Part shown: positions 1 to 64,000 of the stretch, piece by piece
Numbering within the stretch: the stretch's first letter is position 1
How the letters are laid out: each line of letters begins with the position of its first letter
DNA from: Desulfobaculum xiamenense
GTDB taxonomy: Bacteria > Desulfobacterota > Desulfovibrionia > Desulfovibrionales > Desulfovibrionaceae
Direction of reading: 5' to 3'
Assembly: GCF_011927665.1 (NCBI RefSeq)
Contig: NZ_JAATJA010000001.1
Location: 1,407,019 to 1,471,018, forward strand
DNA: 64,000 bases
The notes under the pieces: model-generated
Database searches by the model: none
Told to the model about the DNA's origin: nothing
The model's input: the letters and a program-made list of their open reading frames with translations, nothing else
Program-made: the position numbers and the translations under genes

Positions 1-2
1 AC

Positions 3-2567
3 CCCAAGGCCTACGGCATAGACTTCTATGGTGACTGCCTATTCACCACGCGACAGGAGATATCCAACCATCCGCAACGCGTGCAGGCCTTCCTGCGCGC
101 ATCGCTTCGCGGCTGGGAATACGCGCTGGAGCATCCCGAGGAAATGGCCGACCTCATCCGCTCGCGCTACGCTCCGAACAAGACGCGCGCCCAGCTCCTG
201 CTGGAAGCCGAAATCCTGCGCGGATTCATCCTGCCGGAACTCGTCCCCCTCGGCACCATGAACCCGCTGCGCTGGCGGCACATCGCGGACAAATTCGCCT
301 CGCTCGGCATGGCCCCGCCAGCCGCCAACATCGACGATTTCATATACGAGCCGGAGGTCATGCTCCATTCGGAGACGCTACGTCTCGTTTTGAGCGCAGG
401 CACTGCCCTGGCCGCCGTGGCGCTGGCCGCCGTGCTTGCGCTCTATCTGTTCAACCGCAGGCTGAGAAACGCCGTTGCCGCGCGCACCGTGGAGCTTGAC
501 GAACAGCGCCAAACCCTCGAAACGATCCTGCAGGTCTCGCCCTTCGGCCTCATCCTCGGGCGGGGCAGAGTCGTCGAATGGGCCAACGCCGCCATGGCCC
601 GCATGCTCGATCGCGAGGAAACGTCCTTCGCGGGAATGGACTCCCGCCAGCTCTATCCGAACGGCGCGGAATACCGCAGGGCGGGCTCCCTTCTCGTCGA
701 ATCCCTCGAAAATACCGGAATAGCCGCGGTGGACACGATCATGCTGCGCGGCGACGAAACGCCCGTGGACGTGCATCTCGTCATGCGCCATCTCGATTTC
801 GACAATCCGGACCGGGGCTACATCGCCGCACTGATGGACATCACCGAACGCAAGCGCAACGAGGAGAGCAACCGCCTCGCGGCGCAGGTTTTCGAGCAAA
901 GCAACGAATCCATCATCATCACCGACAGCTCCAACACCATCGTCGACGTCAACCGGACCTTCACCCTGCTCACCGGGTACACCCCGGCGGAGGCGCTTGG
1001 AAAGAAGCCGAACGTACTGAAGAGCGGACGGCACTCGTCGGAATTCTACACCGCCATGTGGCGCGCGATCATGGACGACGGACACTGGAGCGGCGAGATA
1101 TGGAACCGTAAGAAGGACGGCGAACTCTTCCCCGCATGGCTGCGCATCACCACCCTGCGCGACGCCGAGGGACGCGTGGTGAACTTCATCGGCACCTTCT
1201 CGGACCTCACGCGGGAAAAGAAGAGCGACGAGAGCATCTACCGTCTCAACAACTACGACGTGCTCACCGAGCTGCCCAACCGGGCGCTGTTCCTGAACCT
1301 GCTCGAACAGGAACTGGCCCACGCAAAGACCAACGACAGCGGCGTGGGCGTCATCCTCTTCGATCTGGACAACTTCAAGACTGTCAATGAATCCATGGGT
1401 ATAGCCAGCGGTGACGAACTGCTCCTGCAGACAGGCCAGCGTCTGACTGCCGCCTTCGGCGGCGTCTTCACCGCCGCGCGCCTCGGCAGCGACGAATTCG
1501 CGCTCCTCGTGCCCGGCGTGAAGACCACCGAATCCATCGCTCCGCTCATCCCGCGCCTTCAGGACGCCATTACCCCGCCCTACCAGTTGCCCCACGGCGA
1601 GGCCTTCATGAGTTGCTCCATGGGCATTTCCCTGTACCCCACGGACGCGTCCAGTGCGGAGGAGTTGATGCGCAACGCAGAAAACGCCCTGCACCACGCC
1701 CGTCAGACAAGCCCCAAGAGCTATGCATTCTTCTCCACGGAGATGACGCTTCGCGCGTCGGAGCGGCTGCGGCTCGAAACGGCCCTGCGCCACGCCGTGG
1801 ACAGGGGCGAATTCGTGCTCTTCTATCAGCCCAAGGTCGAGGCGGACACCGGCCGCGTCGAAGGCGCGGAGGCGCTCATCCGCTGGATGCATCCGGAATG
1901 GGGCATCGTGCCGCCGGACCGATTCATCCCCGCCCTCGAAGAGGGCGACCTCATCCACCCCGTGGGCGAATGGGTCCTGCGCGAGGCCTGCGCCGCGTGC
2001 GTGCGCATCCACGCCCATGGACACGCTGACATGCGCATCGCCGTGAACATCTCGCCCAAGCAATTTCTCGAACGCGACGTCGTCACCCTCGTGCGCGACA
2101 CGCTCGACGAGACGGGCCTGCCCCCAGCGTTCCTCGAACTCGAAATCACCGAGGCGCTCTTGGTGCAGGACGTGGAACGCGTCGCTGGCATTCTCGCCCA
2201 ACTCAAGAAGCTCGGCGTCACCCTCGCCGTGGACGACTTCGGCACTGGCTATTCGTCGCTCCGCTACCTCGCAGAATTCCCGCTGGATACACTGAAGATC
2301 GACCGGGCCTTCATCGTCGACGTCGAGCACGACCGCAAGAGCGCGGCCATCACCACCATGGTCCAGTCCATGGCCCACACCATGGGCCTGCACGTGGTGG
2401 CCGAAGGCGTCGAGAACGACGCGCAAATCGACTTCCTGCGCAATCTCGGCTGCGTCACCGTGCAGGGCTACTACTACTCCCGCCCGCTGCCCGAGGATCA
2501 GTTCCTCCGCTGGCTCGATGCGCACCCCGCGCCCACGCAGCCATCTCCGAACACCTGCGATCACTGA
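3..2567 (+). CDS. NMT1-like sensor, PAS-PAS-GGDEF-EAL protein (5' truncated)
   Basis: The frame is open from the window edge, so the N-terminus is missing. The first ~115 visible residues look like the end of an NMT1/THI5-type periplasmic substrate-binding domain. A membrane helix (~125-150), two PAS domains (~170-410), a GGDEF domain and an EAL domain follow. The GGDEF signature reads R-L-G-S-D-E-F, so the second glycine is serine and cyclase activity is doubtful. The EAL half keeps EAL, the paired glutamates of ELEITEAL, DDFGTG, KID and AEGVE motifs and looks like a competent c-di-GMP phosphodiesterase. Inference: a pyrimidine- or thiamine-precursor-like ligand outside the membrane modulates c-di-GMP inside. 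The gene stands 114 bases before the next start. Confidence 0.9.
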   Translation, partial: PKAYGIDFYGDCLFTTRQEISNHPQRVQAFLRASLRGWEYALEHPEEMADLIRSRYAPNKTRAQLLLEAEILRGFILPELVPLGTMNPLRWRHIADKFASLGMAPPAANIDDFIYEPEVMLHSETLRLVLSAGTALAAVALAAVLALYLFNRRLRNAVAARTVELDEQRQTLETILQVSPFGLILGRGRVVEWANAAMARMLDREETSFAGMDSRQLYPNGAEYRRAGSLLVESLENTGIAAVDTIMLRGDETPVDVHLVMRHLDFDNPDRGYIAALMDITERKRNEESNRLAAQVFEQSNESIIITDSSNTIVDVNRTFTLLTGYTPAEALGKKPNVLKSGRHSSEFYTAMWRAIMDDGHWSGEIWNRKKDGELFPAWLRITTLRDAEGRVVNFIGTFSDLTREKKSDESIYRLNNYDVLTELPNRALFLNLLEQELAHAKTNDSGVGVILFDLDNFKTVNESMGIASGDELLLQTGQRLTAAFGGVFTAARLGSDEFALLVPGVKTTESIAPLIPRLQDAITPPYQLPHGEAFMSCSMGISLYPTDASSAEELMRNAENALHHARQTSPKSYAFFSTEMTLRASERLRLETALRHAVDRGEFVLFYQPKVEADTGRVEGAEALIRWMHPEWGIVPPDRFIPALEEGDLIHPVGEWVLREACAACVRIHAHGHADMRIAVNISPKQFLERDVVTLVRDTLDETGLPPAFLELEITEALLVQDVERVAGILAQLKKLGVTLAVDDFGTGYSSLRYLAEFPLDTLKIDRAFIVDVEHDRKSAAITTMVQSMAHTMGLHVVAEGVENDAQIDFLRNLGCVTVQGYYYSRPLPEDQFLRWLDAHPAPTQPSPNTCDH

Positions 2568-2681
2568 CCGCTCCTGCCTGCCAAGCCTCGCCTGTTGCCC
2601 ATCGCGCCCGACAGGCGTAGGAATTTCGACGACAACGCCCCTTCAACCGGAAACACGACAATATCCGCCGTCGGAGACTAC

Positions 2682-3587
2682 ATGTCCGCCGCACTGCTGC
2701 CCGTCTTTCTCGTCATCCTCCTCGGCCACGCGCTGCGCCGTTTCGGATTTCCCGGCGACACGTTCTGGATGCAGGCCGAACGCCTGACCTACTATCTGTT
2801 CTTCCCCGCGCTGCTGATGGACAAGCTCGCCACGGCGGACTTCTCGGGCCTTGGCGCGATGCGCATGGGCCTCGCCCTTGCGGCGTCGGTGGCGGCCATT
2901 TCGGTCCTGCTGCTGATCATCCGCCGCAAGCTGCCCTTCGACGGCCCGGCCTATTCCTCGGTCTTCCAAGGCGGCGTGCGTATGAACACGTACGTCGGTC
3001 TGGCTGGAGCGGCCGCCCTGTTCGGCGATGCCGCACTGCCGCTGTGCGCCGTGGCCATGGTCGCCATGATTCCCGTCAACAACCTGTTCTGCGTGCCCGT
3101 GGTCTCACGCTTCGGCGGTGCCACTAACGGACGCGGGCTTGGCGTGCTCCTCGAACTGGGCAAGAATCCACTCATCCTCGGCTGCATTGCGGGCTTCGCC
3201 ATGAACGTTCTGAACCCGCCGCTGCCCGCTGGCGCGCTGGACAGCCTCACGGTTCTCGGCCGGGCAGCGCTTCCGCTGGGCCTTCTGGCCGTCGGCGCGG
3301 GGCTGGAGTTCGGCGAACTGCGCCGAAACCTCCTCGCACTTGCCACTTCATCCGCAGCCAAACTCGTGATATTCCCCATCATCACCGCCACTGCATGCGC
3401 CCTGCTCGACGTGACAGGCACTGCACGGGCCACCGCCATCATCTTCACCGCCCTGCCCACGGCCAGCTCGTCGTACATCCTCGCGCGGCAACTGGGCGGC
3501 GACGCTCCGCTCATGGCGGCTATCATCACGGGACAGACCATCATCAGCGCAGCAACGCTTCCGGTCATGCTCGCGCTTATCGGCTAG
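2682..3587 (+). CDS. AEC family transporter (auxin efflux carrier-like)
   Basis: A 301-residue polytopic membrane protein with about ten hydrophobic segments in two halves, as in the AEC/Mem_trans family of secondary carriers for small organic acids. It begins MSAALLPVFLVILLGH, a typical start for the family. I chose the ATG at 2682, preceded by GGAG six bases upstream, over an in-frame TTG at 2595 with no ribosome site. The C-terminal half has the TALPTASSSYILARQLGGD segment characteristic of these permeases. The substrate cannot be read from sequence. The alkaline phosphatase gene follows 24 bases later and may be cotranscribed. Confidence 0.85.
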   Translation: MSAALLPVFLVILLGHALRRFGFPGDTFWMQAERLTYYLFFPALLMDKLATADFSGLGAMRMGLALAASVAAISVLLLIIRRKLPFDGPAYSSVFQGGVRMNTYVGLAGAAALFGDAALPLCAVAMVAMIPVNNLFCVPVVSRFGGATNGRGLGVLLELGKNPLILGCIAGFAMNVLNPPLPAGALDSLTVLGRAALPLGLLAVGAGLEFGELRRNLLALATSSAAKLVIFPIITATACALLDVTGTARATAIIFTALPTASSSYILARQLGGDAPLMAAIITGQTIISAATLPVMLALIG

Positions 3588-3611
3588 TCCCAAACCATTC
3601 GAGGACAGGCC

Positions 3612-5102
3612 ATGGATACCCCTCACCGCTTCGCGCTCCGGCTCCGTCTGCTCCTTATTCCGCTTCTCGTTCTCGCCGCGCTGCACGGCACGAATCCCGC
3701 ATTCGCCGACGACGCGACTGGCCGGAACCTCCACCCGAAATACGTCTTCCTGCTCATCGGCGACGGCATGGGGCTGGCCCAGCGCGCGGCCGCAGCAGCC
3801 TTCGCCGGGCACAAGCTGGTCATGGACACCCTGCCCGCGACGGGCCTCACGGCGACACAGGCCTTCGACCGAGCCATCACCGACTCCGCCGCTGCGGGAA
3901 CGGCACTGGCAACGGGCAGCAAGACGCGCATCTCGCGCATCGGCATCGGCCCCGACGGCGAACGCCTGCAATCCGTGGCCGAGTTTGCGCACGCGCGGGG
4001 CATGAAGGTCGGCATCGTGACCACCGTTTCCGTCGATCACGCCACACCAGCGGCCTTCTACGCCCACGTGGAGAACCGCTCCATGTACCACGAAATCGCC
4101 CACCAGCTCGCAGAAAGCGGCTTCGAGTATTTCGCGGGCGGCGGACTCAAGGACCCCGAAGGTCGCAAATCAAAGCACCCCAAGGGCGACGCGCGCGACA
4201 CCCTGCGCTCCGCTGGATACCGCTTCGTGGATGATCGGGCCGGATTCCTCGCGCTGTCGGCGGCGGACGGCAAGGTCATCGTCACGGCCCCGCGCACGCA
4301 CCGCTCCGGTTCGCTTCCGCTGGCCATCGACGCCCGCCCCGGAGACACGACACTGGCCGAATTCACCGCCAAGGGCATCGAGCTGCTCGACAATCCGAAC
4401 GGCTTCTTCATAATGATCGAAGGCGGCATGATCGACTGGGCCTGCCACGGCAACGACGTGGCAACCACCGTGCGCGAGGTACTGGCCTTCGACGACGCCG
4501 TGGCCGAGGCCGTGCGCTTCGCCCGCTCGCATCCGGACGACACCCTCGTCGTCGTCACGGCGGACCACGAGACCGGCGGCCTCGCGCTGGGCTTCGCGGG
4601 CACGGACTACGAGAGCGCCCCGCAGCTTCTCGCCGCACAGAAGGTCTCGTTTCGCGTCTTCACGGACGACGTCCTCGCCCGCTTTCGCGACGGCGACGGG
4701 CCGAAGGATTTCGACTCGTTCAGGCCCATCGTCACCGAGCATTTCGGGCTGACCTTCTCCGACGGCGAGGCAACGCCGCTGCGGCTCGCCCCACAGGAGG
4801 AAGCCGCGCTGCGCGACGCCTTCGCCCTGAGCATGCGCGGCCTGCCAAAGAAAAACCGTAACGCGCAGGTCTCACTCCTCTACGGCAAGGACGATCCGCT
4901 CACCGTCACCCTCACGCGCATCCTTGCCAATAAGGCGGGCATGGGCTGGACCACCTTCGCGCACACGGCCGCCCCAGTGGTGACCACGGCCATGGGCGCT
5001 GGCTCCGAGGCCTTCGATGGCTTCCACGACAACACGGACATCGCCAAGGTGATCCGGCGGACCATCGACGCGGCGCACCCGGTCGCAAACGTCGTCAACT
5101 GA
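3612..5102 (+). CDS. Alkaline phosphatase, exported
   Basis: A 496-residue phosphomonoesterase of the PhoA superfamily. A signal peptide spans ~1-32 (basic n-region, Leu-rich core, AFA cleavage site). The metal-binding GDGMG motif is at 50-54 (Asp51), the nucleophile lies in TDSAAAGTA (Ser92), and the C-terminal metal site TADHETGG is present. It should hydrolyse phosphate esters in the periplasm. The start is the ATG at 3612 preceded by GAGGACA. It lies 24 bases after the AEC carrier, and a strong hairpin terminator follows. No phosphate-regulon box was recognised in the short upstream gap, so regulation is unknown. Confidence 0.93.
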   Translation: MDTPHRFALRLRLLLIPLLVLAALHGTNPAFADDATGRNLHPKYVFLLIGDGMGLAQRAAAAAFAGHKLVMDTLPATGLTATQAFDRAITDSAAAGTALATGSKTRISRIGIGPDGERLQSVAEFAHARGMKVGIVTTVSVDHATPAAFYAHVENRSMYHEIAHQLAESGFEYFAGGGLKDPEGRKSKHPKGDARDTLRSAGYRFVDDRAGFLALSAADGKVIVTAPRTHRSGSLPLAIDARPGDTTLAEFTAKGIELLDNPNGFFIMIEGGMIDWACHGNDVATTVREVLAFDDAVAEAVRFARSHPDDTLVVVTADHETGGLALGFAGTDYESAPQLLAAQKVSFRVFTDDVLARFRDGDGPKDFDSFRPIVTEHFGLTFSDGEATPLRLAPQEEAALRDAFALSMRGLPKKNRNAQVSLLYGKDDPLTVTLTRILANKAGMGWTTFAHTAAPVVTTAMGAGSEAFDGFHDNTDIAKVIRRTIDAAHPVANVVN

Positions 5103-5122
5103 CGTCCGCACCTCCGCAAACG

Positions 5123-5182
5123 AAAAGCGGCCCGCACGGCCCGGTCGGGATATTCCCGACCGGCACCGTGCGGGCCGCTTCG
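5123..5182. terminator. Bidirectional hairpin terminator
   Basis: A long inverted repeat with arms beginning AGCGGCCCGCACGG and ending CCGTGCGGGCCGCT, plus an inner GGTCGGGA/TCCCGACC pair. It has A-rich and TTC flanks and lies between the convergent phosphatase gene and the membrane-protein gene. Confidence 0.8.
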
Positions 5183-5208
5183 CATTCGAACCATATGTCG
5201 CGGCGGCG

Positions 5209-6081
5209 CTACTCGCGCCGAGCCACAAGATGCCCCGAGTCGAAATAGTTGTAGGCCATGGCGATACACAGGGCAAACGCGGCGGCGGCCACGCCCATGG
5301 CGGCGTTGTAGTACGCCGGAGCGGACAGGGCGAGGCGGATGAACACCGTGGACAGCGCAAGCCCAGAGTTGCGGAAGACCTCGACAAAACAAGGCCGATA
5401 GCGCTGGGCGACAAGCACGATGAAAATATCGCTGAAGATGAGCACGGTATAGAACACCGTGAAGAAATCGAACATGGCGCGCCCGGTCATGCCGAGCCAC
5501 AGGTTGTAGACGCCAAGTCCCGTAAAGACGCACAACAGCATCAGGGCGAGAATCTTCTTGGTGAGCACGAAATAGTAGAGGTTCACGCCGTTGCCGCCCC
5601 GACTGCGTGATTTTCCCGCCCGCAAGAGGAAGGCCAGTAGCACGAAGACGACCACGGCCCCGGCTCCGTCGGAACCGATGCGCAAAAGCGCGGCCATGTC
5701 GTCCGGGAAGACCAGCGGTTCGTGGATGTTGGCCAGCTCCTTGAAGCAGCTCCGCAGAAGGATCAGCGCGAGAATCTCGAACTGCTTGACCACCGAGCGG
5801 GAAAAGGACTTGGGCAGCACGAGGATGAGCACCATCACTTCCTGCAACAGCAGGAGCGTGAAGGCCATGTTCACGGCGTGGAAAGGATTGAGCGGTATTA
5901 TGCCCGACAACGGCGCGGGCAGCAGTCCGGCCCGGTTCAGCCCTATCGCCACGAGGGAAAGGCCGAAGACGATGACGAGAAGCGTGGCAAGACCGCGTGC
6001 GGTCCTGTCGCGCTCCCAGCGGCAGTCCACTGTGTCGAAGACATGGGCGAAATATTCGAGGAAGGCCGTAATCGCCTGCAT
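5209..6081 (-). CDS. Polytopic membrane protein of unknown function
   Basis: About 290 residues with roughly seven predicted membrane helices and few polar loops. I do not recognise a family signature. Three ATGs lie near the 5' end (6102, 6084, 6081). The GGGGAGG element sits five bases before the ATG at 6081, which I prefer, giving a protein starting MQAITAFLEYFAHVFD. A basic loop (SRSRGGN) near the middle separates two hydrophobic halves. It is convergent with alkaline phosphatase across a shared terminator and appears monocistronic. Confidence 0.75.
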   Translation of the reverse strand: MQAITAFLEYFAHVFDTVDCRWERDRTARGLATLLVIVFGLSLVAIGLNRAGLLPAPLSGIIPLNPFHAVNMAFTLLLLQEVMVLILVLPKSFSRSVVKQFEILALILLRSCFKELANIHEPLVFPDDMAALLRIGSDGAGAVVVFVLLAFLLRAGKSRSRGGNGVNLYYFVLTKKILALMLLCVFTGLGVYNLWLGMTGRAMFDFFTVFYTVLIFSDIFIVLVAQRYRPCFVEVFRNSGLALSTVFIRLALSAPAYYNAAMGVAAAAFALCIAMAYNYFDSGHLVARRE

Positions 6082-6413
6082 CATGCCCTCCCCGCGAAAC
6101 ATATCCCGAGGACCGCAAAGGCATGGGCCAGACTATCGAAACAGGCCGCCGCGCGGCGATTTTCCCGGAAAAGGACAACGGGGCCAGCGGCCCGCATGGT
6201 GATGTGCATCATTGAAGCTCCACATGATGGCCCGTCGGAGCGGACCGGTATCGTAGAATGCAGAATACCCGCTGTAGTCAGGCATTTCAACCCGCCTGCC
6301 ACGTTATTTCCATCACTTACGTTCGCCGCGTCTTGCGCCCCCCGCACAACTGGGGCATAACGATACAAGCCACCTTTCGCCTTACGCATGGGAATCCGAC
6401 GCCGGAGCGACAC

Positions 6414-7256
6414 GTGAAGACGCGAACAATCTCAAACGGCATCCGCCACCTTGAAGACCTCCACGAACAGGGTCTGATCGACGGTCGCGACTTCGTGCGC
6501 AGACTGCACGACATGCTCGACACCTTCGAGATGCAGATACCCACGGCCCACGGCGCGCAGCGCCAACTGCCGCCGGAGCTAGCGGACCTCGTGGCCCACG
6601 CGGCACCATCCCGCCAAAGCGATGAAGGGCCGCACTACGACGAAACGCCGCACCTGCATGGCACAAGCCCGCAAGAAGAGCATGGGGCGAAACGCCCCGC
6701 ACATCCCGTCGACCAGATTCCCACCGGCGGCGAACGCCATCCGGACTTCGGCAGGGTGCTAGTGAAGGGCAAGACGCCATGGGATGGACATCCGAACACG
6801 CCCCCCATCGCCGCCCACGGCCAACCCCGCGCGCAAGCGCCAGCCGCCCGCGACGACGCCGCACTGCTCAAACGCGAGCATCTCGCCCGCCTCGCCTCGG
6901 CCACACTGCGCAAGACCCGACGCACCCGCAATCCGTCCACAGCCTTTGCGCTGTCGTTTCTGTGGGCGGGGCTTGGGCACGTCTACATCGGTGCCATCGG
7001 CACCGGCATGGGACTCATGCTCGTGACGGCAGGCTGCGTCGCTGGAATTCTCCTCGGCGAACTGCAAACCCTCTACATCCTCGCGCCGATGACACTGCTC
7101 TGCGCGGCCACGGCGCATCGCGGGGCCATCGCCCGCAATCGCAACATCGAGCACCGAACGCGCCCTTCGGCGCAGACACTCGCCGCCCGTCCGTCCCTCG
7201 ACCTCGACCGGGCCATCCGCACCACACAGCAAATCCATCGCGAAACCCGCGGCTGA
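6414..7256 (+). CDS. SHOCT-like and TM2-like domain protein
   Basis: A 280-residue protein. I chose the GTG at 6414 because GGAG lies six bases before it; the frame stays open upstream but without a ribosome site. Residues ~5-35 (ISNGIRHLEDLHEQGLIDG) resemble the SHOCT short helical module. A long Pro/His-rich linker follows. Residues ~180-245 hold two hydrophobic helices around GLGHVYIGAIGTGMGL, which resembles the TM2 domain pattern (G-x-G-x-x-Y-x-G). SHOCT plus a membrane domain is a common bacterial combination, but its role is not established. A rho-independent terminator follows. Confidence 0.65.
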   Translation: MKTRTISNGIRHLEDLHEQGLIDGRDFVRRLHDMLDTFEMQIPTAHGAQRQLPPELADLVAHAAPSRQSDEGPHYDETPHLHGTSPQEEHGAKRPAHPVDQIPTGGERHPDFGRVLVKGKTPWDGHPNTPPIAAHGQPRAQAPAARDDAALLKREHLARLASATLRKTRRTRNPSTAFALSFLWAGLGHVYIGAIGTGMGLMLVTAGCVAGILLGELQTLYILAPMTLLCAATAHRGAIARNRNIEHRTRPSAQTLAARPSLDLDRAIRTTQQIHRETRG

Positions 7257-7280
7257 TCCCCTGAGAGCAGGACAGAAGAA

Positions 7281-7314
7281 GGGCCTCCCACCATTGGCGG
7301 AAGGCCCATTTTTC
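7281..7314 (+). terminator. Rho-independent terminator
   Basis: GGGCCT and AGGCCC arms around a 15-base loop, followed by ATTTTTCT, 25 bases after the SHOCT/TM2 gene. Confidence 0.8.
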
Positions 7315-7357
7315 TCACGTTCACGGACCGCAGCAGCGGTCCATGACAGCGCTCGCG

Positions 7358-7735
7358 CTAGGCGGCCACGGTCTGCTGACCGGACAGCACGGTGTCGTGC
7401 TCCGGGCACAGCCATGCAAGGCGGTGCGTCTCCGGATGGAAGCAGGCGCGCACGCCACGGCTACCACCGCAAATCTCGCAGACTTCGGGAGCGTAGTCCT
7501 TCGTGAACACGCCGCTGCGCTGTAAGGCCTTGACGAACTGCGACACGGCCTTGCCCCGGCCACCCTTGCGGATAGTCGCGAAGTCGCGCTTGTTCATGGT
7601 TCCAAGTTCGGAAACGCGGACCGAGCCGGTCCGCTGCCTGTTGATGACCACCTCGCGCCCCTGAAAGCGCATGGTGGCAGGCTCTTTCCAGCGGCAACAA
7701 ATTCTGCCGCGTTCCCTATCATACAACAAAGTCAT
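7358..7735 (-). CDS. Small Cys-containing protein, unknown
   Basis: 125 residues from the ATG at 7735 (GGGATC just before it and GGAG further upstream). The C-terminal third carries CEIC and later single Cys and His residues (C-E-I-C-G-G, A-C-F-H-P-E-T-H, L-C-P-E-H), a spacing that could bind one zinc ion. The N-terminal half is basic. No family was recognised. It is convergent with the SHOCT/TM2 gene, with the terminator between them. Confidence 0.6.
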   Translation of the reverse strand: MTLLYDRERGRICCRWKEPATMRFQGREVVINRQRTGSVRVSELGTMNKRDFATIRKGGRGKAVSQFVKALQRSGVFTKDYAPEVCEICGGSRGVRACFHPETHRLAWLCPEHDTVLSGQQTVAA

Positions 7736-8146
7736 GATCCCAATCTCCAAAAACGTATCCGACGACCGACGTCCTCACCCGATGCATCAACAGTTGCCCG
7801 CACGAAAGCGGCGGACGCAACAGGCCCGGGAGAAGACAAAAAATTGCAAGCCCTGCGAAATGAATCACCATTTGCAGACCTTGCAGTCGCTGTCGGACCA
7901 TGTGATTTCTTGAACTGACTGGACACTCAGCCAATCCCCCCTCTCTTGTCAAGCACAATGTGACGCACAGCCGACATTTCCCACCACTGGCGAAATTCCA
8001 AACGGTTGCCCACCACTCGCGGCGATGCGCGCCGTCGAATATCGGTCCCGCCTATGGACGAACGCCCAAGTCATAAGAACAAACTATTTGTTTCACACCT
8101 CGCGAAACGGATAAGAGGAGGCAGGCCATCGCGCCCGGAGTCCGCC
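7736..8146. other. Gene-free divergent interval
   Basis: About 410 bases between the divergent small Cys protein and the MauE-like gene. It is more AT-rich than its surroundings and must hold both promoters. A 6-base inverted repeat lies at 8078-8092. No convincing ORF or RNA gene was seen. Confidence 0.5.
8078..8092. promoter_or_regulatory. Inverted repeat, candidate operator
   Basis: AACAAA-CTA-TTTGTT, a perfect 6-base inverted repeat 55 bases upstream of the MauE-like start. Its symmetry and position suggest a repressor or activator site. The cognate regulator is unknown. Confidence 0.35.
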
Positions 8147-8668
8147 ATGCGTACCAACACGACACACCCGACGGGATTTGCCCGCGTCATTCTTTCCCCG
8201 CTGCTGTACAGGGCTGCGCGCTACACGCTCGCGGCCATCTTCGTCTATGCGGGCATCGGAAAACTGGCCGACCCGGCGGCCTTTGCGCAGGTCATAGCCG
8301 GATACGGGCTTCTGCCCGGGCCACTGGTGCCAATTGTCGCACTGCTCCTGCCCGCCCTTGAGGTCGCGGCGGGCGCGGGCCTTGTCTTCGACCTGCGCGG
8401 TAGCCTCGCCTCCATCGGTGGCATGAATCTCGTTTTCCTATTCGTGCTCGCCTACGGGATGCACCTCGGTCTGGACGTCGATTGCGGCTGCTACGGACCG
8501 GGAGACCCCGAAGGCGAGGCCTATCACGGGCTCAAGGAAGCCTTCATCCGCGACATGGGCCTCATGGCCCTTGTCATCCATGCGTACTGGTGGCGCAGGG
8601 TTCGGGGCGTGCGTCCCCTGTCCATCCCTGCCGCCATTCACATTCTTATCCATCCAAGGGAGAAAGCC
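8147..8668 (+). CDS. MauE/DoxX-like membrane protein
   Basis: About 174 residues with four membrane helices. The start is the ATG at 8147, preceded by GGAG seven bases earlier. The family (MauE, within the DoxX/VKOR-like group) supports thiol or electron-transfer chemistry at the membrane. Here helices at ~20-40, 50-75 and 85-105 flank a DVDCGCYG motif (paired cysteines) typical of MauE-like proteins. The stop overlaps the start of the rhodanese gene (TGATG), so the two are translationally coupled and probably function together in periplasmic sulfur or thiol chemistry. The stop codon finishes at 8671. Confidence 0.8.
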
Positions 8669-8670
8669 TG

Positions 8671-9210
8671 ATGCTGAAATTCAAGACCCTCGCCGTCGCG
8701 GGCATGATCGCCGCCCTCGTCCTCGGCCTGTCGGCCAACGCGTTCGCCTTCTTCGGCAGCGACAAGTTCGAAGCTGAAGTCGAAAAGGAACAGGGCGCGG
8801 TGAAACTGCTGCGCGAAGTCCAGCGCGGCGGCTACGACGTGATGACCACCACCGAACTCAAGGCGGCGCTCGAAGCCGACAAGAACATCCTCGTCATCGA
8901 CACCATGCCCTACAAGGACAGCTACGCGAAGGGTCACGTGCCCGGCGCGGCCCAGTTCCTGTTCCCCATCGAGGACATGAACGAATGGAACGCCGAGGCC
9001 ACCGACGGCAAGACCATGGCTGACTACGAGGCCCTGCTCGGCCCCGACAAGAACCGCACCATCGTGGTCTACTGCGGCTTCGTGAAGTGCACCCGCAGCC
9101 ACAACGGCGCCGCGTGGGCCAAGAAGCTCGGCTACACCAACGTCTACCGCTACCCCGGTGGCATCTTCGCATGGAAGGGTGCTGGCTTCCCCGAAGAAAG
9201 CGTGAAGTAG
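8671..9210 (+). CDS. Exported rhodanese-like sulfurtransferase
   Basis: 179 residues. A signal peptide or N-terminal anchor covers ~1-26 (MLKFKTLAVAGMIAALVLGL, then SANAFA). The single rhodanese domain has the D-T-M-P-Y-K-D-S-Y-A-K-G-H-V-P-G-A segment and the active-site loop VVYCGFVKCTRSHNGA, with Cys135 as likely catalytic residue and a second Cys at 140. The loop is longer than the usual six residues, so substrate preference may differ. The start overlaps the MauE-like stop, GGGAG lies upstream, and a strong terminator follows. Confidence 0.88.
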   Translation: MLKFKTLAVAGMIAALVLGLSANAFAFFGSDKFEAEVEKEQGAVKLLREVQRGGYDVMTTTELKAALEADKNILVIDTMPYKDSYAKGHVPGAAQFLFPIEDMNEWNAEATDGKTMADYEALLGPDKNRTIVVYCGFVKCTRSHNGAAWAKKLGYTNVYRYPGGIFAWKGAGFPEESVK

Positions 9211-9233
9211 CACACGCCTCATCTGATGACACA

Positions 9234-9268
9234 AAAGGCGCTCCCCTTTCGGGCGAGCGCCTTTTTTT
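9234..9268 (+). terminator. Rho-independent terminator
   Basis: GGCGCTC/GAGCGCC arms followed by seven T, directly after the rhodanese gene. Confidence 0.9.
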
Positions 9269-9295
9269 CATTGCGAAATCGAAGCGAAAGGCCGT

Positions 9296-10045
9296 CTAGC
9301 CCACGCGGGCCACGGCTTCGCGCATGCCGTCCGGGAATTCGTACATGGCGTTGGACCGCAGCGCGGCAAGCCCCCATCCGGGCAGACGGCCCCGGCGCAT
9401 GGCTGGCACGGAGTAGCGCGGATAATACAGCGCATGCTCAGTGCGCGCGAAGATGGGCTTCAGATTGGCAGCGGAGCACTGCCTGCCCCGTTGCGAATGG
9501 ACCAAGAAATCATCCCGCCCCGGAACGCGACACCCGACGAACAGCACGAACGCCGCACGGAACCTGTCGAACACGAAGGAGACCTCGTCCGCGAACCGGC
9601 GTTCCGGCCCGCCCCCGGCGGCATTGAGGACCACCAGCACATCACGCGAAAAGAGATAGGGCTTCTCCTCCTCGACCCGGCACAGAAGTTCGCGGGGCGT
9701 GACATTGTGCAGATAGAGATTCTTGCAGTCCGCCGCACGGTTGAGCGCTGTGTGGTAGACGTCGCTATCGTGCTCGGACGCGATGCACTCGCAGGCCGAA
9801 TGCCGCGCGGCAACCCGATGGGCGGCCGCAGGAGCCTCGTCCCCAATGACGAGAGCATACTCGCATCCATCCAGCACGCAGTCGACGATCCTTTCGAGCT
9901 GCGTATCACGGGAAAGATACGATTCGGCCATACGGCCATATCCAAACAGGCGAGCCAATCCTCCGAACATCGGGCACAATTCTCCATGGGTTTGCATCAC
10001 GAATCGCGAGCGCTTCATTCCATTGAACATATTCGACACAGGCAT
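9296..10045 (-). CDS. Hypothetical protein, unknown
   Basis: Up to 249 residues, no family recognised. It is soluble by composition, with many Cys (seven or more) and a central V-L-V-V-L-N-A-A-G-G-G-P-E-R segment. The first ~16 residues are AT-rich in codon use, and none of the ATGs at 10045, 10030, 10021 or 9997 has a good ribosome site, so the start is uncertain. GC falls sharply at its 5' end compared with neighbours. It is convergent with the MauE/rhodanese pair across a terminator. Confidence 0.6.
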   Translation of the reverse strand: MPVSNMFNGMKRSRFVMQTHGELCPMFGGLARLFGYGRMAESYLSRDTQLERIVDCVLDGCEYALVIGDEAPAAAHRVAARHSACECIASEHDSDVYHTALNRAADCKNLYLHNVTPRELLCRVEEEKPYLFSRDVLVVLNAAGGGPERRFADEVSFVFDRFRAAFVLFVGCRVPGRDDFLVHSQRGRQCSAANLKPIFARTEHALYYPRYSVPAMRRGRLPGWGLAALRSNAMYEFPDGMREAVARVG

Positions 10046-10117
10046 TCAAGCCAAACATCAGCAAATATGTTGAACCCGAGGACTGCACGCAGGGCACTGC
10101 GCGCATCCTGTGGCTCA

Positions 10118-10163
10118 AAACGAAGAAACCCCCCGCTTGCTGTTTTCGTCAGCTCGCGGGGGG
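10118..10163 (-). terminator. Hairpin terminator, minus strand
   Basis: On the minus strand, CCCCCCGCG pairs with GCGGGGGG, with an inner GCTG/CAGC pair, followed by TTTCTTCGTTTT. It ends a short minus-strand transcription unit and does not directly follow any long gene. Confidence 0.7.
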
Positions 10164-10374
10164 GCCTGAAGGATTATCGTCGTTTCCCAAATCCATGTCC
10201 TTGACACCGTTCTGAGGTTCGCTTGAAGGTTGCCAACCAACGAGCCGACCGAAAGATGTCGCTTCGGGCAAGGCGTCAATACGCTTCACGATCGTGTCGT
10301 TCGATGCCCCAAGCGTGGTGAACGTCTGCCATGCATGGTCACGATGCGCTCAAAAATCCTTTTCCATCACCTAT
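10118..10374 (-). ncRNA. Candidate small RNA or small-ORF transcript
   Basis: A compact unit with its own promoter-like element (TTGACA at 10403-10398) and strong terminator, about 250 nt long. It contains no clear protein gene. One frame runs from an ATG at 10367 to a stop at 10149 (73 codons) but is crossed by a TGA after five codons. GC at third positions is clearly below the coding genes around it. It could be an sRNA, a decayed gene, or a small protein with an alternative start. No known RNA family (tmRNA, RNase P, SRP, 6S) was matched by eye. Confidence 0.4.
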
Positions 10375-10403
10375 ACAATGTCCACTTTGCCACGCATTGT
10401 CAA
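10375..10403 (-). promoter_or_regulatory. Candidate sigma70 promoter
   Basis: Perfect -35 TTGACA. Seventeen bases later is CATTGT, overlapping TGTATA three bases on, in a locally AT-rich stretch. It drives the small minus-strand unit ending at 10118. Confidence 0.45.
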
Positions 10404-10458
10404 CAGACTTCGATGCCCGGCCGGAAAGTGCCTTGCCCAGCCCAGTCATTCCGGCTAC

Positions 10459-10950
10459 ATGATCCCCATGCACGCACCCTACGCCTTTCCGCCCGCCATC
10501 ATCGAAAGCCATCCCCTCGTCCGCCGCCTGAGCGGCCAGATCATCTGGTGCATGTTCGAGGAATACGACGCAGCGCCCGAAGACATTCAGGCCTTTCTCG
10601 ATCTCTACGACGCAGAGCGCGCCCGAGCGCTATCGGCCGTTTCGCGCATCGTCGCCCCCACAGCGGACGACAACACAGGCGGCATCATGATCCGCCTGCG
10701 CGACACCGGTCACGTCTGCCCCTTCTGCGAAGCTCTCAACGGACGTTTCCTGCCCGTGGGCCATCCGGAGCTTTTGCACTTTCTCCCGCCTTTCGGCCTT
10801 GGCTGCGCGGCTTACGCCGAGGTGCTCACCCGCGAGCAGGTAGCAGCGCTCCCCGCCGCGCAACGCATCGACACGTCCCTCGTCCCACCCTGCGACCTCA
10901 CCTGCGGCGAATGGATATTCACCCGCACGTGGAGCGCCGGGATACCTTGA
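10459..10950 (+). CDS. Hypothetical protein with CxxC motif
   Basis: 163 residues from the ATG at 10459; the frame is open upstream to 10294, but that part overlaps the antisense transcript and has unlike codon use. No strong ribosome site is visible, so MHAPYAF at 10468 is equally possible. Residues ~85-100 contain HVCPFCEALNGRFLPVG and a later GLGC, which together could bind a metal. This pattern is reminiscent of phage-head or MuF-type minor proteins that carry C-x-x-C, but the match is not good enough for a name. Confidence 0.55.
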   Translation: MIPMHAPYAFPPAIIESHPLVRRLSGQIIWCMFEEYDAAPEDIQAFLDLYDAERARALSAVSRIVAPTADDNTGGIMIRLRDTGHVCPFCEALNGRFLPVGHPELLHFLPPFGLGCAAYAEVLTREQVAALPAAQRIDTSLVPPCDLTCGEWIFTRTWSAGIP

Positions 10951-11129
10951 GCCCACGCGGCTGCACAGTTCACATCCCCACACGGAAACAACTCGACCGA
11001 AATTCCTATTTTCATGTATGATGGGCCTTGCGGCTTTTTTGGCATTCAAGGCCTGTCGCATCCGCCCTGCACGACGCCGCGCGCGACCTAACGGATGCCC
11101 CACTGCATGCATAAGTACACGGGGGCGTT

Positions 11130-12638
11130 ATGTTTCGTGCGTCATTCCGTCATTTTCCGTGCTCCATGTCGATGGCGTTCCACACCGTGGGGATGGTTCT
11201 CGCCGTCTTTCTGCTCTCGCCCCTTTCGACTTCGACCGCACAGGCTGACGCCGCCCCGGCACCATCCGGCCTCGTCTACTGCATTCAGATAGCCGGGCTC
11301 GACAATCCAGACAATGCACGCAGCTTCGAAGCCGCTCTGCGCAGGGAACTCGACGCCCAGACCGCAGGGCTTCTGCGTGTGGACAAGCGAGGCTCCATGC
11401 ACCTGTTCCGCATCGGCAACTTCGCGGACAGGGCCTCGGCCAAGGCCATGCGAGACACACTGGCCGCACGCCATCCCGACGCATACGTCCTACGCATCCG
11501 AGGCACGGTTCCGCCACAAACGGCACCGAACGCGCGCATCGACGAAGTCGCAGCACCCGGCTCCGGCGTCATCGCGGCACCTTCCCATGCCGAAGAAGCG
11601 CCACCTGCCGTAGCGACCGCCGCACAGGACGATCCGCCACCGACCGACGTGGCGACATCCACCGCGACAGCAAATGAAACACAAGCTGCTGACGTCACAC
11701 AGACGCTTTCCGATGCCAATGCATCGTCCACCGCACCACCAGCCAAGCAAGCGGCCGTACTCCACGCCTTCCCCATTCCAGCGCTCGCTGAGGTGACCTC
11801 GCCCCCCGGCCGGGCGACCTCGCAATACAAAAACATCGGCATCGCCGCCGTTCTCGTCGCCATAGCCATCGTCGTGACACTCCGTAGACGCATGCGCTCG
11901 CGTCGGGTGCCCCCACAGCCACAGCCCCAGCCGCAGGACTCGGAGCCTCTGGCACAAACGGACAACGCCGACGCCCCATCGGGCTTGCCTCGACTACCTC
12001 CCGATCTCGAACGGCGTCTGCGCGCGCACGAACGCGAGCTCTCCATGGTCGAAGCCAACCTGCTCGCGGCGAACCGCAGCGCCGCCACCATCTACGTGAC
12101 CAGCTGCTTCCGTGGCGAGGGCAAGACGACCACGGCCATTCACACTGCCTGGGGCCTCGCCAGCGAGGGCGGCAACCGCGTTCTGCTGGTTGACTGGAAC
12201 ACCGGTGCGCCCATCCTGCACACCATGTTCAGCATCGACGAGGCTCCCGGCCTGCTCCAGTTCCTGAGCGATCGACAAAGCCTGCATGAATGCCTTCGCG
12301 AAACAGCCTATCCGGGCCTGTGGCTCATGCCCTACGGCACGCAGGCGTGCGAACGCTGCGAAACGTTTCGACGCGACGTCATTTCGCAGCACATCGCCAC
12401 TATGCGCGAGAGCTTCGACTACGTCGTCTTCGACGGCCACTCGCTGATCGGCACGTCCACCGCCATCCTCGCGGACCGCTTCGACGGCGTGCTGCTCGCC
12501 GTGGAGGCGGAACGGACCAAGTGGGAAGTCGTCCAAGATTCCTCCGAAAAAATCCGCAATATGGGCGGCAGCATCATCGGCATGGTCCTGAACCAGCGCA
12601 GATTCTACATCCCCAAAATCCTGTACGGAAAGATATGA
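11130..12638 (+). CDS. SPOR-like domain fused to tyrosine-kinase-type ATPase (EPS)
   Basis: 502 residues. A signal or anchor segment (~1-40) precedes a SPOR-like module (VYCIQIAG ... MHLFRIGNFA ... AYVLRI, ~50-125). A Pro/Ala-rich linker follows, then a helix (~232-250) and a CpsD/BY-kinase ATPase domain (~290-500). The Walker A is RGEGKTTT (~328-335). Walker A' is unusual (LLVDWNTG, Asp-Trp-Asn instead of Asp-x-Asp), and Walker B is VVFDG. The C-terminus has only two Tyr, not a Tyr cluster. It probably drives the export and copolymerase complex of the exopolysaccharide system. It overlaps the next gene by four bases. Confidence 0.82.
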   Translation: MFRASFRHFPCSMSMAFHTVGMVLAVFLLSPLSTSTAQADAAPAPSGLVYCIQIAGLDNPDNARSFEAALRRELDAQTAGLLRVDKRGSMHLFRIGNFADRASAKAMRDTLAARHPDAYVLRIRGTVPPQTAPNARIDEVAAPGSGVIAAPSHAEEAPPAVATAAQDDPPPTDVATSTATANETQAADVTQTLSDANASSTAPPAKQAAVLHAFPIPALAEVTSPPGRATSQYKNIGIAAVLVAIAIVVTLRRRMRSRRVPPQPQPQPQDSEPLAQTDNADAPSGLPRLPPDLERRLRAHERELSMVEANLLAANRSAATIYVTSCFRGEGKTTTAIHTAWGLASEGGNRVLLVDWNTGAPILHTMFSIDEAPGLLQFLSDRQSLHECLRETAYPGLWLMPYGTQACERCETFRRDVISQHIATMRESFDYVVFDGHSLIGTSTAILADRFDGVLLAVEAERTKWEVVQDSSEKIRNMGGSIIGMVLNQRRFYIPKILYGKI

Positions 12639-13675
12639 TGCGCACGTCACTACTCATTTTCCTTGCCCTCACGCTTGTCACGGTCGGATGCACGCGTGGC
12701 GACCTGCCCATCGCACCGGACGAGGAGCGCACCATGTCGGCCACGACCTTCGCCGCGGACGCCAAGGACTATCCCTCCGCGCTCGGACTGTTTCCGGACT
12801 ACCGCCTCGTGCCCGGTGACGTGCTGGACGTGCTGTTCCAAATCCGCACATGGCAAAGCAAGGAAGAGTTCCGCCTCGCCGTGGACGACACGGTAACCGT
12901 AAAGTTCGTCCATGCGCCGGAGCTCAACGAGACGCAGAACATCCAGCCCGACGGACGCATCTCACTGCCCTACCTCGGCGAGGTGCGCATCGCGGGGATG
13001 TCCGTCGGCGAGGTCACCTCGATGCTTCGGGAGCGCTACGCATCCATCCTGCGCGCCCCGGAAATCTACGTGGTGGTTCCGGAATACCGCTCACGCATCA
13101 AGGAACTGAAGAACGACCTGCACACCGCCTCGCGCGGCCTCTCCCGGCTGGTCACCGTCCGCCCGGACGGCTTCTGCACCTTCCCCCTGGCTGGCGACAT
13201 ATTCGTTGCCGGGCGCACCATTCCACAGATCAACGAAGAACTGGACGCCATCTACGAGGACTACCTGCCCGGCCTACACGTGGACCTATTCCTCGAACGC
13301 CACTCCGGTGCCATGGTCTACGTGATGGGACAGGTGCGCACGGGCGGGGCATTCAGCATCGCCAAGCCAGTGACGCTGACGCAGGCGCTGGCGCTGGCCG
13401 GAGGGCACAACAACGAGGCGGACCTGACGAGCGTCCTCGTCTTCCGACGGCAGGGCCAGCAATTCGGCGCGCGGCGGCTCGATCTGGAGAAGACACTCGG
13501 CCTCGACGAGGACGGCACACTCTTCTACCTCCAGCCCGACGACATCGTGTACATCCCCCGGCGCGGCAGGGCGCAGTGGGCGGAGGTCATGCGCGAGGTC
13601 TCGGAAATCATCTTCTTCCGCGGCTGGAGCTCGGGACTCGACGGCCCCCTCTTCGTCAACCCGATCATCAAGTAG
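12635..13675 (+). CDS. Polysaccharide export outer-membrane lipoprotein (Wza-like)
   Basis: 346 residues. A lipoprotein-type signal ends at Cys (TVTVGC or similar; VTVGCTRG, the -3 residue is Thr). A Poly_export/PES domain (YRLVPGDVLDVLF ... ISLPYLGEVRIAGMSVGEV) and SLBB-type repeats (VYVMGQVRTGGAFSI ... ALALAGG) follow. The protein forms the outer-membrane exit for capsule or exopolysaccharide in Wza systems. The start ATG overlaps the previous stop (ATGATG), with GGAAAG upstream; the second ATG at 12638 is an alternative. Confidence 0.92.
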   Translation: MMRTSLLIFLALTLVTVGCTRGDLPIAPDEERTMSATTFAADAKDYPSALGLFPDYRLVPGDVLDVLFQIRTWQSKEEFRLAVDDTVTVKFVHAPELNETQNIQPDGRISLPYLGEVRIAGMSVGEVTSMLRERYASILRAPEIYVVVPEYRSRIKELKNDLHTASRGLSRLVTVRPDGFCTFPLAGDIFVAGRTIPQINEELDAIYEDYLPGLHVDLFLERHSGAMVYVMGQVRTGGAFSIAKPVTLTQALALAGGHNNEADLTSVLVFRRQGQQFGARRLDLEKTLGLDEDGTLFYLQPDDIVYIPRRGRAQWAEVMREVSEIIFFRGWSSGLDGPLFVNPIIK

Positions 13676-13685
13676 GGCACAGGGC

Positions 13686-15077
13686 ATGACGCGACAGACA
13701 GCCATCAAAACCGAAGACTACATTCGCGAGGTAGTCACCATCTTCTTCGCCCAGAAGAGGATCATCCAGCGGACGTTTCTGATCATCGCGGTCTTTGCCG
13801 TGGCCGTGGCGCTGTTCTGGCCGCCGACCTACGCCGTGCGCGGCGAAATACTCATCAAGGGCAAAAAGCTGGAGAAAAGCCCGGAAACGCTCGAAAACAC
13901 CCAGATACGCATGTTCGAGCTGACGCGGCAGGATCTCGCATCCGAAATCGAGATCGTCGAGTCCAACGACGTCATCGAAAACACCATCCGCCTGCTACGG
14001 GAAAAGCAGCTCCTGTACACAGATGTGGACCTCACAGCGGACACCATGCCCGCTCTGGTCAAGAACATCCGCTCGCGCCTCGAAGCGTCCATCAAGCAGG
14101 ACTCGCACATCATCGAGACGACATTCACCTCCCGCGATCCGAACGAGGCCCACGTGGTACTCCGGCACCTGCTCATCGAATATGTGAACTGGCGCAACAG
14201 CGTATTCAACCCCGGACAGGCCGTCACCTTCTACGAAACGCAGGTGGAGCGCTTCTCGCAGGCCCTACGTAAAAACGAAGACGCGCTCATCGCCCTTGCT
14301 GAACAGTACATGTCCCCCGATCCCGCCAAGGAGATCGACAACAACCTCGCCATCAAGAAGGATTTGGAGCAGAGCCTCGACCGCGAACGCACGGAATGGA
14401 CCAAGAAGGAACTCTACGTGGACTTTCTGGAGGATGCCCTCGACTCGCCGGACATGCGCCTGTTCTCCTCCATCGACAACCAGTCCATCACCCTGCTCGG
14501 CGAGAAGCTCCAAAGCCTCGTCATCGAGCGCGGCAACATCCTGCGCGTCTACCACGAATCGAGCGACAGGGTCCGCGGCGTGGACGAACAGATCGCCAAG
14601 ACCTACGAGACGCTGCGCTCCGAGGTGGCCGCCTACGCGGAAACCATGCGCAACGAGGCGGACATCCTCGGCGACACCATCGCCGCCATGGAAACCCGCC
14701 TGCGCGATCTTTCGGCCCGCAACGTGGAACTGCACACCTACCTCGTGGAGTCGCAGCGCATCCATCGCGAGATAGACCTCATCCGCCACTCCTACGAGAC
14801 CTTCTCCAAACGCCTTGAGGAAGCGCGCATACAGACCTCGTCCGACGCCAACGCCCTGTTCTCCATCAGCATCATCAGCTGGCCGTTCGTCTCGTGGGAG
14901 CCGGTGTTTCCGCAGCCGCGCCTCATCATCCCGCTGGGGCTGTTCGTGGCCATGCTGACGGGGCTGAGCCTCGGCTTCCTCCGCGAGTACTTCGACCACA
15001 CCTTCAAGAAACCCGAGGACGGTCCGAAGTTCGCGGGCCTGACCACGCTCTTCACCATTCCCCGCTGGAAGGGCTGA
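13686..15077 (+). CDS. GumC/Wzz-like polysaccharide chain-length regulator
   Basis: 463 residues, an inner-membrane polysaccharide co-polymerase. The Wzz N-terminal domain includes a helix at ~25-45, a long periplasmic coiled-coil region (~150-390) and a C-terminal helix (~418-438) after the PQPRLIIPLG segment. No ATPase domain is attached, so kinase or ATPase activity would come from the first gene of the operon. It lies ten bases after the export lipoprotein gene, with an AGGGCA ribosome site. Confidence 0.9.
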   Translation: MTRQTAIKTEDYIREVVTIFFAQKRIIQRTFLIIAVFAVAVALFWPPTYAVRGEILIKGKKLEKSPETLENTQIRMFELTRQDLASEIEIVESNDVIENTIRLLREKQLLYTDVDLTADTMPALVKNIRSRLEASIKQDSHIIETTFTSRDPNEAHVVLRHLLIEYVNWRNSVFNPGQAVTFYETQVERFSQALRKNEDALIALAEQYMSPDPAKEIDNNLAIKKDLEQSLDRERTEWTKKELYVDFLEDALDSPDMRLFSSIDNQSITLLGEKLQSLVIERGNILRVYHESSDRVRGVDEQIAKTYETLRSEVAAYAETMRNEADILGDTIAAMETRLRDLSARNVELHTYLVESQRIHREIDLIRHSYETFSKRLEEARIQTSSDANALFSISIISWPFVSWEPVFPQPRLIIPLGLFVAMLTGLSLGFLREYFDHTFKKPEDGPKFAGLTTLFTIPRWKG

Positions 15078-15094
15078 CCTTCGGAGAAGCACCC

Positions 15095-16186
15095 ATGAGC
15101 TGGATCGAAGACACAACGCCAACATGCGACGAATCGCAGGTCACCTGCCCGAAGTACGGCATCTTCCAGGGCGGATACTTCGGCTACACCCCGTGGTCCT
15201 TCGTGACCATCACCCTGTTCAACGCCGTGGTGTCCTTCGCGCTCATCATCATCGGCCTGCCGCTGTTCCTGATCCTCGGCGCGGCGGTGAAGCTGCGCGA
15301 CGGCGGCCCCGTGCTCTACAAGGGCGTCCGTCTCGGCCTGTCCAAGAACCCGTTCTACATGTACAAATTCCGCACACTGCCCGTGGGCTCGCAAAAGCGC
15401 ATCGGCGGCGAAGTGCTCTCGCACAAGCACATGACCCTGCCCCCCTTCTCGCGCTTCCTGCGCGACACGCGGCTCGACGAGCTGCCCCAGCTCTTCAACA
15501 TCCTGCGCGGCGACATGGACTTCATCGGCCCGCGCCCCATACGCCCAGAGGTCTACGAGCAGCAGGCCCGCGACATCCGCGACTTCGACATGCGCTTCGC
15601 CGTGCGTCCGGGCCTCATCGGCTACGCGCAGCTCTTCACCCCGCATTCAACGCCCAAGCGCCTGCGCGCGCACATCGACAACAAGTTCGTTCTGCGCAGA
15701 CGCAGCCGCATCTGGGACATCTTCGTCATCCTCTACACCATTTCGGTGGTCGCGCGGGACGTGGCGCTCAAGGGCGGGCGGCTCGTCTGGCGCGAGGTGT
15801 TCGCCCGCCGCCTGCTGCGCCTGTACCGCGAATCGCGCGCGCTCGAACGCGCACACCCAAGCGCGGCACGGGTGCGGGTGGTCGCGAATCCGCATGTGCA
15901 TGGACCGGGCTTCACAGGCGAACTCCGCGACATTAACGAGGTCTGCTTCCGCATGCATTCCAGCGACGAACTCGACGGCGACGGTCCCTTCGTCTTCCGC
16001 ATCGAGCGCCACATCCAGCGCGGACGCAGGAAGCGCTACAAGCGCGCCCTCGTAACCGGGACGGTCCAGTCGCGCCCAGCCCCGACAGGCGGCGCAAGGC
16101 ATGCCTACGTCATCCGCTACGAGGCCGCGACGCCCCTCAACGCCTACCTGCTCGACCAGTACTTTCTGGGCAAGAGCATGGTCTGA
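15095..16186 (+). CDS. Undecaprenyl-phosphate sugar transferase with C-terminal PilZ-like extension
   Basis: 363 residues from the ATG at 15095 (CGGAGAAG upstream). A membrane helix (~30-58) precedes a bacterial sugar transferase domain with G-P-V-L-Y-K-G-V-R, YKFRTL, RDTRLDELPQLFNIL and DFIGPRPIR motifs. It probably initiates repeat-unit assembly by loading a sugar-1-phosphate on undecaprenyl phosphate. The C-terminal ~100 residues (after ~255) are not part of the family. RVRVV ... GELRDINEVCFRM ... ALVTGTV resembles a PilZ fold, though the R-x-x-x-R and D-x-S-x-x-G signatures are imperfect. Confidence 0.85.
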   Translation: MSWIEDTTPTCDESQVTCPKYGIFQGGYFGYTPWSFVTITLFNAVVSFALIIIGLPLFLILGAAVKLRDGGPVLYKGVRLGLSKNPFYMYKFRTLPVGSQKRIGGEVLSHKHMTLPPFSRFLRDTRLDELPQLFNILRGDMDFIGPRPIRPEVYEQQARDIRDFDMRFAVRPGLIGYAQLFTPHSTPKRLRAHIDNKFVLRRRSRIWDIFVILYTISVVARDVALKGGRLVWREVFARRLLRLYRESRALERAHPSAARVRVVANPHVHGPGFTGELRDINEVCFRMHSSDELDGDGPFVFRIERHIQRGRRKRYKRALVTGTVQSRPAPTGGARHAYVIRYEAATPLNAYLLDQYFLGKSMV

Positions 16187-16206
16187 TCATCGGCAGGAAC
16201 ACCGCC

Positions 16207-17604
16207 ATGACGCGAGCACAGCCCACGCCGATCAATCCGGTCTTCGCCATTACGGCGGGGGGCGTCGTCGCGGCGACCATAGCAGCGCTCGCCTCCCCGA
16301 CCCCGGCGCTGGCCCTGCTGCCGGGGCTGGCCGTGCTCATGCTCCTCGCACTGGCGAAGCGCCCGCACTGGGGCTATTACGCCATCATCTGGCTCATCCC
16401 CTTCGGTGCCTATCGCGAGCTTCCGGGACCGCTCGGATTCGTAAAAATCCACTGGCTGCTGGCATTCTGCCTCATCGCCTTCGTCATCCTACGGGCACTG
16501 GCGCAGCGCCGTCTTCCGGATGCGACGCACGCGCGACTGTGGGGCCCATTCACCCTGCTCATGGTCATAAGCGCCATTTCGGCGGCGCTCTCGCCCTACC
16601 CGCACCTCTCGTGGCGCAACGTGGCGCTATTCGTCGTGGCAGCCATGTACATGGGACTGACCATGGTCCACGTGGACCGGACGGGATACGTGCGCGTCCT
16701 ACCGCAGGTGCTCCTGTGGAGCGTCACGGTCGGCTCCTGCCTTGCGGCGCTGGGCTTCTTCTTCGACATCCCGCTCTTCGCGGAGAAGGTGGGCGGAGAC
16801 TTCAAGCGCGGGCTGGGCACCGCTCCGGACCCCAATAACATGGCGCTCATGATCATTTTCACCATGCCCTTTCTGGCGCACTGGTTCTTCACCACGCGCA
16901 GGAAGCTCGTGCGTGTGCTGGTGCCTGGCCTCATGGGCGTGAACGCCCTTGGCATGGTGACCACCTATTCCCGAGGTGGGGCGCTCCTCATGGCGCTGAC
17001 CATCGTCGCCATCGCCATACAGCACCGCGAGAACTTCGCGCCCCGCCATGTGGGGCTGGCGCTGGCGGGGCTCGCCATCGCCACAGCAACAACGCTGACC
17101 ATTGTTCCGGCCTCGTACTGGGAACGCCAACAGTCCCTCGTGACCGCGGAGGACCTGTCCATCAAGCGCCGCGCGTCGTACCTCATCGTCGCGTGGGACG
17201 CCTTTCGCCAGCGCCCCCTCACCGGTTGGGGGCCGGGCACCTTCCGCCAACTCTACGCAGAATCGCCACAGGCGCAGCAATACGTCCGCCCCGGCAGGTC
17301 GAAGCTCCGCCCGGCCCACAACACCTATGTGGAGATGCTCGTGGGGACGGGACTCATCGGCATGGCCGTCTACCTGCACATCCTCGCCCGCACCATGCTC
17401 GACCTGCGACGCGCCAGACGCCTCTTCGCCGCATCGGGCGACACGCAAGCCGCCAGAATCACCAGCACCTACATCGTGTCCTTCGGCGCACTGCTGCTCT
17501 TCCTGCTCATGTTCAGCGACGAATACCACAAATATCTGCTGCTCGCGCTGGCCCTCTCGCAGGTGGCGAAACGCTTCGCACAGGAAAGGGAGGAATCGCC
17601 ATGA
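16207..17604 (+). CDS. O-antigen ligase/polymerase family protein (Wzy-like)
   Basis: 465 residues with about eleven hydrophobic segments and a large periplasmic loop near ~290-370 containing the GWGPGTF and NTYVEMLVGTGLIG signatures of the Wzy_C/WaaL family. In a Wza/Wzx cluster with no lipid A core genes, the likely role is polymerisation of the lipid-linked repeat unit. It sits 20 bases after the sugar transferase and overlaps the next gene by four bases (ATGA). Confidence 0.88.
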   Translation: MTRAQPTPINPVFAITAGGVVAATIAALASPTPALALLPGLAVLMLLALAKRPHWGYYAIIWLIPFGAYRELPGPLGFVKIHWLLAFCLIAFVILRALAQRRLPDATHARLWGPFTLLMVISAISAALSPYPHLSWRNVALFVVAAMYMGLTMVHVDRTGYVRVLPQVLLWSVTVGSCLAALGFFFDIPLFAEKVGGDFKRGLGTAPDPNNMALMIIFTMPFLAHWFFTTRRKLVRVLVPGLMGVNALGMVTTYSRGGALLMALTIVAIAIQHRENFAPRHVGLALAGLAIATATTLTIVPASYWERQQSLVTAEDLSIKRRASYLIVAWDAFRQRPLTGWGPGTFRQLYAESPQAQQYVRPGRSKLRPAHNTYVEMLVGTGLIGMAVYLHILARTMLDLRRARRLFAASGDTQAARITSTYIVSFGALLLFLLMFSDEYHKYLLLALALSQVAKRFAQEREESP

Positions 17605-20090
17605 CCCTCGCATGGATCGTCTTCGCGCTATGCGTTATGGGACTTGCGGCCCTCTTCGTCCTGTATCCCGTCCTGCTGACCCTGCGGATTTCCTTCGTCA
17701 GGCGCGGCCAGCCACAGCAGGAACAGCAGACGCAGCCTCCGACGGTGACGGTCATCGTCGCCGCGCGAAACGCCGCGCCCCTCGTGGGGGACAAGATTGC
17801 CAACACGCTCGGGCTGGACTACCCGGCGGACCGGCTCTCGCTCATCATCGTCTCGGACGGATCGCTGGACGGCACGTTCGCCGTAGCGCGGGCCGCCGCG
17901 GACGAGCGGACCACAGTCATCGAGGTTCCCGAGCATCGGGGCAAGATTCACGCGCTCAACCTCGCCGTTCGCGAGGCCCGAAGCGACGTGCTCGTGTTCA
18001 GCGACGTGGACGCCATACTGGAGCGTGACGCGCTGCTGTGGCTGGTCGCCCCACTCGCGGACGACGCAATCGGCGGCGTGTGCGGACGGCGCGTCATCGG
18101 CCGCGACGACGTGCGCCTCGTCCTCGCGCAGGAACGCTACTTCCACCTCGACAGCCTCATAAAGCGGCTGGAAAGCCGGACAGGGAGCCTGACCTCCAAC
18201 GACGGCAAGCTTTACGCCGTCCGCCGCGAACTCTTCACCCCCATCCCCGAGGCCGTCACCGACGACCTCTACGTCGCGCTCAGCGTGGTGGAGGCAGGTC
18301 GCCGCTTCGTCTACGAACCTGCAGCCATCGCCACGGTTCGCGTCCCCTCGCGCACGGCTCCCCACGAATTGCGACGCAGGCGGCGCATCGTCGGCCAGAG
18401 TCTGCGCGGCGTGCTCCTGCGGCCGCATCTGCTTCTGCCGACGCACTACGGCATGTTCGCGATGGGCCTATTCATCAACAAGATTCTTCGCCGGATGATG
18501 CCCTTCCTGCTGGCAGGGCTGTTCGCGTCGAGCATTCCCCTTGCCGCCGAATCGGCATGGGTCGCGGTACTGCTGGCCGCGCAGACGGCCTGCTATCTGC
18601 TCGGCGCGCTGTGGCCATTCCTGCGCAGGGCGCAAGGTATTGCGCATGCCCTCAACCGGCTCAGCCAGACCTGCTTCTACGTCATGCTCGGAAATCTGGG
18701 GATGACGCTTGGCGCATGGGATTTCCTATGCGGACGCAGCGCCGGGCGCTGGGAACCGGAAAAGGACGATGCACTCTGCGCGGACACGGCGGAATCATCA
18801 TCGCCGACCATCGCCTACGTCATGTCGCGCTTCCCCAAGATCACCGAGACCTTCATCCTGTACGAACTACTGGAACTGGAACGACGCGGCATGCGCGTGC
18901 TCGTCTACCCGCTCATCCTGCACGAGGAGCCGAAACGTCACCCCGAGGTCGACACGATCATGCCCCGCGTGCGCACGGAACCGTTTCTCTCCGGTCGCGT
19001 CATCGCCGCCAACGTGGCACTGCTCACGGAGCACCCGCTGCGCTACCTACGGGCAGCGGCCGAGGCCCTCGGCGGCACCATGGGCAACGCCAACCATTTC
19101 CTGCGCACCCTCATCCTGTTTCCGAAAATCGTCTGGATGGCGCGGGACATGGCGCTGTGCGGCATCCGCCACGTGCATGCCCACTTCGCCACGCACCCGG
19201 CGCTTGCGGCCCTCGTCATCAAGCGCCTTGCGGGCATCGGGTACTCCATCACCGCCCACGCCCACGACATTCAGATCACCACCCGCATGCTCGATCGCAA
19301 ATTCGAGGAAGCGGCCTTTGCCGTAACCATCTCGGATTTCAACCGCTCGCTGCTCGCGAACATCGTCGGCCCGGAGGCGACATCACGCATCCACGTGATA
19401 CGATGCGGCATCGATCCGCAGACCTTCATCCCCCGCGAGCATCCGGACGTTTCCCCGGACGCCGCGAAGGACGCCCCAGTGAACCTCCTGTGCGTGGCAT
19501 CATACAAGGATATGAAGGGACACGCCCACCTCGTGGAGGCCTGCCGCCTCCTTGCCGTACGGGGCGTCCCCTTCGTATGCAGGCTGGTGGGAGACGGCCC
19601 GCTACGCACGGACGTAGCGCGGCGCATCCGGCAGGCGGATCTCGAACGCGAGGTGCTCATGCTCGGCCCGCTGCCCCGCCCACGCGTGGCGCAGCTCATG
19701 CGCGAGGCGGACATCGCGGTGCTGGCCAGCGTACGCGGGGCGCGCGGCGACATGGAGGGCATTCCCGTCTTCCTCATGGAAGCCATGGCCTGCGCGCTGC
19801 CCGTCGTCTCGACGCGCCTGTCGGGCATTCCGGAACTCGTCGAGCACGGCGAGACGGGCCTGCTGGTCCCCCCCGCCGATCCCATCGCCCTCGCATGGGC
19901 ACTGGCGGAACTCTCACGGGCCTCCTCGGAGCGCATCCGAATGGGCATGGCCGGTCGAACAAAGGTGCTGCGGGACTACGACCTCGCACGCAACACGGGC
20001 CGCCTCGCGCAGCTGCTCACCGCACATGCGGATAGGCTCGTATTCCCCGCCACCGACATCTCGCAGACAGCACGGGAAGTGCCGGAATGA
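17601..20090 (+). CDS. Bifunctional GT2-GT4 glycosyltransferase fusion
   Basis: 829 residues. After an N-terminal helix (~4-27) comes a GT2 domain (~45-290) with VIVAARN, SDGSLDGT, the D-x-D-like FSDVDA and TDDLYVALSV. C-terminal membrane helices (~295-385) follow, as in processive GT2 enzymes. A second, complete GT4 domain (~400-829) carries SRFPKITETFI, HAHFATHPAL, VASYKDMKGH and the catalytic-site E-G-I-P-V-F-L-M-E-A-M-A. The start is the ATG overlapping the previous stop; the open frame further upstream is antecedent noise. Two transferases in one chain suggest two successive sugar additions. Confidence 0.88.
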   Translation: MTLAWIVFALCVMGLAALFVLYPVLLTLRISFVRRGQPQQEQQTQPPTVTVIVAARNAAPLVGDKIANTLGLDYPADRLSLIIVSDGSLDGTFAVARAAADERTTVIEVPEHRGKIHALNLAVREARSDVLVFSDVDAILERDALLWLVAPLADDAIGGVCGRRVIGRDDVRLVLAQERYFHLDSLIKRLESRTGSLTSNDGKLYAVRRELFTPIPEAVTDDLYVALSVVEAGRRFVYEPAAIATVRVPSRTAPHELRRRRRIVGQSLRGVLLRPHLLLPTHYGMFAMGLFINKILRRMMPFLLAGLFASSIPLAAESAWVAVLLAAQTACYLLGALWPFLRRAQGIAHALNRLSQTCFYVMLGNLGMTLGAWDFLCGRSAGRWEPEKDDALCADTAESSSPTIAYVMSRFPKITETFILYELLELERRGMRVLVYPLILHEEPKRHPEVDTIMPRVRTEPFLSGRVIAANVALLTEHPLRYLRAAAEALGGTMGNANHFLRTLILFPKIVWMARDMALCGIRHVHAHFATHPALAALVIKRLAGIGYSITAHAHDIQITTRMLDRKFEEAAFAVTISDFNRSLLANIVGPEATSRIHVIRCGIDPQTFIPREHPDVSPDAAKDAPVNLLCVASYKDMKGHAHLVEACRLLAVRGVPFVCRLVGDGPLRTDVARRIRQADLEREVLMLGPLPRPRVAQLMREADIAVLASVRGARGDMEGIPVFLMEAMACALPVVSTRLSGIPELVEHGETGLLVPPADPIALAWALAELSRASSERIRMGMAGRTKVLRDYDLARNTGRLAQLLTAHADRLVFPATDISQTAREVPE

Positions 20091-21595
20091 GCGCCACACC
20101 GCACGCCGGACGAACCATCGCCGAATACGCGTTGAGCAACGTATTCCGGCAGGGTCTCGGCATCGTAAGCGCCGTGGTGCGCCCCATGCTGCTCTCGCCG
20201 GAACTCTACGGCCTGTGGAACCTGCTCAAGACCATCCCGCCGTATGCGTCCTTCGCGCATCTGGGCGCACGCCCGGCCGCACGCTACCGCATTCCTTACA
20301 ATGCGGGCGGCGGTGCCGACGCGGAAAATACCCGCATAGAGGACACCATCTTCGTCGGCTCGCTCCTGACGAACCTGCCCATCGTCATCGGCGCGTCGGC
20401 ATGGGCCTTCATCGGCGAATCGACCCCCGAAGCCCGCTGGGGCATGCTGACCGTGGCCGCATGGATACTGCTCAACTGGTACCACGAGCACCTGCTGACC
20501 CTCCAGAAGGCGCATCAGGGATTTCGAGCCATCTCCGCGGCCAACTACGTCATCTCGCTGGCCATGTTCTGCCTGCTGCCGCTCATCCTCGTCATGTCCA
20601 TCTACGGACTCTACGCGTCCATGCTGCTGGCCACAGCGGCGGGCACGCTCATCCTGCGACGGGACCTGCGGCGCTCGCAGCGGCCCCGGTTCGACTTTCG
20701 GCTGTACGCGGACCTCGTACGCCACGGCCTGCCCATCATGCTCTTCACGCTCACGGTGCTCGCCGCCCGCACCTGCGACCGCTTCCTCATCGCCTCGCTC
20801 ATCGGCACGCGGGAGCTGGGATACTACGGCATCGCCACCATGATCCTGACCTTCATCATGAACATCCCCACGGCCACGCGCGAGGTCATGGAGCCGCAAC
20901 TCATGCGCGACCTGCACGTCGCCGACGAGGACACAGCCCTGCGCGACTACCTCTTCCGCCCGCTGTTCACCACAGCCTACGCCATGCCGCTCATCCTCGC
21001 GCCCGTGTTCACGCTGGCACCGACGGCGGTGCGCCTGCTTTTGCCCCAGTACGTGCCAGGAATTCCTAGTGTCCACATCCTCGCTGCGGGGAGCTTCTTC
21101 CTCGGGCTCATCTACATCACGCGGGGCATCGTGGTGGCCCGTGGCTGGCAGACCTCCGCCGCCATTGTTGGAGGCTGCGCCGTGGCGCTGAACATCGCCC
21201 TCAGCGCTGGACTCGTCCGCGCAGGGTTCGGCATCGAAGGCGTGGCCGTCGGCGCATCGGTGGGCTACGTCCTGTTCTTCTGGGGCATCTGCCGCCTCAT
21301 GCACACGCGAAGCAACGGGCACATCCGTGGCTGGACACGGACCATGATCGCCACGACCATCCCCTTCGTGGTGATGGTCGCCAGCGCTGCCTGCGTCATC
21401 GCGCTCATGGACGCGAGCGGACTTCCCGCCCTCGTCGCCCCGGTCCTTGGCCTGTGCGTATACGGGGCCGTCAACGTGGGCACAGTCATGGTCGCACGTC
21501 GCCTGTATCCCGAACTCTCGGACTTCACCATCCGCGCCCTTCTCGGGCGAGGCGAAAAGGAAAAGGTGCGGCATGATCATCAACGCCTGCGCTGA
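20087..21595 (+). CDS. Polysaccharide flippase (Wzx/MviN-like)
   Basis: 502 residues with 12-14 hydrophobic segments, including the family-like N-terminal YALSNVFRQGLGIVSAVVRP. It belongs to the MOP exporter superfamily and probably flips the lipid-linked repeat unit to the periplasm for the Wzy-like polymerase. It starts in an ATGA overlap with the glycosyltransferase and runs 23 bases into the next gene. Confidence 0.87.
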   Translation: MSATPHAGRTIAEYALSNVFRQGLGIVSAVVRPMLLSPELYGLWNLLKTIPPYASFAHLGARPAARYRIPYNAGGGADAENTRIEDTIFVGSLLTNLPIVIGASAWAFIGESTPEARWGMLTVAAWILLNWYHEHLLTLQKAHQGFRAISAANYVISLAMFCLLPLILVMSIYGLYASMLLATAAGTLILRRDLRRSQRPRFDFRLYADLVRHGLPIMLFTLTVLAARTCDRFLIASLIGTRELGYYGIATMILTFIMNIPTATREVMEPQLMRDLHVADEDTALRDYLFRPLFTTAYAMPLILAPVFTLAPTAVRLLLPQYVPGIPSVHILAAGSFFLGLIYITRGIVVARGWQTSAAIVGGCAVALNIALSAGLVRAGFGIEGVAVGASVGYVLFFWGICRLMHTRSNGHIRGWTRTMIATTIPFVVMVASAACVIALMDASGLPALVAPVLGLCVYGAVNVGTVMVARRLYPELSDFTIRALLGRGEKEKVRHDHQRLR

Positions 21596-22703
21596 CGACC
21601 TCTGCCTCGACTTCCACGGCATCGTCACCGTCCGCGCGGCTGGCAGCACGCCCGACGTCCGCAAGGCGCTCAAACGCGCATACGCCCCATTCCTGCGCGA
21701 ACCGCTCCAGTGCGCGGAGTCCATCCGCATCCGTCCCTTCGTCTCGCAGGAGCTTCCGCCGTCGGCCTTCGCCATTCCCAAGGCACAGGACCATTTCTTC
21801 GCAATCACCCACGGCAGCGACGCGCTGGTGGTCTTCCCGCGCTACGGACGCCCCGATGTCGTCATCCGCCTTTCGGACCCCATGGAAATCCTTCATGCAA
21901 ACCGGCCGGGCTGCGCCTCCCGCGTGCTAGACGCGCTGTACATGACCATCCAGCTTGCGCTCCTGCCCCGGGGCGGGACGCTGTTCAAGGGCGCGGCAAC
22001 GCTTCGCGACGGACAATGCGCCGTACTCACCGGCGTCTCCGGCGCGGGCAAGACGTCGCTCCTCCTCGGGCTTCTGCGCGACGGCTGGGATTACCTCTCG
22101 GACAACACCTTCATCCTGCATGACGGCGTGGCGCATCTTTTCCGCAGCTACGCGGTGTACAACATCCACCACCTCACCCACATGCCGTGGGTCTTCGAGC
22201 ACGCGGCTGCGCAGGCGGTGAACGTGCCGCTACGCCGCCTGCGCTCGCTGCTGCACGGCCTGCTCCTGCGGTGCATGCCGCCCGCCATCACCCGCAGCCA
22301 CAAGGTCCGACGCGTCACGGACCCCTACCTCACGGCAGAACCGCATCAGCTCTTTCCAGACTGCAAGATACACCAACGCGCCCGCCCCTCGCTGTGGGTC
22401 ATCCTCTCCCACGCGGACCACTACGCCTTCAGGCCGCTCGACCGGGAGGAAGCCATCGTCCGCATGGAGGCCATACAGGCGCTGACCCATCCCGACCGCG
22501 AGGCGCTGACCCATCAGCTCGGGCTACTCGGCAGACGACGCGAGGCCGGGTGCGCCCCTGTGCTTCCCGCCAATCTCACCGGGGAATTCCGCTTGGCCGA
22601 GTTGCCGCGAAACGTCCCCATTCGCGAACTCCACGCCCGCATCGGAAACGACATCGCCACCGTCCTACACGCGCATCCCGCACCGGAGGCCACCACGCCA
22701 TGA
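21573..22703 (+). CDS. HPrK-like P-loop protein in EPS operon
   Basis: 376 residues. The Walker A GVSGAGKTS (~154-162), then L-L-R-D-G-W-D-Y-L-S-D-N-T-F-I-L, follows the layout of HPr-kinase/phosphorylase-related ATPases (P-loop, then an S-D-D/N segment). No HPr or PTS genes are nearby. HPrK-like proteins occur in exopolysaccharide and sulfated-polymer clusters, where their substrate is not known. The N-terminal ~150 residues are unlike HPrK. Translation is coupled to the flippase by a 23-base overlap and to the next GT2 by four bases. Confidence 0.75.
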   Translation: MIINACADDLCLDFHGIVTVRAAGSTPDVRKALKRAYAPFLREPLQCAESIRIRPFVSQELPPSAFAIPKAQDHFFAITHGSDALVVFPRYGRPDVVIRLSDPMEILHANRPGCASRVLDALYMTIQLALLPRGGTLFKGAATLRDGQCAVLTGVSGAGKTSLLLGLLRDGWDYLSDNTFILHDGVAHLFRSYAVYNIHHLTHMPWVFEHAAAQAVNVPLRRLRSLLHGLLLRCMPPAITRSHKVRRVTDPYLTAEPHQLFPDCKIHQRARPSLWVILSHADHYAFRPLDREEAIVRMEAIQALTHPDREALTHQLGLLGRRREAGCAPVLPANLTGEFRLAELPRNVPIRELHARIGNDIATVLHAHPAPEATTP

Positions 22704-23653
22704 AGAGCGCGAGCATCGTCATCCCCACCTACAACCGCCCGGCGGAACTGGAGGCATGCCTGCGCTCCATCCTCGGGCAGAGCGTCGCTCCGCTCGAAGT
22801 CATCGTGGTGGACGACGGCAATCTTGCGCAGGTTCCCCTCGCGCCCGATTTTGAAACGCGGGGCATCCGGCTCGTCCTGCACCGCAAGGACCGGCCCGGC
22901 CTCACGGAGTCCCGCAATGTCGGCGCGACGCTGGCGCGGGGCGATGTGATCCTCTACCTCGACGACGACACCGTGCTCTTCGCGGATTACGTGGAGCAGC
23001 TCCTCGCCGTGTACGAGCACCGCGACGTCGGCGGCGTGGGCGGCATCATCGACAATCCCAAACCGATGCGCCTGCCGCACCACATCCGCTACCTCTACGA
23101 CCTCGTCTTCCTCAACCGGGGCCTACGCGAGGGGCGCGTGCTGCCGTCCGGGTTCTGCACGGACTTCGGCACCACATGGTTTCCCGTGCGCGAAACGCGC
23201 GAGGCGGATTTCGTAGACGGCGGGGTCAGTTCCTTCCGGCGCGAAATATTCGCGGACATGCGCTTCACCGAGCGCTACCGCGAGTTCGGCCTCGGCGAGG
23301 ACAAGGACTTCTCCATCCGCGTGGCTCGCCGGTACGGCCTCGCCGTGACGCCCAACGCCCGCCTGCTGCATCACGAATCGCCGAAGATGCGCCCGGACAA
23401 GCGGCTGTGGGGCCGCAAATTCGTTCTGGGGCGGTACCTCTTCTTCCGCGATCATGTTAGGACGAAATGGTGGAGCTGGCTCGCCTTCGCATGGGCCCTC
23501 GCCGGATACCTGCTGGCGCGGACCATCATCGCGGCGCTGTCCCTGCGGCGCGATGAATTCCGCCGCGTGGCCGGAATACTCGGCGCAGCGCGTGACATCG
23601 CGCTCGGGCGCATCAGCCTTTCCAAAGCCGACAACAGGGAGGACGGAGCATGA
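22700..23653 (+). CDS. Glycosyltransferase family 2
   Basis: 317 residues. The GT-A fold is marked by SIVIPTYNRPAELEACLRSI, VVDDGN, YLDDDT (D-x-D) and GLGEDKDFSIRVARR, with a hydrophobic helix at ~257-280. It transfers a sugar from a nucleotide donor to the growing repeat unit at the cytoplasmic face. It starts within an ATGA overlap, and its stop overlaps the next start. Confidence 0.9.
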   Translation: MKSASIVIPTYNRPAELEACLRSILGQSVAPLEVIVVDDGNLAQVPLAPDFETRGIRLVLHRKDRPGLTESRNVGATLARGDVILYLDDDTVLFADYVEQLLAVYEHRDVGGVGGIIDNPKPMRLPHHIRYLYDLVFLNRGLREGRVLPSGFCTDFGTTWFPVRETREADFVDGGVSSFRREIFADMRFTERYREFGLGEDKDFSIRVARRYGLAVTPNARLLHHESPKMRPDKRLWGRKFVLGRYLFFRDHVRTKWWSWLAFAWALAGYLLARTIIAALSLRRDEFRRVAGILGAARDIALGRISLSKADNREDGA

Positions 23654-24867
23654 GCATCCCGCGCATCGTCATGACCATCGCGCTCGCCCTCGCCTGCGCC
23701 ATGCCCGCCATCGCGCAGGAACGCGACGAGGTAGTGCCCTACTCGGCCGACAGCCCATGGAACCTGCCCATAGGTCCCACCCCCGAATACGACCCGAACA
23801 GCGAGGTCTTCACACAAGCGTTGAGCGGCGTGTTCGGCATCGACCCCACGCGCTTCACCATGCCGGTATATGTCGTCTCCGCAGACACGCCACGGCGCAG
23901 CATCCGCCTGTCCGGCGTCTATTCGGAGGTCTCGCGCGACGGACGCATGCTCATTAAGCGCAAGGGGGAACCGGTCAGCGTACCGCTGCCGTCCGATGCA
24001 GAACCCGCCGCCGGAAGCGACGCGCAGATCATCGTCTGGAACCCGGACACGGGCGAGGAATGGGGATTTTGGCGGGTGAAGCGCAATGGCGAGGACTACG
24101 AAGCCGTCAACGGCTACAGTTACAACACGAACTGGAACGGCGTGTGCCCCTTTGGCTTCCTGAGCCGAGGCGCGGGCACGCCCTATCTGGTGGGACTGGT
24201 GCGACGCTTTGAAATCGAACGCGGGCGCATCGCCCACGCCATCGCCCTCGGGGTGAACTACCCAAGCCGCCTGTACGTCTACCCCGCCACCAAGAGCGAT
24301 GGAAAGGGCCTGCCGCCCTCGTTGCCCTCGGGGGCGCGCCTGCAACTCGATCCCACACTCACGGACGCGGACTTCGAGCGCTGGGGACTGGACGAACCGG
24401 GAAAAATCATCGCGCGCGCATTGCAGGAATTCGGGATGATCGTCATCGACTCCAGCGGGCACCCCAAGCTCTACGCCGAATACGAGGGAACTGCGCACTG
24501 GAACGGCCTCGTCCACAAGGACACCGTCCGCGCCATCCCCTACTCGGCCTTCAGGGTGCTCAAGCTTTCCGCACCGTCGTCCCCGCCCCCGCCCACGAAT
24601 CTCGCCGCAACAACCGACGCGACCAGCGTCAGCCTGACGTGGGATTCGTCGGTCTCCGCCACGCGCTATCGCATCCTGCGCCGCGCGCCGGGCGATAGGG
24701 ACTACACACCGCTCGACGAATGGGTCACGAATACGAGCTACACGGATTCCACGGTGCACCACGGCCTGAAATACGCCTATGTCGTGCAGGCCATGAGCCA
24801 CAACGGCGCAAGCCGCACCTCGCGCCGCGTGCGGGTGATCGTCGGCGAAGGGGCCGACGCGCCATGA
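23650..24867 (+). CDS. Secreted protein with C-terminal FnIII domain
   Basis: 405 residues with a signal peptide (~1-22, IAQE cleavage region). A large N-terminal domain (~30-310) has Trp/Asn-rich motifs (SADSPWNLPIG, TNWNGVCPFGF, GTAHWNGLVHKD). A fibronectin type III module (~315-400, PPPTNLAATT ... SVSLTWDSS) follows. I do not recognise the N-terminal family. Position in the operon and the FnIII module suggest a polysaccharide-binding or -processing protein, possibly a lyase or hydrolase, but no catalytic residues can be named. Confidence 0.72.
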   Translation: MSIPRIVMTIALALACAMPAIAQERDEVVPYSADSPWNLPIGPTPEYDPNSEVFTQALSGVFGIDPTRFTMPVYVVSADTPRRSIRLSGVYSEVSRDGRMLIKRKGEPVSVPLPSDAEPAAGSDAQIIVWNPDTGEEWGFWRVKRNGEDYEAVNGYSYNTNWNGVCPFGFLSRGAGTPYLVGLVRRFEIERGRIAHAIALGVNYPSRLYVYPATKSDGKGLPPSLPSGARLQLDPTLTDADFERWGLDEPGKIIARALQEFGMIVIDSSGHPKLYAEYEGTAHWNGLVHKDTVRAIPYSAFRVLKLSAPSSPPPPTNLAATTDATSVSLTWDSSVSATRYRILRRAPGDRDYTPLDEWVTNTSYTDSTVHHGLKYAYVVQAMSHNGASRTSRRVRVIVGEGADAP

Positions 24868-25628
24868 CCGGAAGGCAAATCCTGAACACGAGGACAACGC
24901 GTCGCTGCGCGATTTGGGCGCTGCTAGGCTTCGCGCTGGCCGTCGCGGCGTGGACGCTCGTCGCGCCGACCGCCGCGCACGCCAACGAGGCGGTCTATTC
25001 CATCCAGATCGCCGGGTACAAATCCCGCGAGAACGCGCTGAAGCAATACGCCATCCTTTCGCGGACCCTCGACGCCACAGCCTTCGCACAATTGCGCATC
25101 GAGACGTCCGGCAACCTGCACATGCTCCGCCTCGGCAGCTTCGCCACACGCGCCGAGGCGACAGACACGCTCAAGCGCCTCGCAGGGGCGTTGCCGGGTG
25201 CCTATGTCATCCACACCACGGTGAACCCTGCAGGGATCATCCTCCCGAAGCCCGATGCCGCTCCCAACGCCGGTCAGGGCCGCGCCGCCCGAGCCGAACC
25301 GAAACCCGCAACGTCGGCGGCCACGCCGACAGACCGCCCAACGAACGGTACAACCCCATCAGCGCCAGCCCCCAAGACGCGAAAGCTCATCGATCAACCC
25401 CACGCCGCACGGCCCGCCGCACAGAGGCAACCGCCCGCCGCCGTCGCGCCGCAAGCGCCAGAGCAGGACACAGCCTCCCGGCCGGAACGAATCGAAACGC
25501 CCCGAACGGTACGGCCCGCCACACAGAGCGCACCGTCGTCCCGATGGAATCCCGGCAATCCGCTGCTCATCCTCCTCGGCTTCGGGGCGGCCATGGCGGG
25601 CGGACTACTCGTCCACAGACTGCGCTAG
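24864..25628 (+). CDS. SPOR-domain membrane protein, last EPS gene
   Basis: 254 residues. An N-terminal helix (~15-38) precedes a SPOR-like domain (VYSIQIAGYKSRENALKQYA ... LHMLRLGSFATRAEA ... AYVIHT, ~45-120), then a Pro/Ala-rich linker and a C-terminal hydrophobic segment (~230-250, NPLLILLGFGAAMAGG). The module is clearly related to that of the first gene in the operon (shared V-Y-x-I-Q-I-A-G, L-H/H-L-x-R-x-G-x-F-A, A-Y-V). It probably binds peptidoglycan or the export complex. It overlaps the previous gene by four bases. Confidence 0.78.
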   Translation: MTGRQILNTRTTRRCAIWALLGFALAVAAWTLVAPTAAHANEAVYSIQIAGYKSRENALKQYAILSRTLDATAFAQLRIETSGNLHMLRLGSFATRAEATDTLKRLAGALPGAYVIHTTVNPAGIILPKPDAAPNAGQGRAARAEPKPATSAATPTDRPTNGTTPSAPAPKTRKLIDQPHAARPAAQRQPPAAVAPQAPEQDTASRPERIETPRTVRPATQSAPSSRWNPGNPLLILLGFGAAMAGGLLVHRLR

Positions 25629-25659
25629 GCCTGCGGCACCACTCCGACGGCCCGCGCGG

Positions 25660-25842
25660 CTACATCGCTCCGGCAGGCTTTCCGGCCACCCCGCAGTAGC
25701 CCTCGTCTTCCTCGCCCTGCCTGTCCGAATACCGGAAGCGCCACATCATGCACTGCGCCCCCAGACAGAACCTGAACTTCCCATCGCTGCTAGTCAAAAA
25801 CGGGCAAGTCCTGAGTTTCGCCTCATCCTGTGGAAGCATCAT
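25660..25842 (-). CDS. Small Cys-rich protein (60 aa)
   Basis: Sixty residues starting MMLPQDEAKLRTC. AAGGAGG lies five to eight bases before the ATG at 25842, the best ribosome site in this area. The pattern is CPFL, FCLGAQCMMWRF and GYCGVAGKP, four cysteines and an invariant-looking Trp. Small proteins with the C-x-G-x-x-C-x-x-W ... G-Y-C-G pattern recur in many bacteria, sometimes near mobile elements. Function is unknown. It is convergent with the EPS operon, 31 bases beyond its end. Confidence 0.65.
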   Translation of the reverse strand: MMLPQDEAKLRTCPFLTSSDGKFRFCLGAQCMMWRFRYSDRQGEEDEGYCGVAGKPAGAM

Positions 25843-26003
25843 GGAAGACCTCCTTTTCCGGATTGATGACAGCATGATAGCAAAGCGCCCCCCCCGTGCA
25901 TAGCCCGCACGAACCCATCGCGACACACACTCGCCCTAAAGTCCGAAGCCATCCCGACCGATAAGACTTGTAGCGCTCAATCGGTCAAAGGTCGGAGGCA
26001 CAC

Positions 26004-26792
26004 ATGGACATTACGAGCATCACATACGGTCCGAACGCCATAATGCCCCCCGTACAGGGGGCCTTCCGGCGCGGCCCGTCCGCCGTGCAGCCCGTCCCCC
26101 GCACGTCGGCGGGAACCGACGCCACCAAGGCCTTCGCCGACGACGTGGTCAAGCGCCTGCTCGCCAGCCCTTCCGGGGAAACGACCGAGACCGCCGACAC
26201 CGCGACGCCCCTCGCCGCCGCCCTCGCCCAGTCCATGGACTTCATCCGCGCCAACTATGGCGATACGGCCGCGCAGGCCTCCATGGCCACCGTGCTCAAG
26301 CGCATCGGCTCCGGCGACGCGAACGAGGACGCCCTCGGTCAGGGCCTGCTCGACGTCCTGCGCCTCGTGGACCGCAACTACGGCTTCGCGGAGGGCGACC
26401 GGCTCATGAGCCAGTTCAACGGCGAGCTCAACGACGCCGTAAACGCGCACTTCGACAACGGCCTCATGGAGAAGTTCTACGCGGCTGGGCAGTCGAACCC
26501 CGTTGCCCGCGCCGTCCCGGCCGTCGTCGACAAGGTGCTGGAGTCCTTTGGCGAAAAAACCGCCGAGGGGGCCGCATCCATCCTGCGCGACAGCCTCGAT
26601 CAGAACCTCTCCCCGTCCTCGCTACGCAAGGGGCTTGGGCGAATCGTGTCCCTCATCGCACGCCACCACGGCAAAGGCGCGGCAGCGAAATTCTCCGACT
26701 TTGCCAACTCGCTCCTCGATGGCGGAGAAACCGCGCCGAGCGCACAGCAAAACGCCCCGGCAACAGGGGCACTGCTCGACATCGCCGTCTAG
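26004..26792 (+). CDS. Hypothetical soluble protein
   Basis: 262 residues, no signal peptide or membrane helix. The start is supported by GGAGG six bases before the ATG. The composition is acidic and Ala/Asp-rich. Helical segments such as AALAQSMDFIRANYGDTAA and LGQGLLDVLRLVDRNYGF suggest an all-alpha protein. It contains no recognised motif and stands alone between the small Cys protein and a histidine kinase, followed by a hairpin. Confidence 0.65.
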   Translation: MDITSITYGPNAIMPPVQGAFRRGPSAVQPVPRTSAGTDATKAFADDVVKRLLASPSGETTETADTATPLAAALAQSMDFIRANYGDTAAQASMATVLKRIGSGDANEDALGQGLLDVLRLVDRNYGFAEGDRLMSQFNGELNDAVNAHFDNGLMEKFYAAGQSNPVARAVPAVVDKVLESFGEKTAEGAASILRDSLDQNLSPSSLRKGLGRIVSLIARHHGKGAAAKFSDFANSLLDGGETAPSAQQNAPATGALLDIAV

Positions 26793-26825
26793 CCTCCGGC
26801 ATCCGTCTCCACCCGCTGAAATTCT

Positions 26826-26858
26826 CCGCGCCCATTGCACCGGGCGCGGAACTGTTCT
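26826..26858 (+). terminator. Hairpin terminator
   Basis: CCGCGCCC/GGGCGCGG arms with an 8-base loop, then AACTGTTC, 34 bases after the hypothetical gene. Confidence 0.55.
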
Positions 26859-26947
26859 ATGGATGGTTCGTCCCGTCCAATTCCATCCATGCACGGACCC
26901 ACCGGGCGGGCACCACCTTCCGTGCGCATCCGTCCGGGAGCCGACCA

Positions 26948-28834
26948 ATGGCCGCCAAGGAAACACCCCAGCCACTGCCGAACGCCTACGATCCGCCTGC
27001 GGACACGCCGCCCCAGAACCCCGGCATTCCGCTCATCGTCTATCTCGGGCTGTTCATCTCGCTGACCATCCTGACCATCGCCACGACCATCGAACATGCG
27101 GACCAGAATCACAGCCGGGCCATGGACCTCACGCTGACGGCCATGGTTCCGCTGTTCGAAAGCAATCTTGAGGCCCCCGCCCCCGCGGCGCAAATCCAGC
27201 GCACCTTCGACGCCATGGCGATTCGCAGCGGCTTCACAGCCAACGTCACGGCCCCCGACACCACAGGCGTGCCAACCATCGTCGCCTCGACCGATCACAA
27301 GGCCATCGGCGGACCTGCCAGCGAGCGCCAAAGCCGCGTGCTACGCACGGGGCTACGCGAATTCGGAAGCTGTCTGCATCTCGGGCTTCCCGCCCTGTGC
27401 ATCCATCACCCGCTCAAGGATGCCACGGGCCGCACTGCGGCGGTCTTGACCTTCATCACGCCCCACGCCAGCAACACATCCGTGGTCTGGCTCTATTCGG
27501 GCGTCACGGCCTTCCTGTTCATGCTCGTGGCCGTGCTGCTCCACCGCCAGCAGCGCAAGACGCATCGGGAGCTCGAACGCCGCAAACGCACCGAGGCCCA
27601 ACTCCGGCAGATCATCGACCTCGTCCCGCACCTCATCTTCGCCAAGGACGAAAACAGCCGCTACATCCTCGCCAACACGACCGTAGCGGCCATCCACGGG
27701 CTGCACCCCTCCCAACTCATCGGCAGACGGCAGGACGAACTGACCTCGCCCACCCCGGAGCAGACGGTGCGCTACATGATGGACGACAGGCGGGTCATCC
27801 GCTCTGGCCGCCCGAAGCTCGGCTTCGAACAGGAAATCGACACGGCGGACGGCAAACGGCTGGTTCTCGTGGCCAGCAAGATTCCGTTCACCACGGCAGG
27901 ACGTCCCGCAGTGCTCGGCGTTGGCATCGACATCACCGAACGCAAGGCCATGGAGGCGGAACTGCGGCGACACAGGGACAGACTGGAGGAATTGGTCGCG
28001 GAGCGCACACTGGAATTGGAAAGGACAAACACGAGACTCCTGCGCGAAGTGAACGAGCGCAAGGCCATACAGAAGATGATGCAGCAGTCCATTTCGGACA
28101 AGGAAGTCCTGCTGCACGAAGTCCACCACCGTGTGATGAACAATCTTCAGGTCATATCAGGGCTTGTAGACATGGCGGGACGCCGGGCCACGACACCGGA
28201 GATGCGTACACTCGCCGAGGATATCGGCGCGAAGATACACAGCATCAGCCTCGTCCACACCCAGCTTTACCAGAGCGAAAACCTCGACAACATTGATTTC
28301 GTCCGCTACGCGCACGACCTCTGCACGCACCTGCGGCACGTCTTCGGCATGCATCGCGTGCGTCTCGACTTCGACACCGCCCCCCTACGGCTGCCCATCG
28401 GCATGGCAAGCCCCTGCGGCATGGTGCTGAACGAACTCGTCAGCAACAGCTTCAAGCATGCCTTCCACGCCGAGAGAGCGGGCACCCTCCACGTCGGCAT
28501 CCACACCTGCGACGGCACCGCCATTCTGACGGTGCGCGACGACGGACCGGGCCTCCCGCAGGGCTTCGTTCCCGCAGGGGCATCCGGCATGGGCATGCGG
28601 CTGGTGGCGAACATCGTCACTTTCCAACTCCGCGGCTCCCTCGACATGACAACCGAAAACGGAACCGCCGTCCGCATCGCCTTCCCGCTTCCCGCAAAGC
28701 CAGAACAGCCCGAGGCTCAAGAACCGAGCGACGCCTACCGGCCGCCGCGCACCAGCGCCAGCAGCATGACACACACGCAGACGGCCAATCCCGCTCCGGT
28801 GGCGAAGACGCCGTCGAGCCCCCACAGGGCGTAG
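26948..28834 (+). CDS. Membrane sensor histidine kinase (PAS-HisKA_2)
   Basis: 628 residues. Two membrane helices (~30-50 and ~177-200) enclose a periplasmic sensor region. A PAS domain (~215-340), a coiled coil, a HisKA_2 dimerisation domain with the phosphoacceptor in EVHHRVMNNLQ (His394) and an HATPase_c domain with N-box MVLNELVSNSFKHAF and DDGPGL follow. HisKA_2/HWE-like kinases usually phosphorylate a separate regulator. No response regulator is adjacent, so it is an orphan kinase. The 3' end overlaps the convergent MFS gene by 100 bases. Confidence 0.9.
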   Translation: MAAKETPQPLPNAYDPPADTPPQNPGIPLIVYLGLFISLTILTIATTIEHADQNHSRAMDLTLTAMVPLFESNLEAPAPAAQIQRTFDAMAIRSGFTANVTAPDTTGVPTIVASTDHKAIGGPASERQSRVLRTGLREFGSCLHLGLPALCIHHPLKDATGRTAAVLTFITPHASNTSVVWLYSGVTAFLFMLVAVLLHRQQRKTHRELERRKRTEAQLRQIIDLVPHLIFAKDENSRYILANTTVAAIHGLHPSQLIGRRQDELTSPTPEQTVRYMMDDRRVIRSGRPKLGFEQEIDTADGKRLVLVASKIPFTTAGRPAVLGVGIDITERKAMEAELRRHRDRLEELVAERTLELERTNTRLLREVNERKAIQKMMQQSISDKEVLLHEVHHRVMNNLQVISGLVDMAGRRATTPEMRTLAEDIGAKIHSISLVHTQLYQSENLDNIDFVRYAHDLCTHLRHVFGMHRVRLDFDTAPLRLPIGMASPCGMVLNELVSNSFKHAFHAERAGTLHVGIHTCDGTAILTVRDDGPGLPQGFVPAGASGMGMRLVANIVTFQLRGSLDMTTENGTAVRIAFPLPAKPEQPEAQEPSDAYRPPRTSASSMTHTQTANPAPVAKTPSSPHRA

Positions 28835-29922
28835 GCTCCGCCCATCACCAGCGGCCCAAGCGTCTGCCCCACCCGCAGCACCATGCCGTTCAGGGCCATG
28901 AAGGCTCCGCGCTGTTCCATGGGCGCAAGCCCGGCCAGCATGGCCTGCACGTTGGGGATGTTCAAAGCCTGCGCGACACCGAACAGCAGTACGGGCAGAA
29001 TCACGGCCCACATATCGGGCATGAGCGGAAGGAGTAGCGCGGACGCCGCATAGAGCATGAACGCGACCACGAGTAGCGAAAACGACCGGAAGCGCCGGGA
29101 TAGCGTGCCGAGTTGCGTGGCGACCGTGGCGGAGGTGAAGCTCGACGCGGCGATGACAATGCCTATGGACGTCGGGTCGGCGTGGAAATTCCGGGCCAGA
29201 TGGATGGGCAGGTAGGCGATGATGACGCCGTAGAGGATGATGAAGGTCGCTGCCGTGGTCAGGAACAGGGCCAGCACGCGAGGGGTGGCCGCCATGCGCG
29301 CGGCGCTTCGCATGTATTCCATGAACGCGCCGTTGCTGCGCGGCTCCGGCGCGTCAAGCCAGCGCCAGACCACCACGGCCAGCGGCAGGGCCAGAAGCGG
29401 CAACAGAAAAGGGCATCGCCAGCCGAACGCGGCCAGCGCTCCGCCCAGAAGCGGAAAGATCGTCGTACCTATGGAGAGGACGCTCGCGTTGTAGCCCATG
29501 GCCTGCAAGCGTTCCCGCCCCGAATACATGTCGCTTATGATGGTGGCGTTGAGCGCGCCGAGCGACGACGCACCAACCCCCTGCATGAAACGCAGGAGCA
29601 GCAGCACCCACAGCTTCGTGGTCATGGCGCACAACCCGCCGAACACGCCGAAACAGGCCAGCGCGGGCACGAGCACACGCTTTCGCCCGAAGCGGTCCGC
29701 CAGCACGCCGAACACCGGCGTGAACAGGACGCCCGGCAGCGTGAAGGCAGATATGAGCCACCAGGCCTGCGCGGGGGTGATGGACAGCGCGTCGAGCATG
29801 ACGGGCAAGGCCGGGGCAATGCTCGAAACGCCCATCACGGCCATGAGCGTCACGCCGAAGAGTATCTGGAGATTGCGATGCAGGTACAGCCTGCCGATCT
29901 CGTCCGGAGGGGAGTTGTGCAT
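28735..29922 (-). CDS. MFS transporter
   Basis: A 12-helix permease of the major facilitator superfamily, about 395 residues from ATG 29922 (AGGGTG upstream) or 408 from ATG 29961. Motif A is present (GVLADRFGRKRVLV) near helices 2-3, along with a proline-rich segment like those of drug/H+ antiporters (LFTPVFG). It probably exports a small molecule; the substrate is not visible. The gene ends inside the C-terminal coding region of the histidine kinase on the other strand, so the two are convergent and overlapping. Confidence 0.88.
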   Translation of the reverse strand: MHNSPPDEIGRLYLHRNLQILFGVTLMAVMGVSSIAPALPVMLDALSITPAQAWWLISAFTLPGVLFTPVFGVLADRFGRKRVLVPALACFGVFGGLCAMTTKLWVLLLLRFMQGVGASSLGALNATIISDMYSGRERLQAMGYNASVLSIGTTIFPLLGGALAAFGWRCPFLLPLLALPLAVVVWRWLDAPEPRSNGAFMEYMRSAARMAATPRVLALFLTTAATFIILYGVIIAYLPIHLARNFHADPTSIGIVIAASSFTSATVATQLGTLSRRFRSFSLLVVAFMLYAASALLLPLMPDMWAVILPVLLFGVAQALNIPNVQAMLAGLAPMEQRGAFMALNGMVLRVGQTLGPLVMGGAYALWGLDGVFATGAGLAVCVCVMLLALVRGGR

Positions 29923-30038
29923 GCGCAGCACCCTACACACAGGGGACTGCATTGTCTGCATTTTTCATGGCGGGACGGGCTTGTCAGACAGCGGACGCAC
30001 CATCCGCCGGTTCTGCGCGCATGTGGACGAAGATATGA

Positions 30039-30067
30039 CGGCCCGGCCGCGCAATGCGACCGGGCCG
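30039..30067 (-). terminator. Hairpin after dctP-like gene
   Basis: CGGCCCGG and CCGGGCCG arms with a 13-base loop, directly beyond the stop of the TRAP binding-protein gene on the minus strand. The T tract is poor. Confidence 0.5.
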
Positions 30068-30074
30068 ACTGCGA

Positions 30075-31064
30075 CTAACGGCTTGTGGCGTCGAGAAACT
30101 TGTCGAGCAATTCGCGCGTCGCGGGATCGGAATAGATGTCCATATTCCGTAGCGATGCCGCCCGCGCCTTGAAGGAGGCGAGGTCCGGATTCTCGTCGAC
30201 GATCATTCCGGCGTCCTTGAGCTTGGCAAGGAAGTCCGCGACATTAGTGCGGTTCCACGCCCGCTGGTAGCGGGCAGCGTCGCGCATGCAGGTTGCGATC
30301 AGGGTGCGCGTTTCCTCGGGCAGGGAGTTGAACCACCCGAGATTGGCGATGTCCACATGCGCGGAATACACATGGCCCGTCAGGCTCAGATACTTCTGCA
30401 CCTCGAACAGGCGCGAGGTCCACACCACCCACAGGGGGTTCTCCTGCCCGTCGATGGTGCCCTGCTGCAACTCCGAATAGATGGGCCAGCCCATGGGCGT
30501 GGGATTCGCCCCCAGCGTGCGCCACAACTCCTTGTGCAACGTGGACTCCATGACCCGGATCTTGAGGCCCTTGGCGTCATCCACGGAGTGCACGGGGCGC
30601 ACGTTGTTGGTGAGATTGCGAAAGCCGTTCTCCGAGAAGGCGATACCCTTGAAACCCGCTCGTTCGAGGCTCGCCAGCACCTCCTGCCCCAGCGGACCAT
30701 CGAGCACCTCGTCCACCTGCTCGTAGTCGCGGAACATGAACGGGAAGCTGACCACCTTCACCTCGGGCACGAAGGTATCGAAGGGACCGAGGGTGATGAT
30801 GGCCATCTCCACCGCGCCCATCTGCACCTGTTGCAGAATCGCCGTCTCCGTGCCGAGGGAGCCGCTGTGGAAGATGTCCACCGCGTATTCGCCACCGCTG
30901 CGCTCTTCCAACAGTTGGCCGAACTTCTCAGCCGTGACGTGCTGCCCCGAACCGGGAGGCATGACAATGCCGAGCTTGATGACGGTCCGCGCCGAAGCCT
31001 GCCCCGGCCACAGGACCGCGAGGCACAGCACGAGCAGCAGCGGAACGAAGGTCTTTCTGATCAT
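30075..31064 (-). CDS. dctP: TRAP transporter solute-binding protein (DctP family)
   Basis: 329 residues from the ATG at 31064, chosen because it begins the signal peptide (MIRKTFVPLLLVLCLAVLWP) and has AAAGGG upstream. The DctP/SBP family is recognised by IVMPPGSGQHVTAEKF, the signature Arg-containing IRVMESTLHKELWRTLGANPTPM and the Y-S-E-L-Q-Q-G-T-I-D-G-Q-E-N. It captures a carboxylate-type ligand in the periplasm for a TRAP permease. The permease genes are not adjacent; the nearest pair lies at 35-36.8 kb on the other strand, so the partner is inferred, not proven. Confidence 0.92.
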   Translation of the reverse strand: MIRKTFVPLLLVLCLAVLWPGQASARTVIKLGIVMPPGSGQHVTAEKFGQLLEERSGGEYAVDIFHSGSLGTETAILQQVQMGAVEMAIITLGPFDTFVPEVKVVSFPFMFRDYEQVDEVLDGPLGQEVLASLERAGFKGIAFSENGFRNLTNNVRPVHSVDDAKGLKIRVMESTLHKELWRTLGANPTPMGWPIYSELQQGTIDGQENPLWVVWTSRLFEVQKYLSLTGHVYSAHVDIANLGWFNSLPEETRTLIATCMRDAARYQRAWNRTNVADFLAKLKDAGMIVDENPDLASFKARAASLRNMDIYSDPATRELLDKFLDATSR

Positions 31065-31164
31065 GTGCGTCATCCCTTTCGCTAAATGTTGTTGCTTACG
31101 CAATGAGAAACACAAAAACCGTGCGTGCGCAAGCGAGGCTCGCGCTGCCTACACGTGCAGGGCC

Positions 31165-31198
31165 AAAAAGAAAAGCCCCCGGCAATCGGTCCGGGGGC
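31165..31198 (-). terminator. Rho-independent terminator
   Basis: GCCCCCGG/CCGGGGGC arms. On the minus strand a run of T follows (TTTTCTTTTT). It ends the RRM gene before dctP. Confidence 0.85.
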
Positions 31199-31231
31199 CA
31201 TTCGCACCCGAAGGCGCTGACAAGGGGTGGG

Positions 31232-31501
31232 CTACCAGGGCATGCGCTCGCGACCGGAGCGCTCCTTGGCGATATTCACGCGAAGCGGCCTGCCGCCGAA
31301 CATGGCGCCATCCAGCGCCTCTATGGCGGCTTCTCCGCCTTGGTCCATTTCCACGAAACCGAAACCGCGAGGTCTGCCCGTGAACCGATCCTCGATGATT
31401 CGCACGGACGTGACGGTACCGTGCTCTTCGAACAGGGTCCGCACCTCTTCCTCAGAGGCACTGAATGGGAGGTTTCCGACATAGATGTTCTTCGTCGACA
31501 T
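31232..31501 (-). CDS. RRM-type RNA-binding protein
   Basis: 89 residues consisting of one RNA recognition motif: RNP2 IYVGNL near residue 6 and RNP1 RGFGFVEM near residue 50. The start is the ATG at 31501 with GGAG eight bases upstream. Such single-RRM proteins occur in cyanobacteria and deltaproteobacteria and bind RNA; their targets are unknown. A minus-strand terminator separates it from the TRAP binding-protein gene, so it is probably transcribed alone. Confidence 0.92.
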   Translation of the reverse strand: MSTKNIYVGNLPFSASEEEVRTLFEEHGTVTSVRIIEDRFTGRPRGFGFVEMDQGGEAAIEALDGAMFGGRPLRVNIAKERSGRERMPW

Positions 31502-32250
31502 ACAACCGCTCCTCAATGAATTTTGCTCACATCACCAATTGATGCGCTTGAAAAGGATTCACTGTGCTCAATATGCCATGGATGCATCAAAAATCAAGAG
31601 GGTTTGCAAAATCTTGCATGTCTTTTCGCACATTTCCGTCACGAAAGCATTCCACCAATAGCCAAACGCCGAGCATTTCACACCGCCATTGGCGGAATTT
31701 CAGCCATCCAGCATCTATTTCGCATTGGCATCCCGCCCATGTGCATCCAGGCTCCCGGCATCAAGGAACCACTCTGCGCCCGACACCTTCAGCCTTCCGA
31801 CGGATGCTGCCACACGTACCAAGCACTCACACGCCACGAAGGGACATCTGTCTGAAATGCCTGCCAGATGCGGACTTTTCACGCGTTTTACGCAACCATT
31901 ACAAACCCATACAAACCCGCCATGAAATGAAGTGGCATCACGGCAGGTTGCGACCAAAAAGCCGCACGCCACGGGCATTTTGCCTCTTTGGCGTTGACGC
32001 GCCAACGTGTTCGGCCGTATTCTCTTGAGTATGGACATCTCCGGCGTTCCAACTGGATTCCAACGCATGGCAGGCACCGCCAGCCTTCCACGCATGCTCG
32101 GATACACGCCGTCCATCTCCCCGCACTGATCGAGAACACGACCGAACGGAATCATTCCACGGCCCATGGGCCGCCTTGTTGTGAGGAGCACGACGGCGGG
32201 ATTCATGCGATGACGGGCTACGGCCCCGAAACGTTGTGAAGGAGCACGAC
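31502..32250. other. Gene-free interval with repeated ribosome-site segment
   Basis: About 750 bases, AT-richer than the surroundings. Open frames here (both strands) lack ribosome sites and coding-like composition. Just before the next gene, a segment reading GTTGTGAGGAGCACGACG (from 32178) is repeated with few changes as GTTGTGAAGGAGCACGACG (from 32233). Only the second copy leads into a start codon. The remaining sequence shows nothing I can name. Confidence 0.45.
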
Positions 32251-32634
32251 GTGGGACTCAACATAAGCTACAAACGATTGCTCTGTAGTGGCACCTGCGG
32301 ACGCCGCAAGCTCCTTGAGCTGTTGGTGACCACGGAGGAAGGCTCCTATTCCGTCAACGAGGGCGACATCATCGACGTGGCGCACGGACGCGGCGACACG
32401 TCCACCCGACAACGCACCGCATGGCGAGAAGGCCAGCGTACGCCATCGTCAGGATGGGAACCGGACTATGAGATAGTGGTCTGGCAGGGAACGCAGGATT
32501 CCAACGCGAAAGGCATCGACAGCATCCGCAACCGCAGGACGCTGGCGCTACCGGAAACGGGGCTTGCGCAACTGGGACCGGGCATCGGCCCGTCCGAGGA
32601 CGGACCGAGCTCCATACTGGACAGAAAAGTCTAG
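32251..32634 (+). CDS. Hypothetical protein
   Basis: 127 residues from a GTG at 32251 with GGAG six bases upstream. Basic and polar, with no membrane segment; a G-T-C-G-R-R motif near the N-terminus is the only notable feature. The C-terminal part has a low-complexity G-P-G-I-G-P-S-E-D-G-P segment. It ends overlapping the stop of the convergent thiamine-binding-like gene by four bases. Confidence 0.55.
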   Translation: MGLNISYKRLLCSGTCGRRKLLELLVTTEEGSYSVNEGDIIDVAHGRGDTSTRQRTAWREGQRTPSSGWEPDYEIVVWQGTQDSNAKGIDSIRNRRTLALPETGLAQLGPGIGPSEDGPSSILDRKV

Positions 32635-32930
32635 ACGGCGGGTAGCTTGGAGAGGACGGATTCGGGCTTGGACCGCATGCGCCCCTCGCCCTCGCGCCAG
32701 TCCACGCGCATGGTCATGGAGATGCGTCCACAGTCGCTGCGCAGTTCCTCGAAGCACGCGGTGACCACGGCCATCACCTCACCCCATTCGCCCTCGATGC
32801 TGGTGCTCATGGGGCCGAGTTCGTACGGCAGGCCGCTGTCGCGAATCACCCGCAGCACGCGGGCCACGTAGGGGCTGAGGCTCTCCCCCACGCCAACCGG
32901 AAAAACCGTCAGATCGACGATGACGCTCAT
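32631..32930 (-). CDS. MTH1187-family thiamine-binding-like protein
   Basis: 99 residues from the ATG at 32930, preceded by GGGAGG. The family signature is clear: MSVIVDLTVFPVG, S-P-Y-V-A-R-V-L and the Y-E-L-G-P-M-S-T-S-I-E-G-E-W segment. Members form ferredoxin-like tetramers and several bind thiamine; the physiological role is uncertain. No TPP riboswitch was seen upstream, where only ~30 bases separate it from a terminator. Confidence 0.9.
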   Translation of the reverse strand: MSVIVDLTVFPVGVGESLSPYVARVLRVIRDSGLPYELGPMSTSIEGEWGEVMAVVTACFEELRSDCGRISMTMRVDWREGEGRMRSKPESVLSKLPAV

Positions 32931-32961
32931 GATGCCCTCCCGGCGCTGACGCGCCACAAAG

Positions 32962-32992
32962 AAAAAGGCCGCGGAGTTCGCTCCGCGGCCTT
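32962..32992 (-). terminator. Rho-independent terminator
   Basis: AAGGCCGCGGAG/CTCCGCGGCCTT arms with a TTCG loop. On the minus strand it is followed by a TTTTTC tract. It ends the ferredoxin/oxidoreductase pair. Confidence 0.9.
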
Positions 32993-33004
32993 GCATTTCG
33001 ACTG

Positions 33005-33520
33005 CTACTTACCCCGCATCTGCCGTATCTGCTTCATGACCAGCTTCTGTGAGGCAAGGGCCTGCTTGGTCCGCAGTTCCTTGAGTTCCTCGCGGTCAAC
33101 GTAGTAGATGGCTTCCGCCGGACAAATCTCGACACAGGCCGGTCCCATGCCGCGCCGCCTGCGCTCCGCGCACAGGTCGCACTTGGTGACCGGCACCACG
33201 CCGCCCGCATGGTAGATGGCCATGAACGGGCAGGCCTCCTTGCACTTCATGGCCCTACAGCCACGACACAGCGAGGGGTTGTGCAGCACGACGCCCTTGG
33301 CGTCCTTGCTGATGGCTCCAACGGGGCAGGCCTTGATGCACTGCGGGCTTTCGCAGTGGTGGCAATAGAGCGGAAAGGCCATTCCCTCGTCGGTCTGGGT
33401 CATCTGGATGCGCGGGATGCCATGCAGGAACTTACAGATCGCCTCGCACGACTCGCAACCGATGCACTTGGAATAGTCAACGAATTTCGTTTTCAGACAA
33501 ACGTCCTTGTCCTCGGGCAT
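33005..33520 (-). CDS. Four-cluster 4Fe-4S ferredoxin-type electron-transfer protein
   Basis: 171 residues in the HycB/CooF/DmsB-like family. Four cysteine groups are visible: CIGCESCEAIC, CHHCESPQCIKACP, CRGCRAMKCKEACP and CDLCAERRRRGMGPACVEICP, compatible with four [4Fe-4S] clusters. There is no twin-arginine signal, so it acts in the cytoplasm. It lies 33 bases downstream of an NADPH-type FAD oxidoreductase gene and probably passes electrons to or from it. Confidence 0.92.
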   Translation of the reverse strand: MPEDKDVCLKTKFVDYSKCIGCESCEAICKFLHGIPRIQMTQTDEGMAFPLYCHHCESPQCIKACPVGAISKDAKGVVLHNPSLCRGCRAMKCKEACPFMAIYHAGGVVPVTKCDLCAERRRRGMGPACVEICPAEAIYYVDREELKELRTKQALASQKLVMKQIRQMRGK

Positions 33521-33553
33521 GTTCTTCTCCGATGAACGCTTTCGTTTTCGGGG

Positions 33554-34615
33554 CTAGACGCGATTGGCCGACCAGTCGAGCCACTCTTCCATGGACCGTG
33601 CGGCTTCAAGGCCGCTGGTCACGGCCCAGCCGATCTTGCTGGGACCGTTCAGCGCGTCGCCAGCGAGAAACACGCCTTCCATGGGCGTCATGCGCGGCCA
33701 GCCGGTAGCCTGCTTGCGCACCTTGGCCAGTTCCACCCGATCCGCGGCGGGCACGGTGGGCATCTCGCCGACGGCGGTGATAACCATGTCCACCTCAATC
33801 ACCTTGTTGGAACCGGACTCGGGGATGGGGCAGCGTCTGCCGCTCTCGTCCGGCTCACCAAGGGAGCACTGGATGTACTCCAGCGCCTCCACCCTGTCCT
33901 GTCCGAGAATGCGCACAGGCAGCGTCAGTTCCTTCCAGACCATGCCACGGTCGTGCAGGAGCGCGACCTCATAGGGACCGGCCGGTGCCTCGTTGCTGGT
34001 GCGGCGATAAAGCATGTAGACCTTCTCGGCGTTACTGCGCAGGGCGCAGTCCGCCGCGTCCACGGCGGAGAGGCCGCCGCCGACGATGGCCACGCGCTTG
34101 CCCGCCGCGTCGGCAACGCAAATGTCCTTGGTGCACGCCGCACCGCGTAGCGGAAAGAGATATTCGAGGCCGGAGAGTACGCCGGGCAGGTCTTCGCCGG
34201 GAATGCCCATGCGCCGCGAGCGCCACGACCCGGTGCACAGCAGAACGGCATCGAAGCGGCGGCGAAGGTCCTCAAGAACGACGGTTTCCTGCACCAGCTC
34301 GTCACCCTCGTCGTGGACATCCTCGCCCTCGCCAACAACCTTGACCCGAGGGTGAAACACCACGCCGTAGTGCTCGACCAGCCGCCGGGCCGCGGCCTCG
34401 ATGCGATCCATGGGTAGCCGGACGTCCGGAATGCCGAAATACAGCAAGCCGCCCGGCTTGGGCATCTTGTCGAACATTTCCACGCGGTAGCCTTGGCAGG
34501 CCAAATATCCCGACGCGGCCATCCCGGATGGCCCGGCACCGACCACGGCAACACTGCGGCCGTTGGGCTCGCCGGGAGTATCGCGGAACAGGCCGTAATT
34601 CATGCCTTTACTCAT
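33554..34615 (-). CDS. GltD-like FAD/NAD(P) oxidoreductase
   Basis: 353 residues from the ATG at 34615 (AGGGGA upstream); the open frame further upstream is not coding-like. It has an FAD-binding VAVVGAGPSGMAASGYLA, a second Rossmann motif VAIVGGGLSAVDAA and the flavin-site GVFLAGDA. It resembles the glutamate-synthase beta-subunit fold but lacks the N-terminal Fe-S domain of GltD. No glutamate synthase large subunit is nearby. With the adjacent ferredoxin it may form an NAD(P)H-ferredoxin exchange unit. It forms a two-gene operon with the ferredoxin. Confidence 0.87.
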   Translation of the reverse strand: MSKGMNYGLFRDTPGEPNGRSVAVVGAGPSGMAASGYLACQGYRVEMFDKMPKPGGLLYFGIPDVRLPMDRIEAAARRLVEHYGVVFHPRVKVVGEGEDVHDEGDELVQETVVLEDLRRRFDAVLLCTGSWRSRRMGIPGEDLPGVLSGLEYLFPLRGAACTKDICVADAAGKRVAIVGGGLSAVDAADCALRSNAEKVYMLYRRTSNEAPAGPYEVALLHDRGMVWKELTLPVRILGQDRVEALEYIQCSLGEPDESGRRCPIPESGSNKVIEVDMVITAVGEMPTVPAADRVELAKVRKQATGWPRMTPMEGVFLAGDALNGPSKIGWAVTSGLEAARSMEEWLDWSANRV

Positions 34616-35051
34616 GAGGTTCCCCTTTTCGATTTCCACGGTACCGCCGTGGGAGTCCACTCTGCAAGGGAGTTCGTCGTACAGATTACCGGATTTGCTG
34701 CGCACGCACAATGAATGGCGCCGCAGGGGGGATTGTGATTCACATATTTCGCAGGGCCTGTCCACCGCGTTTTTCCCCGCAACTGGCCGCCAGTCCTGAC
34801 GACTCGGGAAACGGACCACGCTGCCGCGCCCGGACGTCCACCCGTTCGGCCCGCCGGGAAGGTGGACACCGAATCGGCTCCAATATGCCCGCCGGGCTTG
34901 CCTTTTCACTATTGAGCCTGTACGGGTGTTCGCCCCGAAGCCATGGGCTTGCCGCCCTGCTTGCGGGACTGCTACACTGGTCATGCGCCGCAGGACGCGG
35001 CGCACGCAACATCTGCCCAATCATTCGCAGCAGCGCCAAGCCGACCGAATC
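34616..35051. other. Gene-free divergent interval
   Basis: About 435 bases separating the oxidoreductase and TRAP permease genes, so it must contain two promoters. Some open frames exist but start without ribosome sites. No repeat, RNA gene or riboswitch was recognised. Confidence 0.4.
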
Positions 35052-35546
35052 ATGCACACACTTCTCCGCCTCGTCTCCCGCCTGAGCCATGCGCTCAACG
35101 CACTTGCGCAATGGGCGCTCATGCTTTGCGGCATGGGCATGGTCGCCGTCATCGGCCTTCAGGTCTTCTTCCGCTACGTCCTGAACGATTCCCTGTTCTG
35201 GTCCGAGGAATTGGGCCGGATGCTCCTCGTATGGCTGACCTTTCTCGGTGCCAGCGTTGCCTACAGGCGCGGCGCGCACATCGGCGTGGACATCCTCTCC
35301 GCCAGCCTGCCCCGCACGCCACGGCGCGTGGTGGGCGTCATCTCGCATCTGGTGTGCCTCGCCTTCTTCGCGCTGGTCGCCTACCACGGATTCAGATTCC
35401 TCGATCTGCTGAAATTCCAGAGCACTACGAGCCTCGGCGTAAGCAGGCAGGTGCCGTTCATCATGGTCCCAGTGGGGGCGGCGCTCATGTTCCTGCACGG
35501 GCTGGCCTTCCTGCTTGAAGACCTGATCGGCGGTGATGACCGATGA
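35052..35546 (+). CDS. dctQ: TRAP transporter small permease (DctQ family)
   Basis: 164 residues with four membrane helices, starting MHTLLRLVSRL. The DctQ signature includes the F-F-R-Y-V-L-N-D-S-L-F-W-S-E-E-L-G-R segment and a K/R-rich loop with RRGAHIGVD. It assists the large permease in carboxylate uptake. The ribosome site is weak. Its stop overlaps the dctM start (ATGA). Confidence 0.9.
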   Translation: MHTLLRLVSRLSHALNALAQWALMLCGMGMVAVIGLQVFFRYVLNDSLFWSEELGRMLLVWLTFLGASVAYRRGAHIGVDILSASLPRTPRRVVGVISHLVCLAFFALVAYHGFRFLDLLKFQSTTSLGVSRQVPFIMVPVGAALMFLHGLAFLLEDLIGGDDR

Positions 35547-36823
35547 GCCTCGCACTGTTCGCCATCCTGCTGGTCCTCTTCCTGCTCAACGTACCCATCG
35601 CCATGGCCATCGGCGCAGCGACGGTGGGCGTCTTCGCCCTGCGCGGCGACGCGAGCCTCATGGTGGCCGTCAGCCGCATGTATGCCGGGGCGGACTCCTT
35701 TCCGCTCATGGCCGTGCCGCTATTCATGATCGCCGGTCAGATCATGGAAGCTGGCGGCATCTCGCGGCGCATCGTCGCCTTCGCCGAGTCGCTGGTGGGC
35801 TGGCTGCCTGGCGGACTGGCCGCCGTGTCCATCGTTTCCGCCATGTTCTTTGGCGGCATCTCCGGCTCCGCTGCGGCGGACACCGCCGCCGTGGGCGGCA
35901 TGCTCATCCCGGCCATGGCCCGAAACGGCTACCCGCGCGGATTCGCCGGTGCAGTGCAGGCGGCTGGCGGCTCCATCGGCGTCATCATCCCCCCGAGCAT
36001 CCCGATGATCGTCTTCGGCTTCCTGACCGGGGCGAGCATCGGCAAGCTCTTCGCGGCGGGCATTCTGCCGGGCCTGCTCATGGGCGTATCGCTGGTGGGC
36101 ATGGCCGTCTATCTGTCGCGACGCGAGGGCATCGGGCTTCGCGAGCGCAGGAGCTTCTCCATCAGAAACATGCTGCGCAGCGCACGCTCCGCGCTGTGGG
36201 CGCTCGGCGCGCCAACCATCATCCTTGGCGGCATTCTCGGCGGCGTGTTCACGGCCACGGAATCGGCGGCCATCGCAGTGATCTACGCGCTGCTCGTGGG
36301 CATGTTCGTTTACCGAGAACTGCGCCCATCCGCGCTGCCGCGCCTGTTCATCCACGCCTCCATCACCGCTGGCGTGACCATGTTCATCATCGCGCAGGCC
36401 ACTGCCTTCTCATGGCTGTTGACCATTGAGCAGATACCCCAGACGCTGTCGGCGGCCATTCTCTCCGTCACGAACAACCCGGTGGCGCTGCTTCTGCTGG
36501 TGAACCTCGTCCTGCTGGTGGCTGGCACCTTCGTGGAAACCACCGCCGCGCTCATCCTGCTCGTGCCGGTCATCGTGCCCATGCTCCCGGCGCTGGGCAT
36601 CGACCTCGTGCACCTCGGCACCATCGTGGTGGTCAACCTCGCCATCGGCATGCTCACCCCGCCGCTCGGCATCTGTCTCATCGTCTCATGCGGCATCGCG
36701 GGGACGCGTCTGGCGGACATCAGCCTGCGCGTAATGCCCTTCCTGCTGGTTCTGTTGGCGGACCTCGCGCTGGTCACGTTCTGGTCGCCGCTCACGACAC
36801 TGCTTCCGCGCCTGATAGGTTGA
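35543..36823 (+). CDS. dctM: TRAP transporter large permease (DctM family)
   Basis: 426 residues with about twelve helices and the family signatures AVPLFMIAGQIMEAGGI, FFGGISGSAAADTAAVG and IIPPSIPMIVFG. It is the Na+-driven membrane component of a TRAP transporter. It overlaps dctQ by four bases. No binding-protein gene is adjacent; the nearest is a dctP-like gene at 30-31 kb on the opposite strand. Confidence 0.95.
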   Translation: MSLALFAILLVLFLLNVPIAMAIGAATVGVFALRGDASLMVAVSRMYAGADSFPLMAVPLFMIAGQIMEAGGISRRIVAFAESLVGWLPGGLAAVSIVSAMFFGGISGSAAADTAAVGGMLIPAMARNGYPRGFAGAVQAAGGSIGVIIPPSIPMIVFGFLTGASIGKLFAAGILPGLLMGVSLVGMAVYLSRREGIGLRERRSFSIRNMLRSARSALWALGAPTIILGGILGGVFTATESAAIAVIYALLVGMFVYRELRPSALPRLFIHASITAGVTMFIIAQATAFSWLLTIEQIPQTLSAAILSVTNNPVALLLLVNLVLLVAGTFVETTAALILLVPVIVPMLPALGIDLVHLGTIVVVNLAIGMLTPPLGICLIVSCGIAGTRLADISLRVMPFLLVLLADLALVTFWSPLTTLLPRLIG

Positions 36824-36917
36824 GATATCGAAACATCAGACGCACGACGGTTGACATGACAGCCCGCGTGCAGTTCAATCGTCCGAGAATCCCCGCCCGC
36901 AAAACGGAGGTCCGGAC

Positions 36918-37919
36918 ATGCACACCACCACCGCGGACGTTCAGGAGCTGAAGCTGCTGGCCGACCTCGCACGCATGACGCAGACCAGCGCATCGCGTCA
37001 GGACCTCGTCGACTCCGCAACGTGGGTTCTACCGAGGCTTCTCGCCGACTCCCACGGAGACCTCCACCTGAACGCCGAACCGGGCGGCCCATTGCAGACG
37101 GCATGCCGCTGGGGACAAGCTCCGGCCGAATGGCACATCCCGCCGACGGGCTGCCCCGCGCTGACCGTGGCCCACCCCGTCGGGTGCGACAGCCGCAGCA
37201 CCCCGGCCTGCGCGCACATCTGCCCGGACGCGACGCAAGCCCACTACTGCGTGCCCCTCGTCTGCGGGACAGACATCCACGGACTCCTACGTATCGGCGA
37301 TGCACTGCCCGATAAGGACATCATGCACCACCGCAGCCTCACAGCATCGGGACTGCTCGCCATGGGACTGACGATCCACACCCTGCGCGGCCGCCTGCGT
37401 ACGGAAGCCATGACCGATCCACTCACCGGCCTCTTCACCCGCCGCTACCTCGAAGAAACCTTCTCCCGCGAGCGCAGCCGCGCGCAACGAGCGCAACGCT
37501 GCATCGGTGTCGTGCTCACGGACATCGACCGGCTGGGCGAAATCAACGAACGCTTCGGCCCGTCTGCGGGGGACACAGTCGTGCGCGAGGTGGGGGTGCT
37601 GCTCGGCGCTTCGGTGCGCGGGTCGGACCTCCCCTGCCGCGACGAGGGCGGCGCGTTCCTGCTCTTGGTCATCGACAGTTCCCACAACGACACACTGAAC
37701 AGGGCCGAGGAACTACGCCACGCCGTGGAACGGCTGGACATCACACATCTGGGGCGGAAAATCGGCGCAATGGGCATTTCGGCAGGGGTGGCCACATTCC
37801 CGGACCACGGGCACGAGCTGGACGACCTGATCGCCGCATGCAGGCAGGCCCTCGCACGCGCCAAGAAATCGGGCCGCAACCTCGTCTTCGGCGTAGACTC
37901 CCCGCCCCTCTCGCGCTGA
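36918..37919 (+). CDS. GAF-like plus degenerate GGDEF protein
   Basis: 333 residues, GGAGG before the ATG. The N-terminal ~150 residues look like a GAF-type sensor with several Cys (GCPALTVAHPVGC, CAHICPD). The C-terminal domain begins with MTDPLTGLFTRRYLE and has the GGDEF-domain layout, but the active-site motif is E243-G-G-A-F247 (R241-D-E-G-G-A-F) rather than G-G-D/E-E-F, so cyclase activity is unlikely. It may bind GTP or c-di-GMP as a signal sensor. Confidence 0.85.
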   Translation: MHTTTADVQELKLLADLARMTQTSASRQDLVDSATWVLPRLLADSHGDLHLNAEPGGPLQTACRWGQAPAEWHIPPTGCPALTVAHPVGCDSRSTPACAHICPDATQAHYCVPLVCGTDIHGLLRIGDALPDKDIMHHRSLTASGLLAMGLTIHTLRGRLRTEAMTDPLTGLFTRRYLEETFSRERSRAQRAQRCIGVVLTDIDRLGEINERFGPSAGDTVVREVGVLLGASVRGSDLPCRDEGGAFLLLVIDSSHNDTLNRAEELRHAVERLDITHLGRKIGAMGISAGVATFPDHGHELDDLIAACRQALARAKKSGRNLVFGVDSPPLSR

Positions 37920-37944
37920 ACGCACGACGAGGCGGGGAACCCCG

Positions 37945-38889
37945 CTAACGAAACAGATCCACAGTGAAGGTGTCGATGCCGATCATGACGGCGACATCGA
38001 AAAGGACGGCGGCAAGCGCAATGACGCCCCAGCCGACGCGCCGCACACGCTCCGGCCGAAAGGCCATGTGACGACGCAGATGGCGAAAGGCCGCCGCGAC
38101 CACGTCGCACGCCACGGCAAAAGGCGGAAAACCGAGAAAGCCCAGAATGGGCATCTCGAAGACATGCAGCACGTCCACGAAGGGCACGGTGTAGTACCAC
38201 TTGGCCCCGGCCCGGAAATTCCAGCATTCCCACAGCCCGCCGCAGATCAGCCCCGCAGCGAGCGCCAAGAGCAGCCTGCGCGGACGCCCCGTGGCCAGAA
38301 GCCGCAGGTGCGAGCGCGCCCCGCACGCGTACAGCCACGGTTCCAGCAGGAATATCGGCGCACCCCACACGAGGGGAAAGAAGTACCTCGGCCACGCAAG
38401 CGGCAGGACCAGACACGCCACCCCAAGGGCGACCATCGGCCAACGCAGGCGCGAAGCGTTGCCAAGCTCCTTCCACGTCACATCCTCCCACAGCCCGAAG
38501 TACTCCAGAAAACGCCCGGTGACGGACAATGCGGGAAGCACCGTGGCATAGGCGAGAACGTACCCCGTCCAGCGCACGGGAAGCGATGCGGGAACGCCGA
38601 TGTAGTGCCAGTTGCCCAGCCGGAAATTCACGGCCTCGAAGGCCAGCCACAGCGTCAGCGACAGCGGCAGGGACAGCCAGAAGCTGCGCGGGCGCTCATA
38701 GAGCGTGGAGAACCCGCCCATAAGCGTCAACAGCGATTCCATCCCGAAGATATAGGGCCACCACGCGAACAGGAAGAAATGCGTATGGAACGGCTCCATG
38801 CGAAAACTCATGCCTGCGGCGGCAGAGCAGAATACCGCCAGCGAGATCGCCAGCACGACGACGGCCACGGCGTTTCTCGACAGGTTCAT
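37945..38889 (-). CDS. Polytopic membrane protein of unknown function
   Basis: 314 residues with about nine hydrophobic segments, ATG at 38889 with GGAGGG upstream. Conserved-looking polar motifs (F-E-A-V-N-F-R-L-G-N-W and G-L-W-E-C-W-N-F-R) lie at helix ends, a pattern seen in DUF-type membrane enzymes. A small hairpin (GCGGGG/CCCCGC) abuts the stop. It is followed downstream by the degenerate GGDEF gene on the other strand, and starts 28 bases after the dehydrogenase gene, so the two may be one operon. Confidence 0.7.
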   Translation of the reverse strand: MNLSRNAVAVVVLAISLAVFCSAAAGMSFRMEPFHTHFFLFAWWPYIFGMESLLTLMGGFSTLYERPRSFWLSLPLSLTLWLAFEAVNFRLGNWHYIGVPASLPVRWTGYVLAYATVLPALSVTGRFLEYFGLWEDVTWKELGNASRLRWPMVALGVACLVLPLAWPRYFFPLVWGAPIFLLEPWLYACGARSHLRLLATGRPRRLLLALAAGLICGGLWECWNFRAGAKWYYTVPFVDVLHVFEMPILGFLGFPPFAVACDVVAAAFRHLRRHMAFRPERVRRVGWGVIALAAVLFDVAVMIGIDTFTVDLFR

Positions 38890-38917
38890 GCCCGGCCCTC
38901 CATCGCTTCCACGCGGC

Positions 38918-39805
38918 TCATCGCGTCCCATCCCCGGACAGTGCCTCCAGCACGCCCATGACGGCGGCGACGTCCATGTCCGACCGACCGCGCGCGCATG
39001 CGGCACGGTAGAGTTGCGACACGGCGTTGGCAGCGGGTGTTGCCGCGCCCGCTGCTGCGGCGGTGTCGAGGATGGCCCGCATGTCGCGGTCCATGTTGCG
39101 CAGGGCGAACTGCGCCGGATAGGCCCCGGTGCGCAGCATGTCCTGCTTCGCGGCGAAGAGGTCGCAAGCCAGCGGCCCGGAATCGAGCACGTCGAAGAGC
39201 GTGGCGTCATCCAGCCCGCCGCGTCGCCCAAAGTTCAGCATCTCGCCCACACCCTCCATCATCACGCCCAGAAGCAGATTCACGACCATCTTGGCCATGG
39301 CTCCCTGCCCTTGTGCTCCGCAGTGGATGACCTTGCGCCCCATGGTCAGGAAAAGCGGCCGCAGGGCGTCGACCACTTCGGCAGGACCGCCCGCCAGCAC
39401 CACCAGCCGCCCCTCCTCGGCGGGTCTCCGCGAGCCGGACACCGGCGCATCCACACAGGCCACGCCAAGTGGGCGCAGGCTCGCCGCGATCTCACGAGCG
39501 TAGGCCGGGGCCATGGTGCCCATATTCACGAAGACCGAGTGCGGTCCCATGCCGCGCGCGCAGCCGTCCTCACCCGTCAGCAACGCCAGCACGGCCTCCG
39601 GTCCCGGCACCATGGTCACCACCACGTCGGAGCGCTCGGCGAGCTCGCGCGGCGTGGCGGCAACGAATGCCCCCAGTTCGCGCAGCATGGCGCACTTCTC
39701 CCGCGTCCGGTTGTAGACCGTCAGCGGATAGCCATTCCTCAATATGTTCTCGGCCATGGGACGGCCCATCGTGCCAAGGCCCATGAACCCGATTCGCTTC
39801 TTCAT
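38918..39805 (-). CDS. NAD(P)-dependent beta-hydroxyacid dehydrogenase
   Basis: 295 residues from the ATG at 39805, with GAGGATG upstream. It belongs to the 3-hydroxyisobutyrate/6-phosphogluconate-like family: Rossmann motif GFMGLGTMGRPMAENIL, substrate-site DAPVSGSRRPAEEG and catalytic Lys in G-Q-G-A-M-A-K. It should oxidise a beta-hydroxy acid (for example tartronate semialdehyde or hydroxyisobutyrate) with NAD(P). Specificity cannot be assigned. The membrane-protein gene follows 28 bases downstream. Confidence 0.92.
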   Translation of the reverse strand: MKKRIGFMGLGTMGRPMAENILRNGYPLTVYNRTREKCAMLRELGAFVAATPRELAERSDVVVTMVPGPEAVLALLTGEDGCARGMGPHSVFVNMGTMAPAYAREIAASLRPLGVACVDAPVSGSRRPAEEGRLVVLAGGPAEVVDALRPLFLTMGRKVIHCGAQGQGAMAKMVVNLLLGVMMEGVGEMLNFGRRGGLDDATLFDVLDSGPLACDLFAAKQDMLRTGAYPAQFALRNMDRDMRAILDTAAAAGAATPAANAVSQLYRAACARGRSDMDVAAVMGVLEALSGDGTR

Positions 39806-39961
39806 GTCATCCTCTCGATATTGCCATTTTCCGGCGGCGTACCCGGTGTGCATACCCTGCCGCCGCCCCCTTGACCAGCCCGGAGCGCATCCCGGGCATT
39901 GCCTTTTGTAACGAGTTGGGGTTTCATCGGGGATACCACAACCGGCAGGGAGAGGTACACG

Positions 39962-41404
39962 GTGGATACGGCAATCGGCAAGACGGCAGAACGCGTCCTC
40001 GTGGTGGACGACAATCCCGTGATCTGCGAGGCGCTGGCCATGGCCCTCACGGATGAGGGCTTCGACGCCACGCCCCGCTTCGGCGTGCAGGAAGCGCTGA
40101 CCGCCGCGCGGGGGGCGGACTTCGCCCTCGCCTTTGTGGACGTGCGCCTTCCGGGCATGAGCGGCATGGAGCTGGCGGTAAAGCTTCGCGAGCTGCTCCC
40201 CGCCCTCGAACTCGTGTTCATCAGTGCGGCAGGAACCACCAACGACCTCATCCGCGCCATGCAAACCGGGGCCTTCGACTACATCCTCAAGCCCTTCACG
40301 CCCGACAGTCTGCGCCTCACCCTCGAACGCTATCGCGAACGTCGCGCCCTCAAGCGCCGTCTTGAACTTGCAGAACAGCGCCACACCACGCTGCTGCACA
40401 GCATCCCCCTCGTCATCTACAGCCTGCGCGAGGATCTCTCGCTAAGCTTCATCAACCACGCGGCACGGCTCGTTCTCGGCTTCACCCCGGAAGAGGCCAT
40501 GAGCACTCCGAACTGGTTTATCGAACGCGTCAGCCAGCAGGACCGCCCCCGCGTGAGCGAGACGCTCCGACACGCCTTTGCCAGCCACGAACCCCTTTCC
40601 GTGGAATGTCGGCTGACCCACCGCCAGGGTTTCGACGTGCACGGCTACGTGAAAACCATGCCCGCCACGCAATCCGCCACTGACGAAGCGGGCACCCGGC
40701 ATCTCGACGGCATCTTCATGGACATCACCGAACGCGTGCATCTCGAACGCCTCACCGCACAGGACGCGCGGCTCTCGACCATTGGCGCGATCTCCGACGA
40801 GGTGGCCCACGAAATCAGAAACCCGCTGATGGCCATTGGCGGATTCGCCCGCAGGCTGCACGCCAAGGCCCCCGATATGCCAGAGACGGAAATCATTCTG
40901 CGCGAATCCCTGCGCCTCGAAAAACTCCTCGACCGCATCCGAGGCTACCTCGACCCCATGCCGATCACGACGCAACCCGCCAACATCCACGATATCCTGA
41001 CGGGCTGCATTGGCACACATCTACCCGTACTCGAACAGTCCGGCGTCGAGGTGGTGGTCGATATCGCGGAGGTTCTGCCACAGGCGCTGGCCGATCCGGA
41101 TGCCCTGTGCCGCGTGCTCGGCATCCTGCTCGGCGATGCGGCCAAGACGCTCGCGCACGGTCGGGAGCTGACCATCCGCGCCCTCTACACGCCAAAATCC
41201 GTGTTCATCAGAGTCAGCTACGCCCTCGCCGACCAGCGCGACATGAACCCCGAGCGACTGGACCTGCCCTTCGAGGATGGCGGTCTGGGCCTGCCGCTGT
41301 GCTACCGCCTCGTCAAACAGATGGGCGGACTCATGACCATGACGCGGGAAAACGGTAGCGCGGCCTTCACCATCAACCTCAACCGCCTCCCACCCGCCGT
41401 CTGA
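39962..41404 (+). CDS. Hybrid REC-PAS-histidine kinase, ATPase site degenerate
   Basis: 480 residues from a GTG at 39962 (GGGAGAGG upstream). It has a receiver domain (acidic pair Asp16-Asp17, phosphoacceptor Asp60, Lys in LKPF), a PAS domain (~140-265) and HisKA with His283 in HEIRNPL. The HATPase domain has GLGLPL but the N-box reads G-D-A-A-K-T where N-A is expected, and the D-x-G-x-G box is not visible. It may therefore be a phosphotransfer sensor rather than an active kinase. No partner is adjacent. Confidence 0.83.
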   Translation: MDTAIGKTAERVLVVDDNPVICEALAMALTDEGFDATPRFGVQEALTAARGADFALAFVDVRLPGMSGMELAVKLRELLPALELVFISAAGTTNDLIRAMQTGAFDYILKPFTPDSLRLTLERYRERRALKRRLELAEQRHTTLLHSIPLVIYSLREDLSLSFINHAARLVLGFTPEEAMSTPNWFIERVSQQDRPRVSETLRHAFASHEPLSVECRLTHRQGFDVHGYVKTMPATQSATDEAGTRHLDGIFMDITERVHLERLTAQDARLSTIGAISDEVAHEIRNPLMAIGGFARRLHAKAPDMPETEIILRESLRLEKLLDRIRGYLDPMPITTQPANIHDILTGCIGTHLPVLEQSGVEVVVDIAEVLPQALADPDALCRVLGILLGDAAKTLAHGRELTIRALYTPKSVFIRVSYALADQRDMNPERLDLPFEDGGLGLPLCYRLVKQMGGLMTMTRENGSAAFTINLNRLPPAV

Positions 41405-41484
41405 ACCGTACCGGGTGACAAACCCGCCCCTTCCACTGTACCATCAGGGAAAATCAGCATTCCACCGCAACGACGGAGCGTCCC

Positions 41485-42225
41485 ATGACACTCTATCCGC
41501 AGATACTTGGCGTGTACTCCATGACCAAGTCAACGGATGTCGGCCACGGAACCACGCAAGGCCATCACACCCAGACCACCTACTGGTACGTCCGCAGGCT
41601 CGACGACGACACCTACGAGGTGCAGCCGCTCAACGCCCGACACGTCCCGTCCGGGCTTCGCAACGCCCTGTCCAAAGGTGACTTCATCACCGTCTACGCG
41701 CCGGAGCCACGCTTCTACGAGCAGCGCACCATCCCGGCCCTCAAATCCTTGCGGGACAAAATCCAAAAGGGCGAGGAGCACTACGCGCAGGGCAAGCTCG
41801 ACGACGCCGAACGCGAATTCCTCAAGGCGCTCATGATCGACGAGCTCAACGTCGAGGCGAACATGGGCATCGGCTCGGTGTATGCAGACAAGGGAGAATT
41901 CCAGAAGGTCAGCAAGGTTCTGGACATCCTGCTCAATCAGGACGCCAGCTTCGTGGAGGAACAGCGCGTGCGCTTCAACCGCTTCGGCATGAGCCTGCGC
42001 AAACAGGGCATGCACGAAGAGGCGTTGCGCTACTACAGCAAGGCACTGGAATACAACGATAAGGATGAGAACTTACACTTCAACATCGCACGCGCCTATT
42101 TCGATACAGGACGCAAGGATGAGTGCATCACCCATATCAAGGCAGCCCTAACCATCGCCCCAGACATGGAACCAGCCGCAAAATTCCTGCGCTACGTCGA
42201 AAAACGCGGCATTACAAACAAATAG
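41485..42225 (+). CDS. Tetratricopeptide repeat protein
   Basis: 246 residues, no signal peptide. After an N-terminal ~80-residue region come TPR-like repeats (GEEHYAQGKLDDAEREFLKAL; GSVYADKGEFQKVSKVLDIL; GMSLRKQGMHEEALRYYSKAL; ARAYFDTGRKDECITHIKAA). It probably acts as a cytoplasmic protein-protein scaffold. The start may be 41485 (GGAG upstream) or the in-frame ATG at 41521. A terminator follows. The neighbouring REC-PAS kinase, 80 bases upstream, may be functionally linked. Confidence 0.82.
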   Translation: MTLYPQILGVYSMTKSTDVGHGTTQGHHTQTTYWYVRRLDDDTYEVQPLNARHVPSGLRNALSKGDFITVYAPEPRFYEQRTIPALKSLRDKIQKGEEHYAQGKLDDAEREFLKALMIDELNVEANMGIGSVYADKGEFQKVSKVLDILLNQDASFVEEQRVRFNRFGMSLRKQGMHEEALRYYSKALEYNDKDENLHFNIARAYFDTGRKDECITHIKAALTIAPDMEPAAKFLRYVEKRGITNK

Positions 42226-42282
42226 ACACCATCTACGCCATTACTGCTTCCACCGTGGCACATATAATGCTAGTATTCCCCA

Positions 42283-42310
42283 AAAGCTGTTTGCAATGTG
42301 GCAGCTTTTT
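42283..42310 (+). terminator. Rho-independent terminator
   Basis: AAAGCTG/CAGCTTT arms with a 12-base loop followed by TTTTT, downstream of the TPR gene. Confidence 0.7.
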
Positions 42311-42322
42311 CCTCCTTGATGC

Positions 42323-42421
42323 AGGCGGCCCGGTCCCCCAACCAGGCCGCCTCTTCAATTCGCAAACCAGCCGCCCACGCGAAGATGCCGGAGCGTCCGA
42401 TGAACGCTCCGGCATCTTCGC
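42323..42421. terminator. Two tandem long hairpins between convergent genes
   Basis: First hairpin 42323-42352 (AGGCGGCC/GGCCGCCT). Second 42379-42421 is a perfect 18-base inverted repeat (GCGAAGATGCCGGAGCGT and complement) with a 7-base loop. They lie between the TPR gene and the gene ending at 42452, and probably act as terminators in both directions. Confidence 0.6.
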
Positions 42422-42451
42422 AGGTTCGCCCTGATTTCAATTCCATCCGCC

Positions 42452-43333
42452 CTACCGAAACACCTCGCCCGTCCCGACAATGCCTGCGCAGTTGCAATCC
42501 CCGCCGTAACGCTGACTGTAGCCAAGCCGCGTGCGCTTGCAGGTCACCACCCCATCGCGCAACACGATCCAGATGCCGCCGTAATACCAGCATTCATACA
42601 GGCTCCCGCCCGCACGGTTCTGACGGCTCGCGCGGGCCGTGCCAAGCAGGGAAACCACGTCGTCGCGCGTCATCCCCGCCTCGACGAAGCGCATGGCCTG
42701 CTCGCCGAGGAGTGCGGCATCCTCCACGCGACGGTCATGTTCGGCCTGCACCTCCTCAAGACTGCGCAGCACCTGCGCCTGTTCCCGCCGAAACTCGGGG
42801 AGTTCCTCGGGCTGAGCCTCGCCAATGCGGCGCTGAAGGTCGATGGCCCGGTCTTCGAGAGCCCGTGCGGCGTCGGCCCGGCGGGTCACCTCCTCAAGGG
42901 CGCTGCGCTCGCGCGCGGCACGTTCCAATCCGCGCGAAAGGTCTTCCGGATTCACCTCGGCCCGTACCTTCACCCGCACGGCAAACGCTCCGTCGCGCAG
43001 CAGGAATTCTTCCTCCACAATCTCCACGCGCATGGTCGCCGCGGCATAGGTACGCACCTCGTCGCGGGTCAGGGCAAATTCGCTCATGCCCGTCATCACC
43101 TCAACATGCGTGCCCACCCGCTCCGCCACCTTGCGCTTGGCCTCCAGAAAAGCGATGCGGAGCGCCTCCGCGCGGGTGTCGTTGTCGCCCATCACGTAAA
43201 TATGCTCCGCTTCCAGTAGCTCCGGCCCCACGGTCCCAGCGCCGAAACATGGCGACACGAATGCAAACATCACGAGCAATACGCAATGCATACCAATCCA
43301 TTTCAGCCATTCTGTACGCTTGTGGTGATTCAT
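42452..43333 (-). CDS. Exported protein with SmpA/BamE-like C-terminus
   Basis: 293 residues from ATG 43333 (weak ribosome site; 43291 also possible). The signal peptide core is MHCVLLVMFAFVSP, cleaved after FGA. An N-terminal LPP20/FlgT-like region (~35-130: AEALRIAFLEAKRKVAERVG) precedes a Glu/Arg-rich coiled coil (~135-215). A C-terminal segment (G-M-T-R-D-D-V-V-S-L-L-G ... W-Y-Y-G-G-I-W-I-V) resembles SmpA/BamE lipoprotein folds. It is probably a periplasmic or outer-membrane-linked protein. Function is not established. Confidence 0.65.
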   Translation of the reverse strand: MNHHKRTEWLKWIGMHCVLLVMFAFVSPCFGAGTVGPELLEAEHIYVMGDNDTRAEALRIAFLEAKRKVAERVGTHVEVMTGMSEFALTRDEVRTYAAATMRVEIVEEEFLLRDGAFAVRVKVRAEVNPEDLSRGLERAARERSALEEVTRRADAARALEDRAIDLQRRIGEAQPEELPEFRREQAQVLRSLEEVQAEHDRRVEDAALLGEQAMRFVEAGMTRDDVVSLLGTARASRQNRAGGSLYECWYYGGIWIVLRDGVVTCKRTRLGYSQRYGGDCNCAGIVGTGEVFR

Positions 43334-43386
43334 GCCAGTACGGCATGCAAGACACGGTCCGGAACCAACACGAATAGCACGACGGC

Positions 43387-44229
43387 TCACAGCGTGATTT
43401 CCATATCCTGCGCCATGGCGAAGCATTCCATATCCACACCTTTCTCATCAAGAATGCGTCGGCAATCGGCGACAAGCTCATCGACTGCGTCGTCCGATCG
43501 TTCCTGATTGATGTGGAACAATCCGAAGCGCTTGACCCCGGCGCGAATGGCGAGGTCCAGGGCGTGGTGATACACGGAATGCCCCCACCCGCGGGTCAGG
43601 GCCTCGTACTGCTCAAGGGAATACTCCGCATCATGCACGAGCAGGTCCGCACCACGCGCGAACTCCACATAGTCGTCGAACGCGAGGCCGCCGTCATGAG
43701 CGAAATCCAGCTCGTTGTCCGTCAGGAAGACAAAGGACCGCCCCTTTTCCTCGAAGCGGTACCCAAGCCCCTTGTTCGGATGATTAACGGGAATAGAGGT
43801 GATGCGCATGTCCGAGATGCGGATGTCCAAATCGCACGCGTCCACATGCGTAAGCGAAGACAAAAGCGCCTTGTACGGCACCGGAAAATACGGCGCGCAC
43901 ATGACACCTTCCAGCAGGCTGGCCATGGTGCCCATGCCAAACGGACATCCGTAGATAGCCATCTTCGTCTTCGGGGAATAGACAGGCTTAAAGAATGGCA
44001 GCCCCTGCACGTGATCCCAGTGCAGGTGCGTGAACAGCAGCGTATACTCGAAGCGTCCTTCGGCGAGCATGCGATTGCCGAGACGGCGCATCCCGGAACC
44101 GGCATCGACAATGATGATGTCATCCCGGGACGAGCGAACCTCCATGCAGGTCGTATCTCCGCCATACCGGACGTACTCCGGACCGGAGACGGGTATCGAC
44201 CCTCTGGATCCCCAGCATCGTATGTACAT
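43387..44229 (-). CDS. MBL-fold metallo-hydrolase
   Basis: 280 residues from the ATG at 44229 (GGAGGG upstream). It carries the beta-lactamase-like zinc motif THLHWDH and further metal ligands in V-N-H-P-N-K, H-D-A-E-Y and H-I-N-Q. It is similar to the RNase Z/phosphodiesterase-like branch (CWGSRGSIPV start, cAMP-phosphodiesterase type). The substrate may be a phosphodiester, but this cannot be decided here. It is convergent to no gene and ends 54 bases from the SmpA-like gene start. Confidence 0.87.
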   Translation of the reverse strand: MYIRCWGSRGSIPVSGPEYVRYGGDTTCMEVRSSRDDIIIVDAGSGMRRLGNRMLAEGRFEYTLLFTHLHWDHVQGLPFFKPVYSPKTKMAIYGCPFGMGTMASLLEGVMCAPYFPVPYKALLSSLTHVDACDLDIRISDMRITSIPVNHPNKGLGYRFEEKGRSFVFLTDNELDFAHDGGLAFDDYVEFARGADLLVHDAEYSLEQYEALTRGWGHSVYHHALDLAIRAGVKRFGLFHINQERSDDAVDELVADCRRILDEKGVDMECFAMAQDMEITL

Positions 44230-44552
44230 CGCCCTCCACCCCGGATTCACGCCGCGGCACGGATGAACGAACATTCATGGCTGTCGGCCGAAACCAAACA
44301 CAACCTGCCTCGCTTGACTCTAGACGAAATACACGGGCATTACAATGCGTTTGCGCATTTCAGGTGGCAACCGCCCCTCATCATTTCATGGCAATCCGCA
44401 AAAAGGCCGCCAGCACCAGAAAATATCCGAAATCAACAAAACGCACTGGATACTGCATACGCAAAATCTCTTGCGCATCTCACGTCCTTCATTATCATTG
44501 GTTTAATACACCACAGATGGCCACCAATCTTCCGCAAAGCGGAGCACACGCC
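44230..44552. other. AT-richer divergent interval with candidate promoter
   Basis: About 320 bases between the divergent MBL and Hpt genes. Open frames here lack ribosome sites. A sigma70-like element for the Hpt gene lies at 44471-44498. Confidence 0.45.
44471..44498 (+). promoter_or_regulatory. Candidate sigma70 promoter of Hpt gene
   Basis: TTGCGC, 16-base spacer, TATCAT, 55 bases before the Hpt start codon. Both boxes match consensus at most positions. Confidence 0.45.
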
Positions 44553-44924
44553 ATGCACAAGCTCGATGCATCCATTGACGCGCCACCGATTCTCGAACGA
44601 GAGGCAACACTCCGGCGTCTGCGGGGCGACCGCGAGTTTCTCGCTTCGCTCTATGAAATCTTCCTCGAAGACATGCCGCGCCGCGCACGAGAACTCCGCG
44701 AAGCCACCCGCACACGCGACTTCTCTGGCATGAGCCGCTCCGCCCACTCCCTGCGCGGAGCCGCAGCCACGGTGGGCGCACTCGCCCTGCGCCAGCATGC
44801 CGAGAATCTCGAACGTTCACTGCGCGAAGGCGGCATCGATGCGGCGCTCCCCCTGGTGCACGACGTCCTCGCCATGAGCGACACCACCCTCGAATCCATT
44901 GCAAAGGCGCTTGCCCTGCGCTAG
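44553..44924 (+). CDS. Stand-alone Hpt domain protein
   Basis: 123 residues, mostly one histidine phosphotransfer domain: MSRSAHSLRGAAATVGALALR with phosphoacceptor His65. The start is ATG 44553 with GGAG eight bases upstream. It should relay phosphoryl groups between a hybrid kinase and a response regulator. The likely kinases in this window are the REC-PAS protein or the HisKA_2 kinase, but neither is adjacent. A single-cluster ferredoxin gene follows 54 bases on. Confidence 0.9.
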   Translation: MHKLDASIDAPPILEREATLRRLRGDREFLASLYEIFLEDMPRRARELREATRTRDFSGMSRSAHSLRGAAATVGALALRQHAENLERSLREGGIDAALPLVHDVLAMSDTTLESIAKALALR

Positions 44925-44978
44925 ACGTCCCCCACGGCGAAAAGCGCCGCACAACACGCAACGCAAACGGATTCCGCC

Positions 44979-45221
44979 ATGAACGACATCAAGGAACTCT
45001 CCATCAACCGGGTCGCATGCTCCAAATGCATGGGCTGCGTGGAAATGTGCCCGGAAATCTTCGCATGGAACGAGCACGATGAGGAAATCGTCCTGCGCAG
45101 GCAGTGCGTCACGCAGAACGAGGTTTCGGAAGCCATGGCCCTGTGCCCGCGCGACTGCATCGAGCTCTCGGACCCCTCGGCCGACTCGCCCTGCCTCCTG
45201 CCCGACCCGACCAACGACTGA
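44979..45221 (+). CDS. Single-cluster [4Fe-4S] ferredoxin
   Basis: 80 residues. The motif is CSKCMGCVEMC, with the fourth ligand in LCPRDC. This is the short one-cluster type, with low-potential electron transfer in the cytoplasm as its expected job. ATG at 44979 with a plausible upstream ribosome site. It ends at a bidirectional terminator. Confidence 0.9.
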   Translation: MNDIKELSINRVACSKCMGCVEMCPEIFAWNEHDEEIVLRRQCVTQNEVSEAMALCPRDCIELSDPSADSPCLLPDPTND

Positions 45222-45234
45222 TCCGGCTCCACCA

Positions 45235-45279
45235 ACGCGAAAGCCCCCGACCATCACATGATGATCGGGGGCTTTCGCG
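45235..45279. terminator. Bidirectional terminator
   Basis: Perfect inverted repeat with arms CGCGAAAGCCCCCGA and complement, around an ATGATG-like loop. It lies between the ferredoxin gene and a convergent gene. Confidence 0.9.
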
Positions 45280-45308
45280 TTGCGCTCCACTCGTCGCACC
45301 GTCGTCCG

Positions 45309-45896
45309 CTACGTGGCGTCGCCATCGCCTCCGCGCGGCGGAGTCGGCTTCGGCGTGCAGGTGTGACAACAACTGCCGTAGATGAATTCACTATAGGCGT
45401 AGAGGATACGGCGCTCGCGCTCCAGATGGGCTTCGTCGAGTTCCCGCGCGGGATGCTCGCGCACCAGTGCGGGCAACGCATCGTACCGCGCAATGGCACG
45501 GACGCCCGTCTCGATGACCGTGCCGCCATGGGACTCGATCAGCAGTGCTTCGCGGGTGTCGGTCACGACTGCGAGGGGGACCGCGCCCCCCGGATACAGC
45601 CGCGCCGCGGCAACGACCTCGCGCTCGTAACTGCCGGGCTGGCCGGGCACGAAAAACACGAGCATGAGCGGACGATCTGCCTCGTCATGGACCACGATGT
45701 CCACGACTCGGCAATAGGGAGTGCCATCCACGGAAAACTCGATGCCGACCTTGGCCCCGAGACGCTCACGCGGGTAGCCGAGTTCCTCGACGAGCATGCG
45801 GGCCATGGCCTGCCGGAATTCCTCGTACGAGGTTTCCTCGACATTCTCGCCCGAGAGATAGTCCCTCACCACCCGTCCGAGGCTCGTCTCATGCAT
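45309..45896 (-). CDS. HsdR_N-like protein, degenerate nuclease
   Basis: 195 residues, ATG 45896 with GGAGG five bases upstream. Residues ~25-90 follow the type I restriction N-terminal (HSDR_N_2) PD-(D/E)XK pattern: E-L-G-Y-P, then R-V-V-D66-I-V-V. The catalytic E-x-K strand reads L-V-F-F-V instead of L-V-E-x-K, so nuclease activity is lost. No restriction or methylase genes are nearby. It may bind DNA or another ligand. The C-terminus has C-C-H-T-C near the end. Confidence 0.7.
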   Translation of the reverse strand: MHETSLGRVVRDYLSGENVEETSYEEFRQAMARMLVEELGYPRERLGAKVGIEFSVDGTPYCRVVDIVVHDEADRPLMLVFFVPGQPGSYEREVVAAARLYPGGAVPLAVVTDTREALLIESHGGTVIETGVRAIARYDALPALVREHPARELDEAHLERERRILYAYSEFIYGSCCHTCTPKPTPPRGGDGDAT

Positions 45897-45932
45897 GCCA
45901 GCCTCCGATAGCGCGCCCCCGTGTCCGCGAAA

Positions 45933-46598
45933 CTACGAACGCTGTATGCGCGCGGCGTCGCCGGGCATGACGCCACACGTCACGTCGGACGCGACGCCGG
46001 GCATGGCACCGGGCTTGCCAAGTTCCGCCCACGAGATAAGCCGCTCCTGATTTTCGTTGTCCTTCATGGCCTTGTGCAGGCGGGAGAACAGCGGCAAATG
46101 CGGACGAGCCTTGGCGAAGGCCACGCGCGCCACTATGTAGAGCGGGATGAAAAAGAAGCTATTGCCGACGGTATCGCCCACCGCGGGCACCGTGAAGGGC
46201 AGCGGGAATTCCACCTCCGAAAAGCGGAAGCTCATCCACCCGAGCACAAAGGGCACGGGCCACAGGCTAGAGGCGAACAGCGCGATATGCGAAAAGAAAT
46301 TCCGACCGAAGGCCTCGTTCGCCAGCGAGTTGCAAGCCTTGTAGCTCGCCTTGTCCTTCATGCCGATGGCCTGAACGGACAGGTTGTGCTGATGGACCAT
46401 CTCCATGTTGATGGCCGCGAAGTGCCGGCGGTTGAGGTGATAGGCTCCGGCGAGCGACAACTCGCCCACGACCGTACATCCGATCACCAGCAGGACCATG
46501 CCCATGAAATAGGCCACCAGCGGATCAACGGGCAACCGGAACAGCACGATGAGCACCGGGTCGAAAAGGTAGTTCAGCCTCTGGAAGGATTCTATCAC
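45933..46598 (-). CDS. Membrane protein, unknown (possible EMC3/DUF106-like)
   Basis: 221 residues from a GTG at 46598 with GAGG upstream. Helices lie at ~25-50, ~105-125 and ~140-160, with a long polar segment (NRRHFAAINMEMVHQHN ... KASYKACNSL) between the first two. This layout recalls the YidC/EMC3-like DUF106 fold, but the match is weak. The C-terminal ~35 residues are unlike the rest. A terminator separates it from the TauE-type gene. Confidence 0.6.
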   Translation of the reverse strand: MIESFQRLNYLFDPVLIVLFRLPVDPLVAYFMGMVLLVIGCTVVGELSLAGAYHLNRRHFAAINMEMVHQHNLSVQAIGMKDKASYKACNSLANEAFGRNFFSHIALFASSLWPVPFVLGWMSFRFSEVEFPLPFTVPAVGDTVGNSFFFIPLYIVARVAFAKARPHLPLFSRLHKAMKDNENQERLISWAELGKPGAMPGVASDVTCGVMPGDAARIQRS

Positions 46599-46693
46599 GT
46601 CATTTCCTCTGCGGTGCCGCGACGTCCGCGCCGCGAGGGGCGGAATTCGACACCATGCGGGCAGTGTTCTGCGCAGGCAGTCCCTGCCGCTGT

Positions 46694-46728
46694 TGAAAAG
46701 GGCCAGCCGGGGAGGTCCGGCCGGCCCT
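46694..46728 (-). terminator. Rho-independent terminator
   Basis: GGGCCAGCCGG and CCGGCCGGCCC arms with a short loop. On the minus strand TTTTC follows. It ends the ferredoxin/TauE operon. Confidence 0.8.
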
Positions 46729-46756
46729 GCATTACGTCATTATGCCTGCGCGTTCC

Positions 46757-47893
46757 TTAGAACGGGGGCAGCAGGCTGTAGCCGAGGAAGCCCTGCGAGC
46801 TGTAGCGCACGCCCACGTACACGGCCAGCACGATGAAGAGGCGCTTCAGCCAGATGTCGGGGATGTACTTGGAGGTACGCGGTCCGATGGTGGAGCCGAT
46901 GACGATGCCGACAAGCTCGGCGCCGATGAGGCCCCATTCCACGGAGGTGCCCTTGAGGAGCATGTAGGAAGCGATGGAGTTGACCATGCCCACGAAGACG
47001 GCCATGGCGGAGGTGCCTGCCACGAGGTACATGGGCAGACCGGCCACGGAGGTCAGGAAGGGCACGAGCAGGAAGCCGCCGCCAACGCCGAGGAAGGACG
47101 CCAGCGCCGCGATGACGAAGCCACCGCAGATCGGAACCAGCGGATTGAAGTGGAACTCCACGCCGAAGAAGGTGAACTCGCAGCGGGTGGGGGTGAAGGT
47201 CTTCACCTTGACGCCCTGCGCTTCCATGTCCACGTTGCCGGACTTCACGCTGGCCTCGAAGGCCTTGGCGGCAGCCTTGGCTTCCTTCTTCTTGTTCTGC
47301 GCCTTGGGCGTGGTCTCGTAGAAGAGGTAGCAGCCAAGGAAGAGCACGAACAGGCCGAAGTAGCCGAGGTAGGCCTTCAGGCTGATCTTACCCGCGGTCA
47401 GCCACGGCACCAGCCAGGAACCGGCCACGGAACCGATGGCCAGGGCGAGGCCCAGCGGAGCCACCAGACGTCCGGCGCGGTAGTAGTTGAAGGTCGACAG
47501 CGCGGCGGAGCAGCCCACAAGCCACTGGTTGGACACGCGGATGGAGTCGGTCACGACCTTGTTGAGGGCCATCTGCTTGCCAAGGCCCTTGGCGTAGTCG
47601 CCGAGGCCGTAGATGGTGATATGGCCCACACCGGCCATGATGCCGCCGAACGCGCCGACGGTGGAGAAGATCCAGCCCACCCAGATCGCCCATACCAGAC
47701 CGACCAGAACGTTCAGATCCGGCGCGCCGGGAATGCCGAGGTATCCGGCCGGGGCAGTGGGATCGATTTTCTGGGCCTCGATGGCCTGGGCAACGGCGTC
47801 GGAGAGCCTATCGGCCCACGCCGCCTCCTGCGTGCAGAGCACCACGGCCACCGCAAAGAGCGCCAGCAGTGCAGGGTTCATCTTAAATTTCAC
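46757..47893 (-). CDS. TauE/SafE-family sulfite exporter-like permease
   Basis: 378 residues starting at a GTG (GGAGGG seven bases before). A signal-type helix is followed by ~8 membrane helices in two halves separated by a charged cytosolic linker (~205-225, KKKEAKAAAKAFEASVKSG). TauE signature segments are IWVGWIFSTVGAFGGIMAGVGH and FLGVGGGFLLVPFLT. In sulfate reducers such proteins are thought to export sulfite or other sulfur anions. The ferredoxin gene upstream (40-base gap) is in the same operon. Confidence 0.87.
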   Translation of the reverse strand: MKFKMNPALLALFAVAVVLCTQEAAWADRLSDAVAQAIEAQKIDPTAPAGYLGIPGAPDLNVLVGLVWAIWVGWIFSTVGAFGGIMAGVGHITIYGLGDYAKGLGKQMALNKVVTDSIRVSNQWLVGCSAALSTFNYYRAGRLVAPLGLALAIGSVAGSWLVPWLTAGKISLKAYLGYFGLFVLFLGCYLFYETTPKAQNKKKEAKAAAKAFEASVKSGNVDMEAQGVKVKTFTPTRCEFTFFGVEFHFNPLVPICGGFVIAALASFLGVGGGFLLVPFLTSVAGLPMYLVAGTSAMAVFVGMVNSIASYMLLKGTSVEWGLIGAELVGIVIGSTIGPRTSKYIPDIWLKRLFIVLAVYVGVRYSSQGFLGYSLLPPF

Positions 47894-47932
47894 AGTGCCA
47901 CCCTCCTTGAAGGTTTACGAAATAACAGCCAC

Positions 47933-48442
47933 CTAGCGCAATGCGCGCTTGAGTAGCATCTTTTGTCCGTGCCGCTCCCGCGTCGTGCGGGACGTCTCGT
48001 TGGGCGACACGAACTCCAGCGCATGCGTCGTGCATGCCGTCACACAGGCGGGCTTGAGGCCCCGGTCGATCCTGTCCATGCAGAGATCGCACTTCATGAC
48101 CTTGCCCGCCGTCTCGTCCCACTGGGGGATGTTCCAGGGACAGGCGATGATGCACGCCTTGCAGCCGACGCACAGCTCCTGATCGACATACACGATGCCG
48201 TCCTCCCGCCGCTTCATGGCCTCGGTGGGGCATGCCGCCACACACCATGGCTGTTCGCAGTGGAAGCATGGCATGAACAGATTCATGATCTTCGGACGCC
48301 CCGCCCTTTCAAGCGGGCCGACCGTCACCATCTGCCCCAGGCGTGCCCCCGGTGGCACCAGATTCTTCTGCTTGCAGTGCACTTCGCACGCGTTGCAGCT
48401 GATGCACCGATCCTGGTTGGTCTTGATCATGTACTTGCTCAC
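47933..48442 (-). CDS. Four-cluster 4Fe-4S protein (DmsB/NrfC-like)
   Basis: 169 residues from a GTG with GGAGG eight bases upstream. Cysteine groups are CISCNACEVHC, CFHCEQPWCVAACP, CVGCKACIIACP and CDLCMDR...ACVTACT, a typical four-cluster electron-transfer subunit without Tat signal. No molybdoenzyme subunit is adjacent; the co-operonic gene is the TauE-type permease. A perfect TGTGA-N6-TCACA palindrome lies 156 bases before its start. Confidence 0.92.
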   Translation of the reverse strand: MSKYMIKTNQDRCISCNACEVHCKQKNLVPPGARLGQMVTVGPLERAGRPKIMNLFMPCFHCEQPWCVAACPTEAMKRREDGIVYVDQELCVGCKACIIACPWNIPQWDETAGKVMKCDLCMDRIDRGLKPACVTACTTHALEFVSPNETSRTTRERHGQKMLLKRALR

Positions 48443-48933
48443 TGCGCATTCCTCCCGTCTCTGGTAAAAGAACCGAAGACAATCATGTGCGATCCGCGAC
48501 GTCGTCCCGAGCGTCCCCGCGCCGACGTTTTGGCGTTCGCATGACTTTATCCGTTTAAATCAGTTGGAGAAGACACCGTCAATCGACCCCGCACAATATG
48601 TGATTTCTTTCACATGAAATACAAAAGGCTTTACGGCTTTTGCCTCCCCCTCCCTGCCGTCCGCCTGCCGACGACAGAAGGCCGACAACCCCATTCTATA
48701 CTATTTCCCTGACCAACATTCAGCACTTTTCGCTCGGAACCCCGAAAAAGGTACACCTTGCGGGGCACGGCGAAGCATCCCGCTCCCCGCTCCTCCCCAC
48801 GTCCGCGACAGACCGGAGCGTTCCGACACGCCTCCACGCCCTTCGAAAGGCACCGACCTTCGTGAATTTTCACGCACCATTGAGGTGCTCCGCATCGGTC
48901 CACAGCACACCGATGCCGTCCCATGCCGCTCTC
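48443..48933. other. Upstream region of ferredoxin/TauE operon
   Basis: About 490 bases without a convincing gene, AT-rich around 48540-48650. It must contain the promoter of the minus-strand operon, and holds the CRP-type site at 48598-48615. Small open frames here have no ribosome sites. Confidence 0.5.
48598..48615. promoter_or_regulatory. CRP/FNR-family palindrome
   Basis: ATGTGA-TTTCTT-TCACAT, a perfect 6-base inverted repeat matching the CRP consensus TGTGA-N6-TCACA, located 156 bases upstream of the ferredoxin start codon. The regulator is inferred to be a CRP-family protein. Confidence 0.65.
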
Positions 48934-48965
48934 ACAAAGAAAGGGCCGGCCCACAGGACCGGCCC
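48934..48965 (-). terminator. Terminator of the nuo operon
   Basis: GGGCCGG/CCGGCCC arms. On the minus strand it is followed by TTTCTTTG. It lies just beyond the nuoN stop. Confidence 0.8.
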
Positions 48966-48991
48966 TCGACGGGTGTCCAGCCCGTCACCCC

Positions 48992-50422
48992 CTAGCGCAT
49001 AAGCTGACGGCCTGCTGCGGCCGCCATCTCGAAAACGGGACCCGGCACGGCGCCCAGCAGCAGAATCGCCGCCGCAAGCACCGTTCCCCACACCCGGTTC
49101 ATGATGCCGACATCCACGGGCCGCAGCCGCGAGGCATCCTCCGGCTCCACCGTGTAGGCGTGACGCACCAGACCGAGATAGTAGTAGATGGCGATGGCCG
49201 TATTGACTGCGGCCACGATGACGAACCAGTTGTAGCCGTGATTCCACGCGCTGGTCAGCAGGAAGAACTTGCCGATGAATCCGGCGGTGGGCGGCAGGCC
49301 AACAAGAGCGAAGGCCGCCACGGCGAGGACCAGCGCCATGTAGGGCGAACGCCGATACAGGCCGTTCAGGTCGTCCAGAGAGACGTTTCGCCCGTTCTCG
49401 GCGGTCTTGCAGATCACCCAGAAGCAGGTGAGGTTCATCAGGATGTAGACGAGGCTGTAGAACGCCGCAGCCGCGAGGCCGTCCGCCGTCCCGGCGACAA
49501 GGCCAAGCATCACGTAGCCCGCGTGCGACACGCTGGAGTAGCCCAGCATGCGCTTCACGTCACGCTGGGCCAGTGCCGCGAGGTTGCCGATGGTCATGGA
49601 CGCCGCACCGAGCACGGCGAAGATCATGGTCACCTCCATGCCGGGCTTGAGCAGCGCTGCCAGCCGCACCAACACCACCACGGCACCGAGCTTGGGCAGC
49701 GTGGCCACGTAGGCCGCCGTCTCGTTGCTTGCGCCCTCGTACACGTCCGGACACCAGAAGTGGAACGGGAACAGCGCCAGCTTGTAGAACATGCCCGCGA
49801 GGAACATGGACAACCCGACGACGCCCATGGGATTTCCGGCCCACGACCAGTCGGCCTGCGCGAGGTCGGCGAGGTAGCTCGAATGCTGCCCGGCGAGGAT
49901 GTAGGACAAACCGTAGAGCGAAATGGCCGTAGCCACCGCGCCGAACAGGATGTACTTGATGCCCGCCTCCGCCGCCGAGCGCTCCGAGGCCCGCACGGGG
50001 ATGATGGCGTACAGCGCATAGGACGAGATTTCGAGAGCCACGTAAATGGTGATCAACTCGGCTGCCGAGGCGAGGAACATGAGTCCGAGGGCGGAGAAGG
50101 CAAGGAACATGAAGTAGTCACTCTGCTTGTCCTGCTCCAGCGTAACCTGCCGTGTGGCGTTGAGCGTGCCGATGAAGAAGCCCACCGCCACGGCGAGCTT
50201 GAAGAACTGGGACATCATGTCCACTCGATACGCGCCATGGAAGAGCATCCCCTCGGCCCCCATGCTGGCGAGGGACACCGCGATGCCGACGGCCGCGCCC
50301 CACGGCACCCACGAGGCGTCGTTGCGCAGTGTCGGATGACGGCTGATGCTCAGGGCGAACAGCACGACGAGCAGCACTATCTGATACAGTTCCGGCAGAA
50401 ACAGATCGGGGCGGATGGGCAC
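48992..50422 (-). CDS. nuoN: Complex I subunit N
   Basis: 476 residues from a GTG at 50422 (AGGAG upstream), with ~14 membrane helices. Antiporter-like module motifs include FKLALFPFHFWCPDVYEGAS and Lys-containing helices. It is the proton-pumping subunit at the membrane-arm end of the quinone-proximal side. Last gene of the operon, with the terminator beyond it. It lies 74 bases after nuoM. Confidence 0.95.
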   Translation of the reverse strand: MPIRPDLFLPELYQIVLLVVLFALSISRHPTLRNDASWVPWGAAVGIAVSLASMGAEGMLFHGAYRVDMMSQFFKLAVAVGFFIGTLNATRQVTLEQDKQSDYFMFLAFSALGLMFLASAAELITIYVALEISSYALYAIIPVRASERSAAEAGIKYILFGAVATAISLYGLSYILAGQHSSYLADLAQADWSWAGNPMGVVGLSMFLAGMFYKLALFPFHFWCPDVYEGASNETAAYVATLPKLGAVVVLVRLAALLKPGMEVTMIFAVLGAASMTIGNLAALAQRDVKRMLGYSSVSHAGYVMLGLVAGTADGLAAAAFYSLVYILMNLTCFWVICKTAENGRNVSLDDLNGLYRRSPYMALVLAVAAFALVGLPPTAGFIGKFFLLTSAWNHGYNWFVIVAAVNTAIAIYYYLGLVRHAYTVEPEDASRLRPVDVGIMNRVWGTVLAAAILLLGAVPGPVFEMAAAAGRQLMR

Positions 50423-50496
50423 TGGCTTTTCTCCTGTTTGCGGATACTGCGGCCCCACCCTGCTGGCAGGGCCGCGTCATGGCAAACGCCTGTCGT

Positions 50497-52038
<1,542 letters not shown>

Positions 52039-52063
52039 ACGTGTCCGCTCCGTTTCTTGGGGC

Positions 52064-53908
52064 CTAGGCCCAGAACCAGACCACGGCGAAGATGCCGAGG
52101 CCCAACAGTGCAGCAAGGGCCAGATAGTCCTGCAATCGTCCCGTCTGCGCCTTGGCCGTGGTGCGCCCTATGCCGCGCACGGTGTAGGCGGTGCCGTCCA
52201 CCACGCCGTCGATGGCCTTCACGTCGAACCAGCCAGCGCTCGCGGCGAAGGCCATCAGTCCGCGCAGGCCGATCGCCCGGTAGACATTGGTCCACAGGCC
52301 GTCAATGGCGGCCAGCGGAATGCAGATCACCCACATCACGAGCTTCCCGGCAAGGCGGTACACCCAGTCGAAATCGAGATTGCGCGAGGGGTGAGGCTTG
52401 ATGATGTTGCGCATGAGGTAGAAGCCAAGACCGGTGAAGCCGAGCAGCATGAAGGCCTGCAACAGGTTCCACGCGGTGTAGGGCACATAGCCCACGTCGA
52501 AGGCGGCCAGCGTATGCGCCACCTCGGGAATGCCGTGCCCGTGCCCGCCGGTCAGCGGGAAGGGAAGCAGCCTGTAGAGCATCTCAGGGTACACGCCCAT
52601 GAGGAAGCACAGCGTGCCGCCGCCGAACATGGCGATGTACATGTTGATCGGAATGGGCTTGAGCACGCGGGTCTTGTCCTCGGGCTTGCCGCCCCAGAAG
52701 GCGAAGTACGGCAGCTTGATGCCCACCGAGAGGAACGTACCCACGGCGGCCACCTCCATGCCCAGCGCCAGCCATGTGTGGTGCGCCTCGGCCGCTCCGG
52801 CGATGGTCATGGTCTTGGACACGAAGCCGTTGAAGAACGGCATGCCCGAGATCGACAGCCCCGCCACCACGTAGCAGATCATGACCAGCGGCATGCGCGA
52901 GGCCAGCCCGCCCAGTTCGGAGAGCTTGGCCGTGCCCGTGGCGTAGAGAATGGTGCCCGCACTCATGAACAGCAGGCCCTTGTACAGGATGTGGGCATAG
53001 GCGTGGGCGCACGCGCCGTTCATGGTCATGGCGGTGCCGATGCCGATGCCCGCGACCATGTACCCCACCTGCGAGACGATGTGGTAGGACAGGATGCGCC
53101 GGGCGTTGTTCTCGATGGTCGCGTAGAAGACGCCGTAGAGCGTCATCACCACGCCCATCACCGCGAGGATCTCCCACGAGGCGAAGGCCCGCGCCAGCAC
53201 GTACACCGCCGTCTTCGTGGTGTAGGCGCTCATGAACACGGAGCCGGTCACCGTGCCTTCGGGATAGGCGTCGGGCAGCCATGCGTGCAGAGGCACCACG
53301 GCGGCGTTGACGCAGAATCCGAGCAGGATCAGCCAGTCATAATACTTGGCCGCGGACGGATCGATGTGCGTGAAGGCGAAGGTGCCGATGTCGCCGTAGC
53401 GCAAAAGCAGCCCCGCCAGCAGGAACAGCCCGCCCAGCGTGTGGAACAGGAAGTACCGGAAACCCGCCCGGGTGGAGGTGTCCGTATTGTTGAGCCAGAC
53501 GAGGAAGGTCGAGGCCACGGACATGATTTCCCAGAACAGGAACAGGGTCAGATAGTCGCCCGCGAACACGCAGCCGAACGCGCCGCCCACGTACGAGGCC
53601 GCCGCGATGTGCTGGTACTTCTCCTTCAGGTGCAAAGCGAAGGTGAAGCCCAGAAGCGCCTGCACCGCGAACACGTGCGCAAACACCACCGAGAGCTTGT
53701 CCACGCGCCCAAGCACCAGCGGCTCGTCGCCCCACAGGTAGTGGATGGGCATGAACTCGCCCGGCGTCATCATCAGCACGCTGGCGATAGCCAGCACGGG
53801 CGCGGCGATAAGCATCCACTTCCAGCCCTTGCGGGGCCACACCGGGAGTAGCGCCGCAACGCCGAAGAACCAGATCGCCGGATGCAGGAAGCTACTCGTC
53901 TCTGTCAT
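52064..53908 (-). CDS. MrpD-type antiporter-like subunit of the Nuo complex
   Basis: 614 residues, 14+ helices and a long C-terminal extension with an amphipathic segment. The key motif is VPLHAWLPDAYPEGTVTGSV followed by TTKTAVYV, the MrpD/antiporter layout rather than NuoL (A-P-T-P-V-S-A). This is a fourth antiporter-like subunit in the cluster. It overlaps the small membrane-protein gene by 17 bases and is 25 bases from nuoM. Canonical complex I has three such subunits, so an extra ion path is possible. Confidence 0.88.
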   Translation of the reverse strand: MTETSSFLHPAIWFFGVAALLPVWPRKGWKWMLIAAPVLAIASVLMMTPGEFMPIHYLWGDEPLVLGRVDKLSVVFAHVFAVQALLGFTFALHLKEKYQHIAAASYVGGAFGCVFAGDYLTLFLFWEIMSVASTFLVWLNNTDTSTRAGFRYFLFHTLGGLFLLAGLLLRYGDIGTFAFTHIDPSAAKYYDWLILLGFCVNAAVVPLHAWLPDAYPEGTVTGSVFMSAYTTKTAVYVLARAFASWEILAVMGVVMTLYGVFYATIENNARRILSYHIVSQVGYMVAGIGIGTAMTMNGACAHAYAHILYKGLLFMSAGTILYATGTAKLSELGGLASRMPLVMICYVVAGLSISGMPFFNGFVSKTMTIAGAAEAHHTWLALGMEVAAVGTFLSVGIKLPYFAFWGGKPEDKTRVLKPIPINMYIAMFGGGTLCFLMGVYPEMLYRLLPFPLTGGHGHGIPEVAHTLAAFDVGYVPYTAWNLLQAFMLLGFTGLGFYLMRNIIKPHPSRNLDFDWVYRLAGKLVMWVICIPLAAIDGLWTNVYRAIGLRGLMAFAASAGWFDVKAIDGVVDGTAYTVRGIGRTTAKAQTGRLQDYLALAALLGLGIFAVVWFWA

Positions 53909-54158
53909 AGTAGTCCTCGGGCTTGCCTAAGATTGGGAAGACGATCTTCTTGAGGATAACGGTCATCACCACCGCGAAGCCGCAGCCGAACGCCGCCCAG
54001 AAGCCGGGATAGGCGTCCAGGCCGAAATGCGGCTCGTGCGGGTGGATGAACACGTTGAGGGCGACGAGAATGCCGAGCACCACGAACAGTGCCTTCTTCC
54101 ACGCCGCAGCGCGCAGCCTCTGCCAGGACAGCCAGTTGCCTATGCGTTCCCCGAGCAT
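53892..54158 (-). CDS. Small membrane protein in nuo operon
   Basis: 88 residues with two hydrophobic helices (~22-40 and ~56-75), a conserved-looking W-x-A-F-G-C-G-F-A and an acidic KPEDYYDRDE tail. No canonical Nuo counterpart. It sits between the two antiporter-like genes, three bases after one and overlapping the other by 17, so it is part of the operon and probably a structural subunit of the membrane arm. Confidence 0.75.
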   Translation of the reverse strand: MLGERIGNWLSWQRLRAAAWKKALFVVLGILVALNVFIHPHEPHFGLDAYPGFWAAFGCGFAVVMTVILKKIVFPILGKPEDYYDRDE

Positions 54159-54161
54159 GGG

Positions 54162-55655
54162 CTAATACCCTCCGAAGACCATGATGAAGTTCAGAAACGT
54201 CTCGGGATACAGGCCGAGAAACACGCTGATGGCGGCGGTCAGGCACAGAGGCACGACCATCGTCGGCGGGGCCTCGGTCAGTTGCGCCACCGCTGCGGCA
54301 TCCTTCGGCTTGCCGAAGAAGGCCTTGAAGGTGATGGGCGCGAAGTAGCCCGCGTTCAGCAGCGTCGAGGCGAGCAGCGCACACAGCAGCACCATGCGGT
54401 TGATGTCCACGGCACCGTTGATCATGTACCACTTGCTCACGAATCCGCAGACCGGCGGCACGCCGATCATGGACAGCGAGGCGACTGCAAACGCTCCGTA
54501 GGTCCACGGCATGCGCCGTCCGAAGCCGCCCATCTCGCTGATCTTCTTGGTGTGGCTGACCACGTAGATAGCGCCAGCCCCCATGAAGAGCGTGATCTTG
54601 GAAAAGGCGTGGTGGGCGATGTGGGCCAATCCGCCCTGCACGGCCAGCGGAGTCAGCATGCACACGCCGATGACGATGTAGGACAACTGGCTCACCGTGG
54701 AGTAGGCCAGCCGGGCCTTGATGTCGTCCTTGGTCAGCGCGATGAGCGAGGCGGCCACGATGGTGAACGCCGCGAGGTAGGCCGTGGGGATGCCGAGGAA
54801 CAGCTTGTCCATGACATCCACGCCGAAGCCCGAGAGCACCACGCGCGACACGGAGAACACGCCCGCCTTGACCACCGCCACCGCGTGCAGCAATGCCGAG
54901 ACCGGTGTGGGTGCGACCATCGCCGAGGGCAGCCAGTTGTGGAACGGCATGAGCGCCGCCTTGGCCAGACCGGCTATGTAGAGGACATAGGTCACGGTGA
55001 CCGCCACCGGATGCTCGGCCACCACCTGCGCCGGGAACATGCCCTGCACCACGTCGCCGAGGTGGAAGTCCAGCGTTCCACACAGCACGTAGGTCATGAC
55101 CATGGCGGGCAGGAAGAAGAGCTTCGAAGTGCCGATGAGGTACACGAAGTACTTGCGCGCGCCCTCGAAGGCCTCGTCATCCTGATGATGGGCGACCAGC
55201 GGGTAGGTGAACACCGAGATGATCTCGTAAAAGAGATACAGGGTGAATACGTTGGCGCTCATGGCCACGCCCACCGCGCCGAAGATGGCGATGGCGAAGC
55301 AGAAGTAGTAGCGCGTCTGCGCGTGCTCGTTGAGCGAGCGCATGTAGCCGATGTTGTAGCTCGTGACCCAGAACCACAGGAATGTGGCGACGAGTCCGAA
55401 GATGAGCGTCAGCCCGTCCACGCAGAACTTCACGTAGATGCCGTCGAGCAGCGTGAACATGGTGAGCGTCCATATCTTGCCCGCCATGACAGCCGGGATG
55501 AAGCTCAACATGCTGACGAAGGCCACGATCGCCGCGACGAAACTCACGCCCTCGCGCGCGTTCTCGTCGCTACGCATGAACCAGATCAGGAACGGCGCGA
55601 CGAACGTGGCCGCGAGCGGTATCAGAAGGCGATAGCTTTCAATGTACTCTGGCAT
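54162..55655 (-). CDS. nuoL: NuoL/MrpA-type antiporter-like subunit
   Basis: 497 residues with ~14 helices. The signature A-L-M-P-F-H-N-W-L-P-S-A-M-V-A-P-T-P-V-S-A and HAVAVVKAGVFSV identifies the NuoL/MrpA branch. It is shorter than typical NuoL (~610), because the C-terminal lateral-helix extension is absent. It pumps ions at the distal end of the membrane arm. It lies four bases after nuoK and starts in a well-spaced ribosome-site context. Confidence 0.88.
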   Translation of the reverse strand: MPEYIESYRLLIPLAATFVAPFLIWFMRSDENAREGVSFVAAIVAFVSMLSFIPAVMAGKIWTLTMFTLLDGIYVKFCVDGLTLIFGLVATFLWFWVTSYNIGYMRSLNEHAQTRYYFCFAIAIFGAVGVAMSANVFTLYLFYEIISVFTYPLVAHHQDDEAFEGARKYFVYLIGTSKLFFLPAMVMTYVLCGTLDFHLGDVVQGMFPAQVVAEHPVAVTVTYVLYIAGLAKAALMPFHNWLPSAMVAPTPVSALLHAVAVVKAGVFSVSRVVLSGFGVDVMDKLFLGIPTAYLAAFTIVAASLIALTKDDIKARLAYSTVSQLSYIVIGVCMLTPLAVQGGLAHIAHHAFSKITLFMGAGAIYVVSHTKKISEMGGFGRRMPWTYGAFAVASLSMIGVPPVCGFVSKWYMINGAVDINRMVLLCALLASTLLNAGYFAPITFKAFFGKPKDAAAVAQLTEAPPTMVVPLCLTAAISVFLGLYPETFLNFIMVFGGY

Positions 55656-55659
55656 GTGA

Positions 55660-55968
55660 CTACCCCTTCAGATCGGAGATTTCCTGGCTGCCTTCGGTGC
55701 CGAAGCGCTTGGCCACCACCAGGATGATGGCCAGCACGAGGGTCGCCTCCGCGGCGGCCAGTCCCATGACGAGCAGTGTGGACAGCTGCGCCAGCGTCGC
55801 GGACGCGGGGGTCAGCTGCCCCGCGGCGACGATGGACAGCCCCGCGCCATTGAGCATGAGTTCCACGCAGATGAGCATCCCGACGAGGCTCCTGCGATGG
55901 ATGATGCCGAAAAGGCCGATGCCCAGAAGCGCGAGTGCCACCAACTGATACAGAACGAGCGGGGTCAT
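55660..55968 (-). CDS. nuoK: Complex I subunit K
   Basis: 102 residues, three helices, ATG 55968 with AGGAGGAGAGG upstream. NuoK features are two buried Glu in the V-E-L-M-L-N-G and A-A-E-A-T-L segments used in ion coupling. It overlaps nuoJ by four bases. Confidence 0.95.
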   Translation of the reverse strand: MTPLVLYQLVALALLGIGLFGIIHRRSLVGMLICVELMLNGAGLSIVAAGQLTPASATLAQLSTLLVMGLAAAEATLVLAIILVVAKRFGTEGSQEISDLKG

Positions 55969-56480
55969 CTGCCTCTCCTCCTCTCCCACGCCAGCAGCAC
56001 CGCGCCGGCCATGGCAACCAGCAGCACCGCCGAGATGAGTTCGAACGCCAGAACGTAGTCCTCCATGAGCGCCCGCCCCAGTTCCTGAATGCCCACTTCC
56101 TTCGGCATGCCGATGGAGACCTGCGGCGCCTTTACGCAGATGAAGGCGAGAATCGCCGCCGGGGCTATTCCGGCAAGGAAGGCCAGACCGGCCTGCCGTG
56201 GCCCGCGGCTCTCGTATTCCTCGCCCCCGACCGGTGCGCGGGTGAGCATGATGGCGAAGAAGATAAGGATGACCACCGCGCCCACATAGATGAGCAACTG
56301 CATAAGCGCGATGAATGGCGCGTTGAGGACCAAATAGAGGCCGGCCACGCCGAACATGGTCAGCACCAGCCCAACCATGGCCCGAACCAGATTCCGCGCC
56401 AGGACCGCCATGAAGGCCCCGGCCAGAATGACCAGTACGTACAGGGCGAAGAGAAGCTTGGCTAAGATAACCGTTTCCAT
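55965..56480 (-). CDS. nuoJ: Complex I subunit J
   Basis: 171 residues, five helices. It includes the conserved Y-V-G-A-V-V-I-L-I-F-F segment whose helix rotates during coupling. It forms part of the membrane arm near the quinone chamber. It overlaps nuoK by four bases and lies 78 bases after nuoI. Confidence 0.95.
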   Translation of the reverse strand: METVILAKLLFALYVLVILAGAFMAVLARNLVRAMVGLVLTMFGVAGLYLVLNAPFIALMQLLIYVGAVVILIFFAIMLTRAPVGGEEYESRGPRQAGLAFLAGIAPAAILAFICVKAPQVSIGMPKEVGIQELGRALMEDYVLAFELISAVLLVAMAGAVLLAWERRRGR

Positions 56481-56558
56481 CGAGTGTCAGGCCTTCCTCT
56501 GTTGTGCGCGCGGCGCGCGCGTTGGTTGACTCGTTGCCGGAACGCCGGGCATCCGGAC

Positions 56559-57116
56559 CTATCTGTCGCCCTCGCCCTCTCCGGCCTGCTCGCGCAGGCG
56601 CGCCAGCAGGTCGTAGACGAAGTCGTCCTGACTGTATCCTGCGATGTACACGTCATTCGAAAAACGGATGGACTTGACGGGACAGACCTCGACGCAGGTG
56701 CCGCACAGGCTGCACAGGTTGTAGTTCAGCTTCCAGCGCGACGGCGTCTTGGCCGGTTTGGCCATGGGCGGGGCCTTCTTTTCCCCCACCTCGCCGAGCA
56801 TCTCCTTGGGTGCGTCCGCGCTCGCGCGGGCGGGCTCCTTGGGTTCCTTCTGCTTGACCACCGTGATGCAGCCCGAGGGGCAGCTCGTCACGCACAGCAT
56901 GCAGCAGATGCAGCGCGGAACCGCAGGCTCCTTGGGCTTGCCCACCAGTTCGATGTGTCCGTGATAGGTCTCAATGTTGTCCACGGTCTTACGGGGGTAG
57001 TGGATAGTCAGCTGCGGGCTGACGTAGTTCTTCCCCGTCACCTTCAGACCGACCACCAGACTCCACAGTCCCTTCACGGTGTCGCTTACGGCCTTCACGG
57101 TCTTGCACGCGTTCAT
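56559..57116 (-). CDS. nuoI: Complex I subunit I, two-cluster ferredoxin
   Basis: 185 residues with two 4Fe-4S motifs, CICCMLCVTSCP (~68-79) and CSLCGTCVEVCP (~137-148). A Lys/Pro/Ala-rich insert of ~45 residues separates them, longer than in canonical NuoI. It carries N6a/N6b electrons to NuoB. Without NuoEFG, it or NuoB is the likely point of electron entry from ferredoxin. Confidence 0.93.
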   Translation of the reverse strand: MNACKTVKAVSDTVKGLWSLVVGLKVTGKNYVSPQLTIHYPRKTVDNIETYHGHIELVGKPKEPAVPRCICCMLCVTSCPSGCITVVKQKEPKEPARASADAPKEMLGEVGEKKAPPMAKPAKTPSRWKLNYNLCSLCGTCVEVCPVKSIRFSNDVYIAGYSQDDFVYDLLARLREQAGEGEGDR

Positions 57117-57171
57117 TGGCTAGGCACCCTCGCTCTGTCTTCGCCGTCCGAAGGGGCGGCGGGTGTTGCGA

Positions 57172-58179
57172 CTAGACGTAGTAATTGATGGAAAAGAGCT
57201 TCACCAACGCGGCCGTGACCAGCAGGTTCAGGATGGCCAACGGAATGAGCCACTTCCACGCGATGTTCAGAAGCTGGTCGAAGCGCACGCGGGGGTAGGT
57301 CCACCGGAACCACATCATCACGAAGATGAGGGCGTAGACCTTGAGGAGGAACCACCACCAGCCGTCCGCCACCGGTCCCCGCCAACCGCCGAGGAACAAG
57401 GCGGCGGCCACGCCGCACACCACGATCATGTTCGCGTACTCGGCGAGGAAGAACAGGCCGAAGCCCATACCCGAGTATTCCGTGTGGAAGCCAGCCGTCA
57501 GTTCCGACTCCGCCTCGGGCAGGTCGAAGGGTGCGCGGTTGGTTTCCGCCACGGCGCAGGTGAAGTAGATGATGAACGCCAGCGGCTGCGATGCGCCGAG
57601 CCACTCCCACGGCCAGCTGCCCTGCGCTTCCACCACGGTGGACAGGTTCAGGGTGCCGGTCATAAACACCACGGTAAGCACCGAAATCAGGAGCGGAATC
57701 TCATAGGCCACGCTCTGGGACACGGCACGCGCCGCGCCGAGGATCGACCACTTGTTGTTGGATGCCCATCCAGCCAGACACAGCGACAGCACGCCGATGC
57801 CGGAGAAGGCGAGGATAAGCAGGATGCCGAGGTCCAGCTTCTGCACCACAAGGATGTCGCCCCACGGAATGGGCAGAAGCGTCACGAACACGGGCAGGAA
57901 GGCCAGAAACGGCGCGGTCCAGTAGAGCATCTTGTCCGCGCCCTCGGGCACGAAGATCTGCTTGGCGATGAGCTTCACCGCGTCGGCCACGGTCTGGAGC
58001 AGTCCGTACGGGCCGACCTCGAACGGGCCGGGACGCCGCTGGAAATGGCCCGCCACCTTGCGCTCCATCCACACCAGCAGGACGGCGTTCACGCCGACGA
58101 ATGCGGCCAGACACACCAACCCCACCACGATCTGGAAAAGCTGGAGGGGCACGCCGTAGATCATGTTGGCGGTACTCAT
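57172..58179 (-). CDS. nuoH: Complex I subunit H
   Basis: 335 residues with eight helices. Conserved segments near the quinone site are LVWMERKVAGHFQRRPGP, E-T-N-R-A-P-F-D-L-P-E-A-E-S-E-L and F-H-T-E-Y-S. It forms the quinone chamber with NuoD and NuoB. It overlaps nuoD by four bases. Confidence 0.96.
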   Translation of the reverse strand: MSTANMIYGVPLQLFQIVVGLVCLAAFVGVNAVLLVWMERKVAGHFQRRPGPFEVGPYGLLQTVADAVKLIAKQIFVPEGADKMLYWTAPFLAFLPVFVTLLPIPWGDILVVQKLDLGILLILAFSGIGVLSLCLAGWASNNKWSILGAARAVSQSVAYEIPLLISVLTVVFMTGTLNLSTVVEAQGSWPWEWLGASQPLAFIIYFTCAVAETNRAPFDLPEAESELTAGFHTEYSGMGFGLFFLAEYANMIVVCGVAAALFLGGWRGPVADGWWWFLLKVYALIFVMMWFRWTYPRVRFDQLLNIAWKWLIPLAILNLLVTAALVKLFSINYYV

Positions 58180-59342
58180 CTGTCGATCTCCGGGATGACG
58201 AGGTCAAGACTTCCGAGAATGGACACGGCGTCCGCGAGCATCGTGCCCGTAGCCAACTCCGCGAACAGGCTCAGATTGCAGTAGCCGGGGGCGCGCAGCT
58301 TGATGCGGTAGGGCGTCTTGCTGCCATCGCTCGCGACGTAGATGCCGATCTTTCCGCGTGCGCCCTCGGTGGCGGCGTAGCATTCGCCAGCGGGGGCCTT
58401 GAAGTTGGGCTTTGGGGCCTTCTTGGAGATATGCTTGCCGTCCGCGCCGGGCAGTTGATCCAGAGCCTGCTCGATGATGCGCATGCTCTGCTCCATCTCC
58501 TCCATGCGCACCAGATAGCGGGCCATGGCGTCGCAACCGTGCTCCACGGGAATGCGGAAATCGAAGCGGTCGTAGATAGAGTACGGCTCGTCGCGGCGGC
58601 AGTCGTAGTCGATGCCGGACCCACGGCACACAGGACCGGTCGCGCCGTAGCGCCTGCACATGTCCTTGTCGATGATGCCGATGCCCTCGACGCGCTTGCG
58701 CAGGATGATGTTTTCGGTGACGAGATCGCGGTACATGGGGAAACGCTCGCGCTCGTAGCGAATGAAGTCCCGCACGCCCTGTACGAAGGCTTCGCTCACG
58801 TCCGCCTTCACCCCGCCGAAACGGTGATAGCAGTAGGTCAGCCGCGAGCCGGTGGGTTCCTGAAGCAGGTCCAGGATGATCTCACGATCCGCGAAGGCGT
58901 ACATGATGGGGGTAAACGCGCCGAGGTCGAGGAGATAGGCCCCCCACCACAAGAGATGCGAGGAAATGCGGTTGAGTTCCGTGGCGATGACGCGCAGATA
59001 CTCGGCGCGCTCGGGCACCTCGATCTCCGCCAGCCGCTCCACGGCGAGCACGTAGGTGTGCCCCCAGCCCATGGCGTGCAGGTAGTCCGTCCGGCCCATG
59101 TTGGGCAGGAACTGCCACCAGCTCTTTGTTTCGCCCATCTTCTCGTGCATGCGATGGATGTAGCCGAGTACCGGCTCCGCCCTGCGGATGTACTCGCCCT
59201 CCAGTTCGCAGATGATGCGCAAAACGCCGTGGGTGGAGGGATGCTGCGGTCCCATGTTGATGATCATGGTCCCGCTGTCCGGCCCCTGCTCGAAGTGCCG
59301 GCAGTAGGAATCCCCCTGAAGTCTTTCGTCAAGCTTGAGCAT
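58176..59342 (-). CDS. nuoD: Complex I subunit D
   Basis: 388 residues: MGPQHPSTHGVLR start of the core fold, with the quinone-site His of G-P-Q-H-P-S-T-H-G. Related to [NiFe] hydrogenase large subunit, but the Cys pairs for nickel are absent. It holds the quinone pocket with NuoB. It overlaps nuoH by four bases and lies 71 bases after nuoC, which is encoded separately (not a CD fusion). Confidence 0.96.
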   Translation of the reverse strand: MLKLDERLQGDSYCRHFEQGPDSGTMIINMGPQHPSTHGVLRIICELEGEYIRRAEPVLGYIHRMHEKMGETKSWWQFLPNMGRTDYLHAMGWGHTYVLAVERLAEIEVPERAEYLRVIATELNRISSHLLWWGAYLLDLGAFTPIMYAFADREIILDLLQEPTGSRLTYCYHRFGGVKADVSEAFVQGVRDFIRYERERFPMYRDLVTENIILRKRVEGIGIIDKDMCRRYGATGPVCRGSGIDYDCRRDEPYSIYDRFDFRIPVEHGCDAMARYLVRMEEMEQSMRIIEQALDQLPGADGKHISKKAPKPNFKAPAGECYAATEGARGKIGIYVASDGSKTPYRIKLRAPGYCNLSLFAELATGTMLADAVSILGSLDLVIPEIDR

Positions 59343-59413
59343 ATGGCGTCATCCTCTTTCGGCGCGCCGTGCGGCCCGCCAAGGTTTCGGAACGCTCCTT
59401 CGCAGGTCCGGCC

Positions 59414-60010
59414 CTAGGCCTCCTCGCCGTCCTCTCCGGCGGCCCCTTCGGCGTCGGACTCGGCGGCCTTTTCCGCAGCCTGTTCAGCGGCGAGCCGGGC
59501 GGCCTCGCGGTGCTCCTCCATGGCCCGCACCACGGGATGATCCGCCGCGCAGTGCACGAGGTCCGTGAAGCTGAACACGTCGAGCATGGACACCCGCTTG
59601 GTAGCGTCCTTGACCAGCGGCTTCTCCTGCATGTCGTCGGGCAGCAGCAGACGGCTCGGATTGGGATTGCCCCGGAAAACCACCGGGTAGAAATCCATGC
59701 ATTCGCGCTCGTGCCACTCCGCGCCCTGATAGATACCCGCGATGGAGGGCAGCTCCGGCGCGTCGTGCGGGACGACGAGCTTGAGCGTGATGCGCCCGTG
59801 GCGCTCGTAGTGATCGAAATGATAGAGGACGACGTAACCTTCCTGCATGTCCATACAGGTCACGTCTTCGAGGAAGTACCCTTCGGCGAGGATGCGACGC
59901 ACCGCCGGGCGCAGCATGGTCGGCTCCAGCAGGATGCGCCAGTGCTGACCGGTGCGCACGGGGTCACACGCCGCGTTGCACACGCTCGTGAGGTCGTTGA
60001 GCCACTGCAT
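59414..60010 (-). CDS. nuoC: Complex I subunit C
   Basis: 198 residues: the 30-kDa subunit fold with H-E-R-E-C-M-D-F-Y-P and V-F-R-G-N-P signature. The C-terminal ~30 residues are an Ala/Glu-rich tail (AAEQAAEKAAESDAEGAAGE) that is a lineage-specific addition. Two bases from nuoB. Confidence 0.93.
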   Translation of the reverse strand: MQWLNDLTSVCNAACDPVRTGQHWRILLEPTMLRPAVRRILAEGYFLEDVTCMDMQEGYVVLYHFDHYERHGRITLKLVVPHDAPELPSIAGIYQGAEWHERECMDFYPVVFRGNPNPSRLLLPDDMQEKPLVKDATKRVSMLDVFSFTDLVHCAADHPVVRAMEEHREAARLAAEQAAEKAAESDAEGAAGEDGEEA

Positions 60011-60012
60011 GC

Positions 60013-60546
60013 CTAGACCCCCTTGCCGGACTGCGGTTCAGGCCACCAGCGGCGACCGGTAATCTTCTCCTGCAACTCGAAGAGCCCTTCCAGCAGGCCC
60101 TCGGGCCGCGGCGGACAACCCGGGACGTACACATCCACGGGAATGAGCTTGTCCACGCCCTCGACGATGCCGTACTGCCCCTTGAACTTGAACGGACCGC
60201 CGGAAATGGCGCAGTTGCCCATGGCGATGACGTACTTGGGCGCGGGCATCTGCTCGTAGAGCCGGACCACTGCCGGGGCCATCTTCAGGGACACCGTGCC
60301 CGCCACGATCATCAAATCCGACTGGCGCGGCGATGGCCGGAAGACCTCCGCGCCGAAGCGCGAGATGTCGAATCGCGCCATGCCCACGGCCATCATCTCG
60401 ATGGCGCAGCAGGCCAGTCCGAAGGTCATGGGCCACAACGACATGGCCCGACAGACGTCCAGAATCTTGTTGGAAAGCTGCAGATTGACCAGTGGCGGCT
60501 CCACTGCCGTCTGCGCCTTCGTCAGAACGAAATCTTCCGCGGCCAT
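60013..60546 (-). CDS. nuoB: Complex I subunit B (cluster N2)
   Basis: 177 residues from the ATG at 60546 (AAGGGG upstream). The N2 ligands are in C-C-A-I-E, G-N-C-A-I-S and G-C-P-P-R. Last electron carrier before quinone. It overlaps nuoA by 25 bases. Confidence 0.96.
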
Positions 60547-60905
60547 TCGAACACCCCTTTCTTCCAGAAGTAGACGCAGCCAAGCGCCAGAACGACGATG
60601 AATATGGTGACCTTGATGAAGGGCCACCATCCGAAGCTGAATGGATAGTGAGCGGCGACGGGGAACAGGTAGAGGACGTCCACGTCAAAGGCGAGGAAGA
60701 GCAGCGCGTAGACGTAGTAGTTGATGCCGAAGCGTATCCAGTTGGGCGAGCCGTACGGCTGCATGCCGCATTCGTACGGCAGTCCGATGGCGCCCTCCTT
60801 CACCTTTGGGGCGAGGATGAGCGAGCCGAGCACCGGACCGGCTGCGAAGACGAGGCCGAAAAGAATGGCCAGAAGAATTGCCAGGTTCAACCATGTAAAG
60901 ACCAT
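60522..60905 (-). CDS. nuoA: Complex I subunit A
   Basis: 127 residues, three helices, with the Y-E-C-G motif and [15 protein letters not shown]. First gene of the 13-gene minus-strand operon. The long divergent region upstream holds its promoter. Confidence 0.95.
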
Positions 60906-61432
60906 AGGCCGCTACTCCTTGTGGCTGTAACCTCTCTGGAAAGGAACTCGACGCACACGCACCACGCGCGTCTCACCCGGAACACTCCGAAATCGAATAT
61001 TTTTTCTCCAGGTTGATATGTCGAAACCACAATTGCACTCCAACTGTCAAGTTCCCGAACATTGACACTCCCTTCACAAACAAACAAACCCCTTTACAAC
61101 ACGATTCCGGTAACCTACGTTTCATGGTTTGCGCCATCTTATGATACCTACTGCATTACCTCATAGCACATCCATATGAATTCATCGTTTTTTGGCATTC
61201 CACCGCAGTCATCGCAATTCGCACGGCCAATCAGCGCAGCGCCTGCCCGGTTCGATGTGGCTGGCCCCGTCCGCAGAAATCCGGACTTTTGAAAATTTCT
61301 GGATTTTTTCATCACTTTTTTTCCAGCGAGCCCGCCAACCCCACACGGTCAGGAAATCCTTGCATCCGACCGCAGGAGCCTATACCTATTCCTGCGCTGA
61401 CAGCCGCACGCAGCATAACCAACCAAAACGCC
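60906..61432. other. Divergent promoter region nuoA/hdr-like
   Basis: About 525 bases, markedly AT-rich (61000-61330), between two divergent energy-metabolism operons. It holds a perfect TTGACA on the minus strand near 61046-61051 and T-tracts, but no matching -10 was fixed. Small open frames lack ribosome sites. No CRP-type site or riboswitch was found. Confidence 0.5.
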
Positions 61433-62728
61433 ATGAATGAATCGCAAAACAGCATTTCACTGAAAGACAAGGTCGCAGAACTGCTTCCCGAAGGTGGGCA
61501 TCTGAACATGTGCCTCACCTGCGGGCTGTGTTCTGCGGGCTGTCCGGCCTCCGGACTCGAAGGAATGGACCCGCGCAAGTTCCTGCGCATGGCCTCCCTT
61601 GGTCTGGACGAGGAAGTCACATCCACTGCGTGGGTGTGGATGTGCACCATGTGCCAGCGTTGCATGAGCGTCTGCCCCATGCAGATCGACATCCCGCAGC
61701 TGGTGTATCACGCCCGCGCCGCCTGGCCCGTGGACAAGCGCCCCAAGGGCATCGTCCGTTCCTGCCAGATGGCGCTCTCCACCCCCACCATGAGCGCCAT
61801 GGGCACCACGCCCGAGGACTTCCGCTTCGTGGTCGAGGATGTGCTGGAGGAAGTCCGCGAAAGCCAGCCTGGGCAGGAGAAGCTCGAAGCCCCGATCAAT
61901 CGCAAGGGTGCCTACTTCTTCGTCAACCAGAATTCGCGCGAGCCCGTCACCGAGCCCGAGGAGATGGTTCCCCTGTGGAAGATCCTCAACCTCGTCGGCG
62001 CGGACTGGACCTACTCCGACACCGGCTGGGCGGCCGAGAACTACTGCATGTTCGCCGCCAACGACGCCGCGTGGGAACAGAACGTCCGCACCAAGGTGGA
62101 CGCCGTACATGGGCTGGGCTGCAAGGTCTGGCTCAACACGGAGTGAGGACACGAATACTATGCAGTCCGGTCTGGACTGAAAAAATTCGGCATCAAAGCC
62201 AACTTCGAGCTGAGCAGCATCATCCCCTGGTATGCGCGGTGGATCCGCGAGGGTAAGCTGCCCGTCAGCTCGGAATGGAACAAGGACGCGAAGGTCACCT
62301 TCACCCTTCAGGACCCCTGCCAGATGGTGCGCAAGACCCTCGGCGACCCGCTCGCCGACGACCTGCGCTTCGTGGTCAAGTCCGTGGTGGGTGAGGAGAA
62401 TCTCATCGAGATGTGGCCCAACAGGGCCAACAACTATTGCTGCGGCGGCGGCGGAGGATTCCTCCAGTCAGGCTACACCGAGGCGCGACACGCCTACGGC
62501 AGAAAGAAGTTCGACCAGATCATGGCCACGGGGGCGAAGTACTGCATCACCCCCTGCCACAACTGCCACTCGCAGATCGAGGACCTTTCCCACCACTTCA
62601 AGGGTGGGTACAAGACCGTCCATCTCTGGACCCTCATCTGCCTCTCGCTTGGCATCCTCGGCGAGGACGAACGGAACTACCTTGGTCCCGACCTCGACGA
62701 ACTTGCCGATTGGCGATCGAACGACTGA
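61433..62728 (+). CDS. HdrD/DsrK-like iron-sulfur protein, selenocysteine at TGA 62144
   Basis: 431 residues if the in-frame TGA at 62144-62146 is read as selenocysteine (residue 238). Two ferredoxin motifs, CLTCGLCSAGCP (27-38) and CTMCQRCMSVCP (71-82), precede two CCG-type regions. The first is degenerate and contains N-T-E-Sec-G-H-E-Y, where the family has Cys in E-C-G-H. The second keeps DPC296, CC336-337 and PC375HNC378, the catalytic-cluster pattern of heterodisulfide reductases. A SECIS-like hairpin follows the TGA by 16 bases. The start ATG 61433 lacks a clear ribosome site. It is predicted to reduce a disulfide or persulfide with low-potential electrons, near the NuoEFG-less complex I. 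Confidence 0.85.
62144..62179 (+). promoter_or_regulatory. SECIS-like hairpin after TGA codon
   Basis: TGA followed by 16 bases and then CAGTCC-GGTCT-GGACTG: a perfect 6-base stem with a GGTCT apical loop, the same loop as the E. coli fdhF SECIS. Spacing matches bacterial SECIS elements, which lie directly downstream of the UGA. Confidence 0.75.
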
Positions 62729-62745
62729 TCGAGCACGCCATCCAC

Positions 62746-62776
62746 GGGGCGGAAGGACAACCTTCCGCCCCGTTTT
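62746..62776 (+). terminator. Rho-independent terminator
   Basis: GGGGCGGAAGG/CCTTCCGCCCC with an ACAA loop and GTTTTC tail, 18 bases after the Hdr-like gene. Confidence 0.9.
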
Positions 62777-62849
62777 CATTGCATCCCGATACGTTGCGGC
62801 CTTGCTCCCGCTTTGCGCGCATGCTATGCCTGCACGATGGAGGCGCACC

Positions 62850-63368
62850 ATGCAAAACGAACTCTCCATCCATGATGCCTGCTCGTCGATCATCTCCGTA
62901 CTGCACGAGTGCATTGGCGGCGCTGAAGAATCCGGAGCGTTCCTCGAACCCGGTCCGCACGGCCTTCTGCATGTTCTCGACGCCATCGACGCCGAACAGG
63001 CATCCCGTCCGTCCGCTGGAGCATCCGTCGCCACACATGCACTGCATGTCGCCTTCAGCCTCGACGTGTTCCTCGCATGGATTCGCGGCAACAACGCCAT
63101 CACCCCCGACTGGACGGCGAGTTGGGCGCAATCCGCCGTCACAGAGGAAGAGTGGAAAACCCTGCGCTCCCGCATCGCCATACAGGCCAGTCAACTTGAA
63201 GCGGCCATCGCCGCCCACGCGCCAGCGGACGCAAAGGCCTTGTGGGGCGCTCTAGGTGCGCTGGCGCACACCGCGTTCCACCTCGGTTGCATTCAAATCA
63301 AGGTGGATGCCCTGCTCGATGCGGATTCGCACCTCGAACTGGAGAAGGCGCCCCACCACCCCACGTGA
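62850..63368 (+). CDS. DinB/YfiT-like four-helix protein
   Basis: 172 residues, ATG 62850 with GGAGG six bases before. The helical segments with His at H-A-L-H-V-A-F-S, H-T-A-F-H-L-G-C fit the DinB superfamily metal-binding pattern. Members act as thiol-dependent metalloenzymes or are uncharacterised. Here the function is unknown; it stands alone between the Hdr-like gene and a molybdoenzyme gene. Confidence 0.65.
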   Translation: MQNELSIHDACSSIISVLHECIGGAEESGAFLEPGPHGLLHVLDAIDAEQASRPSAGASVATHALHVAFSLDVFLAWIRGNNAITPDWTASWAQSAVTEEEWKTLRSRIAIQASQLEAAIAAHAPADAKALWGALGALAHTAFHLGCIQIKVDALLDADSHLELEKAPHHPT

Positions 63369-63650
63369 TCAGGTCGGAGAGCCTGTCCCGCAGGCCAACG
63401 TCACGACTCCGACCGCATTCCCGCCGCAAATACGCTCGGCGAGGCGTGGAAATGGTTTTTTTCCGGCATGTTGCGCATACTAATCGTGAATGTTTTCACA
63501 AAAACTGATGGACCACTTGCGGAGTTTCACTCTGCACAGGTAGAAGAAAGGGATAGGCGATAATTGCAGAACGTCATGCAGGCCTTCCGCTTCCGGACAC
63601 CGACCCGCGGCGCGTCGCATACCGCCCGCACAGCGTCAGGAGAACGAACA
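63369..63650. other. Upstream region of molybdoenzyme gene
   Basis: About 280 bases, AT-rich in the middle, with the CRP-like site at 63485-63500. No gene was recognised in it. Confidence 0.45.
63485..63500. promoter_or_regulatory. CRP/FNR-type site
   Basis: CGTGA-ATGTTT-TCACA, one mismatch to TGTGA-N6-TCACA, 150 bases upstream of the molybdoenzyme start. Confidence 0.5.
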
Positions 63651-64000
63651 ATGCCCACAAAAACGGTGTACAGCGTCTGCGGCATGTGCAGCGTGCGCTG
63701 CCCCATCATGGTCGAGGTCGAGGACGACAAGGTCCGCTTCATCCAAGGCAACCCGCACGATCCCGGCATGGCCGGGGGGCTGTGTCCGCGCGGCGGCGCT
63801 GGCTATGCCCTGCTGGAGGACCACGAGCGCCCACAGTACCCCATGATCCGCGAAGGGGCGCGTGGCGAGGGCAAATGGCGACGCGCAACGTGGGACGAGG
63901 CGCTGGACTACGTGGCCGACAAACTCAAAGGCATCATCGCCGAACACGGCGGACGTTCCGTGCTGTGGTCGGACCGTGGCGGACCGTTCGCGGACCTGCA
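63651..64000 (+). CDS. Molybdopterin oxidoreductase, Fe-S binding (3' truncated)
   Basis: The first 116 residues of a Mo/W-bisPGD enzyme, running off the window. The 4Fe-4S ligands C-x-x-C-x-x-x-C (CGMCSVRC) and G-L-C-P-R-G are visible, then E-G-K-W-R-R-A-T-W-D-E-A-L-D-Y. There is no Tat signal, so a cytoplasmic enzyme is suggested. The active-site ligand (Cys, Ser or selenocysteine) lies beyond the visible part. GGAG seven bases before the ATG. Confidence 0.88.
   Translation, partial: MPTKTVYSVCGMCSVRCPIMVEVEDDKVRFIQGNPHDPGMAGGLCPRGGAGYALLEDHERPQYPMIREGARGEGKWRRATWDEALDYVADKLKGIIAEHGGRSVLWSDRGGPFADL

Follow-up and report, generated by a model that had tools for sequence, protein, structure and literature searches.

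SPOR-type modules on the ATPase or its partner in two phyla suggest that cell-wall state directs sugar-coat export

Introduction

To our knowledge, how the polymers of the Gram-negative envelope keep step with peptidoglycan is an open question. The window analyzed here, a stretch of 64,000 nucleotides from Desulfobaculum xiamenense, contains an exopolysaccharide (EPS) operon with a SPOR-domain gene at either end, and raises the question of whether an EPS export machine can carry its own contact with the wall. A machine with a built-in wall-binding domain would make the coupling of wall and EPS testable by point mutations. In the literature covered (preprints and most subscription journals lay outside the scope), the SPOR domain is not linked to tyrosine kinases or BY-kinases, and papers on SPOR with polysaccharide export or exopolysaccharide look unrelated as far as their listing shows.

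Organization of the EPS operon

The operon is of the Wzx/Wzy type and comprises 11 genes spanning coordinates 11130–25628, all of them listed on the + strand:

11130..12638, +, gene 1: SPOR-TM-ATPase, 502 aa (profile matches; signal peptide and topology predicted from sequence)
11277..11495, +, SPOR domain of gene 1, residues 50–122 (Pfam 37.7 bits; model pLDDT 94.2; Z 6.8–7.8 with five solved SPOR chains)
11988..12635, +, BY-kinase-like ATPase domain of gene 1 (Walker A GEGKT, degenerate Walker A', C-terminal RRFYIPKILYG)
12635..13675, +, OPX, outer-membrane polysaccharide export protein (Poly_export 104.5 bits, and SLBB domains)
13686..15077, +, PCP, Wzz-type chain-length protein without a fused kinase (Wzz 27.8 bits)
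15095..16186 (start approximate), +, PGT, phosphoglycosyl transferase (Bac_transf 144.5 bits)
16207..17604, +, O-antigen ligase/Wzy-like polymerase (Wzy_C 71.5 bits)
17601..20090 (start approximate), +, GT2-GT4 glycosyltransferase fusion (profile matches)
20087..21595, +, Wzx flippase (Polysacc_synt_3 49.8 bits)
21573..22703 (start approximate), +, HprK-related P-loop protein (TIGR04355 and TIGR04352 far below cut-off; weak AAA matches)
22700..23653, +, GT2 glycosyltransferase (83.7 bits)
23650..24867, +, secreted protein with a C-terminal FnIII domain (fn3 23.1 bits, below the cut-off of 25)
24864..25628, +, gene 11: SPOR-TM, 254 aa (SPOR by Pfam; TM by eye from the sequence)
24993..25211, +, SPOR domain of gene 11, residues 44–116 (Pfam 43.1 bits)

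With genes for OPX, PCP, PGT, a Wzy-like protein and Wzx in one operon, the locus qualifies as a Wzx/Wzy-dependent EPS system. The OPX gene has an in-frame ATG at 12635 that overlaps the stop of gene 1, and a scan for promoters and terminators gave counts close to chance. The core of the FnIII-tailed protein, to which no function is assigned, recurs in orthologous loci; its AlphaFold model has a pLDDT of 75.5, and the listed matches of the full model correspond to its FnIII tail.

Four of the proteins (ATPase, OPX, PCP and Wzy-like) have XrtA-associated models as their best NCBIfam matches, all below cut-off, and exosortase (PF09721) has no match in the genome at E values up to 1, which sets the locus apart from XrtA/PEP-CTERM systems. 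A PEP-CTERM-like sorting tail on gene 11 was considered because the protein ends in a TM segment and a short basic tail and several of these matches are XrtA-associated, and was dropped for want of an exosortase match.

SPOR modules of genes 1 and 11

The original prediction was that two related SPOR-domain proteins bracket the operon. The two ORFs lie at its ends, at 11130–12638 and 24864–25628 on the + strand, and both match Pfam PF05036 above the cut-off of 21 bits (E 2.6e-9 for gene 1 and 5.2e-11 for gene 11), and the motifs proposed as common are present in slightly loose form (VYCIQIAG and VYSIQIAG; HLFRIGNFA and HMLRLGSFA; AYV). Five SPOR matches in the genome exceed the Pfam cut-off, and by our own arithmetic the chance of two of the five falling in one given 14.5 kb of 3.64 Mb is ~2e-4. 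BLASTP aligns the two proteins with E 4e-16 and 36% identity over 166 aa, low-complexity linker included, and the SPOR modules alone are 40% identical. The proposed paralogy has moderate support: the modules pair in the SPOR tree with support of 89/73, short of what the tool counts as firm.

Gene 1 is predicted to encode, in order, a signal peptide, a periplasmic SPOR, an Ala/Pro-rich linker, one TM helix and a cytoplasmic BY-kinase-like ATPase (hydrophobic segments called by threshold). The apparent layout of gene 11 reads as that of gene 1 minus the ATPase; such a stand-alone SPOR-TM gene was seen in the window genome alone.

The model of the gene 1 module has the element order E-H-(short H)-E-E-H-E and thus, for this one module, the RNP-like beta-alpha-beta-beta-alpha-beta fold. 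It superimposes on CwlC, RlpA (apo and glycan complex), DedD and DamX with an rmsd of 2.3–3.0 over 71–77 residues; the other structures among the best 50 listed have Z of 5.0 or less, except for rank 1. That rank 1 match (Z 9.2) is an exported protein without a SPOR label. The first four Foldseek matches of the model are SPOR domains, none at E 0.001 or better, and a profile built from the SPOR module sequences finds no significant match among solved structures (best CwlC, E 0.013).

The accessible parts of PMC6895207 report that the RlpA SPOR contacts glycan through Q270, R302, R309 and R311, and that in model systems SPOR domains are specific for peptide-free glycan, which is enriched at septa. 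The beta1 Gln at profile position 8 is Q53 in gene 1 and Q48 in gene 11, and both modules have a beta2 and a beta3 Arg, whose match to RlpA R302/R309/R311 is approximate. In an alignment (A4) of 11 modules, which left out those of G081, G292 and G293, beta1 Gln is present in 10/11, beta2 Arg in 10/11 and beta3 Arg in 11/11. The SPORs of genes 1 and 11 thus keep residues of the denuded-glycan site, and binding is predicted.

The ATPase domain of gene 1

The ATPase domain matches Pfam AAA_31 (32.0 bits; cut-off 27), and its best match among solved structures is VpsO (E 2e-19). Against NCBIfam TIGR01007, the curated BY-kinase model with a cut-off of 108 bits, it reaches 86.3 bits. The Walker A motif GEGKT is present, with G, K and T invariant in 13/13 aligned sequences. 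BY-kinases have a Walker A' of DxD type and a C-terminal Tyr cluster. Gene 1 has D-W-N as its Walker A', the second Asp being missing in all 13 aligned sequences, and at its C-terminus only Y-x5-Y (YIPKILY), the last Tyr of which is invariant in 13/13; the motif R-x-x-Y-I-P-x-x-x-Y is conserved in this ATPase group. Absence of the second Asp and of a Tyr cluster weakens a kinase-signaling reading, and kinase activity of this domain is not assured.

Distribution of SPOR on orthologous ATPases

A search of the family matched 69 genomes, of which only the top 11 (E 4.4e-68 or better) were taken as orthologues. SPOR-type ectodomains are present on nine of these 11 ATPases, four by Pfam (one borderline) and the others by profile or alignment, with low identity among the modules. 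The G003 SPOR falls just short of the 21-bit cut-off in one search (20.8 bits) and exceeds it when the genome is searched (23.9 bits); G161 (12.5 bits) and G032 (no match in one search, 16.8 bits in another) lie below cut-off, and Pfam found no SPOR in P0008, P0010 and P0011 (G081, G292 and G293, respectively). G016 and G244 have no SPOR on the ATPase, nor do 14 of 15 orthologues of the other phylum, so that the module is dispensable to export. One Nitrospirota orthologue has an ATPase with three SPORs (55.4 bits).

In the order of G856 an orthologue was found in 18/176 genomes, with one long frame (G856) bearing SPOR; four of the orthologues (G1108, G1110, G1111 and G1113) were new. Across the window's own phylum 16/395 matched, 13 of them scoring 188 bits or less and moved to the control as non-orthologous, and in the phylum of L058 the single match among 194 was L058's own genome. 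A scan for related loci with the single protein P0001 gave 188 pattern matches and no relative, and an alignment-based scan gave 19 loci; L067–L070 from that scan were discarded as generic BY-kinases or unusable, and L066, a weak relative, was excluded from the 35-locus count.

A home-made SPOR model matches 6/35 orthologues and 0/57 other BY-kinase ORFs used as a control. The model finds 6/10 of the SPOR-ATPases of the group and misses four, so the control is weaker than it appears; it covers the ATPase ORF alone, and 17/57 ORFs run off the locus start, where a SPOR lying beyond would be missed. SPOR occurs in a separate neighboring protein in four control loci (L134, L138, L140 and L142), and near some other EPS kinases it sits in a separate ATPase.

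SPOR or SH3 on the PCP partner

In other Nitrospirota the ATPase is stand-alone and its PCP partner carries a C-terminal SPOR or bacterial SH3 domain. Pfam identifies SPOR on the PCPs of L053 (30.9 bits) and L205 (28.2 bits) and SH3_3 on those of L203 (30.3 bits) and L204 (37.9 bits); the L199 PCP is SPOR-type by our SPOR profile, Pfam finding no SPOR there. The profile did not find SPOR on the PCP tails of L055, L061 and L201 (13.4, 10.7 and 9.2), and its noise reaches 17.3, the highest negative among 78. The L205 PCP scores 17.0, at noise level, and the profile misses both the Pfam-positive L053 PCP (13.6) and the FtsN-like protein of the window genome (14.8); it therefore detects SPORs of the EPS type alone, and a low score does not prove that SPOR is missing.

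Phylogeny of the modules

The SPORs of EPS type group together with good support (98/92), apart from RlpA/FtsN types, in a tree that took nine of 45 background SPORs, picked by the analyst, and the PCP SPORs of L053 and L205 fall on the background side. This separation is what would be expected had the EPS-type SPORs left peptidoglycan to bind nascent or exported polysaccharide and feed back to the ATPase, as is the absence of the key glycan-contacting Gln from three of the nine family SPOR-ATPases (G032, G081 and G292; in G293 the position falls past the contig end), some of which may therefore not bind denuded glycan. We regard such a change of ligand as decidedly unlikely, since the Gln and the beta2/beta3 Arg are retained in both window copies and most A4 modules, and the background-side SPORs and the SH3 domains on PCPs point to the wall.

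The ATPase tree is poorly resolved (14/35 inner branches firm; L199 labelled by eye, ahead of its SPOR test). It asks for at least two changes for SPOR-ATPase and leaves one fusion versus several undecided. Neutral accretion, in which common SPOR modules drifted onto export proteins with no shared role, would account for the sparse distribution, with many orthologues bare of SPOR, for the low mutual identity of the modules and for the separate SPOR-bearing ATPases near other EPS kinases. It seems highly improbable given that SPOR was placed repeatedly on two core partners, that the SPOR tree contains in-lineage duplications (window genome, G008 and G856) and that no SPOR was matched on the 57 other BY-kinases, a count subject to the four missed SPOR-ATPases and 17 truncated ORFs noted above.

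A model for wall-directed export

The reading we favor, with about even confidence, is that wall-binding modules have been repeatedly grafted onto the core of the export machine. They would position it at sites of denuded peptidoglycan and might relay the wall's condition to the ATPase. A periplasmic SPOR and one TM helix would have been added to a BY-kinase-like ATPase, giving gene 1, and the SPOR-TM part copied without the ATPase as gene 11. By binding peptide-stripped glycan strands, the SPORs would anchor and concentrate the ATPase/PCP/OPX complex at places denuded by amidases, whether the septum or other remodelling sites; ligand binding by SPOR may, in addition, affect the cytoplasmic ATPase and in that way gate polymerization. 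The SPOR-TM partner could contact the wall at a further point, or compete with gene 1 for binding sites.

The original prediction also tied the machine to the wall or to division sites. The tie to the wall gains comparative support from SPOR-type modules on ATPases in two phyla and SPOR or SH3 on PCPs, whereas septal and general anchoring are not separated. If SPORs did no more than tether the trans-envelope complex to the wall, with neither septal targeting nor signaling, ATPase and PCP should serve equally well as carriers, and SPOR or SH3 modules are indeed present on one or the other; a plain anchor would also suit a motif-degenerate ATPase; a specificity for septum-enriched peptide-free glycan, as described in the accessible parts of PMC6895207, would be odd for a uniform anchor, and we consider this simpler alternative unlikely, if worth serious attention. 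A bolder form of grafting, tentative and somewhat doubtful, makes gene 1 a one-protein wall-state receptor: denuded glycan outside would switch the ATPase and start local EPS polymerization and export, several lineages having converged on this through SPOR/SH3 grafts on ATPase or PCP.

Comparison with known systems

The window SPORs resemble those of FtsN, DamX, DedD, RlpA and CwlC in Pfam family, in fold (modelled for gene 1) and in having the Gln and basic residues that contact glycan, but belong to a sequence group separate from the division and wall-enzyme SPORs. Most SPOR proteins have an N-terminal TM segment, a linker and then SPOR (PMC6895207, accessible parts), whereas in gene 1 the SPOR is N-terminal and predicted to be periplasmic, followed by the TM segment and a cytoplasmic ATPase. 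Gene 1 has the P-loop ATPase domain of VpsO, BceF, CapB and Wzc but differs from them in its degenerate Walker A', lack of a Tyr cluster, conserved R-x-x-Y-I-P-x-x-x-Y and SPOR-TM in place of a PCP fusion. XrtA/PEP-CTERM EPS loci resemble the operon in supplying its best NCBIfam models, and differ in that these score below cut-off and the genome has no exosortase.

Coupling of capsule to wall is described elsewhere. In Staphylococcus aureus, PknB and CapAB are kinases coupling capsule synthesis to peptidoglycan; PknB is a Ser/Thr kinase able to sense lipid II (PMC6441080, accessible parts), whereas the window has SPOR and a BY-kinase-type ATPase. In Streptococcus pneumoniae, CpsC and CpsD, a PCP/kinase pair, are recruited to the septum, and capsule synthesis moves when CpsC is retargeted (PMC10233549, PMC4574921, accessible parts). 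The window machine is similar in having a PCP and a BY-kinase-type partner. CpsC/CpsD are recruited by divisome proteins, the accessible parts of these papers mentioning no wall-binding domain, whereas the targeting module of the window machine would be built in.

Organization of the exopolysaccharide operon

An exopolysaccharide operon of the Wzx/Wzy type lies within a source genome of 3.64 Mb (8 contigs), and its eleven genes overlap or are tightly spaced. In order, they encode a SPOR-TM-ATPase, an outer-membrane polysaccharide export protein (OPX), the Wzz-type chain-length partner of the ATPase (PCP), a phosphoglycosyl transferase, a Wzy-like protein, a GT2-GT4 fusion, Wzx, an HprK-like protein, a GT2, an FnIII-tailed secreted protein and a SPOR-TM protein. 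The features discussed here are:

11130-25628 (+), exopolysaccharide (EPS) operon
11130-12638 (+), gene 1, SPOR-TM-ATPase, 502 aa (SPOR at 11277-11495)
17601-20090 (+), GT2-GT4 fusion
21573-22703 (+), HprK-related P-loop protein
23650-24867 (+), secreted protein
24864-25628 (+), gene 11, SPOR-TM protein, 254 aa (SPOR at 24993-25211)

The GT2 and GT4 domains share one ORF here and are split genes in orthologous loci L038, L040 and L041. The HprK-related protein scores far under NCBIfam cut-offs and is present too in loci L038, L055, L056 and L062. The secreted protein has a conserved core of ~280 aa and a C-terminal FnIII tail, to which the listed fold-search matches correspond; eight other EPS loci (L038, L040, L055, L056, L058, L061, L062, L063) have homologues, some lacking the tail. 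Elsewhere in the genome, a second BY-kinase (locus L047, 6628-9927, contig C2; 712 aa) is long like Wzc, adjoins its own OPX-like gene and has no SPOR match. Not every member of the genus carries the operon locus, as neither SPOR gene was matched in the other same-genus genome searched (G001) at the thresholds used.

SPOR domains at both ends of the operon

The original prediction placed a SPOR domain in each end gene, and Pfam model PF05036 finds both, with 37.7 bits in gene 1 (residues 50–122) and 43.1 bits in gene 11 (residues 44–116; cut-off 21). The predicted structure of the gene 1 module, from an alignment with 10 other modules, has a pLDDT of 94.2. Foldseek ranks four SPOR domains at the top, with E values from 1.1e-3 to 4.5e-3, all weaker than E 0.001. 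VIA-align ranks an exported protein first (6ozd, Z 9.2) and also returns CwlC (7.8), RlpA (7.5, apo and glycan complex), DedD (7.0) and DamX (6.8), with the remaining listed matches at 5.0 or below; a sequence profile built from SPOR modules found no significant solved structure. Extracts of PMC6895207 place the RlpA site for denuded glycan at Q270 (beta1) with R302, R309 and R311. In both window modules the Gln occupies the same profile position, and beta2 and beta3 each contain Arg. Three further SPOR matches in the genome exceed the cut-off, named by sequence reading as RlpA, a TPR-SPOR protein adjoining pilus-type genes and an FtsN-like protein adjoining an arginyl-tRNA synthetase-like gene.

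The end genes had also been proposed as paralogues. Their modules do pair in the module tree and share 40% identity (next best among 13 modules: 24% for gene 1, 28% for gene 11), but support of 89/73 falls short of firm; paralogy is moderately supported. At 98/92 the tree (28 modules, 83 columns) sets the 13 ATPase and gene 11 modules, together with the PCP tail of L199, apart from the RlpA, FtsN-like, TPR and background SPORs. SPOR duplication is recurrent, occurring within one protein in G008 (two SPORs, pairing at 96/89) and G856 (three, two pairing at 96/96), and here as separate gene 11. No gene 11 orthologue was found among 58 other relatives searched, the matches in G003 and G014 being a SPOR-ATPase and an RlpA-like protein respectively, and the 57 stretches scanned contain no other stand-alone SPOR-TM gene.

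Distribution of SPOR-type ectodomains

Within the family, 69 of 288 genomes have an ATPase match at E 1e-25 or better, including 11 orthologues of the gene 1 ATPase (E 4.4e-68 or better). Nine carry a SPOR-type ectodomain (this genome, G003, G161, G008, G032, G081, G274, G292 and G293) and the other two (G016, G244) consist of the ATPase only. Between SPOR and ATPase lies a TM, which clears the hydropathy threshold in seven of the nine and is seen by eye in G003 and G293. Pfam places the SPOR over cut-off in this genome, G008 and G274, and G003 is borderline (20.8 in one search, 23.9 in another). G032 is assigned from a sub-threshold Pfam match (16.8) and our home-made SPOR model, G161 from 69% identity to G003, and G081, G292 and G293 (the last cut by a contig end) from profile comparison (48.1, 40.2 and 37.4, versus at most 17.3 in 78 negatives). 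G032, G081 and G292 have lost the glycan-site Gln, which counts against one uniform SPOR function.

By any method, 10 of 35 orthologous ATPases have a SPOR-type ectodomain (one of the 35, L060, is cut at its contig start). The home-made model alone finds 6/35, and it hits none of the 57 distinct BY-kinase ORFs that do not belong to the group (17 of which run off the locus start). This comparison is descriptive only, given the relatedness of the sequences and the use of four SPOR-bearing members as search seeds, although L053, G856 and G1009 (L205) were found via kinase-domain patterns or profiles. SPORs near EPS kinases are not limited to the group, since in four control loci the kinase has an ExeA-like ATPase with SPOR as a separate neighbour. 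Separate ExeA-like AAA ATPases near more distant EPS kinases (L211, L213, L215, L220) have a TM, a C-terminal SPOR and, by eye, a LysM-like stretch; L211, the one scanned, scores 32.6 bits by Pfam.

The ATPase tree labels L053 as Nitrospirota; in that phylum 15 of 395 genomes have an orthologue, and in 13 the ATPase stands alone, since its open frame does not exceed 289 aa. In G856 the ATPase belongs to a 1202-aa protein that also has three SPORs (55.4 bits) and a TM, and the G938 orthologue bears an extended N-terminal region of a different kind. The L062 orthologue (4585-5484; contig titled Flavobacteriales) has an N-terminal TM2 domain (50.4 bits), and the long N-terminal part of the L198 orthologue (9094-11097) holds unassigned-type repeats and a zinc-ribbon-like stretch.

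The PCP, in view in 27 loci (two of these mere fragments), also carries such additions. An extra TM and C-terminal SPOR are present in L053 (30.9 bits) and L205 (28.2 bits), a domain of SPOR type in L199 (profile score 45.3; not found by Pfam), and an added TM and C-terminal SH3_3 domain in L203 (9229-11385; 30.3 bits) and L204 (9610-11673; 37.9 bits; cut-off 27). The L053 and L205 SPORs form a firm pair (97/86) within the background side of the tree, nearest to the FtsN pair (96/59, not firm), and that of L199 falls within the ATPase type; the tree therefore asks for at least two recruitments.

The ATPase domain

The best solved match to the gene 1 ATPase is VpsO (E 2e-19), and Walker A is intact. 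In all 13 aligned orthologues Walker A' lacks its second Asp, and the C-terminus reads R-x-x-Y-I-P-x-x-x-Y (with R, P and the final Tyr invariant and the remainder nearly so) in place of a Tyr cluster; we therefore call the protein BY-kinase-like. The ending R-x-x-[YFH]-[ILV]-P-x-x-x-Y (window 12597-12635) occurs in stand-alone, SPOR-fused and PCP-fused BY-kinase-like proteins in many loci.

A putative wall grip and comparison with known systems

The simplest reading is that the SPOR or SH3 modules would let the export machine hold on to the wall. SPOR modules may add a preference for peptide-free glycan, and therefore for division or remodelling sites, and the ATPase might in turn sense this state of the wall. 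The literature searched gave no report of a SPOR domain together with a tyrosine kinase or BY-kinase, and matches for SPOR with polysaccharide export or exopolysaccharide were unrelated, as judged from the listing. We judge that the parts are known and that their arrangement is without a report in the literature searched. In Staphylococcus aureus, CapAB and PknB link capsule to peptidoglycan precursors, according to extracts of PMC6441080. For Streptococcus pneumoniae, extracts of PMC10233549 and PMC4574921 describe recruitment of CpsC and its complex by divisome proteins, and a shift of capsule synthesis when CpsC is shifted to the pole; the SPOR and SH3 modules described here sit on the counterparts of the two proteins that set the site of capsule synthesis in this species.
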